Shown here in pieces: positions 1-35,273 of a stretch of DNA of 35,273 nt. The first letter of the stretch is position 1. Each line of letters begins with the position of its first letter. The notes under the pieces were generated by a model, which searched no databases, was not told the origin of the DNA, and saw only the letters and a list, made by a program, of their open reading frames with translations. This DNA is from Oscillospiraceae bacterium (GTDB lineage Bacteria > Bacillota > Clostridia > Oscillospirales > Oscillospiraceae): contig JAFSCK010000005.1 of the NCBI GenBank assembly GCA_017436785.1, forward strand, positions 1 through 35,273. Reading direction: 5' to 3'. Both the position numbers and the translations under genes were made by a program.

Positions 1-1
1 C

Positions 2-1630
2 GCAGATGCTGACCTGAGCCACTCTACGGAAGCCATTCTGAAGCATGGCTTTGCTCCCATGGAGCAGTACCGGAGCCGCGGCAATCTCGGTCCCTGGACC
101 GATGAATACGGTTTCTGCGCTTCCATTTACTACTGCCTGACCGGCGAAGTTCCCCCGGATGCGCCTGCAAGAGCTATGGATGAAGTCCAGCCGGACTGGG
201 ACAGCATCACAGGACTGACCTCCAACCAGCGGGCAGCACTGGAAAAGGGTATGGAGATGCGTGCCAAAGACCGTTTCGGCTCCATGGAAGCCCTCCACGA
301 AGCCCTCTATAAAAATGTCTCTGTAGTAAAGGAGACTCCTAAACCGAAAAAGAAGAAAAAGTGGCTCATTCCTCTGATGATCCTCCTGCTGCTTGCCACC
401 GGAGCCGGTGGCGCAGTCTGGTACTGGGGCCTAGACACCTGCACAGAGGTCCTGATGAGCGTCTGGCCCGGTACCCGTCCTGATACACCCGAGGAGACAA
501 TCCCCGTCACCGGAGCCATCGTCGCCGAACCCACCACACTTCCCATCGAAACCACGCCCCCCACTACAGCGCCTCCTGAAACCACTGCGCCATCGGAAGC
601 TCCGGCACCTACGGAACCGGACTACAGTGGTGAAGCATGGTACCGCAACCAGCTTATGTCCAAGCCACTGAATAAGATGGGGCAGTCTTTGCAGAGTATC
701 AACTCTGTTACTTTCCTTGACACGCTGGAGGGTATGCCCTGGAATGCCGTTGATGTATCTATGAATCAGGATGGCACCGTTATGGCATGGGGAAAATGGA
801 GCAACGGCTACAATGTGTACATTGCTGCGGAAGACGGTATTAACGCCCAGAACGCCTGCGCAGGACTGTTCTCCGGATGTGCCAATATGCAGAGCGTTTC
901 CTTTGGCGATGCCTTCCATTCAGAGTTGGCGACCGACATGGGGTCCATGTTCCGTTCCTGTGAGCGCATGACCTCAGCAGATGTGGGGGTGTTAAATACT
1001 GCGAAGAGTACCTCCATGGAGTATATGTTCTATGGCTGCGGCAGCATGAAGGAACTGAATGTAGGTAACTGGGATGTGTCCAATGTCACAAACATGTCTT
1101 GCATGTTCCAGAACTGCAGTTCTGTAGATACGCTGGATATTAGCCGATGGGATGTTTCCAATGTCGGACGAACCAATTCCATGTTCTATGGCTGCACAAA
1201 GCTCTCGTCGCTGTCCCTGCGGAAATGGGATGTGTCCAAAGTCAAAACCATGGCCAGTATGTTTGGCAAATGCAGCAGCCTGACGGAACTGGATATCAGC
1301 CGATGGGATACCTCTAATGTAACGGATATGTCGCGGATGTTCCTCTCCAGTTATCGCCTGCAGGAACTGGATGTCAGTGAGTGGGATGTTTCTCAGGTTA
1401 CCAATATGTCCTATATGTTCCAATACTGCAGCAGTCTGCGAAATCTGAATGTCAGCAATTGGAATGTTTCCCGGGTAACCAACATGAGATATATGTTCTT
1501 TGATGCATCTTTTGATGCTTCTCAAGTTGCTTCCTGGGATGTTTCGCGGGTCACTGCCTATGATTCCTTTATGAATAACGGTACGCTGATCGGCGATATT
1601 TACTGGACCTTCTTCTTTGAAGGCGTTTGA
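2..1630 (+). CDS. Membrane Ser/Thr protein kinase with DUF285 (BspA-like) ectodomain, 5' truncated by the window
   Basis: The reading frame is open from the window edge, so the methionine at 59 is internal and the catalytic N-lobe lies outside. The first ~95 residues fit the end of a Hanks-type kinase: GFAPMEQY is the APE-motif region, followed by GPWTDEYGFCASIYYCLTG (subdomain IX) and a conserved-looking RAKDRF near subdomain XI. A lysine-rich stretch then a ~20-residue hydrophobic segment (near 360-430) form the membrane anchor, followed by a Thr/Pro-rich stalk. The rest is tandem DUF285 repeats with WDVSNVTNMSYMF cores, a family found in surface proteins. The layout suggests a sensor kinase with a cytoplasmic kinase domain and an extracellular repeat domain. 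It precedes an ECF sigma/peptide-export operon that encodes a PP2C phosphatase and FHA domains, so it is the likely kinase of that circuit (inference). Catalytic residues cannot be checked here. Confidence 0.85.
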   Translation, partial: ADADLSHSTEAILKHGFAPMEQYRSRGNLGPWTDEYGFCASIYYCLTGEVPPDAPARAMDEVQPDWDSITGLTSNQRAALEKGMEMRAKDRFGSMEALHEALYKNVSVVKETPKPKKKKKWLIPLMILLLLATGAGGAVWYWGLDTCTEVLMSVWPGTRPDTPEETIPVTGAIVAEPTTLPIETTPPTTAPPETTAPSEAPAPTEPDYSGEAWYRNQLMSKPLNKMGQSLQSINSVTFLDTLEGMPWNAVDVSMNQDGTVMAWGKWSNGYNVYIAAEDGINAQNACAGLFSGCANMQSVSFGDAFHSELATDMGSMFRSCERMTSADVGVLNTAKSTSMEYMFYGCGSMKELNVGNWDVSNVTNMSCMFQNCSSVDTLDISRWDVSNVGRTNSMFYGCTKLSSLSLRKWDVSKVKTMASMFGKCSSLTELDISRWDTSNVTDMSRMFLSSYRLQELDVSEWDVSQVTNMSYMFQYCSSLRNLNVSNWNVSRVTNMRYMFFDASFDASQVASWDVSRVTAYDSFMNNGTLIGDIYWTFFFEGV

Positions 1631-1645
1631 CAAAACTGCATAACA

Positions 1646-1700
1646 GAATCCCCATAGGACAGCAATATCGGAGCTGTTCTATGGGGATTCTTTTGCTTTT
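1646..1700 (+). terminator. Rho-independent terminator after the kinase gene
   Basis: An 18-base arm starting GAATCCCCATAG pairs with an arm ending CTATGGGGATTC (one wobble position) around a 9-base loop, followed directly by TTTTGCTTTT. It lies 16 bases after the kinase stop codon and separates it from the sigma-factor operon. Confidence 0.9.
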
Positions 1701-1788
1701 CAGAAGCAGTATTTCTATGTGCAGTTGTGATAGAAATATGCACATACAGTTTCTAATTATATAAAATTTGGGAGCCGTGTTGCTTTTT

Positions 1789-1817
1789 TTGTCATGGCAT
1801 GATAAAATACATAAAAT
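1789..1817 (+). promoter_or_regulatory. Candidate housekeeping promoter upstream of the sigma-factor operon
   Basis: TTGTCA (1789-1794) and TAAAAT (1812-1817) are separated by exactly 17 bases. A transcript from here would run about 290 bases before the sigma-factor start and would be antisense to the small gene at 1851-2033. The surrounding DNA (1701-1850) is AT-rich and holds no convincing gene. The match is by eye only, and AT-rich DNA gives chance matches. Confidence 0.4.
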
Positions 1818-1850
1818 ATTAATTTTTCATGAATAGAGGAAAGCGTGACA

Positions 1851-2033
1851 TTATGGGGTATCGCGTGTATCGCCCAATTCCGGATCGGTCGCCCCCATTG
1901 CAGCTGCCACAAAGTCCAACTCCTCCAGGCTCAGTTCATCCTGATCCCGGTTATTCACATTCCAATATTCATCACTGCAAAAATTGTGATAGTCCGCAGC
2001 CAGGTGCAGTAATTTTTCGATATTGACAGCCAT
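1851..2033 (-). CDS. Small leader-like peptide, divergent to the sigma factor
   Basis: This 60-residue product starts with MAVNIEKLLHLAADYHNF and contains ELSLEELDFVAAAMGA. That resembles the ELxxEELDxVAGG end of bacteriocin leader peptides, but AAA stands where the double glycine should be. The ATG at 2033 is preferred because AAAGGAA sits 7-8 bases upstream. A longer GTG start at 2081 would overlap the -10 element of the promoter at 2076-2102. That promoter matches those of the phosphatase and the precursor-peptide cassette, which supports both that the gene is real and that it belongs to the same regulon. The product has one Cys, no signal peptide and no membrane segment. It may be a diverged precursor or a leader-only regulator. 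I recognise no named family. Confidence 0.6.
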   Translation of the reverse strand: MAVNIEKLLHLAADYHNFCSDEYWNVNNRDQDELSLEELDFVAAAMGATDPELGDTRDTP

Positions 2034-2075
2034 ACTATTGCGTTCCTTTCTTAGGTTATTCTTTACTATCTCTAT

Positions 2076-2102
2076 ATACACGGAAATAAAGAAAACGTTA
2101 CA
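2076..2102 (-). promoter_or_regulatory. Putative ECF sigma promoter, copy 1 (for the divergent small peptide)
   Basis: Read on the minus strand: TGTAAC (2102-2097), 14 bases, then CGTGTAT (2082-2076). The same hexamer, spacing and -10 core occur at 11925-11951 and 12701-12727. It lies about 45 bases from the ATG at 2033 and just upstream of the ECF sigma gene on the other strand. Confidence 0.7.
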
Positions 2103-2117
2103 CAGGGAAGTGAAAAA

Positions 2118-2660
2118 ATGCTGAAACTTTTACCCAAAAATAAAAAGCCGATTTACGAAGATTTTTATGCTGAAAATTACGACCGTGTTCTCCATTATGT
2201 GCGGGGCAAAATCGGTAATTTTGAAGATGCAGAGGATCTCGTCAGTGAGATATTCCTTTATTGCTACAGCCATTATGAAAGCTATGACCCCGAAAAAAGT
2301 TCTATCGTTACATGGCTTTACCTGATCGTGAACAGCAGAGTTAAAAATTATTACCGGGATCATAGTTCCTTTGTGGATTTCGAATCGGTAGCTGATATTA
2401 TGCAGGATGAGAATATTGACCTGGATGAGGGCGTGTATCTGGAACAGCTTCACAGTGCGTTGATGAAAGCTATCAGGACATTGCCTGAGCGACAGCAAAA
2501 AATCGTAATGATGCGGTATTTCCAGAGCTGTTCCGGTGAGGAAATTGCTGCCCGGTTGGGAACAACTCCCGGCAATGTCCGTGTGTTGCTATCCCGTGCA
2601 CTTAACAAATTATCGCAGAACAATGATAAGTATTGGAAGGAGTTTAGAAACGATGGCTGA
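2118..2660 (+). CDS. ECF-type RNA polymerase sigma factor
   Basis: This 180-aa protein has the two-domain layout of ECF sigma-70 factors. Region 2 (about residues 12-75) includes YAENYDRVLHYVRGKIGNFEDAEDLVSEIF and VTWLYLIVNSRVKNYYRD. Region 4 (about 120-175) includes LPERQQKIVMMRYF and a helix-turn-helix, EEIAARLGTTPGNVRVLLSRAL. It would direct polymerase to dedicated promoters. The three TGTAAC-N14-YGTGTAT sites in this locus are the obvious candidates (inference). No classical zinc-binding anti-sigma gene follows. Control could instead run through the STAS, FHA, kinase and phosphatase proteins nearby. Its last 8 bases overlap the next gene, which implies translational coupling to the export genes. 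Confidence 0.93.
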   Translation: MLKLLPKNKKPIYEDFYAENYDRVLHYVRGKIGNFEDAEDLVSEIFLYCYSHYESYDPEKSSIVTWLYLIVNSRVKNYYRDHSSFVDFESVADIMQDENIDLDEGVYLEQLHSALMKAIRTLPERQQKIVMMRYFQSCSGEEIAARLGTTPGNVRVLLSRALNKLSQNNDKYWKEFRNDG

Positions 2661-3489
2661 TCTTTACAGAAAGTCTTCTCTCGAACGCATGTCAAATCCT
2701 GAACAACTGGACAAAGTCCTGAAGGTTACCTCTCCCATGAGCTGGCTTGCGTTAATCGGTATTACCGTTATTATCATTATTACGGTAATCTGGTCCTTTA
2801 TCGGAACAATCCCCGAAACCATTACCACCAAGGGGATTGTCAGTTCTATTGTTGGCTCCAATTCTGTTTATACAGAAGATGCCGGAACCGTGGTTTCTCT
2901 GAGAGTGCGCACCGGCGATGAATTGCACCTTGGTGATCCTGTTATGACATATCGCAACTCCTCCAATGAGATCATAGAGGTATACTCGGATCAGGTGGGC
3001 ATTGTTTCAGAACTTGTGATGAAAAAAGATGATAAATTTACCCCCGGTAAAGACATTATCCGGGTTTCTCCTGTGGCAAACGATAATCAGATCATTGTCT
3101 GCTATGTCCCCCTTGCCAATGCAAAAAAGCTGGAGCGTGGTATGCAGGTCAATATCACACTGGACTCTTTGGACAGCAATGCCTATGGTCATATGGTGGC
3201 CCGCATTATCAACATCGATGCCTATGCAACGCCCACCGGTGGAATGAGCAGTGTCATCGGAAGTGACAACAATCTGGCAGCTACATTTAATAAGGATGGT
3301 GCGGTTGTTGCGGTTGCCTGTGAGCTGTATCCCGATACCGGTACCATCAGCGGCTATTATTGGTCCAATGCAAAGGGTGCTTCTGTCAATGTAAAGAACG
3401 GCTCTTTGATAACTGCCAAAATTGTGACAGATGAAGTAGCACCCATTACAAAGCTTTTCTCCAAACTCAGAGACATCTGGGGGGACTAA
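2653..3489 (+). CDS. NHLM-type bacteriocin secretion protein, HlyD-like membrane fusion protein
   Basis: A 278-aa protein with a short cytoplasmic N-terminus, one membrane segment (about residues 31-51) and an extracellular part. A lipoyl/biotinyl-like hairpin, TVVSLRVRTGDELHLGDPVMTY, is followed by VYSDQVGIVSELVMKKDDKFTPG, as in HlyD-family adaptors. It would link the ABC exporter to the outside during peptide release. The ATG at 2653 is chosen over the in-frame upstream codon at 2536 because AAGGAG lies 11 bases before it and the 117-base extension would lie inside the sigma gene in another frame. The reading frame ends one base before the peptidase-transporter. The order HlyD, ABC1, ABC2 is the standard NHLM triad. 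Confidence 0.9.
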   Translation: MADLYRKSSLERMSNPEQLDKVLKVTSPMSWLALIGITVIIIITVIWSFIGTIPETITTKGIVSSIVGSNSVYTEDAGTVVSLRVRTGDELHLGDPVMTYRNSSNEIIEVYSDQVGIVSELVMKKDDKFTPGKDIIRVSPVANDNQIIVCYVPLANAKKLERGMQVNITLDSLDSNAYGHMVARIINIDAYATPTGGMSSVIGSDNNLAATFNKDGAVVAVACELYPDTGTISGYYWSNAKGASVNVKNGSLITAKIVTDEVAPITKLFSKLRDIWGD

Positions 3490-3490
3490 C

Positions 3491-5659
3491 ATGGATAACT
3501 ACAAAAAAACGCCTACCGTGTTTCAGATGGAGGCAACAGAATGCGGTGCGGCATCTCTTTCGATGATATTTTCCTATTTCGGAAAATTTCTGCCGCTGGA
3601 GCAGATGCGCATCGAAACAGGCGTGTCCCGTGATGGCTGCAAAGCCGGTAATATAATGCGTGCCGCAAAGCGGTATGGTTTGGAATGCAAGGGTTTTCGA
3701 AAGGAACCAGAGGCACTGCGGGAACTGGAAATGCCCTGCATTATCCATTGGAATTTCAACCATTTTGTTGTTCTGGAAGGCTTTAAGACAAAAGGATTCG
3801 GAAAAAAGAAAAAGGAATACGCAATTCTCAATGACCCTGCTGTGGGTCGTAGACAACTGACACTGGAGGAGTTTGACGAAGGCTTTACCGGTGTGGTTCT
3901 GACCTTCAAACTAACAGAGGCTTTTGAAAAAGAGAAGAAGGTAAATACTGCGTGGGATATGCTGAAGGCTCGTCTGACCGGTCAGTATGGTGTTTTGTTC
4001 AAGCTTTTTTATGTGGGCCTTCTGATGGTTTTTCCCGGCTTGATTTTGCCGGTCCTCAGCCAGATGTTCATTGACGATATTCTGACTGCTGGCTATACCG
4101 ACTGGCTTACTAAATTGTTGGTTTTCATGGGCTGTCTGGTGGTTCTGAAATTTGGATTGCAGTATTACCGGGACCTTGTTCTCCAAAAACTTAAAAGTAA
4201 GCTCACACTGACTTCCGGTGTCACATTCCTGACCCATATGCTGCATCTTCCGATGGGATTCTTTGACCAGCGTTTCGCCGGCGATTTGGTTAATCGGATG
4301 CATAATAATACCGAGGTTAGTGACTTCCTGGCGGGTGATCTGGCGGAAACAGTACTGAATATTCTGGTTGCGGCATTTTATCTGGTGATTCTGCTTTTCT
4401 ACAGCCCCCTTATGACCTTCATTGGCCTGATCAATGTTGCGGTCTGTGTCGGCATGGTCTATTTCAGCCGCCAGTTTATTTCGGAAGCTTCCATCAAGCA
4501 GCAGATGAGTGGCGGTAAGCTGTATGGCGCAGTCTGCGCAGGCTTGAGTATTACCGATACGCTGAAAGCTTCCGGATCGGAAAACGAATATGTTTCCCGC
4601 GTATTGGGATATCAGGTAAAGCATACCAACCTCGAGCAGCAGCAAAGCTCCTTCCAGAGAATTCTGAACGCGATTCCCCAGACAGTTGGCAATATTACTG
4701 ATGTTCTGCATCTGCTGGTAGGCGGTATTCTGGTAATCAACGGCCAGCTGAGCCTTGGTATGCTGACGGCATTTACCTCTCTGTTTGATTCTTTTATCGA
4801 GCCCGTAAATAAGCTGGTCACATTCGCTCAGAAAATTCAGACCATGAAAGCCAGCATTACCCGGGTTGAGGACGTTCAGAAATATCCGGAAGATGCCCGC
4901 TATGATACCGAAGGAGAAAAGATCCATCAGCAAAAGAAGCTGAACGGTGAAATTGAGCTGAAAGACATTTCCTTTGGATACAGCACCCTGCAGGCGGCCC
5001 TTGTGGAGCATTTTGATTTCCATCTTTACAGCGGCGAATCCATTGCCTTTGTTGGTCCCTCCGGATGCGGAAAGTCTACCGTTTCCAAGATTGTCAGCGG
5101 CTTATACCATCCCTGGGGCGGGCAGATTTTGCTGGATGGAAAACCCATGGAGAAAATTGCAAAAAGCTGCCTGAATGCAAGTATTGCAACGGTCAGCCAA
5201 AATATTACCCTGTTTTCCGGCAGCATTCGGGATAATCTTACCATGTGGAACACCGCCATCCTGGAAGAGGATATGATTCAGGCGGCCAAAGATGCTTGTA
5301 TCCATGACTTTATTATCAGCTGTCCCGGCGGCTATGATTATAATCTGACTGAGAATGCAATGAATCTCTCCGGCGGTCAGCGGCAGCGTCTGGAGATTGC
5401 CAGAGCTTTGGCGACAAATCCCAGCATTCTCGTCATGGATGAGGCTACGTCTGCATTGGATCCTGTTGTGGAAAAACAGGTTCTCAACAACATCAAGCGC
5501 CGTGGCATTACCTGCATTATTGTTGCCCATCGTTTGAGTGCATTCCGGGATTGTAACCAGATTGTGGTTATGAAGAATGGAAAAATCATGCAGCGGGGCA
5601 CGCATAAGACCTTGATGAATCAGGAAGGTATTTACAGAACCTTCATTCAGAATGTTTAA
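3491..5659 (+). CDS. NHLM bacteriocin ABC transporter with C39 peptidase domain (ABC1)
   Basis: A 722-aa bifunctional exporter. The N-terminal C39 peptidase cuts leader peptides after double glycine. Its oxyanion Gln12, catalytic Cys18 (in TECGAASL), His91 (NHFVVLEG) and Asp115 (NDP) are all present. A six-helix membrane domain spans about residues 165-450. The ATPase domain has Walker A GPSGCGKST (522-530), signature LSGGQRQRL (626-634), Walker B ILVMDEATSALD (Asp650, Glu651) and the switch His680. It appears intact and active. GGGGGA lies just before the ATG. Its likely substrates are the four VAGG-leader peptides at 12766-14533 in the same locus. Confidence 0.95.
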   Translation: MDNYKKTPTVFQMEATECGAASLSMIFSYFGKFLPLEQMRIETGVSRDGCKAGNIMRAAKRYGLECKGFRKEPEALRELEMPCIIHWNFNHFVVLEGFKTKGFGKKKKEYAILNDPAVGRRQLTLEEFDEGFTGVVLTFKLTEAFEKEKKVNTAWDMLKARLTGQYGVLFKLFYVGLLMVFPGLILPVLSQMFIDDILTAGYTDWLTKLLVFMGCLVVLKFGLQYYRDLVLQKLKSKLTLTSGVTFLTHMLHLPMGFFDQRFAGDLVNRMHNNTEVSDFLAGDLAETVLNILVAAFYLVILLFYSPLMTFIGLINVAVCVGMVYFSRQFISEASIKQQMSGGKLYGAVCAGLSITDTLKASGSENEYVSRVLGYQVKHTNLEQQQSSFQRILNAIPQTVGNITDVLHLLVGGILVINGQLSLGMLTAFTSLFDSFIEPVNKLVTFAQKIQTMKASITRVEDVQKYPEDARYDTEGEKIHQQKKLNGEIELKDISFGYSTLQAALVEHFDFHLYSGESIAFVGPSGCGKSTVSKIVSGLYHPWGGQILLDGKPMEKIAKSCLNASIATVSQNITLFSGSIRDNLTMWNTAILEEDMIQAAKDACIHDFIISCPGGYDYNLTENAMNLSGGQRQRLEIARALATNPSILVMDEATSALDPVVEKQVLNNIKRRGITCIIVAHRLSAFRDCNQIVVMKNGKIMQRGTHKTLMNQEGIYRTFIQNV

Positions 5660-5676
5660 AGGAGGGGATTTGCATA

Positions 5677-8619
5677 ATGACTGAAACACAAAACGAAATC
5701 GTTCTGTCTGCCAGTGAATATATTCTCTCCCAAAGTCAGAGTGAAACCTATCGCCTGAAAAAAGGTGAGGTTCAGGTTTATATCGTTTCTATGTCGGATG
5801 GCACGCCCGATGGCCGGAAATACTTTTGTACAATCAAAGATACGGACAATCAAAGGGCGATCCCATCTCTGGCATATGCTGATGCTACCGGGAAAAGCTG
5901 GCATATCTTAATTGTTACCACCGGGGAGGAAGCTACCCTTACTTATACCCCCAGTGCACCCACAAGTGTGTTGTTTAAGAATTTTCTGAAGCGTGGAAAT
6001 ATTACAACCTATGAAGAACTGGGTTTTGAAAAAAGTTTGGTCGCGTTTTATGAGGGAAACAGTCAGATCGTCCTTTCCAGTACAGAGCATCACCTTTCGG
6101 AAGACCCTGCCAATGCATACCGTCTGGAGCGCGGCGAAGTCTTTGTCTACATTGTTCCCATGGAAAACGGACATCCCGGCAAACGGGAGTTCTACTGCGA
6201 GGTAAAGGCTTCCGATTCCCAAAGAACGATTCCTGCGCTGGTGTACAAGGATATGAACCACAAAAACTGGCGGCTGCAGATCGAACCCTCCAGCGAGGAA
6301 GCTGTCCTGACACGGATCGTGGATGGTGCAACATCCGAACTACAGAAGGAATTTCTGGCGTGCAGAGAAATTACCACTTATGAAAAAGAGGGCTTCGAGA
6401 ATAGCTTGGTGGAGTTCTATACGAAGCAGATTGTCCTTAAAGACAATGCTTTTATTGAAAAAGCAGAACATGCGGAAACCAAATCTCAGGAAAAGGTCAT
6501 TACTGCGCTGGGCGAAGCTTTTTCAGACGATGGACAAACAGAACATACAGGAAATGACTACTATCAGGCACTTCAGTTTGTCTGCAAACGGTTGGACATC
6601 ACACTGGTGAAAGCAGAGGAGCTTCACACCAGATGCGGAAAAAATCCCCAGATTAACGATATCGCCCGTGCGTCTCATTTCATCTGCAGAAGAGTTGTTC
6701 TGGATGCTGACTGGTATAAATTTGACTGCGGTGGCTTGGTCAGTACCATTGACAAGGAAATTGTTGCCTGTGTTCCGGATAAAAAGGGAAAGTATCAGCT
6801 CTTCCGCAGTTCTGACGGAAGCATTACACCCCTTACCCCTGAACTGGCAAAGCAGGTGTCGCCCCAGTCTTACTCCATTGGCCGCACCCTTCCTTTAAAG
6901 TCCTTGACGAAAAAGGATGTATTTGCCTTCTGTAAAAAAAGCATTCGTGCCAGCGATCTTACACCGTATATCGCTTTGGTGATTCTGTGTACGCTCATCG
7001 GTGTTCTGCTTCCTACGCTGAACGGAATGATTTATGACGACTATATTCCTGTGGGTAATATCGGTAATCTGACACAGCTGTGTCTGGTTATGCTGAGCTT
7101 TATGATGGGTAATATTTCTTTTTCCATCGTCAAAAATCTGTTCAGCTATCGGATTATCAGCCGTGTGAACATCGATTTGCAGAATGCAGTGTATCACAGA
7201 TTGTTTCATTTGCCGGAATCCTTTTTCCGCAGTTATGACAGTGCAGACCTGGCCGGGCGTGTTTCCGGAATCGGCAAGATCGCCTCTGATTATGCCAACA
7301 CGCTGATCGTCAGCGGAATTTCTTCCCTGTTCTCTATTTTTTATCTGATCCGGATGTTTACCTATAACAGCAAACTGACCTGGCTGAGTATTGCCATTTA
7401 CGCGATGTACCTTACGGTTATCGTTGTGATTACATCCACTTCCCGGAAAGGACAGCTGCGGATTGCAGAGGCAGAATCGGAAGCCAGCGGCAAACTGTAT
7501 CAGTATCTGAACGGTGTTGATAAGATCCGAATGGCAGGCGTCGAAGATCGTGCCCTGCTTTCCTATATGCAGCCCTATACCCGGCAGCAATATGAAGCAA
7601 TTCGCGTGAACCGCCTGATCTCTGTGGAAGAAGCTTTGACAACGGTTATTTCCTCTGTCTTCTCCATGGTGCTGTATTGGTTCATCGTAAAGAAAATGGA
7701 CCCATCTGGCTTCTCCGTGGGCAGTTTTGTTGCCTTTAACTCCGCGTTTGGAGCATTTACCGGTGCGCTGGAATCCTTGGTGGATGAGGCGCTGAAACTA
7801 TTTCAGGAAAAGAATGAAATGGAACGATTCTGGGCTATTTTTGAAACGGTTCCGGAAGACGATGACTCCAAAGAGGTTCCCGGTACCCTTTCCGGCAGCC
7901 TGTCTCTCGATCATGTTACCTTTGCTTATGATAAGGGCAGTAAAAATGTCCTGAATGATCTTTCCGTCGATATCAAGAACGGAGAGTATGTGGGTATTGT
8001 TGGTCCTTCCGGTTGCGGTAAGTCTACCTTGTTGAAGTTGCTGCTTGGTTTTGAAACGCCTCAGAGCGGCATGGTTATGGTGGACAGGAAGGATTTGCGT
8101 TCTATCAATAAGGGCGCATATCGCCGTCAGCTGGGTGTTGTTCTGCAGAATGGCAAGCTGATTTCCGGTTCCATTTATGAGAACATTACCATAACAGCTC
8201 CGGATGCCAATATGGCCCGTGTTAATGATGTGATTCAGCAGGTGGGGCTGAAGGATGATATTGCGCAGATGCCAATGGGACTGCACACAATGCTCAGCGA
8301 AAACTGCAATACCATTTCCGGTGGTCAGCAGCAGCGCATTCTGATTGCACGGGCCATTTGCGGTCGCCCCAAAATCCTGATTTTTGATGAAGCCACCAGT
8401 GCGCTGGACAATATGACCCAGGCGGCAGTCAGCAGTAGCCTGGATAAGATGAATGTTACCAGAATCGTTGTGGCACACCGCCTCAGCACCATTAAAAACT
8501 GTGACCGTATTCTGGTAATGGACGGTGGAACCATTGTACAGGAAGGCAATTATGAATCTCTGATGAAAGATAAAAATGGTCTGTTCTATGCGCTGGCAAG
8601 CCGTCAGATCGCAGAATGA
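5677..8619 (+). CDS. NHLM bacteriocin ABC transporter, permease/ATPase (ABC2), with duplicated N-terminal domain
   Basis: A 980-aa ABC half-transporter without a C39 peptidase, the usual partner of ABC1 in NHLM systems. The N-terminus carries two copies of a ~125-residue domain. Copy 1 (about 5-130) has YRLKKGEVQVYIVSMSDG and ITTYEELGFEKSLVAFY. Copy 2 (about 131-250) has YRLERGEVFVYIVPMENG and ITTYEKEGFENSLVEFY. A linker region leads to a membrane domain (about 425-700). The ATPase domain has Walker A GPSGCGKST (776-784), signature ISGGQQQRI (880-888) and Walker B ILIFDEATSALD (Asp904, Glu905). The ribosome site GGAGGGG is 10 bases upstream. From memory, related ABC2 proteins carry one such N-terminal domain, so the doubling looks unusual. 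Confidence 0.93.
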   Translation: MTETQNEIVLSASEYILSQSQSETYRLKKGEVQVYIVSMSDGTPDGRKYFCTIKDTDNQRAIPSLAYADATGKSWHILIVTTGEEATLTYTPSAPTSVLFKNFLKRGNITTYEELGFEKSLVAFYEGNSQIVLSSTEHHLSEDPANAYRLERGEVFVYIVPMENGHPGKREFYCEVKASDSQRTIPALVYKDMNHKNWRLQIEPSSEEAVLTRIVDGATSELQKEFLACREITTYEKEGFENSLVEFYTKQIVLKDNAFIEKAEHAETKSQEKVITALGEAFSDDGQTEHTGNDYYQALQFVCKRLDITLVKAEELHTRCGKNPQINDIARASHFICRRVVLDADWYKFDCGGLVSTIDKEIVACVPDKKGKYQLFRSSDGSITPLTPELAKQVSPQSYSIGRTLPLKSLTKKDVFAFCKKSIRASDLTPYIALVILCTLIGVLLPTLNGMIYDDYIPVGNIGNLTQLCLVMLSFMMGNISFSIVKNLFSYRIISRVNIDLQNAVYHRLFHLPESFFRSYDSADLAGRVSGIGKIASDYANTLIVSGISSLFSIFYLIRMFTYNSKLTWLSIAIYAMYLTVIVVITSTSRKGQLRIAEAESEASGKLYQYLNGVDKIRMAGVEDRALLSYMQPYTRQQYEAIRVNRLISVEEALTTVISSVFSMVLYWFIVKKMDPSGFSVGSFVAFNSAFGAFTGALESLVDEALKLFQEKNEMERFWAIFETVPEDDDSKEVPGTLSGSLSLDHVTFAYDKGSKNVLNDLSVDIKNGEYVGIVGPSGCGKSTLLKLLLGFETPQSGMVMVDRKDLRSINKGAYRRQLGVVLQNGKLISGSIYENITITAPDANMARVNDVIQQVGLKDDIAQMPMGLHTMLSENCNTISGGQQQRILIARAICGRPKILIFDEATSALDNMTQAAVSSSLDKMNVTRIVVAHRLSTIKNCDRILVMDGGTIVQEGNYESLMKDKNGLFYALASRQIAE

Positions 8620-8629
8620 GGTGTAGTTT

Positions 8630-8995
8630 ATGTTAACCAGAAAAATTCAAGATGACGCGATGCTGTTTTATGAGGGCGACCATCTGATTCTTACTGTTAA
8701 CGAAACAGAGGTGGATGGAGGCATTCTGATGTCGCTCAAAGGCGATCTTAAAAGTGAAACAGCCTACCATATTCAGGATGAACTGGATGCCTTTACCACT
8801 GTGGGCATGAAGGTAACCATCGATTTCAAAGAGGTTGTCTTTGCTGCGCCTTCTGTTCTGAATGCTTTGCTGAATTCTCAGCAGCTGATTGATTTCTTCC
8901 GTAAGGGAGAGATCGTGCTGAAAAATATTCCCGGCACGATTTATCAGGAAATGGATGATACCGGTATCACAGAGTTACTAATGATTGAAGAATAA
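8630..8995 (+). CDS. STAS-domain protein, anti-sigma-factor-antagonist-like
   Basis: A 121-aa single-domain protein fitting the STAS fold: LILTVNETEVDGGILMSLKG, then a strand-helix segment VTIDFKEVVFAAPSVLNALL. In SpoIIAA-like proteins the corresponding loop reads DSSG and carries the phosphorylated Ser. Here it reads APS, with Ser75 as the only obvious equivalent, so phospho-switching is uncertain. It sits 10 bases after ABC2 and 16 bases before the TIR-FHA gene, inside a locus with an ECF sigma factor, a Ser/Thr kinase and a PP2C phosphatase. A partner-switching role is reasonable but inferred. No SpoIIAB-type anti-sigma kinase is visible in the window. Confidence 0.75.
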   Translation: MLTRKIQDDAMLFYEGDHLILTVNETEVDGGILMSLKGDLKSETAYHIQDELDAFTTVGMKVTIDFKEVVFAAPSVLNALLNSQQLIDFFRKGEIVLKNIPGTIYQEMDDTGITELLMIEE

Positions 8996-9011
8996 TAGGA
9001 GTTGAAGAAAC

Positions 9012-10529
9012 ATGATTTGCCGCGCAATACCCTTTGAGGGCAGCGAACCGTATCTCTTCGTAAGCTACTGCCATAAGGACCAGGAACAGCTGTATCCCTT
9101 GTTTGAACAGCTGGTTCTGGACGGATATCGCATGTGGTATGATGATGGTAACCACGGTGGCGATGATTGGCTGGAGAATATTGAGAATCATTTGGAGGAC
9201 AGCAGTGCTGTTGTGGCTTTTATCTCGGGAAACTCCAGCCTGTCCCACAACTGTAAATGTGAGATCGTATATGCATTGAAGTGCAAAAAGAAAGTGATTC
9301 CCATCCTGATTGACGACGCGGATCTTCCCAAAGGCCTTCGTATGCAGCTGAGTCATTTACACCATTTGAAACGCAGTGATTTTTCTTCTGACAAAGCACT
9401 GCTTGCCAAGGTATACGAAGCGGAAGAGTGCGCTGCATGCAAGACCACACCCGGTTCGCTGAAACTGAAAGAAGTATCCGCAGCCAAGGAAGCTGATGTA
9501 GAATCAATAAAGGAAGAGGATGACTTCTGGAAGAAGTACAATCCTGCCAAGTTTTCTGGATCAGAAAAAGAAAAACAGTCTGTAAAAACGGATATTTCTA
9601 AAAAGACAGCTTCTTCGGAAGATAAGAAAAAGAAGAAGGTCATTGTTACCGTAAAGAAACAAAAACCGGTAACGCCTGTAACGACTGAGGAAACCCTTGG
9701 AAAAACAGAATCCGCAGAAACTATACAGTCCGCACCTGAGCAAACCGAAGAAAAGCCTGCGGTCAATATTCCTAAAACGGTATTGACAACGGGCAATGAA
9801 GAAAAAAATACAGAGACGGCAGAAGTCAAAACGGAACTGGTGAGCGGCACTTTCGATGACGGTCCCGCAACGGTCATTCTGTCCAACAGTAGTATGCAGG
9901 CCCTTCTCCTTCAGCCTGCGCAGCAGCGTGCCTATATTCTGAGAAAGCCGCAGACAAAAATTGGCCGCTCTCCAATCAAATGCGATGTTGCGGTTGAAGG
10001 AAAAGAGTCCATCAGCAAGATCCATGCGGAAATCATTCAGTATAACGGAAAGTATTTCCTCCGGGATGCCAATTCAACCAATGGCACCTTTGTAAAGGGT
10101 ACGCAGCTGGATACCGGCAGTCAGGTGGAACTGGAGAACCCTGCAGTTTTCTATCTGAATGATGAGCGATTTATTTTGCTTACCAGCATGCTGGCCCGCA
10201 AGTGGATCGGTAAAAAGCAGATTACATTCCTGACCAGAGAAGGAAGTTCTGCAATCCGAATTGTAGATGCGGATGCGGTTGCGTTAAACCGAAACAATCC
10301 CTGGTCGGACGGTACCTTCTCTCAGGATTTCAAAGTGCACCGTGCGGCACATGCTTTGCTGAAGCAGGAAGATGACGGTATCCACCTGGTGGATGAAAGT
10401 CCGGAACCCGGTAATGGCACCTATCTGAATAACAGCCGAATGTCCCACGGAGAATCCCGTTTGCTGTCCTCCGGCGATCAGATTCGCCTTGGCGATACAA
10501 CGCTGGAGTATTATTCGATTACAATTTAA
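9012..10529 (+). CDS. TIR-domain protein with two C-terminal FHA domains
   Basis: A 505-aa soluble protein. Residues ~11-130 form a TIR domain: PYLFVSYCHKDQ, GYRMWYDD, GDDWLENIENHLEDSSAVVAFIS and CKCEIVYALKCKKKVIPILID. Glu84 aligns with the catalytic Glu of NAD-cleaving TIRs. A charged Lys/Glu/Thr-rich linker (~145-285) follows. FHA1 (about 305-385) has GRS (318-320), SKIHAEI (335-341) and NSTNGTFV (354-361), the normal phosphothreonine-binding set. FHA2 (about 405-505) keeps NGTYLNN but lacks a clean GR..S and SRxH, so it may not bind. FHA1 could read marks set by the upstream kinase and removed by the downstream PP2C. The linker is rich in Thr, a possible substrate. Whether TIR acts as enzyme or scaffold is not known from sequence. 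Confidence 0.88.
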   Translation: MICRAIPFEGSEPYLFVSYCHKDQEQLYPLFEQLVLDGYRMWYDDGNHGGDDWLENIENHLEDSSAVVAFISGNSSLSHNCKCEIVYALKCKKKVIPILIDDADLPKGLRMQLSHLHHLKRSDFSSDKALLAKVYEAEECAACKTTPGSLKLKEVSAAKEADVESIKEEDDFWKKYNPAKFSGSEKEKQSVKTDISKKTASSEDKKKKKVIVTVKKQKPVTPVTTEETLGKTESAETIQSAPEQTEEKPAVNIPKTVLTTGNEEKNTETAEVKTELVSGTFDDGPATVILSNSSMQALLLQPAQQRAYILRKPQTKIGRSPIKCDVAVEGKESISKIHAEIIQYNGKYFLRDANSTNGTFVKGTQLDTGSQVELENPAVFYLNDERFILLTSMLARKWIGKKQITFLTREGSSAIRIVDADAVALNRNNPWSDGTFSQDFKVHRAAHALLKQEDDGIHLVDESPEPGNGTYLNNSRMSHGESRLLSSGDQIRLGDTTLEYYSITI

Positions 10530-10542
10530 GGAGTTACACAGC

Positions 10543-11901
10543 ATGAAAATCAAACATCTTGCGATCTTAGCTGGTCTTTGCCTGTTCCTTGCAGGATGTA
10601 GTAAATCCGGACCGGATACATCGTTGCTTAAGGAGTTGGAAACAAAACCTGTGGAAGCAAATGTGCAGGGAAACGGATATTCCCGCAACGAACCTATCGT
10701 GATTTATGAAGAAACATTAAGCAATAATGTGACTTTCTCCCTGCATGAAGACGGCAGGCTGGTGCTTTCCGGCGGAGATATCACAGAAAGCATTGTAGAT
10801 ACCCAGGCCTTTAAAGACTATAAAGAAGATATTTCCATTATCGAGATCGGAGAAAGCGTGTCTTTGATCGGTGAAAAGGTATTCGCGAAAGCGGAAAAAG
10901 TTCAGAAAGTTGTTATTGGCGATGATGTAAGGAAAATCGAATATTATGCCTTTGCCAACTGCACGGAACTGACCCAAGTGGATTTTGGTTCCGGCTTGAC
11001 GGATATTGCGGATTATGCATTCTCTGGCTGTACAAAACTTACCGACGTGAATCTGGGTGGGAGCATTTCCTCCATTGGCGGATATGTATTTTCCGGCTGC
11101 ACCAGTCTGAAAAATGCGATTCTGGGAGAAAACATCCAGAAACTGGGAAATTGTATTTTTGATGGATGTACCGGTCTGACCAGTCTGCGCATTGGCTGTA
11201 ATGTAAGCCAGGCAGCGCTCAGCAACAACACCAAGCTGGTTAGTGTCGTTCTGGAAGATACGGTGGAGCATCTGGAAAGCCGCGCGTTCAGTGGCTGCAC
11301 GGAATTGCAGAACATTACCTTTTCCAATAACCTCAGAACCATTGGGGATTATGCCTTCTCTGACTGCACGAAGCTGAAGGAAATTGCACTTCCGGATAGT
11401 GTGGAGGAAATCGGTGACCGTGTCTTCTTTGGCTGCACCGCAATGTTGACCGCTCAGATTGGCTCCAATGTAACCGCTATGGGCGAACTGCTTTTCAGCG
11501 GCTGCAAGGAACTGAAAACGGTAGAGTGCAATTCCAGCGTCGGTGTGGGAAGTTTCAAGGATTGCGAAACCTTGGAATCCATTACCTTGGGAAGCACAGC
11601 AGCCGCAATCGGAGAGCAGGCGTTCTATGGCTGTAAGAAGCTGCTGGAGGTCACGCTTCCCGAAGGAACCCAGACGATCGGTCCCCGTGCGTTTTATAAT
11701 TGCGAAGCCCTGCGGAAACTGTCGCTGCCCAGTACGATCCAGTCTGTTGGCGCGGAATTTATTTACGGAACCCAGGCTTTGAAAACGCTGCACTATAACG
11801 GTTCTTCCGGTGATTGGAGCAGGGTTGAAAAAGAAGACAACTGGGCAAAGAATGTTCCCGGCGGCGTGGGTTGGATCAACGATTTTGAGAAAAAAAGCTG
11901 A
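10543..11901 (+). CDS. LRR_5 (BspA-type) lipoprotein
   Basis: The ATG at 10543 follows TAAGGAG by 9 bases and gives 452 aa. A lipoprotein signal is present with lipobox LAGC (Cys19), so the mature protein is probably lipid-anchored outside the cell. From about residue 110 it consists of ~23-residue BspA-like leucine-rich repeats of the form IGxxAFxGCxxLxxVxL, for example TDIADYAFSGCTKLTDVNL and RTIGDYAFSDCTKLKEIAL. A short cap, GDWSRVEKEDNW, is typical at the C-terminus of such proteins. It may act as an adhesin, a receptor or a sensor feeding the kinase circuit (inference). The start of the previous gene's stop codon overlaps its ribosome site, so it is in the same operon. Confidence 0.9.
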   Translation: MKIKHLAILAGLCLFLAGCSKSGPDTSLLKELETKPVEANVQGNGYSRNEPIVIYEETLSNNVTFSLHEDGRLVLSGGDITESIVDTQAFKDYKEDISIIEIGESVSLIGEKVFAKAEKVQKVVIGDDVRKIEYYAFANCTELTQVDFGSGLTDIADYAFSGCTKLTDVNLGGSISSIGGYVFSGCTSLKNAILGENIQKLGNCIFDGCTGLTSLRIGCNVSQAALSNNTKLVSVVLEDTVEHLESRAFSGCTELQNITFSNNLRTIGDYAFSDCTKLKEIALPDSVEEIGDRVFFGCTAMLTAQIGSNVTAMGELLFSGCKELKTVECNSSVGVGSFKDCETLESITLGSTAAAIGEQAFYGCKKLLEVTLPEGTQTIGPRAFYNCEALRKLSLPSTIQSVGAEFIYGTQALKTLHYNGSSGDWSRVEKEDNWAKNVPGGVGWINDFEKKS

Positions 11902-11924
11902 TCTGAGAAAAATTTGAAAATTAC

Positions 11925-11951
11925 TGTAACATTTCGATTCCTGCTGTGTAT
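11925..11951 (+). promoter_or_regulatory. Putative ECF sigma promoter, copy 2 (before the phosphatase)
   Basis: TGTAAC (11925-11930), 14 bases, TGTGTAT (11945-11951), about 36 bases before the phosphatase start. The core and spacing match copies 1 and 3. It would give the phosphatase its own transcript in addition to read-through from the export operon. Confidence 0.7.
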
Positions 11952-11986
11952 TAACGGGTAGAGTAAGGTGCAAAGGAGGAATGTTC

Positions 11987-12688
11987 ATGACTTTTCAGTA
12001 TGCAAGTTACAGCAATGTTGGTAAGCGCGAAAACAACGAAGATGCATTTTGCGTAAAGCAAACAGAGCACTTCTTCTGGGCGCTTGTTGCAGATGGTGTG
12101 GGCGGTCATGAAAATGGCGAGGTTGCATCCGGTATTGCGGTGGAGGTTCTTTGTCAACGGCTTGCAGGACAGATTGTCGATGAAGATACACTTGCCTATG
12201 CGATTATGGACGCAAGCGAAGCTGTCCGCAAAAACGCGGGTTCGGGACATACCACAGTTGCCGTGCTTTGGGCGGATGACAGCAATGCGGTTGCAGCCCA
12301 TGTGGGCGACAGCAGGATCTATCACATCCGGGACGGAAAGATCCGATATCAGTCGGTAGATCACAGCGTCGTGCAGATGGCGGTTCTGGTGGGAGAACTG
12401 AAGCCGGAGGCCGTGCGGAACCATAAAGACCGCAACAAACTCTTCCGCGTCCTGGGCGAACAGGAGCTGCCGAGGGTGGACAGCTGTGAACTGACAATAA
12501 AACCCGGAGATCGCTTCCTTCTCTGCTCCGACGGCTTCTGGGAGCCCGTCACAGAGACAGATATGCTTCGTACCGCTTCCGAAACCGAAACGCCGCAGCA
12601 ATGGCTGGATGCGATGATCCGAATCGTGGAGGCTGCAAAAGACCCCAGACAGGATAATTACACAGCAGTTTGTGTGATCGTAAAATAA
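11987..12688 (+). CDS. PP2C-family Ser/Thr protein phosphatase
   Basis: A 233-aa single-domain PP2C/PPM phosphatase that removes phosphate from Ser/Thr using two metal ions. Motifs seen: ENNEDAF (Asp19), VADGVGGH (Asp36, Gly37), HVGDSRIYHI, a LCSDGFWE motif, and DNYTAVCV near the end (Asp223). The metal ligands are all present, so it is likely active. The start at 11987 is chosen because AAAGGAGGA ends directly against the alternative ATG at 11981, leaving no spacing for that codon. It is the natural antagonist of the kinase at the left edge. It stands alone between two copies of the putative ECF promoter. Confidence 0.93.
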   Translation: MTFQYASYSNVGKRENNEDAFCVKQTEHFFWALVADGVGGHENGEVASGIAVEVLCQRLAGQIVDEDTLAYAIMDASEAVRKNAGSGHTTVAVLWADDSNAVAAHVGDSRIYHIRDGKIRYQSVDHSVVQMAVLVGELKPEAVRNHKDRNKLFRVLGEQELPRVDSCELTIKPGDRFLLCSDGFWEPVTETDMLRTASETETPQQWLDAMIRIVEAAKDPRQDNYTAVCVIVK

Positions 12689-12700
12689 TTTCAAAAAAGA

Positions 12701-12727
12701 TGTAACACGTTTCCTGTTGGTGTGTAT
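12701..12727 (+). promoter_or_regulatory. Putative ECF sigma promoter, copy 3 (for the precursor-peptide cassette)
   Basis: TGTAAC (12701-12706), 14 bases, TGTGTAT (12721-12727), 38 bases before the first precursor ATG. Copies at 2076-2102 (minus) and 11925-11951 share the hexamer, the 14-base spacer and the GTGTAT core. No other copy of the site precedes the later peptide genes, so 12766-14533 is probably one transcript. Confidence 0.75.
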
Positions 12728-12765
12728 ATATGATTGAAAGCAAACAGCGAAAGGAGCTTGTTGAA

Positions 12766-13080
12766 ATGGAAAAGGTCATTACCCCCGATCTGGAAGAGAA
12801 AATCAAAGGTGCCGAAACTCTGGACGATCTGGCAAAGGTCTGTGCCGAAGCCGGTATCGACGTAACCAAGGAACAGCTGGAAGCTGAGCTGGCCAAGGAA
12901 GAAAGCGACGAACTGGACGAAACCGCACTGGATGATGTTGCCGGTGGTGCATCCGTCCTCAGACTCGCACTTGGTGCCATAGTCGTCATTTGGAAAAAGG
13001 TCTATTCCGTCAAGAGATCCAGAGGCGGCGGTGGACGTGGCTCCTTTGGCGGTGGCGGCGGTGGCGGCGGTGGCCGCTAA
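12766..13080 (+). CDS. Nif11-like leader peptide precursor 1 with glycine-rich tail
   Basis: A 104-aa precursor. The leader is 61 residues, with LEEKIKGAETLDDLAKVC in the middle and ELDETALDDVAGG at the end, as in the Nif11-derived leader family. Cutting after Gly61 gives a 43-residue core. It begins with a hydrophobic stretch (ASVLRLALGAIVVIW), then a basic part (KKVYSVKRSR), then GGGGRGSFGGGGGGGGGR. The core has no Cys, Ser is scarce and no Thr is present, which argues against a lanthipeptide. The ATG at 12766 is chosen because AAGGAG lies 9 bases before it; the upstream ATG at 12730 is only 2 bases after the -10 element. The leader is nearly identical to that of precursor 2, so the two share an origin. 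Confidence 0.88.
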   Translation: MEKVITPDLEEKIKGAETLDDLAKVCAEAGIDVTKEQLEAELAKEESDELDETALDDVAGGASVLRLALGAIVVIWKKVYSVKRSRGGGGRGSFGGGGGGGGGR

Positions 13081-13152
13081 TAAGTCCAACTGATATTCTA
13101 TGTGGAAATTACATTAATTATTTTATAAATTATAGAAAAGGAGACAATTAAC

Positions 13153-13413
13153 ATGGCATATTTCATTACCCCCGAACTGGAAGAAAAGATCAAGGGCGCG
13201 GAAACTCTGGAAGACCTGGTTAAGGTCTGCGCCGAGGCCGGTGTGGAAGTAACCAAGGAACAGCTGGAGACCGAACTGGCCAAGGCAGAAAGCGAAGAGC
13301 TGGATGAGAACGCATTGGATGACGTGGCTGGTGGTTCTGCTGTACTTGTTTCTGCAGCAATCGCAATCATTGGCACTTGGCATCTCTATAAGTACGGACG
13401 CAAGTGGCGTTAA
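13153..13413 (+). CDS. Nif11-like leader peptide precursor 2
   Basis: An 86-aa precursor with a 61-residue leader ending ELDENALDDVAGG and a 25-residue core. The core begins SAVLVSAAIAIIGTW and ends with a basic aromatic tail, HLYKYGRKWR. The leader closely matches that of precursor 1 over its whole length, while the cores differ completely, the usual pattern of diversified RiPP or bacteriocin families. No Cys in the core. AAAAGGAGA stands 9 bases before the ATG. The amphipathic, cationic core fits a membrane-active peptide (inference). It would be cut and exported by the C39 transporter at 3491. Confidence 0.9.
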   Translation: MAYFITPELEEKIKGAETLEDLVKVCAEAGVEVTKEQLETELAKAESEELDENALDDVAGGSAVLVSAAIAIIGTWHLYKYGRKWR

Positions 13414-13467
13414 GTGTGTTTTTTTATTATGTACTAGAAGTAAACAAAATATATCGGAGGGATCCAA

Positions 13468-13737
13468 TTGAGAGCGAAGTTTGATTATAAGGGGCATAGC
13501 GTTGTTGTAGAACGTGGCTTGCAGGGTGCAAAACTCCTGATTGATGACAAACTCTGTGCTGAGAAAAAGGGTGCTTTTTCTGTTCAATTTGTCAATTTTG
13601 ATCTGAATGGTGAGATTCAAAATACTGATGGTACGATTGATGCTATCCGCATCTCCGTGCGAATTGGTCTGACTCAGGATGATGTGATTTTCTTCTGCAA
13701 CGGCAAAGAAATTGAGTCTACAAAAGTTAGAGCGTAA
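13468..13737 (+). CDS. Unknown 89-aa protein inside the peptide cassette (TTG start)
   Basis: The product starts at TTG 13468, 7 bases after CGGAGGGA; no ATG fits. It lacks a Nif11 leader, double glycine, signal peptide and membrane segment. The sequence reads as alternating short strands (HSVVVERG, AKLLIDDKL, FSVQFVNFDL, IRISVRIGL, DVIFFCNGKEI), so a small all-beta fold is likely. It lies between precursors 2 and 3 and is presumably co-transcribed. Its place suggests an immunity, chaperone or modifying-partner role for one of the peptides, but nothing in the sequence proves this and I do not recognise the family. Confidence 0.8.
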   Translation: MRAKFDYKGHSVVVERGLQGAKLLIDDKLCAEKKGAFSVQFVNFDLNGEIQNTDGTIDAIRISVRIGLTQDDVIFFCNGKEIESTKVRA

Positions 13738-13773
13738 TAATCTTTAAACATGTATTGAAAGGTGAGAGACAAT

Positions 13774-14085
13774 ATGAGTAATGTTCTGGCTAATAAGGCT
13801 GATGTTTTGACTGCAGTATTCAGCAACGAGGCGTTCAAAGCAGAAGCGCAGACTCTGAAGAGTTTGGACGAACTACAGAAACTGCTGGCTAAATACGAAG
13901 TTCAACTGTCTATGGACGAGGTCAAGGAACTGTGTGCAGAAATCGCAGAAGCTGCAAAGGTTAATGATAATGATGAACTGACAGAAGATGCCCTGGATAA
14001 TGTTGCAGGCGGTGTCTGGGGGTACGTTATTCTGGGGGTAGTATGTCTGGGTGCGTTCTGTCTGGGTGTCTATAACACCATCTGA
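13774..14085 (+). CDS. Nif11-like leader peptide precursor 3
   Basis: A 103-aa precursor. The 80-residue leader differs from those of precursors 1 and 2 (FSNEAFKAEAQTLKSLDELQKLL) but ends the same way, DELTEDALDNVAGG. The 23-residue core is almost entirely hydrophobic: VWGYVILGVVCLGAFCLGVY, then NTI, with Cys at core positions 11 and 16. A disulfide or thioether is possible, though no maturase is visible. The ATG at 13774 is preferred to the GTG at 13762, because that GTG is part of the AAGGTGAG ribosome site. Confidence 0.88.
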   Translation: MSNVLANKADVLTAVFSNEAFKAEAQTLKSLDELQKLLAKYEVQLSMDEVKELCAEIAEAAKVNDNDELTEDALDNVAGGVWGYVILGVVCLGAFCLGVYNTI

Positions 14086-14096
14086 TTACCTGATAA

Positions 14097-14204
14097 ATGA
14101 AAGTCTTATTATTAGGGATCATATTGATTCCTATTATGTACTGGCTTGGAACACGAGTAGGAATAATAATCAAAAATAAAAGAAATACGGATAAGGAGAA
14201 ATAA
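14097..14204 (+). CDS. 35-aa membrane peptide between precursors 3 and 4
   Basis: A short open frame encodes MKVLLLGIILIPIMYWLGTR followed by VGIIIKNKRNTDKEK. That is one hydrophobic helix with a cationic C-terminal tail. It starts 11 bases after the stop of precursor 3 and ends 2 bases before the ATG of precursor 4, and its last codons contain that gene's ribosome site (AAGGAGA). It has no good ribosome site of its own, so expression would need reinitiation after precursor 3. Such small membrane peptides often act as immunity factors beside bacteriocin genes. That role is inference, and the frame could be chance. Confidence 0.5.
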   Translation: MKVLLLGIILIPIMYWLGTRVGIIIKNKRNTDKEK

Positions 14205-14206
14205 CT

Positions 14207-14533
14207 ATGTCTATTGAAATGAAGCTGAATGCACTGTTTGGAAACCGTGAATATGTTGAGAAGATTCGTGATCTGACTACTTTGGATGAGATTTATGCTG
14301 CAGTTGTTGCAGAAATCCCTGAGCTGACCAAGGAAGAGTTGGACGATTATTTAGGCCGCCTTTCTGACGCTATGGCAGCAATGGAAAGCGGCGAGCTAAA
14401 TGAATCTGATTTGGACAATGTTGCGGGTGGTGCCATTTTGGAAACCTTGGCAGCGATTGCTGGTATCATCACTTTCTGCTATGGTGCTGGTTGCGCTGTT
14501 GGTGCCGCAATCAAGAAGTGGAGAAACGGCTAA
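14207..14533 (+). CDS. Nif11-like leader peptide precursor 4
   Basis: A 108-aa precursor with a 75-residue leader ending ELNESDLDNVAGG. The 33-residue core contains AILETLAAIAGIITFCYGAG, CAVGAA and a basic end, IKKWRNG. It has two Cys (in FCYGAGC), several small-residue GxxxG-like spacings and a cationic end, like pore-forming unmodified bacteriocins, but homology is not claimed. AAGGAGA lies 8 bases before the ATG. It is the last gene before the strong hairpin at 14651-14685. Confidence 0.9.
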   Translation: MSIEMKLNALFGNREYVEKIRDLTTLDEIYAAVVAEIPELTKEELDDYLGRLSDAMAAMESGELNESDLDNVAGGAILETLAAIAGIITFCYGAGCAVGAAIKKWRNG

Positions 14534-14650
14534 TATCTGTTTAAAAGCTTTCATCTATAGTTGAACTGTTCTTAGCAGGAATGAATTTTGCCCCTTATCA
14601 CCATGATATCAGGAAAAACCAGAGGCAAATTCCCGCAATATAAAAACATA

Positions 14651-14685
14651 TCAGTGTGCCGCTTCCTTTGGGAGCGGCACACTGA
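14651..14685. terminator. Strong hairpin, probable bidirectional terminator
   Basis: TCAGTGTGCCGCT pairs perfectly with AGCGGCACACTGA across a 9-base loop. The plus side runs into TTATTTAT. It separates the peptide cassette from the AbrB-like gene on the minus strand, whose stop codon starts one base after it. The 14534-14650 stretch before it holds nothing else I can identify. Confidence 0.75.
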
Positions 14686-14868
14686 TTATTTATAGGCGGA
14701 ATAACCGCGCCTCCTTAGATTGGCTATAGCCCATAAGTACCGTTCTGACACTGTCAATGTCTTCAGCAGGGGGTCGCCCTCCCGGATCCTCAGGGTTCTT
14801 CTGATTTCCTTGGGAATGACGATACGGCCCAGATCGTCCACGCGTCTTACAATGCCGGTTGCTTTCAT
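14686..14868 (-). CDS. Truncated AbrB/SpoVT-type transition regulator
   Basis: The first ~35 residues, ATGIVRRVDDLGRIVIPKEI plus RRTLRIREGDPL, are an almost perfect AbrB/SpoVT swapped-hairpin DNA-binding domain. After GDPL the family usually continues EIF or EIY plus a C-terminal domain. Here it runs LKTLTVSERYLWAIANLRRR and stops at residue 60. The tail has no family resemblance, so the gene has probably been cut or frame-shifted, perhaps by the rearrangements that left the recombinase next door. The N-terminal domain alone could still dimerise and bind DNA. A ribosome site (GAGGAAAG) precedes the ATG. Confidence 0.7.
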   Translation of the reverse strand: MKATGIVRRVDDLGRIVIPKEIRRTLRIREGDPLLKTLTVSERYLWAIANLRRRGYSAYK

Positions 14869-14982
14869 ATATCTTTCCTCTCCTTGGTTACAAACTTATC
14901 CTCTGGTATTGTTTGCAGGAAATGGCGGTTTATACGGTATTTGATTTTGGACAGAAGAAATGGAGCTGTTGCAAAAAGAAAC

Positions 14983-15016
14983 CGGCATCCTGCATACCGG
15001 CAAAGCATGGATGCCG
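14983..15016. repeat. Imperfect-context inverted repeat upstream of the recombinase
   Basis: CGGCATCC (14983-14990) and GGATGCCG (15009-15016) are perfect 8-base arms around an 18-base loop. No T-run follows, so it is not a clear terminator. The rest of 14869-15089 shows no convincing gene. Confidence 0.35.
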
Positions 15017-15089
15017 AATGCTGGATAATTTAACATATTCTCATTAGAATGGAACGTACTAACGGCAAAGAATATGAGGAGGCTTCAGC

Positions 15090-15806
15090 ATGGAAAACTT
15101 TAGAGAATATCTAATTCAGGAAGAGAAAAGCGAGCTGACAGTGGAAACCTATGCTGTAGTCAGCGTCAACAGTATGATTTCCGCGATCAATACCTACTTG
15201 CTGTTCATTGGCAGACCGGATTGCCGGGTGAAGACCATCAAGCAGCAGCGGCGGGTATTTATTCCGGAGGAAAAGGAATTGACCAAAGGAGAATATGGAA
15301 GGCTGCTGAAAGCAGCGGAACGGAAACCGCGCCTGTATTTGCTGATGCAGACCATCTGCTCCACCGGTATTCGGGTATCGGAGCACAGATTTATTACAGT
15401 GGAGGCGGCAAAAACCGGATATGCGGAGGTGCGGATGAAAGGAAAACACCGGACCGTGTTTCTGGAAAAGAAGCTGTGTAAGGCACTTTTGCGGTATGCC
15501 AAGGAGAATCACATTACAGGCGGCAGCATCTTTATCACGGCCACAGGCAAACCGATGGACCGATGCAATATCTGGGCAGAAATGAAAAAACTCTGCAGCA
15601 CCGCTGGGGTGCGCAGAGAAAAGGTGTTTCCGCATAATCTGCGGCATCTGTTTGCCAGATTATATTATAGTATAGAGCATGATATTGTCCGTCTGGCAGA
15701 CATTCTGGGCCATAGCAATATCAACACCACGCGGATCTATACGATGGAAAGTGGTCAGACCCACAGAAAGCAGATGGAACGCTTACAGATTTTGTTAACG
15801 ACATAA
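15090..15806 (+). CDS. Tyrosine recombinase with shortened N-terminal domain
   Basis: A 238-aa phage-integrase-family protein. Catalytic set: Arg95 (STGIRVSE), Lys119 region (RMKGKHRTVF), His182 and Arg185 (HNLRH), His208 (LGHSN) and the nucleophile Tyr217 (TRIYTME), so cutting and joining are probably intact. The core-binding domain is short: ELTVETYAVVSVNSMISAIN looks like two ends of a normal SAM-like domain joined after loss of a few dozen residues, with the frame kept. Strong GAGGAGG precedes the ATG. The stop codon lies inside the left arm of an inverted repeat (15801-15823), whose partner is at 16069-16091, so the natural inference is that this enzyme, or a complete relative, flips that segment. 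Confidence 0.85.
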   Translation: MENFREYLIQEEKSELTVETYAVVSVNSMISAINTYLLFIGRPDCRVKTIKQQRRVFIPEEKELTKGEYGRLLKAAERKPRLYLLMQTICSTGIRVSEHRFITVEAAKTGYAEVRMKGKHRTVFLEKKLCKALLRYAKENHITGGSIFITATGKPMDRCNIWAEMKKLCSTAGVRREKVFPHNLRHLFARLYYSIEHDIVRLADILGHSNINTTRIYTMESGQTHRKQMERLQILLTT

Positions 15807-15823
15807 TGTAGATTATGTTGTGC
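15801..15823. repeat. Left inverted-repeat site of a putative invertible promoter segment
   Basis: The 23-bp element begins ACATAATGTAGATTATGT and ends GTGC after one base. It matches the reverse complement of 16069-16091 at 21 of 23 positions. The element is itself a dyad (ACATAAT...ATTATGT with a 4-base centre), as expected for tyrosine-recombinase binding arms. It includes the recombinase stop codon. Confidence 0.7.
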
Positions 15824-16068
15824 GCTCATGTGATCTGCGAGGAAGGATACCGGAATCTGTGCAGCTTTTTTCTCTTAAGAAATAAAAAATCGCAGCAAAT
15901 ACCCGGCCACGGAATCCTGACGGAATCCGTGACCTGCATTACTGCGCATATTTTTACTAGATTGTTAAAAATTGTTAAGTACTGAAGATTTTTTATTTAA
16001 TTATTTCCGGTGATGTTGATTTTTTACAGGCACTGTGCTATTATAGCATGCATAAGAATGTCTGCTGA
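15824..16068. other. Putative invertible segment carrying a promoter
   Basis: This 245-bp AT-rich non-coding stretch lies between the two inverted repeats. It holds a hairpin (15908-15931: CACGGA and TCCGTG outer arms) and, near its right end, a good rightward promoter (16016-16044). In the present orientation the promoter points at the zinc-ribbon gene and the surface-protein genes behind it, so this would be the ON state. Flipping would point it back into the recombinase. No coding sequence is seen. Confidence 0.6.
16016..16044 (+). promoter_or_regulatory. Extended -10 promoter inside the invertible segment
   Basis: TTGATT (16016-16021), exactly 17 bases, TATTAT (16039-16044), with TGC directly before the -10, which makes an extended -10. 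Transcription would start near 16051, cross the right repeat and enter the gene at 16144. Confidence 0.65.
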
Positions 16069-16091
16069 GCACGACATAATCAACATTATGT
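16069..16091. repeat. Right inverted-repeat site of the putative invertible segment
   Basis: Its reverse complement begins ACATAATGTTGATTATGT, one base different from the left site over that span, then ends CGTGC against TGTGC. The central four bases agree at three positions in inverted orientation and poorly in direct orientation, which favours inversion over excision. Confidence 0.7.
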
Positions 16092-16143
16092 GATTTGCTT
16101 TCTGGCTTTCGTGGCAAGGGATCTTTGTGGAAGGAGGATGGTA

Positions 16144-17064
16144 ATGACTTTGCAGGATTATTTTGCGGATCATACGCAAATGGCGGCAATGTGGCATCCG
16201 GAACGAAATGCGGATCTGAAACCGGAAGAAATAACTTTTGGCAGCCGCAGATATGCCTGGTGGCAATGCGGCCGAGGCCACGAGTGGCAGGCGATGGTGT
16301 ATTCTGTGACAGCAGGCTGTGCATGTCCCTATTGCTCCGGCAAGAAGATCATTCCCGGAGAAACAGATCTGGCTACAACCCATCCGGAGCTGATAGAACG
16401 TTGGAGCGAAAAGAATACGCTGCTGCCTGAAGAGGTTGCTGCCGGCTCCGATAAACGTGTGCTGTGGGTTTGCGAGAAAGGCCATGAATGGGAGGCCCGG
16501 GTATCTGCAATTACTGCAGAGGAGGGCAGTGGGTGTCCTTACTGTGCAGGCAAGCGGGCCATTCCCAGAGAAACGGATCTGCAGACCCTGCGGTCGGACA
16601 TCATGGAGCAGTGGGATGGGGAGAAAAACCGGGGGATCGACCCGGGAAAGGTGCTTCCTTCGTCCCATGAGAAGGTCTGGTGGAAATGTGCACTGGGCCA
16701 TTCCTGGCAGGCAATGATTTTTGCCAGAACCCGGGAGAATAGCTCCGGCTGCCCCTACTGCACTGGCCGCCAGGTGCTGGCCGGATTTAATGATCTTGCC
16801 ACATTGAAGCCCAAGGTGGCGAAGGAATGGTATCAGAGTCTGAACGGTACGCTGCGGCCGGAGGATGTGACCCTGGGCAGCAACAAAAAGGTGTGGTGGC
16901 AATGCAGCGATGGCCACGTCTGGCAGGCAGTAATTTATTCGCGGACGAGAAAGAAGCACGCAGGCTGCCCGATCTGTGCCAGTGTGGTAAAGGCTCCCAG
17001 AAAAACAGAGACCGCCATAAGAAAGGCAAAATCCCGTGTGGCTGATAATCGCCCCCGGGTTTGA
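16144..17064 (+). CDS. Zinc-ribbon repeat protein (DUF4379-like, four units)
   Basis: A 306-aa soluble protein made of four tandem treble-clef or zinc-ribbon units. Each has a form close to WWxCxxGHxWxAxxxxRTxxxxGCPYC: WWQCGRGHEWQAMVYS, LWVCEKGHEWEARVSA, WWKCALGHSWQAMIFA and WWQCSDGHVWQAVIYS, each followed by a CPYC or CPIC pair. Four zinc sites with CxxH/CxxC-type ligands are likely. The family often accompanies nuclease or DNA-binding domains, but no nuclease domain is present here. The ATG at 16144 leaves a 6-base gap after AGGAGG; the ATG at 16138 abuts that site. It is the first gene after the invertible promoter, so it may be a regulator of the surface genes behind it (inference). Confidence 0.8.
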   Translation: MTLQDYFADHTQMAAMWHPERNADLKPEEITFGSRRYAWWQCGRGHEWQAMVYSVTAGCACPYCSGKKIIPGETDLATTHPELIERWSEKNTLLPEEVAAGSDKRVLWVCEKGHEWEARVSAITAEEGSGCPYCAGKRAIPRETDLQTLRSDIMEQWDGEKNRGIDPGKVLPSSHEKVWWKCALGHSWQAMIFARTRENSSGCPYCTGRQVLAGFNDLATLKPKVAKEWYQSLNGTLRPEDVTLGSNKKVWWQCSDGHVWQAVIYSRTRKKHAGCPICASVVKAPRKTETAIRKAKSRVADNRPRV

Positions 17065-17096
17065 ATTGCATAAATTACGAAAGGAACGAAAAGAGT

Positions 17097-18239
17097 ATGA
17101 GTTTATTTAAGAAAAATGCCGGCTTTACGCTGGTAGAACTGATCGTTGTTATCGCCATCCTCGGCATCCTGGCCACCGTGGCGATCCCCAGCTACAACGG
17201 CTACATTGAAAAAGCCCAGATCGCAGGCGACCAGCAGGAGCTGCACAACCTGAACCTGGCCTTCATTGCTGCCTGCGCTGAGGAAGGCGAGAGCAACATT
17301 GGCAGAACTGACGTAAGTGTCAGCCTGAATGCAGGTAAAGCCGTTGTTACTATCGGCAATGCAGACATCGCAGCCAACTTTGCCGGGTACTACGAGGCAG
17401 GCGAGTTTAAGTACTACACTGCACTGCATTACATCAAGGCTACCGGCGAATTTTCCGATGAAGCCCCTGGCCTGATGAGCGATACCGGCTATCGTAAGGA
17501 ATATGCCGATGCTGCCAAGGATTACTACGACAGCAATAACAGCTACCTGGGTGCGGAAGATGATTTGCTGGACACCGTCAGCACCTTCTCCACTGCCCTT
17601 TCTGATTTCCTGAATGATGATGCCAAGAAGGAAAAGCTGCTGTCTGACCCCAAGTTTGCCGCTTTCCTCGAGGCTAACAGCATTCCCGAGGACAACACCG
17701 AAATGATTGGTAAGGCCATGGTTTTGTATGCCGCTCAGGAGCTGTCCGATGTGAACCCCTCCGCAATCCACACAGGCCTGGTCAGTGGATACGATGCTGC
17801 GAATAACAGCTTTGATCTGTTTGACATGTCCACCATTATGCATGGTGAGGATGTCACACCTGCCGAGTTGGCGCTGGACGGTGCAGCTCTGGCTGCTGTC
17901 ATTGCTGGCTATGTCAACAGTGACTATGCTACTCAGGCGGCCAAGGACTACTTCACAAGTGAACAGGAGTCCGTGAAGGGTGCGGGTACTCTGATCACCT
18001 ACCTGAACGGTGTGGTTGGCGCCGGTGTCACCACCGACGAAAATGGTGTCAAGAACGACAGCTTTGCACAGTATTTGAACAGCAGCCAGGCTACCACCGA
18101 TATCCAGGCCTTTACTGGCGGTCTGGGTGCGGTTCACTATGGCTCTGAAGATGTTTTGGATGCCTTTGCAAATGATGGAGACCTGGATGCTGTCCTGGAG
18201 CAGATTCTCACCGGTCAGTGGTCTGGTGCTGAAGGTTAA
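17097..18239 (+). CDS. Large type IV pilin-like protein
   Basis: A 380-aa protein with a class III/type IV prepilin signal: SLFKKNAG, then FTLVELIVVIAILGILATVA. Cleavage would fall between Gly9 and Phe10, and the conserved Glu5 of the mature protein is Glu14. The large C-terminal part is acidic, rich in Ala, Asp and Ser, and apparently without Cys. It is far longer than usual major pilins (about 150 aa), so it may be a minor or tip pilin, or a pseudopilin. A second pilin-like gene with an almost identical N-terminus lies at 32309. No prepilin peptidase or assembly ATPase is in the window. AAGGAAC precedes the ATG. Confidence 0.88.
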   Translation: MSLFKKNAGFTLVELIVVIAILGILATVAIPSYNGYIEKAQIAGDQQELHNLNLAFIAACAEEGESNIGRTDVSVSLNAGKAVVTIGNADIAANFAGYYEAGEFKYYTALHYIKATGEFSDEAPGLMSDTGYRKEYADAAKDYYDSNNSYLGAEDDLLDTVSTFSTALSDFLNDDAKKEKLLSDPKFAAFLEANSIPEDNTEMIGKAMVLYAAQELSDVNPSAIHTGLVSGYDAANNSFDLFDMSTIMHGEDVTPAELALDGAALAAVIAGYVNSDYATQAAKDYFTSEQESVKGAGTLITYLNGVVGAGVTTDENGVKNDSFAQYLNSSQATTDIQAFTGGLGAVHYGSEDVLDAFANDGDLDAVLEQILTGQWSGAEG

Positions 18240-18888
18240 GAACAGTATTTCATCCCCTCTGATTTCCATAAGCCTGTTCGTCCTTATCTGGATACTTTAC
18301 GGCCTGTGGCAGCAGTTACTGCTGCCACAGGTTCCGGGTTATTGGATCCCGGTGCTGACGGACAGCCTTCTTGTGAAACCCCTGCTCTGGGGGTTCCTGC
18401 CCTGTGTGCTTCGGTTCCGGAACCGCAATTTGGGCAGAGCCCTGGGGGAAAGCTGGTTTTCAGGCCAATTTCCCGGGCTGGCCTGCATTGCACTGTGCAG
18501 CCTGAGCCTTTGCTTTCTGCATACCATTCGTCTGTTTCAGGGGCTAGGGAATACCTATGTGGTTTGGGACTGGATGTATCTTGTGTTTTCCCTCAGTGCA
18601 GGCATTGTGGAGGAAGCGGGCTTCCGGGGCTGCTGCTTTTTGGAACTGGAAAAGGGTTTGGGCTTCTGGCCCGGTGCTCTGATCAGCAGCACGCTGTTTA
18701 CCCTGTATCACTATCCGGAGCTGCTGTTTGGAGGTAGTCTTCTGTGTCTGGTGTCCTGGCGGGCCCTGCTGATCTTTGTTATGGGCATGGTGTTTTGCTG
18801 GATGCAGAAGAAATGGAACAATCTCGCGCTGAATATGGTGGTTCATACAGTCTGGGATATTCTTTCTTATTTGTTTTGCTTATTCTAG
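18226..18888 (+). CDS. CPBP-family membrane protein (Abi/Rce1-like protease homologue)
   Basis: A membrane protein with about six hydrophobic segments and the CPBP motif set: EEAGFRG (Glu129, Glu130, Arg134), TLYHYPE (His162) and VVHTVWD (His207). These are the putative catalytic or metal-binding residues of the Rce1-like intramembrane proteases. The start is uncertain: there is no ATG near the first membrane segment without a long overlap with the pilin gene, so GTG 18226 (14-base overlap, 220 aa) is my choice. Members of the family act in prenyl-protein processing or in bacteriocin self-immunity. Here it lies between a pilin and an acyl-CoA synthetase, so a part in processing surface proteins is possible but unproven. 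Confidence 0.78.
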   Translation: MLKVKNSISSPLISISLFVLIWILYGLWQQLLLPQVPGYWIPVLTDSLLVKPLLWGFLPCVLRFRNRNLGRALGESWFSGQFPGLACIALCSLSLCFLHTIRLFQGLGNTYVVWDWMYLVFSLSAGIVEEAGFRGCCFLELEKGLGFWPGALISSTLFTLYHYPELLFGGSLLCLVSWRALLIFVMGMVFCWMQKKWNNLALNMVVHTVWDILSYLFCLF

Positions 18889-18898
18889 GAGGATTCCC

Positions 18899-20476
18899 AT
18901 GACGGAGGAAACCAGTATTTATGAATATGCCCGGCAGGGGCTGTCTCTTTCAGGGAACGGGCCTGCTCTGTGGTTTTATGGCAAACAGGTATCCTATGAG
19001 TCTCTGTTTGAAAAAATTGACCGGGTGGCCGGGAATCTGTATGACCGTGGTGTCAGGCAGGGTACCGTGGTGACCATCCATCTACCCAACTGCCCTCAGG
19101 CCGTTATGGCCATTTACGCGGTGGCGAAGCTGGGTGGTATTTGCAATATGGTTCACCCGCTGACTCCTGTGGCGGCTTTGCGGGAGAACCTGTGCTTCAC
19201 AGAAAGCCAATGGCTGATCACATCCGCACCGGATTGCCTGGGTTCTGCGGAGCAGGAATTTTTTGTGGATCTGTCCTGCTATATGGGTCTTCCGGTACGA
19301 ACCCTGTGGAGGCTGAAACACAAACCGCAAACACATTCCGCAGCAGTGCCCTTCGGACTGCTGGAGCGCAGAGCCGCATCCCTGGGAGAATATCCCGAAG
19401 GAAGTCTGTTGGCAGAAATGCCGGCGGTGTACCTTCACTCCAGTGGAACTACCGGAAAACCAAAGACCATTCTGTTAAGTCACAGCGCTCTGAATCACTG
19501 TGCTGCAAACACGGCGGATTTTTTTGAGAATGGGGATATGCAAAAGCAGGTCTCCCTTGGTGTGCTTCCACTGTTCCATGGATTTGGTCTTGCCATGGAT
19601 GTGCACAGAAATCTATGCTTCGGCTCCCAGCTGGTGCAGCTTCCCAAGTGGAATGCCCGCCAGGCGGTGAAGCTGATCAAGAAATATAAAATCACCCTTA
19701 TGGTAGGTGTGCCTGCCATGTTCTACGGCCTTCTGAACGAGCCGGAATTTCGGGGAAAGGGGATCTCCCAGTTGGCGAAATGCTATGTGGGGGGCGATAC
19801 TGTGAAACCGGAACTGGTAAAGGCCTTTGATGACCGCATTGGCGGCGGACATCACATGTTTCAGGGCTTTGGTTTGACCGAAGCAACAACAACCAATTGC
19901 GTAAACACCTACCGGCATTATAAGGTCGGATCTGCCGGATACCCGGTTAGAAACACGGTGATTGCCGTCCGAAATGCCGACGGCAGCCTTTCTCCTGCCG
20001 GAGAAGGGGAGCTGGTGATCAGCAGCAAAAGCTTGATGATGGGATATCTCCGGGATCCTCAGGCGACAAAGGATACTTTGTTTTATGCCCAGGGAAGACT
20101 ATGGACCCGTACCGGAGACCAGGCTCTGATCGATGAGGAGGGTTTCCTCCATTTCCAAAGAAGAATAAAAAACATTATCATTCGTAATGGATACAATATT
20201 TATCCGGAACAATTGGAGGCGGTGATTCGCACCGTACCCGGTGTTTTGGATGTATGTGCAGTGGGTGTGGAGGAAGAAGCACTTCACACACAAAAGATCC
20301 GCGCGGTTGTGATCCCGTCCGCTGAAGCAGAGACGGCAGATCTGGAGCAGCACATTCGGGAAATCTGTCTGGAAAGGCTGCCCCGGTATGCGGTGCCCGG
20401 CGAGATCGTATTTATGTCGGCTTTTCCGCAAAACGCAATGGGCAAGATCGACAGAAAGGAACTCAGCAAACCATGA
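18899..20476 (+). CDS. Class I adenylate-forming enzyme (acyl-CoA synthetase / AMP-ligase family)
   Basis: A 525-aa stand-alone enzyme that would activate a carboxylic acid with ATP. Motifs: the phosphate loop YLHSSGTTGKPK (180-189 for HSSGTTGKPK), GFGLTEATT, TGDQALIDEEGFLHFQRRIKNI and NGYNIYPEQLEAVI, and the catalytic C-terminal Lys516 in GKIDRKEL. Length and motifs are complete. The acid substrate cannot be told from sequence. AGGAGG stands 7 bases before the ATG. Its stop codon overlaps the start of the acyltransferase gene (ATGA), so the two are probably coupled and may supply and transfer an acyl group to an envelope molecule (inference). Confidence 0.92.
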   Translation: MTEETSIYEYARQGLSLSGNGPALWFYGKQVSYESLFEKIDRVAGNLYDRGVRQGTVVTIHLPNCPQAVMAIYAVAKLGGICNMVHPLTPVAALRENLCFTESQWLITSAPDCLGSAEQEFFVDLSCYMGLPVRTLWRLKHKPQTHSAAVPFGLLERRAASLGEYPEGSLLAEMPAVYLHSSGTTGKPKTILLSHSALNHCAANTADFFENGDMQKQVSLGVLPLFHGFGLAMDVHRNLCFGSQLVQLPKWNARQAVKLIKKYKITLMVGVPAMFYGLLNEPEFRGKGISQLAKCYVGGDTVKPELVKAFDDRIGGGHHMFQGFGLTEATTTNCVNTYRHYKVGSAGYPVRNTVIAVRNADGSLSPAGEGELVISSKSLMMGYLRDPQATKDTLFYAQGRLWTRTGDQALIDEEGFLHFQRRIKNIIIRNGYNIYPEQLEAVIRTVPGVLDVCAVGVEEEALHTQKIRAVVIPSAEAETADLEQHIREICLERLPRYAVPGEIVFMSAFPQNAMGKIDRKELSKP

Positions 20477-21315
20477 ACCAGCAAGGCCGCCTTGACGGAA
20501 AAAAGCAGCGGGTGTGGGAGATCGATGCCCTTCGGGGATTTCTGATCCTTTCCGTGCTGATCAATCATCTGAATATCACCGTCAATGCGTTTTGCATCAA
20601 TGGTTACTACAATATCGATTCTGCCATGTTTGCGCGGATCTCGGATCCTTTGGGAGTATGGTATACCTATGATGCGGAGGGAATCCTTCGCTCTGCGGAT
20701 TGGGTACTCAATCTGCGGGAATCCTGTAACTTTTTGGCTGTGGACACTTTCTTTATTATTTCCGGCATTGTCTGTAGCTTCAGCCGGAACAATCTGAACA
20801 GGGCGCTGCGTATGCTGGGCGCCGGTGCCTTTGTGGCAGGATTTACGAAGCTTCTGGCTGTATGGACGGGGGATCCTACCCGGTTTATCCGCTTTGGCGT
20901 GCTGTTTTGCTATGCCTTTTGTCAGTTGATCTATGTCTATTTTTTAGAGAACAAAAGCAACAAGATACTGTTGCTGGCGATGATTCCTCCTTTTGTTCTC
21001 GGCTATTTATTTCGATATTATAACGTGGAGCCCACAAGGCTGCCGCTGTTGTATATATTCGGTGTACCGCAGCTGGGGAATGTTTCCAGCGACTGGTGGC
21101 CGATTTTCCCTATGCTGGGTTGGTTTCTGATGGGGGTCGTTTTAGGAAGGCGGTTTTACTTTGAAAAGAAGACCCGCATTCCTTGTCCCTGGGTCAGCCG
21201 TCTGACGGCTCCCCTTCAGTGGCTGGGCCGCCATAGCGGGATCATCTATGTGAGCCATATTGTTATTTATACTGCCGTATTCTGCGGTATCGGATATCAT
21301 TTTGGGCTTTTGTGA
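20473..21315 (+). CDS. Membrane acyltransferase of the HGSNAT/DUF1624 type
   Basis: A 280-aa polytopic membrane protein. It begins with the family signature RVWEIDALRGFLILSVLINHL (His32 the likely catalytic residue), followed by seven or so hydrophobic segments, TFFIISGIVCSFSRN and a final GRHSGIIYVSHIVIY. The family is related to heparan-alpha-glucosaminide N-acetyltransferase and moves acyl groups across the membrane. It starts within the stop codon of the acyl-CoA synthetase and ends 13 bases before the giant surface protein, whose ribosome site GAGG overlaps its TGA. Its target may be a surface glycan or protein of this locus. No direct evidence for that. Confidence 0.85.
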   Translation: MNQQGRLDGKKQRVWEIDALRGFLILSVLINHLNITVNAFCINGYYNIDSAMFARISDPLGVWYTYDAEGILRSADWVLNLRESCNFLAVDTFFIISGIVCSFSRNNLNRALRMLGAGAFVAGFTKLLAVWTGDPTRFIRFGVLFCYAFCQLIYVYFLENKSNKILLLAMIPPFVLGYLFRYYNVEPTRLPLLYIFGVPQLGNVSSDWWPIFPMLGWFLMGVVLGRRFYFEKKTRIPCPWVSRLTAPLQWLGRHSGIIYVSHIVIYTAVFCGIGYHFGLL

Positions 21316-21328
21316 GGTTGTTACCAAT

Positions 21329-24300
21329 ATGAAAAGGACTTCTAAAAAACTCAATACCAAGCTGGTTGGCATCCTCATTGTCGTGCTTACGGCAGTGTAT
21401 CTGTTTGCCAGCTCTGCCATTGTAATGATGACGGTATATGCTGCGAATGCAGCAAATATCACCTTCGAAGCTGATCATCTTTCCTGGGGCGATGTATCTG
21501 CATTTGATGCTGGTGCTTATAATAATACGAACTGTCCGTTTAATATTCAGAACGAAGGAAAAGAATACGTATATTATACCAGCACTGCATCTAAGAACCA
21601 AACGACAGCCACCCAAAACGGATATAAGCTCTACGGTGAATTAACAATTAAAAACAGAAGCGGTATTACAGACGGAGAAGCGCTGACAACATACACGGTT
21701 GATAAATTCTACGGCGGACTGACAGCAAAGACATTTGTGTCCGCTGACGAAACAGGGTTTGACATTCCTGTGGTTACTACCGGCGGCACCTGCAGATACA
21801 GCGTGGTTCCCAATTCTGTCGGTAGCTACAGAATCTATGTGTATTCTGAAAAAGGTAAGCCCATAAATACTTTCCACTATGCTTTGTTGGAAGATTATGA
21901 GTCGAACAATGACTTTAGCAATGAAATAAAGATAGCCCGTACATTTAACCAGGTTTCGGGTACAAACTGGTATTATACGGACCTGACAGTAAACTATCTG
22001 TCCTGGAAAGGCTACGAAGTAAGTCTCACACCTACGAACAAAAGCACCAGCAGCTCGCCGAGTGATAACGGAGCAGGTACATATGCAAAGTCTCAATCCA
22101 CAGTATTGAACAATGAAACGTACTATTATAATAATTGGACAGTAACTGAACATACCTATAATACAGTTCTGGCCATGGAATTTACCAGTGATGTAAAACT
22201 GGGTCCGGTCACCAAGACCGGCGATACCCTGAGCGTGACTTCCGGCAGCGATGGTACACTCGAGGCAATAAACATCTTCGGAGAACCGGTGACCCTCAGT
22301 GCCGATGGTACAGCTATCCCCCATATGCCCATTTACTTTACGGCCCAGCCTTCCGGAGATGCTCAGTTCACCGGATTTACCGATGCTGCGGGTAAAGAAG
22401 TTTCAGTAAGCGACATTACCGTAGGTGATAAGACCTACACTGAATATCTCTTCACGGGTACTGCCCAGCTTACGGCAAAATGGGAAAAAATGGTGAATTT
22501 CCCCACGGTGCAGATTTCCGGCCCCAAAAATGCAACACTGCATTTTTACAAGAGCAAAGAGCAAACCGATTCCTTCCTGTATGGTTTCGCCACCCAATAT
22601 ACCTTTACGACGAACTATACCGATGCGGTGGATGCGACCGTCCAGTATTCTGTGACCCGGGACGGAGATGTGGTGGAAACCGGAACGCTTTCGAAAGACG
22701 GAACCCAGTCTGTTACCCTGACTACCCAGTGGGAAGACGAGTTTGCGGTGACATTCACCTCATCCTATGATGGTGTAGAGGGTAGCGTGACCTTCACCGC
22801 TGATTCTTACACCACCGGATTGGAGCCGGTGGCAAAAATCGGAAGTACCAACTACTACACGCTGGAGGATGCTCTGACAGCATCGGTCAGCGGAAACACG
22901 GTGGTTCTGCTGAAGGACTATACCTTCCAAACCGAGAACAGGAAAGCGGTCTGGGGAAATATGAATGACGGTACCGGTTCCGGTTATACCGTCAGAAGCG
23001 GCGTTACACTGATCGTTCCCTATGCAGCCTCCTATAAGTATAATAATGATAGTAAGCATCCCTATGCCTGTGAAGCAAAAGTCGACTCCACCAGCGGAAC
23101 AGGCGGCGCCAAGCCCGGGGACAGCAATACTTATATGACCCTTACCGTTCCCACCGGAGTAAACCTGACGGTGGACACCAAAGGTATCATGGCTGTGGGC
23201 GGCACCACCAACGGTGTGGAAATGATCGCGGGAGGGCCCCATGCGGATGTGAAGCTGCAAAGCGGCGCAAACATAACGGTGAAGGGCAGTCTCTCATCCT
23301 GCGGCTTTATCTACGGTGACGGAAATCTTACTGCTCACAATGGTAGTGCCGTTTATGTTCCCTTCACAGTTCATGACTTCCGTGGCGGCGGCTATACTGT
23401 TGGCTCGGCAGGCCCTCTGGATGGAGAAGGATTAGACCCGATAACGGATGAGAAAGCAATCACTCCCTTCATGAGGTATTCTTTCCAGGCGATCCAATGT
23501 GACCAGCGGATCCATAATGGTGCGGTTGTGATCGCATATGCAGACCTGTATGCCAATAGCAGTCATCAAAATTCCAATTCGTACATCATCAGCAGTGATC
23601 CCTCCAATGCTTTGCTGGCGCTGACCGGTGAGGGGGCTTATGTGGATATCTCTTACGATGGAGATCTGTATGCCTCCACCTATCCCGCCGTGGGAAAGAT
23701 GCGCCTGGAGGTTAACGGCGATGCATCATATGGAGGATTGGAACTGACGGTAACCGCGGGCAAAACCGTAACGGTGGACACCCGGCAGATCAACTTCGTG
23801 CTTCCTTACAACTTTGATGTCCGGATCGTCAGTGGAACCTTTACTGTTCCCAACAGCATCATGCTTCTGCCCGGTGCCAGCGTTACCGTAGATTCCGGCG
23901 CAACGATGAATGTCACCGGTGCCCTGACCGTATATGACGGACTTCACGACTATACTACCAACGGTAAGGAAACCGCAGACCCGGTGGTCTTGAGCACCTA
24001 TGCGGCAGACTATCCGGATGTTGCGACGGTTACACCAGGCAACAATTATCCCAGCTCTGCGGTTTTGATGGGTGGTCCCTTCTACGGCAGCGGCGCGGCA
24101 GACTTGATCATAAACGGCACCCTGAACCTGAAATCCGGATCTTCTCTGGGTGGTGTTGTTCAGACATCAAGCACCGGCAGTGCAAGAATCAACACGGATG
24201 CATCCATGGGTACCAGCACTACTACGCAGATCGGCATGACAGGTCATTACAGTGTTAATTTGATCATTGCGCAGAAAGAATACTCCTATGCCGGTGCTAC

Positions 24301-27300
24301 GACCCGCACGCTGACAGGACAGATACTGGATACTGCTACCGGTGACAGGATCAATATTCAGCCCGGTCTGACTTATATGCCTGCTTCCGGCTCGGATAAA
24401 ATCGATTCCTACACCTATGATCTGTATTACTACAGCGATTCCACATCAGCTAAGAAAACCATTACAGAAAATGTGAGCCTGATTCTTCAGGGCAGCTGGT
24501 ACAACTATGATGTATCGGTGTACACCGTGGTGGATGACCAGGTCAGTACCGTGCCCCTCCAGTATAAATTTGCCCATGGAACGGATCTGACGGGTAAGGG
24601 CTACTATACCGATGCGGCCTGCACAAACGCTGCGACTACCGTCACCAGCGATGCCGACCTGTTTTATAAAGGCAGCTACCAGGCCAGCGTGGATTGGGCA
24701 GACGGTTCTGAGGACACCAAGTATCCTACCGTCCGTCAGGCAATCAAGGCTGCCGTAAATACCGGTGACCGGGTGGTTCTGCAGACTGACTTGACGGATT
24801 TCACCGAGCTGATCGCTCCCGGTGACGGACAGGATTTCATCTTTGACCTGAATGGCCATACCGTCGAAACTGCAGGTATCCTCTTCACTGATCAGTCTGA
24901 TACAGGCAGGATGTATATCGACCTGAATGGCGGCCATGTGAAAAGCTACGGCACCACCAGCCCCATTCTGAATCTGCCTGAAGGCAACGAGATGACCTTG
25001 GATCTGAATGGCGGTACCATCGAATACGGTATTCTGAAGGACGCGGATCCCAAAAACTATGTTACCACGAATACTGCGGCCCAGACGGCAGCGGCAATTG
25101 TCAATGGCGGTAAGCTGGTTATCACCGACACCAGCGAAAACCCTGCCGGCAAAATCAGCAGCGGTCTGGTGCTGGATCTGGCCTCCGTTACCGTTGAAAA
25201 CTATGTTTCTCTGATTCGAAACACCTACTCCGGCGACCTGGAAATTTCCAATGTGGATCTGGAAGCCTGCACGGTGGAAAACACCGCAAAAAAAGAGTAT
25301 GGTACCGTAATTTTCAACGGTTATGATGCAAGACTGCGTCTGAACAATGTGGATATCAGCGCTCCCATGATGTATGCCATTTACAATTATGGCGGCACCA
25401 TTGAATCCATCCGGGATGGTTCCATCACCGGTAAGAACGGCATCTATAACATGAATGTCCGTTCCGGTGCGCAGACCGATCGTGATGGCTATCGGATCGA
25501 CCATAAGGCCCAGATCGTTGAAATTATGGGCGCAAAGATCAATGTATCCGCCCAGTATGGCATTTATAACCGTGGTGCCATTGGCACCATTGGCGGCGAT
25601 ACCGCCATCAATGCTTTGCGGTATGCAATATACAACGACAATACCTGGTACAAGGACACCACCTGGAACCGGTATGTTCAGACCGAAACTGCAAGCCGCA
25701 GCAAAAGAACCTACTACAGCGACTCCACAGTGGATTTCACCGGCATTACCCCCGAGGATCTGATTGCCGGAATGAAGGGAGAGTCCGGGGGCAAGGAGAT
25801 CACGATCCCCTTCATTGCCCAGATCACCGACTCCGCCAGCATCAACGCAACAGCGGCTTCCGGCACCAGTGTTTCAGTACATAACCGTGGTTACATCGGA
25901 CGGATCACCGGAGGGGCCTCCATTACCACAGGCTACAGGAACGCGCTGAATGTAGTTGACGGCGGCTATGTGGGCACCATCGATGGAGGCGCCAACATAT
26001 ATGCTACCAATAACTATGCAGTGTATATCAATGGATATCGGAATCTGGAATATAGCTCTACACGCAGCCCGGGCTACAAAACACCCGAGTATGAAATCGA
26101 TTATCCCAGATACAATCCCTCCAGAGTCAATACCATCAGCGGCTCCGCCACCATTGGCACGGCGGCCAGCTATGCTATCCAGGTCAATGGACAGCTGGGA
26201 AGCATTTCCGGCAATGTTGCGATCAGTGCAAAAACCTACGGCATTGCGGTAAATCCTCTTGGTTCTGTAAAATCCTATAAAATCCTCAAAACTTGGGTAG
26301 ATGGTACGGAAACCAAAAGAGAGAATACCTATAGTTATTACAATGCGTCCATTGACTCTATCGGCGCATCGCCTTCGGACAATGTTACGATCACCACCTC
26401 CGGCGCCTACGGCATTAACAATGCCGGTGAAATCACTACTATTGGCCCAGGCACCACCATCAGTTCCAGCCAGTATGCCATTCAAAACTATGTAGATCAC
26501 TATAACGCATACCAGGATGAGATTGTTACGGCGGCAGATGCGAATGTTGCAGAAAACTATCTGACACAGTATACCCGTAAGTACGACTATCTGCCAGCTA
26601 CCATTGGAACTATTGACGGTGCAAACATCACCACCACATCCACCTATGCGATCCGGAATTATGCCCATATCGGAACGATTCGGAATGCTACTGTCAGAAG
26701 TGGAAGCAGCAGCGCCTACGCTGACTATACCATTGCAAATATTGCCGATGGTACCCGGTCCGGTGAACGGGTCACGAAGCAGTATTATCTGGCAACCAAG
26801 GCATTTGGTACCACAACAAGCCAATTTAATGCCATCGATACGCAAACGATGAACTATGCAAAGGCGACGATCGATTTGATCGAAGACAGCACCATTTCCG
26901 GTAGGCGTTATGTGTTGTACAACGGTGGCCATATTGGTGAAATTGTTGGAAGTACAATCACTGGTTCCGGAGAACGGGCCATCAACAATATTGGCAAAAC
27001 ACGTACCGGCATTACCTATGCTGTTACAGGTCCCGAATTTGATTCTGCCACAGGTAAGTATGCCGCAACCGCTACTGGCACCAGTGTATACGAGGCCCAG
27101 TGTACCATTGGCACCATTGGAGCCGGCAACACCATTCAGGCAACCACCAATACGGTGTTCAATAGCGGCAATATCACCAACATCGACAGCGGTTCCGGAG
27201 AAAAAACCCGGATCATTGCCACAGCAGGTGTCGCCCTGTACAACTATCAGGGTCTGGCCTGTACCGGTGGATACATCAGCGCCTACATTGATCTGATCCA

Positions 27301-30300
27301 AAATACGGTGATCCAGGGCACCACCTATGCCATCAAAAACGGTGACGGAAATGCCAACTACACCGACGTGAAGATCAAAACCTTGGGCGAAGGCCTGGTC
27401 GCTTTGGCAACGGCCAAAACGGGCTATGGTGTTCACAATACAACAAATGCCGTCATCACCGAAATTGTTGCCGGTGACTACTACAGCGGGGCAATGAACC
27501 GTGATTATGCCATCTACCAGCCGGATGACCAGAAGTATCCGGAAGGCAAGTCGCTGACCACCGAAACCAGAGAAGTTACGATCGATGAAACCCCCTACCA
27601 GTGCTATTACATCGATGTTCCCAAGCATGTCCATACCTACGGCGACCCTGTGGATGTGTGGACTGTGGACAGCGAAACCGGCCTGGCAAAGCTGACTGTC
27701 TCCATTACCTGCGCGAATTGTGAGGAAGGTACGGATGGCAAGGTTCTGTCGGAAACTGTGGAGAACATTTCCGGAACCTACGATCCCGGTGACTGCGAAA
27801 CCAAGGCCAGCACCACCTACACGGCAACCGTCTCTCTCAACGGCCAGTCGCTTACATTTACCCATGTTGCAGAAAGTGGAGACTACGGTGACCACAGCTG
27901 GAGCGAATGGTCCGAAGAGACTGCCCCCACTTGTACAGAAGCGGGTCTGGAAATGCGTAAATGCACTGTATGCGGCGAGGAAGAAACCCAGGAAGTGAAA
28001 GCCACCGGCAATCATACCGAAATCCTGGATACGGTGAATTCTGTCCCTGCAGGCTGCGAAACCAAGGGTAAGAATGTCTACATTTGTGAGCTCTGCGGTA
28101 CCTGGATCCGGGAGGAAGAGCTTCCTGTCGCCGGACATGGGGAAGAAGTTCTCGATACGGAGAACTCCGTCGCTGTGGACTGTGAAAAGGATGGCTTGAA
28201 TGTCTACAAATGTAAAGTTTGCGGTGTCAAGCTCGGGGAAGTAATAATTCCTGCTACCGGCCACAGCTGGGTGGAAGACGAAAATGCCTATACTGCCCCC
28301 AGCTGTACTGCAGCGGGCAGCCAGGGATTTATCTGCCAGAATAATGCAAATCACACCAAGACGGAACCGATCGACATGATTCCTCATACCTATATTAAGG
28401 AAAACTTTGCATGGGCCTGGGCAGCGGACTTCTCCGCGTGTACGGTATCCACCAACTGTACGGAATGCGGTCATCCCATTGAAGCGGAATGTGTCGTAAC
28501 CTCCGTGGAAACCGTATCCCCCACAGAAACAGCGCAGGGCAAGATGACCCACACCGCCACTGTGACCATTGGAGGAACCTCTTACAGCGATGACGAGTAC
28601 ACTGTAATCCCCGAGCTGGGTCACAACTATGTGGGCGAGATCACGCAGGCAGCCACCTGTGAGGAACCCGGTGTCATGACCTACACCTGTCAGAACGAGG
28701 AATGTACCCAAAGGACCTACACGGCGGAGATTCCTGCCACCGGTCACAGCTGGCAGAAAGCTGAATCGGAGGACAATAAAGCCCCCACCTGTGAGGAACC
28801 CGGCAGCCAGTACTATGTCTGCAGCAATGATGCAAACCACACAAAGACAGAAAAAATCGAAGCCACAGGGCATAGTTATACCGGCGTGGTTACGAAGGAA
28901 GCGACCTGTGCAGAAACGGGCATCATGACCTACACCTGTGCAAATGATCCGGCCCATACCTACACGGAGGACATTCCCACCCTGGCCCACAGCTGGGGCG
29001 ACTGGACTGAAGAGAATGCCCCCACTTGTACAGGAGCGGGTCTGGAAATGCGTGAATGTACTGTATGCGGCGCGACAGAAACCCAGGAAGTGAAAGCCAC
29101 CGGCCATGGGAAAGAAGTTCTCGATACGGAGAACTCCGTCGCTGCGGACTGTGAAAACGATGGCTTGAATGTCTTCGTGTGTCCCACCTGCGGTGAAACC
29201 CTCCGGGAAGAAGAGGTTTCCGCTATCGGCCACAGCTGGAAGGAAGTGGAGTCGGCGTATGTGGCTCCCAGCTGTGAGGTACCCGGAAGTCGGAGCTATG
29301 TCTGTGATAACGATCCGACCCACGAAAAAACTGAGGAGATTCCTGCCACCGGTCACAACTGGAAGGAAGAGGAATCGGCGTATGTGGCCCCCACCTGTGA
29401 GGAACCCGGAAGTCGGAGCTATTTCTGTGAAAACGATCTGAACCACGAAAAAACTGAGGAGATTCCTGCCACCGGCCACAGCTGGGATCAGGGCCAAGTG
29501 ATCCAGGAGGCAACCTGTGATGCTGTGGGTACGAAGCTGTTCACCTGCCGAAATGACGAAATGCATACCTACACGGAAGAAATTTCGGCCCTGGGACATA
29601 GCTACACAAATGTGGTAACAAACCCCAGCTGTACCACCGAGGGCTACACCACCCATACCTGCCAGGTTTGCGGTGATTCCTATGTGGATGAACACCAAGA
29701 GCCCACCGGACACAACTATCAGGTCACGGGTACGATCGGCGCAACCTGTACCCAGCCCGGCAGCAAAACTTTAACCTGTACCAAGTGTAACGATGTCAAG
29801 ACAGAAACCATCGAAGCATCGGGCCACAACCCCGCACAGCCTGAATTCACTTGGGAAGAGGATCTGAGTTCCTGCTCTGCTACCTCTTCGTGTATCACCT
29901 GTAAAGAATCCCTCCCTGTTAACTGTGTTGTTAACGTCGTACAGAAGGCAGACAAAACGGTTTACACTGCGGTGGCCACCGTATGCGGTGTGGTGTTTAC
30001 GGATACCAAGGAGATACCGGATATTTACGAAGTAAAGATATCCTGGAATCAGACGGGATCTGCTGTTTATTCCGAAGGAATTGTCAACTACACCTGGAAC
30101 CCCGGTACAATGACCTATTCCTCCGAAACCACCGGAACAGGCTGGAGTGGAAAGTCTCAGGTGAAGTTCACCATTGACAATACCGGCTCTAACACCGGAA
30201 TCGTTGCCAGCTTCCGCTATACCCCCATTCTGACAGGTACCTTCTCCTGGGAAAACCTGACAGATGACTGGGATCTGACCATAGAAAAGGGAAGCTCCGG

Positions 30301-30436
30301 CCAGGCAGGCTTTGCGGTTACCCCCGATGCGGATGCCAAGCCCCAAAAACCGGAGGACGGCGAAACCACAATTGTTCTGGGTACAATCACAATTACCCTG
30401 GAAAAGGAGATAAAACAAGATGGGAATGTTCAATAA
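21329..30436 (+). CDS. Giant secreted repeat protein (3035 aa)
   Basis: The ATG at 21329 opens a signal peptide (LVGILIVVLTAVYLFASSAI, then VMMTVYAANA). Upstream in-frame codons lie inside the acyltransferase gene. Residues ~30-390 form an N-terminal domain ending in an InlB-like repeat (TAQLTAKWEKM). About 500-2080 is rich in GTIxG, ITxxG, AIYN and YAIxN turns and hydrophobic ladders, which fit a right-handed beta-helix. About 2100-2880 contains some 14 units of the form GHxW...APTCEEPGxxxYxC...HTKTEEIPATGH with paired Cys. The last ~130 residues (YEVKISW 2900-2906, GWS 2938-2940, TITITLEKE near the end) form a domain shared with the two small secreted proteins downstream. There is no LPXTG or membrane anchor at the C-terminus, so attachment must be by other means. 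Confidence 0.93.
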   Translation: MKRTSKKLNTKLVGILIVVLTAVYLFASSAIVMMTVYAANAANITFEADHLSWGDVSAFDAGAYNNTNCPFNIQNEGKEYVYYTSTASKNQTTATQNGYKLYGELTIKNRSGITDGEALTTYTVDKFYGGLTAKTFVSADETGFDIPVVTTGGTCRYSVVPNSVGSYRIYVYSEKGKPINTFHYALLEDYESNNDFSNEIKIARTFNQVSGTNWYYTDLTVNYLSWKGYEVSLTPTNKSTSSSPSDNGAGTYAKSQSTVLNNETYYYNNWTVTEHTYNTVLAMEFTSDVKLGPVTKTGDTLSVTSGSDGTLEAINIFGEPVTLSADGTAIPHMPIYFTAQPSGDAQFTGFTDAAGKEVSVSDITVGDKTYTEYLFTGTAQLTAKWEKMVNFPTVQISGPKNATLHFYKSKEQTDSFLYGFATQYTFTTNYTDAVDATVQYSVTRDGDVVETGTLSKDGTQSVTLTTQWEDEFAVTFTSSYDGVEGSVTFTADSYTTGLEPVAKIGSTNYYTLEDALTASVSGNTVVLLKDYTFQTENRKAVWGNMNDGTGSGYTVRSGVTLIVPYAASYKYNNDSKHPYACEAKVDSTSGTGGAKPGDSNTYMTLTVPTGVNLTVDTKGIMAVGGTTNGVEMIAGGPHADVKLQSGANITVKGSLSSCGFIYGDGNLTAHNGSAVYVPFTVHDFRGGGYTVGSAGPLDGEGLDPITDEKAITPFMRYSFQAIQCDQRIHNGAVVIAYADLYANSSHQNSNSYIISSDPSNALLALTGEGAYVDISYDGDLYASTYPAVGKMRLEVNGDASYGGLELTVTAGKTVTVDTRQINFVLPYNFDVRIVSGTFTVPNSIMLLPGASVTVDSGATMNVTGALTVYDGLHDYTTNGKETADPVVLSTYAADYPDVATVTPGNNYPSSAVLMGGPFYGSGAADLIINGTLNLKSGSSLGGVVQTSSTGSARINTDASMGTSTTTQIGMTGHYSVNLIIAQKEYSYAGATTRTLTGQILDTATGDRINIQPGLTYMPASGSDKIDSYTYDLYYYSDSTSAKKTITENVSLILQGSWYNYDVSVYTVVDDQVSTVPLQYKFAHGTDLTGKGYYTDAACTNAATTVTSDADLFYKGSYQASVDWADGSEDTKYPTVRQAIKAAVNTGDRVVLQTDLTDFTELIAPGDGQDFIFDLNGHTVETAGILFTDQSDTGRMYIDLNGGHVKSYGTTSPILNLPEGNEMTLDLNGGTIEYGILKDADPKNYVTTNTAAQTAAAIVNGGKLVITDTSENPAGKISSGLVLDLASVTVENYVSLIRNTYSGDLEISNVDLEACTVENTAKKEYGTVIFNGYDARLRLNNVDISAPMMYAIYNYGGTIESIRDGSITGKNGIYNMNVRSGAQTDRDGYRIDHKAQIVEIMGAKINVSAQYGIYNRGAIGTIGGDTAINALRYAIYNDNTWYKDTTWNRYVQTETASRSKRTYYSDSTVDFTGITPEDLIAGMKGESGGKEITIPFIAQITDSASINATAASGTSVSVHNRGYIGRITGGASITTGYRNALNVVDGGYVGTIDGGANIYATNNYAVYINGYRNLEYSSTRSPGYKTPEYEIDYPRYNPSRVNTISGSATIGTAASYAIQVNGQLGSISGNVAISAKTYGIAVNPLGSVKSYKILKTWVDGTETKRENTYSYYNASIDSIGASPSDNVTITTSGAYGINNAGEITTIGPGTTISSSQYAIQNYVDHYNAYQDEIVTAADANVAENYLTQYTRKYDYLPATIGTIDGANITTTSTYAIRNYAHIGTIRNATVRSGSSSAYADYTIANIADGTRSGERVTKQYYLATKAFGTTTSQFNAIDTQTMNYAKATIDLIEDSTISGRRYVLYNGGHIGEIVGSTITGSGERAINNIGKTRTGITYAVTGPEFDSATGKYAATATGTSVYEAQCTIGTIGAGNTIQATTNTVFNSGNITNIDSGSGEKTRIIATAGVALYNYQGLACTGGYISAYIDLIQNTVIQGTTYAIKNGDGNANYTDVKIKTLGEGLVALATAKTGYGVHNTTNAVITEIVAGDYYSGAMNRDYAIYQPDDQKYPEGKSLTTETREVTIDETPYQCYYIDVPKHVHTYGDPVDVWTVDSETGLAKLTVSITCANCEEGTDGKVLSETVENISGTYDPGDCETKASTTYTATVSLNGQSLTFTHVAESGDYGDHSWSEWSEETAPTCTEAGLEMRKCTVCGEEETQEVKATGNHTEILDTVNSVPAGCETKGKNVYICELCGTWIREEELPVAGHGEEVLDTENSVAVDCEKDGLNVYKCKVCGVKLGEVIIPATGHSWVEDENAYTAPSCTAAGSQGFICQNNANHTKTEPIDMIPHTYIKENFAWAWAADFSACTVSTNCTECGHPIEAECVVTSVETVSPTETAQGKMTHTATVTIGGTSYSDDEYTVIPELGHNYVGEITQAATCEEPGVMTYTCQNEECTQRTYTAEIPATGHSWQKAESEDNKAPTCEEPGSQYYVCSNDANHTKTEKIEATGHSYTGVVTKEATCAETGIMTYTCANDPAHTYTEDIPTLAHSWGDWTEENAPTCTGAGLEMRECTVCGATETQEVKATGHGKEVLDTENSVAADCENDGLNVFVCPTCGETLREEEVSAIGHSWKEVESAYVAPSCEVPGSRSYVCDNDPTHEKTEEIPATGHNWKEEESAYVAPTCEEPGSRSYFCENDLNHEKTEEIPATGHSWDQGQVIQEATCDAVGTKLFTCRNDEMHTYTEEISALGHSYTNVVTNPSCTTEGYTTHTCQVCGDSYVDEHQEPTGHNYQVTGTIGATCTQPGSKTLTCTKCNDVKTETIEASGHNPAQPEFTWEEDLSSCSATSSCITCKESLPVNCVVNVVQKADKTVYTAVATVCGVVFTDTKEIPDIYEVKISWNQTGSAVYSEGIVNYTWNPGTMTYSSETTGTGWSGKSQVKFTIDNTGSNTGIVASFRYTPILTGTFSWENLTDDWDLTIEKGSSGQAGFAVTPDADAKPQKPEDGETTIVLGTITITLEKEIKQDGNVQ
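27628..29960 (+). repeat. Tandem GHxW/Cys-pair repeats within the giant protein
   Basis: Units of about 35-45 codons, each with one or two Cys pairs and ending ATGH. Some are near-identical in DNA: 27896-28006 resembles 28988-29105, 28134-28205 resembles 29103-29174, and 29230-29345 resembles 29350-29475. This shows recent duplication inside the gene, and a site where slipped pairing could change repeat number. Confidence 0.85.
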
Positions 30437-30986
30437 GAATCCTGGCGAGCAGGAGAAGAAAGACAGCAACCTCCTGTTTAAGCTGATTTTGATCATCCTG
30501 CTGATCATCATTATTATTCTGCTGCTTCTGCGTTCCTGCGATGCCCCTCAGGAAGGACCTGTTTTGGAACCTGACTTTGAACTGGTGGAGCAGGACCAGC
30601 AGGCACAGACCATCCCCGGTGAAACGGAGCCTGCGGAAAAGCCCGAGGTTGAACAGGGTGGCGGTTCCATGACCTTGATCTATTCCGATCAAGTGAGCGT
30701 GGATCTTGCCACCGGCAAGGTAGGCCTGTTCTACCAGAACCCCTCGGATTCCAGCCACTCCATCGTGGTGCAGATTCTGATCATCCGGGGCGAAGAAAAG
30801 TATCTGGTGGCCCAGTCCGGCGGCATTGACCCCGGATACATGGTGACTGAGCTGACCATGGAGAAGGATCTGAAGCTTTCGGCAGGTATTTACGAAGGCG
30901 TGATCCGACTTCTGTTCTTCGATCCCGACACCGGCGAACGTGCCGTGGTCGATACCAATATCCCCGCAGACATCACAGTCAAATAA
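30420..30986 (+). CDS. Membrane-anchored extracellular protein of unknown function
   Basis: A 188-aa protein. A short charged N-terminus (NKNPGEQEKKDSN) is followed by an uninterrupted hydrophobic helix, LLFKLILIILLIIIIILLLL (about 18-37), then an acidic Pro/Glu-rich spacer and a ~105-residue domain with strand pattern VSVDLATGKVGLFYQNPSDS, IVVQILIIRGEEKYLVAQSG and IYEGVIRLLFFDPDTGE. It would be anchored by its N-terminus, with the beta-rich domain outside. It overlaps the end of the giant gene by 17 bases, with AAGGAGA inside that gene as ribosome site, so the pair is coupled. It may anchor or chaperone the giant protein and the small secreted proteins that follow (inference). I recognise no named family. 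Confidence 0.85.
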   Translation: MGMFNKNPGEQEKKDSNLLFKLILIILLIIIIILLLLRSCDAPQEGPVLEPDFELVEQDQQAQTIPGETEPAEKPEVEQGGGSMTLIYSDQVSVDLATGKVGLFYQNPSDSSHSIVVQILIIRGEEKYLVAQSGGIDPGYMVTELTMEKDLKLSAGIYEGVIRLLFFDPDTGERAVVDTNIPADITVK

Positions 30987-31004
30987 TCTAGGAGGTTACA
31001 ACAA

Positions 31005-31592
31005 ATGAAGAAAGCAATTTCCATCCTGTTGGTGCTGGCCCTGGTACTGAGCATGAGTATCAGCGCTTTTGCCAACGAAATCGACAGCGAGACCATCAAT
31101 GTTCCCGCCAGCTTCACCGCAGGCACCGTGGAAATCGTTGGTCCCGACGGAACCACCACCACCGCAACCGTTTATTCCGTCAAGCTGAACTGGACCGCCA
31201 TTACTGGTGTTTCCTATGAGGCAGCCAACACCTACTACTACTGGGATTCCGAGAACCTGACCTATGTCAAGCATGACAGCAGTACCGATGCTGGTTGGTC
31301 CGATGCCAGCGATTCCTTCACCATCAACATCACCAACCAGTCCAACGATGCCATCACTGCCGAAGCTGCTTTCGTCAAGGCAGATGGCATTGGTGCCACC
31401 GTCAACTGCACCTTCGAGAATAACGACTGCACCATCGCTTCCGCTGCCCCCACCCAGGCTGAGGTCGAAGCCGGCATCCTGACCGGCTCTGCAAAGAGCG
31501 ATACCATCACTGCTGACATCACCGCTTCCGGCACCCTGAACAGCGGCGTCACCAGCGTTGGTACCATCACCATCACCATCGCGTCGGCATAA
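31005..31592 (+). CDS. Small secreted protein 1, sharing the giant protein's C-terminal domain
   Basis: A 195-aa protein with a clear signal peptide, cut after AFA at residue 23. The mature part has the pattern YSVKLNW (57-63), YYYWDSENLTY (77-87), AGWSD (96-100), SFTINITNQSND and a closing GTITITIA. The same order of marks occurs in the giant protein's last domain and in the next gene, so the three share a fold. It has no LPXTG, no membrane segment and no Cys in the signal region other than a pair in the mature domain (NCTFENNDC). An AGGAGG site precedes the ATG. Strong signals and tandem placement suggest an abundant structural subunit (inference). A 6-bp stem with a 3-base loop directly follows the stop (31591-31605). 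Confidence 0.85.
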   Translation: MKKAISILLVLALVLSMSISAFANEIDSETINVPASFTAGTVEIVGPDGTTTTATVYSVKLNWTAITGVSYEAANTYYYWDSENLTYVKHDSSTDAGWSDASDSFTINITNQSNDAITAEAAFVKADGIGATVNCTFENNDCTIASAAPTQAEVEAGILTGSAKSDTITADITASGTLNSGVTSVGTITITIASA

Positions 31593-31648
31593 GGGTATGA
31601 CCCTTTGAAATAACCGAAGAAATCTAATCCAAAAAGGAGCAAAACACA

Positions 31649-32245
31649 ATGAAGAAACTGATCAGCATGATCCTGGCCCTGACCATGATCTTCTCCCTGA
31701 GCCTGACTGTTATGGCTAGCCAACTGCCCGAAGACACCGTTATCGATGTTACTGCCGACTTCGAGGAAGTTGCAGCTGCGGTCCCTAGTACTATCTACGC
31801 CGTCACAATTACTTGGGAACCTGACGTGAATAACAATCTGACTTATACCGACAATGGCGTTGCTTATGTCTGGAATCCCACCTCGCTGAAGTACGAAGCT
31901 TCTCCGACTCAGGCCGATGACGGCTGGTCTGGCAGTGCAAAGTATACCATTAATGCTGTCAACCGCTCTAACGCTGCTGTGAATGCAACCATTACTGTTA
32001 ATAAAGTCCTTGATGGTATCGAGCCTGCTATCGCATTCGCTGATGGCCAGGACAATGTCCTGGAAATGGGCAACGCTGCTGATGGTGTTACCTTCGAAGA
32101 GAGCTCTGTTGGTAGCCCTCAGGAGGATTCTGTTGAAGCTACCGTTACTGTCCCCGCAAATGCACCTGCTATCAGCGAAAACAATACCAAGGTTGCCACC
32201 ATCACCATCACCCTGACCGAAGCTACTCCCGCTGACGGCGAATAA
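31649..32245 (+). CDS. Small secreted protein 2, paralogue of secreted protein 1
   Basis: A 198-aa protein with a signal peptide (SMILALTMIFSLSLTVMA, cut near residue 23). The mature part carries YAVTITW (50-56), AYVWNPTSLKY (72-82), DGWSG (91-95), KYTINAVNRSN and a terminal ATITITLTEA, matching secreted protein 1 and the giant protein's end. WNP.(S/T).(K/T)Y is closer to the giant protein (WNPGTMTY) than protein 1 is. No Cys is evident in the mature part, and no anchor. AAAAAGGAGC precedes the ATG. Probably a co-assembling subunit or surface coat component (inference). Confidence 0.85.
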   Translation: MKKLISMILALTMIFSLSLTVMASQLPEDTVIDVTADFEEVAAAVPSTIYAVTITWEPDVNNNLTYTDNGVAYVWNPTSLKYEASPTQADDGWSGSAKYTINAVNRSNAAVNATITVNKVLDGIEPAIAFADGQDNVLEMGNAADGVTFEESSVGSPQEDSVEATVTVPANAPAISENNTKVATITITLTEATPADGE

Positions 32246-32308
32246 TTTACCGTGTATCCCGGAATATCCCGTGATATAAAATTTTACAATTGAAAGGAAA
32301 AGATTATT

Positions 32309-32551
32309 ATGAACATGTTTAAGGCAAATGGCGGCTTCACTCTGGTTGAGCTGATTGTCGTTATCGCTATCCTCGGCATCCTGGCTACTATTGCTATCCC
32401 CTCTTATACTAAGTACATCGATGCTGCAGAGGGTGCTAACGTTAATGTCATTAAGGGCTTCAACAGAACTGCTAGTGCCGCAAATGAAGCTTGGGATGCG
32501 TACATGCCTGGTGAAACCATTGTTGCAACTGAGGCTGTTCCCAGCAACTAA
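32309..32551 (+). CDS. Small type IV pilin-like protein
   Basis: An 80-aa protein with a prepilin signal, NMFKANGG then FTLVELIVVIAILGILATIA, and cleavage between Gly9 and Phe10. The stretch from GFTLVE to IPSY differs from the large pilin at 17097 at only one residue (ATVAIP vs ATIAIP). The mature protein is about 71 residues, very short for a pilin: one long helix and an acidic tail without Cys. It may form the pilus core with other subunits, or be a pseudopilin. GAAAGGAAAAG precedes the ATG. It closes the surface operon before a strong hairpin. Confidence 0.88.
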   Translation: MNMFKANGGFTLVELIVVIAILGILATIAIPSYTKYIDAAEGANVNVIKGFNRTASAANEAWDAYMPGETIVATEAVPSN

Positions 32552-32570
32552 TTTTTAGAAAATCCAATCC

Positions 32571-32606
32571 CCCCCATTCGGCGAAAGCCGAATGGGGGCT
32601 TCTACT
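32571..32606 (+). terminator. Terminator-like hairpin after the surface operon
   Basis: CCCCCATTCGGC (32571-32582) and GCCGAATGGGGG (32587-32598) pair perfectly around a GAAA tetraloop. The tail CTTCTACT is only moderately T-rich. It lies 20 bases after the small pilin stop codon. Confidence 0.75.
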
Positions 32607-32811
32607 GTCGACAAAAAGAAATATGGAAGGCTTGAAATGAGGAGATATTCTATATTTCCTGTGTTGATATAAAAATGGATGCTATTATCGGTAGCCAAGA
32701 GGAAGTTTAGGGTAGACAGCCTACAATAATAAAATGGTGATAATGCAGTTGCGGTATCACAAGGCAGCAGAAAATGTTAATGCGGTATTGAAAGTTGAGT
32801 AACAATGAATC

Positions 32812-32910
32812 ATGCCGAAAGATATAGAGATTACGGAAAAAAATCCTGTTGTTAATTTCCTACGATTATATGCTGCCGCTCAGGCTGCTATCAAAACTGG
32901 GGAGGCCTAA
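32812..32910 (+). pseudogene. Gene-remnant region with a 32-codon open frame
   Basis: In the 588-base gap between 32552 and 33139 no full gene is visible. A 32-codon frame begins PKDIEITEKNPVVNFLRLYA at 32812 and has no ribosome site. A second open stretch without start (32912-33025) reads LYFKFSIGYEEAAAYRKAKG and on to a stop. Both have a protein-like composition and may be pieces of a decayed mobile-element or regulatory gene. A perfect 12-bp palindrome, CTCACATGTGAG, lies at 33002-33013. Confidence 0.3.
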
Positions 32911-33034
32911 TCTGTACTTCAAGTTTTCCATCGGATACGAGGAAGCTGCTGCATACAGAAAAGCCAAGGGTCAGTACCTAAGACCCTCTCAGTGTGAAGA
33001 TCTCACATGTGAGGTTTTTATCTGAATAAGTTTT

Positions 33035-33071
33035 ATCCCGGGTTACCAGAAATGGTAGCCCGGGATTTTTT
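33035..33071 (+). terminator. Rho-independent terminator
   Basis: ATCCCGGGTTACC pairs with GGTAGCCCGGGAT (one G-T wobble) around a 6-base loop, followed by TTTTTT. It closes the remnant region upstream of the TnpV-like gene. Confidence 0.85.
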
Positions 33072-33139
33072 CGTTTTGTGGCACATTCGACGCATAGACT
33101 TTTCCTTTGTACAATGAAACCAACAAAGGAGGAATACAC

Positions 33140-33490
33140 ATGAATATCCCATACATCCGCTCCGGAGACTATTTCATCCCGGATCTGAAGTTGCCGGAGG
33201 AAACCCGGCCCATCGGCAAGTGGGGTCGTATGCACCGGGACTACCTCAAAGAACACCATCCCGTCCAGTTTAATAATTTAGCTCTGTCTGGCAATCTCTG
33301 GACATGCCTTGCTGACCTGAACGAGCAAGCCCAACAGCGCATGGAAACCCTAGTTGCCCAGTTGAAATCCACAGAGGGCATTACGGAAGTATTGAAAGCA
33401 ACCGATCCCATGAGCTGGACCCAGCACATGAACAACATCACCGCCAGAGCAGAAGAAATCATCCGGGAGGAGCTGATCTACAATGGATAA
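33140..33490 (+). CDS. tnpV: TnpV-like transposon-encoded protein
   Basis: A 116-aa protein that matches the TnpV family of clostridial mobile elements: IPDLKLPEETRPIGKWGRMH, RDYLKEHHPVQFNNLALSG, then ETLVAQLKSTEGITEVLKA and MNNITARAEEIIREELIYNG. The family is carried by integrative elements, and its exact function is unclear. The ATG at 33140 follows AAAGGAGGAATACAC. An element integrase is not nearby, so it is probably a leftover or a domesticated copy. Its last 8 bases overlap the following gene. Confidence 0.85.
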   Translation: MNIPYIRSGDYFIPDLKLPEETRPIGKWGRMHRDYLKEHHPVQFNNLALSGNLWTCLADLNEQAQQRMETLVAQLKSTEGITEVLKATDPMSWTQHMNNITARAEEIIREELIYNG

Positions 33491-33785
33491 CATCGCCCTG
33501 CGGCTGAAAGCCTACATCGAAGCACACCCCTTTGACCCCGGCGACAGCAACTACGAAACCGTCCTGGATCAGCTATACCAAGTCTATCAGGAATCCCATG
33601 AATCCGACCCACCGGACATCCGGGATGGATTCCGGGAACTGGATGATCTTCTGAGGCATTTGTCATTAGAAGATAACAATGCCGTCTTCAACCTCTGTTG
33701 TAGCCTCTGTACTGCATACGAGCATAAAGCATTTTTGGATGGCCTACAATACGGCGCACATTTGATTTCAGAACTCCATAGCTAA
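33483..33785 (+). CDS. DUF6809-like hypothetical protein
   Basis: A 100-aa, largely helical protein: LRLKAYIEAHPFD, FRELDDLLRHLSLEDNNAVF, then YEHKAFLDGLQYGAHLISEL at the end. The AFxxGxxxGaxLxxEl ending is typical of small clostridial proteins next to TnpV, and my DUF6809 label rests on that pattern and neighbourhood. It has no signal peptide or membrane segment. The start overlaps the TnpV gene by 8 bases, so translation is coupled. Function unknown. Confidence 0.7.
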   Translation: MDNIALRLKAYIEAHPFDPGDSNYETVLDQLYQVYQESHESDPPDIRDGFRELDDLLRHLSLEDNNAVFNLCCSLCTAYEHKAFLDGLQYGAHLISELHS

Positions 33786-33789
33786 AATA

Positions 33790-33820
33790 GGCCGTTGGTG
33801 CGAATTTTGCATCAGCGGCC
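33790..33820. terminator. Hairpin between convergent genes
   Basis: GGCCGTTGGTGC and GCATCAGCGGCC pair (two wobbles) around a 7-base loop. It separates the DUF6809-like gene from the kinase gene on the minus strand; only a weak T-run follows on the plus side. Confidence 0.6.
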
Positions 33821-33829
33821 ATTTCTGCG

Positions 33830-34390
33830 CTATAGGATTATCTCTGATCGATCAGAAATCCTGAAAGCTTCAAAATATCGGTTCTCCATAGGAATCCACT
33901 CTTCAAAGAACCGCTTATGAAGGAATGCGGGGCGCTCCAGTATTCTCTGCCGCTGGGTTTCTTCATCCACGGTCAGCAGGATCTTCAGATCGTAGGGGGT
34001 GCCGAAATAGGGATGGTGGCTGTATGTGCCTTCTATGATGATCAGCTTTTGGGGAGTAACAGTAACAGGCATGGCAAGGGTAAAGGTGCTGCAATCGAAA
34101 GGGCGGTAAGAAAAAGCCTTTCCGGATTTCAGGGGAAGCAGAACTTCCTCCCGGAATCTCTCATAGTCCACATTGCCGCCGACCTCCGCAAACCGTTCAG
34201 GTGTGCGCTGTTCCGGGCGGAGAAAGAAGTCATCCATGTGAAATACGTTGCAATCATAGAGCTCTGCCAGTTTGGAAGCCAAGGTAGTCTTGCCGGAGGT
34301 GCATTTGCCATCAATGGCCACGATCACAAAATCCTTTTCTCCCAGTAACATATCGATCTTTGACTTTACCACTGCTGCTACGCTGTCCAT
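33830..34390 (-). CDS. Uridine-kinase-like P-loop NTPase
   Basis: A 186-aa protein with the P-loop GKCTSGKTT (28-36), a DDFF motif typical of uridine kinase-like enzymes (HMDDFFLRPEQRTPERFAE), GGNVDYERF, and a Walker B-like LIIIEGTYSHHP followed by the RQRILER lid. It would phosphorylate a small substrate such as a nucleoside. The ATG at 34390 follows GGGAGG by 7 bases; a longer frame upstream has no ribosome site and runs into the next promoter. It stands alone on the minus strand. Confidence 0.87.
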   Translation of the reverse strand: MDSVAAVVKSKIDMLLGEKDFVIVAIDGKCTSGKTTLASKLAELYDCNVFHMDDFFLRPEQRTPERFAEVGGNVDYERFREEVLLPLKSGKAFSYRPFDCSTFTLAMPVTVTPQKLIIIEGTYSHHPYFGTPYDLKILLTVDEETQRQRILERPAFLHKRFFEEWIPMENRYFEAFRISDRSEIIL

Positions 34391-34452
34391 ATAACAACCT
34401 CCCAAAGTTTTCTTCATTGTAATGCAGACAGGAAACATCCACAACCCCCACC

Positions 34453-34490
34453 GGGGGATATTGATAAAACTATATCGAAAAATATCCCCC
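34453..34490. repeat. Inverted repeat between the kinase and binding-protein genes
   Basis: GGGGGATAT (34453-34461) and ATATCCCCC (34482-34490) are perfect 9-base arms around 20 bases. It lies just upstream of the promoter at 34499, so it could be an operator or mRNA structure for the minus-strand gene. No known repressor site is recognised. Confidence 0.45.
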
Positions 34491-34498
34491 CACCCGGC

Positions 34499-34527
34499 TT
34501 GCGGCAGCGCTTGTCCCAATTTATAAT
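34499..34527 (+). promoter_or_regulatory. Housekeeping promoter for the binding-protein gene
   Basis: TTGCGG (34499-34504), exactly 17 bases, consensus TATAAT (34522-34527). Transcription would start near 34534, and AAGGAGG precedes the ATG at 34560. Confidence 0.7.
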
Positions 34528-34559
34528 TAGTGCAATGAAAAACAAGGAGGACAAATCCT

Positions 34560-35273
34560 ATGAAGAAAATTGTAGCTTTGATTTTGGTTGTAGCTACTTG
34601 TGTTGGTTTGCTGGTAGGTTGCGGTACAGCTGGAAGTAACAAAGATAATACCCGCACCATTACAGACGGTGCGGGCCGTCAGGTGGAAGTTCCGGAAAAA
34701 GTGGAATCTATCGTTTGCGTGGGTGTTGGCGCGCTGCGCTACACTTGTTACATGGGTGCTGAGGATCTGGTGGTCGGTGTAGAAGATCACGAGATAATAA
34801 GGGGCATTGATCGGCTATATAACTATGTGAATCACAAAAAGTTTAAGGATCTTCCCATTACCGGTACCAACGGTGTACCCTATGCGGAGGAGATCATCGC
34901 TGTGGCACCCCAGGTGATTGTTATGAGCAAGTCTGCCAATGCCGATGCTGACGAGCTGCAGTCCCAGACTGGCACACCGGTTGTGGTGGTTCCGGGCAGT
35001 GATACGACTTTGGACGATAATGCCTATGAAACCATCCGTATTCTGGGGCAGCTTTACAGTATGGAGGACCGGGCAGAAGAACTGACCACTTACCTAAAGG
35101 GCGTCCAGGAAGATTTGGATAGCAGAACAAAGAACATTCCTGACAGCGACAAGCCCTCTGTTTATGTGGCAGGTGTTTCCTTCCGGGGTCTGCACGGTTT
35201 CGAAGGTACGGAGGCCGGGTACGGTCCTTTTGAGCTGATCCATGCCAATAATCTTGCCAACACCACCGGACAG
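34560..35273 (+). CDS. Iron/cobalamin-type ABC transporter substrate-binding lipoprotein, 3' truncated by the window
   Basis: Open from the ATG at 34560 to the last base (238 codons, no stop). The signal peptide ends in the lipobox LVGC (Cys21). The mature start, TRTITDGAGRQVEVPEKVES then IVCVGVGALRYTCYMGAEDL, is the classic beginning of the Fe3+-siderophore/B12 periplasmic-binding family (PF01497). The continuing APQVIVMS and TPVVVVPG segments fit the same family. It would deliver the metal chelate to a permease and ATPase that presumably follow outside the window. The substrate cannot be specified. Confidence 0.92.
   Translation, partial: MKKIVALILVVATCVGLLVGCGTAGSNKDNTRTITDGAGRQVEVPEKVESIVCVGVGALRYTCYMGAEDLVVGVEDHEIIRGIDRLYNYVNHKKFKDLPITGTNGVPYAEEIIAVAPQVIVMSKSANADADELQSQTGTPVVVVPGSDTTLDDNAYETIRILGQLYSMEDRAEELTTYLKGVQEDLDSRTKNIPDSDKPSVYVAGVSFRGLHGFEGTEAGYGPFELIHANNLANTTGQ

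Follow-up and report, generated by a model that had tools for sequence, protein, structure and literature searches.

The window analysed here, a stretch of 35,273 nucleotides from an Oscillospiraceae bacterium, is an entire contig (C37), one of the 174 that make up a 3.05-Mb assembly. Its forward strand encodes, at 15090–15806, a tyrosine recombinase of 238 residues in which the catalytic domain is present (Pfam Phage_integrase, 1.2e-24). The end of this gene lies within the left one of two short arms, a putative recombination site at 15801–15823 on the plus strand, and the right arm follows at 16069–16091 on the minus strand. Between them lies a predicted invertible segment of 245 bp (15824–16068). 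A consensus-type promoter match within this segment, TTGATT-N17-TATTAT with the extended -10 motif TGC, spans 16016–16044 on the plus strand, the -35 element being at 16016–16021, the spacer 17 bp long and the -10 element at 16039–16044; it reads rightward to the genes behind the right arm (the ON orientation), as a first reading made from the sequence only had described. A hairpin that resembles a terminator and runs into a T tract faces the recombinase on the minus strand (15884–15947, limits approximate and set by eye), and the best hairpin energy in the segment is -35.0 toward the recombinase and -6.5 away from it. The first gene behind the switch (16144–17064, plus strand) encodes a four-unit DUF4379 (treble-clef zinc finger) protein (Pfam 3.8e-76), with aaggagg before its ATG. 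The second (17097–18239, plus strand) encodes a pilin-like protein with an N-terminal methylation motif (Pfam N_methyl, 6.5e-09; TIGR02532 above cut-off), in agreement with the pilins that had been announced downstream.

Other features of the window were mostly named by eye. A small AbrB/SpoVT-like frame lies on the minus strand at about 14690–14868, immediately upstream of the recombinase. The region 2118–14533 bears a likeness to a peptide export cluster, with an HlyD-like protein, a peptidase-ABC exporter, a second ABC protein, a TIR-like plus FHA-like protein and a series of small proteins with a leader motif of the DNVAGG/DDVAGG type, all recognized by eye, as well as a PP2C phosphatase with a match to NF033484 under the cut-off. 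At 21260–30436, a frame of 3058 residues looks secreted and shows repeat units near its end.

The two arms, of 23 nt each, are inverted and complementary at 21 of 23 positions (91%), with a spacing of 245 nt. Each is in itself a dyad, ACATAAT-N4-ATTATGT, and the recombinase frame ends with ACA TAA inside the left arm, all of which confirms the sequence-only reading. The inverted repeat has a score of 17. Mononucleotide shuffling of the 2-kb region, done 300 times, never gave more than 13, and elsewhere in the window the best 2-kb tile reaches 15. Within the 3.05-Mb assembly, the 23-bp arm pattern with up to three mismatches has three copies, namely the two window arms and one arm on a second contig, C93, and the exact 18-bp core pattern has four, two in each place. 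Of 400 dinucleotide shuffles of the segment, 5 were as good as its best promoter score; the window promoter, at 9.8, stands below the median of the family described below (10.3), and a match on the opposite strand scores 9.1. The fragmentation into 174 contigs and an estimated contamination of 7.34% (with an estimated completeness of 91.4%) could be taken to suggest that the arrangement is due to chance or to an assembly artefact, an explanation that deserves practically no credit against a repeat score unmatched by shuffling and an architecture that recurs on C93 and in relatives. Composition was also tried as a means of recognizing contamination in the bin, and was discarded because tetranucleotide profiles give no separation between its own contigs and genomes of the same genus.

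The unit on C93 is a paralogue with the same gene order: a full-length recombinase, 76% identical to that of the window, a perfect 19-bp inverted pair 244 nt apart, a DUF4379 protein and a pilin. These are the sole two places in the assembly where DUF4379 is found. The centre of the right window arm, GTTG, is identical to that of both C93 arms, and the left window arm has GTAG instead, one of the two arm-to-arm mismatches thus sitting in the middle of the site; since both C93 arms read GTTG, the window left arm, located within the 3′ end of the recombinase gene, is probably the altered one. The best promoter match of the C93 segment, TTGAAA-N17-TATTAT, points toward the recombinase and away from the DUF4379 gene, and promoter and terminator are opposed both there and in the window. 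Direct comparison of the two segments leans to the inverted sense (best inverted stretch 27, same-sense stretch 23; the highest value among 500 shuffles was 25 and their 95% point was 22), with shared stretches of about 25–30 bases that are near chance and too short to rest on, and the opposite promoters of the two places are for this reason suggestive only. About 12 kb away, the C93 contig also encodes two T2SSE-type ATPases, and the neighbours of these genes, named by eye, resemble further type IV pilus genes.

The same arrangement is found in relatives. Recombinase matches at 1e-40 occur in 16 of 60 genomes, the window's own among the 60, and 14 of the 25 loci from this search (L002 and L011–L034) have an inverted pair of window type. 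The other 11 have none; many of them sit at contig ends, and L022 and L024 are pairless despite full flanks. At least 540 relatives turned up when species genomes were scanned, and the best 80 of them, mostly from animal and human gut Clostridia and one from Holdemania, were kept and combined with 16 IMG/VR contigs into 96 loci. This choice favours full-length recombinases, and several loci are paired within one MAG (e.g., L066/L071, L073/L077 and L054/L087), so the loci do not represent independent species. Enough 3′ flank was available in 82 of the 96, the remaining 14 being too short, and 76 of these 82 show an inverted pair with a score of at least 15 immediately 3′ of the recombinase gene, compared with 1 of 72 controls upstream and 0 of 68 controls 2.5 kb downstream. 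No such 3′ pair was seen in the other 6 (L068, L096, L097, L111, L117 and L121), and L119, one of the 76, has a repeat of another type. Relatives deprived of one of the repeats had been named in advance as an argument against a switch, and what is found is mostly the opposite. In the unit of the relatives, a recombinase of about 270–290 residues, with its N-terminal and catalytic domains whole, stands directly before the left arm, and the arms, about 160–360 bp apart, follow the pattern ACATAA-N6-TTATGT, which both window arms fit.

Two variations of the arms were noted in this set. A subgroup (L063, L073, L077, L103 and L141) has arms near ACGGAAT/ATTCCGT rather than ACATAAT/ATTATGT, which perhaps reflects a changed specificity of the recombinase. 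In L105, from Fournierella massiliensis, the inverted repeat is 100 bp long (8717–8816 and 9080–9179), and its distal arm holds a copy of the recombinase 3′ end in addition to the site. By title, none of the matches listed in a literature search on ACATAAT and inversion is about a unit of recombinase and ACATAAT sites.

The arms are conserved across 91 pairs, a count that takes in L119 and the duplicate pair L131/L132; it is at the four central bases that they vary, with 63 different centres. Within a pair, the centres are identical in 89 of the 91, and those that differ are in the window and in L119, which has a repeat of another type. As the pair search could itself favour matching centres, single sites were also searched regardless of the centre in a set of 97 loci (without L132, L031 and the contig-end loci of the 60-genome search, and with L022 and L024 added), which gave at least two sites in 76 loci, one in 5 and none in 16. 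In 74 of these 76 two-site loci the 6-bp centres are reverse complements of each other, and in none do they match in the direct sense only; 56 different centres are represented, and 1000 permutations of the partners gave a mean of 1.8 matches and never more than 8. Besides the window, the other exception is L087, for which the single-site search picked up a stray third site and whose pair is perfect in the pair search; with this stray site set aside, the window is the sole centre mismatch among the 76. Matched centres of variable sequence are expected to persist where a tyrosine recombinase exchanges strands across the centre.

When L119 and L132 are removed from the 91 pairs, 89 segments are left, 54% of which have a best promoter score of at least 10.3, compared with 0.9% of 445 shuffles. 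Among the 69 segments that score at least 9.5, the promoter is directed toward the recombinase in 59 and away from it in 10, the window being one of the latter. As the -10 element is located 13–57 bp from the arm ahead in 67 of the 69, the two classes are mirror images, and the predominance of promoters toward the recombinase suggests that, in most of these assemblies, the genes beyond the distal arm would be in the OFF state. A family rule by which promoter and terminator oppose each other was considered and rejected (29 opposed, 23 in the same sense and 39 without a clear call, n=91).

Alignment of homologous loci reveals segments of opposite sense. Between L131 and L144, the segment aligns inverted (118/161) and the flanks in the same sense (603/762 on the distal side, 324/452 on the recombinase side), and a weaker case is found for L060 and L084 (segment score 40 inverted versus 22; same-sense flanks 410/613 and 553/784). 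For L107 and L114, the segment is inverted (139/172), the recombinase side is in the same sense (657/799) and the distal 800-bp flanks do not align, and the segments of L085/L114 and L065/L129 are in the same sense. Opposed segments between collinear flanks are, as judged from these alignments, the trace of inversion in nature, seen between different species or paralogues rather than between two states of the window locus. On a side note, L131 and L144, with their opposite segments, are IMG/VR contigs in which the unit stands before ParB-like genes.

Two explanations that dispense with a switch can be weighed at this point. The arms might be the integration (att-like) sites of a mobile element, since relatives of the recombinase occur on 16 IMG/VR contigs and the L107/L114 comparison, in which the recombinase side aligns and the distal 800 bp do not, suggests a unit changing its context. 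We regard this as very improbable in view of centres that match inverted in 74 of 76 loci and in the direct sense only in none, of the short distance between the arms (merely about 160–360 bp) and of family promoters far above chance. It is scarcely credible either that the arms do not recombine and are operator dyads bound by a regulator that controls the promoter; each arm is a good dyad and the promoter is near one arm, but operators would have no reason to carry locus-private, pair-matched centres or to bracket segments that are inverted between relatives. The conserved unit, the pair-matched private centres, the mirror-image promoters and the inverted homologous segments thus bear out the earlier reading of an invertible promoter beside a recombinase, and the window element is, by comparison with its homologues, an inverton by descent.

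The cargo of the unit was scanned in 72 of 88 first frames, those set aside being from viral loci, among the shortest or, in a few cases, on the other strand. Listeria-Bacteroides repeats were found in 13 of these first genes, BspA-type leucine-rich repeats in 5, collagen repeats in 4, cohesin in 4 and S-layer domains in 3, counts that can overlap, so domains of surface proteins are the commonest; helicase and regulator domains also occur. DUF4379 is the first gene in 2 of the 72, the window and its C93 paralogue. In a survey of the genus (81 genomes, own included), DUF4379 occurs in 11 genomes, and the combination of DUF4379 and pilin was discarded as the usual cargo: in 24 DUF4379 loci from all 11 genomes, covered to about 1.5 kb on each side and with the C93 place not among them, it is solely at the two window loci that the recombination sites occur together with the motifs of the pilin and the recombinase.

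Compared with the unit of the relatives, the window matches in the position of its recombinase and in the catalytic domain, and differs in two respects: the centres within the pair are not identical (GTAG/GTTG), and the N-terminal domain is incomplete, which makes the window a relative of the unit and not an intact member. The recombinase is devoid of 32 residues of the N-terminal core-binding domain (residues 23–54 of the paralogue), a gap present in the window row alone, 1 of 17 aligned recombinases; judged by the structure of XerD, the missing stretch would correspond to roughly two of the four DNA-clamping helices. With two rare lesions at the same locus, loss of self-driven flipping is the likeliest reading, and, as the window and C93 arms are nearly alike, the paralogue may still flip the segment in trans. 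The window copy is thus probably damaged, being locked ON or else dependent on the paralogue, acting in trans, for any flipping. Its sequence gives no support to present-day flipping, considering the shortened recombinase and the mismatched centres.

Some features count against damage: the recombinase frame is open, the columns invariant across the catalytic domain hold for the window too, and the substitutions that separate it from the paralogue are mostly silent (dN 0.17, dS 1.6; pN 0.15, pS 0.67). The open frame, the conserved catalytic domain and the mostly silent divergence would equally suit a switch that is fully active, with the shortened recombinase working alone or with partners and the central mismatch being tolerated. 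This is a possibility that we consider rather unlikely, given that the 32-residue gap belongs to one of 17 recombinases and that a mismatch of the centres is as rare as 2 of 91 pairs (window and L119) or 2 of 76 loci (window and L087).

All together, the comparisons make us fairly confident that the element is a promoter inverton with its own recombinase, whose window copy is probably frozen ON or only rarely flipped, perhaps by the C93 paralogue. In the proposed mechanism, the recombinase would bind the two ACATAAT/ATTATGT dyads and exchange strands across the central bases, thus turning the 245-bp segment. In the orientation of the assembly, transcription from the promoter would pass the right arm and continue into the genes for the DUF4379 protein and the pilin, which would be expressed (ON). 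With the segment turned, the promoter would be directed at the 3′ end of the recombinase gene (OFF), and the hairpin and T tract would then face read-through from that gene. The two lesions of the window copy point to a recombinase that has ceased to flip its own segment. A more speculative extension, to which we give limited credence, is that shared arms and a locus-private core act as an address that prevents cross-reaction between switches, and that the window, an orphan in the ON state, would be flipped or held only in trans by the recombinase of C93, itself OFF, which would in this manner choose between two DUF4379-pilin operons.

A number of reports describe comparable switches. Inversions in Clostridia have been reported from read evidence (PMC5903667, available part). 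The RecV switches of Clostridioides difficile resemble the window in having a tyrosine recombinase, short inverted repeats and a small segment; RecV, however, serves several switches, the repeats of which are described in that part as unrelated to one another except for Cdi2 and Cdi5 (PMC5903667), whereas in the window one recombinase gene is located directly beside one segment. Promoter invertons with a nearby recombinase are also known in Clostridia from a defined gut community, where, in the available part of the report, inverton group 139 comprises 33 invertons, 32 of them from Clostridia, and its association with invertase group 35, a nearby tyrosine-type recombinase/integrase, is the most significant inverton-invertase link of the study (PMC11892184). 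In the two examples for which coordinates are printed, the repeats are separated by 206 and 228 bp, and both changed their orientation ratio over culture passages (PMC11892184, same part). Group 139 and the window are alike in geometry and gene type, the sole points compared; the window copy has a shortened recombinase and mismatched centres. Judged by geometry and gene type, group 139 and the window unit are probably of the same kind.

In the case of the E. coli fim switch (FimB/FimE), a promoter on a short invertible segment has pilus genes behind it and tyrosine recombinase genes beside it, a layout that the window shares in its promoter segment, its pilus-type genes and its adjoining tyrosine recombinase. 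The fim segment is given as 296 bp in the available part of PMC5903667. The fim genes encode chaperone-usher fimbriae, whereas those of the window are type IV-like pilins. Assignment of the window to the E. coli fim type was rejected, as its recombinase scores 25 bits against NF007370 ('tyrosine-type DNA invertase', presumably standing for FimB/FimE-type enzymes), far below the cut-off of 221. Matches to solved structures are nearly full length for the C93 paralogue (4a8e, 5hxy and 1a0p, E 5e-21 to 2e-16) and, by the names that the depositors gave them (XerC-like, XerA and XerD), indicate Xer-like relatives, none of which is, to our knowledge, a promoter invertase.

The window is thus a promoter inverton of a known kind, and its interest lies in its damaged state and in a core that is common to two switches. 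A switch before a pilin gene is now placed in a lineage of gut type. From a methodological point of view, the sequence rule that emerges, a recombinase 3′ end followed by ACATAA-N6-TTATGT twice with centres matched in inverted sense, makes such switches findable in assemblies for which there are no reads, and, as a mismatched centre is rare among the loci compared, the rule may also flag damaged switches. Finally, since the window and C93 switches share one core, the notion of a private core as a barrier to cross-talk within a genome becomes testable.
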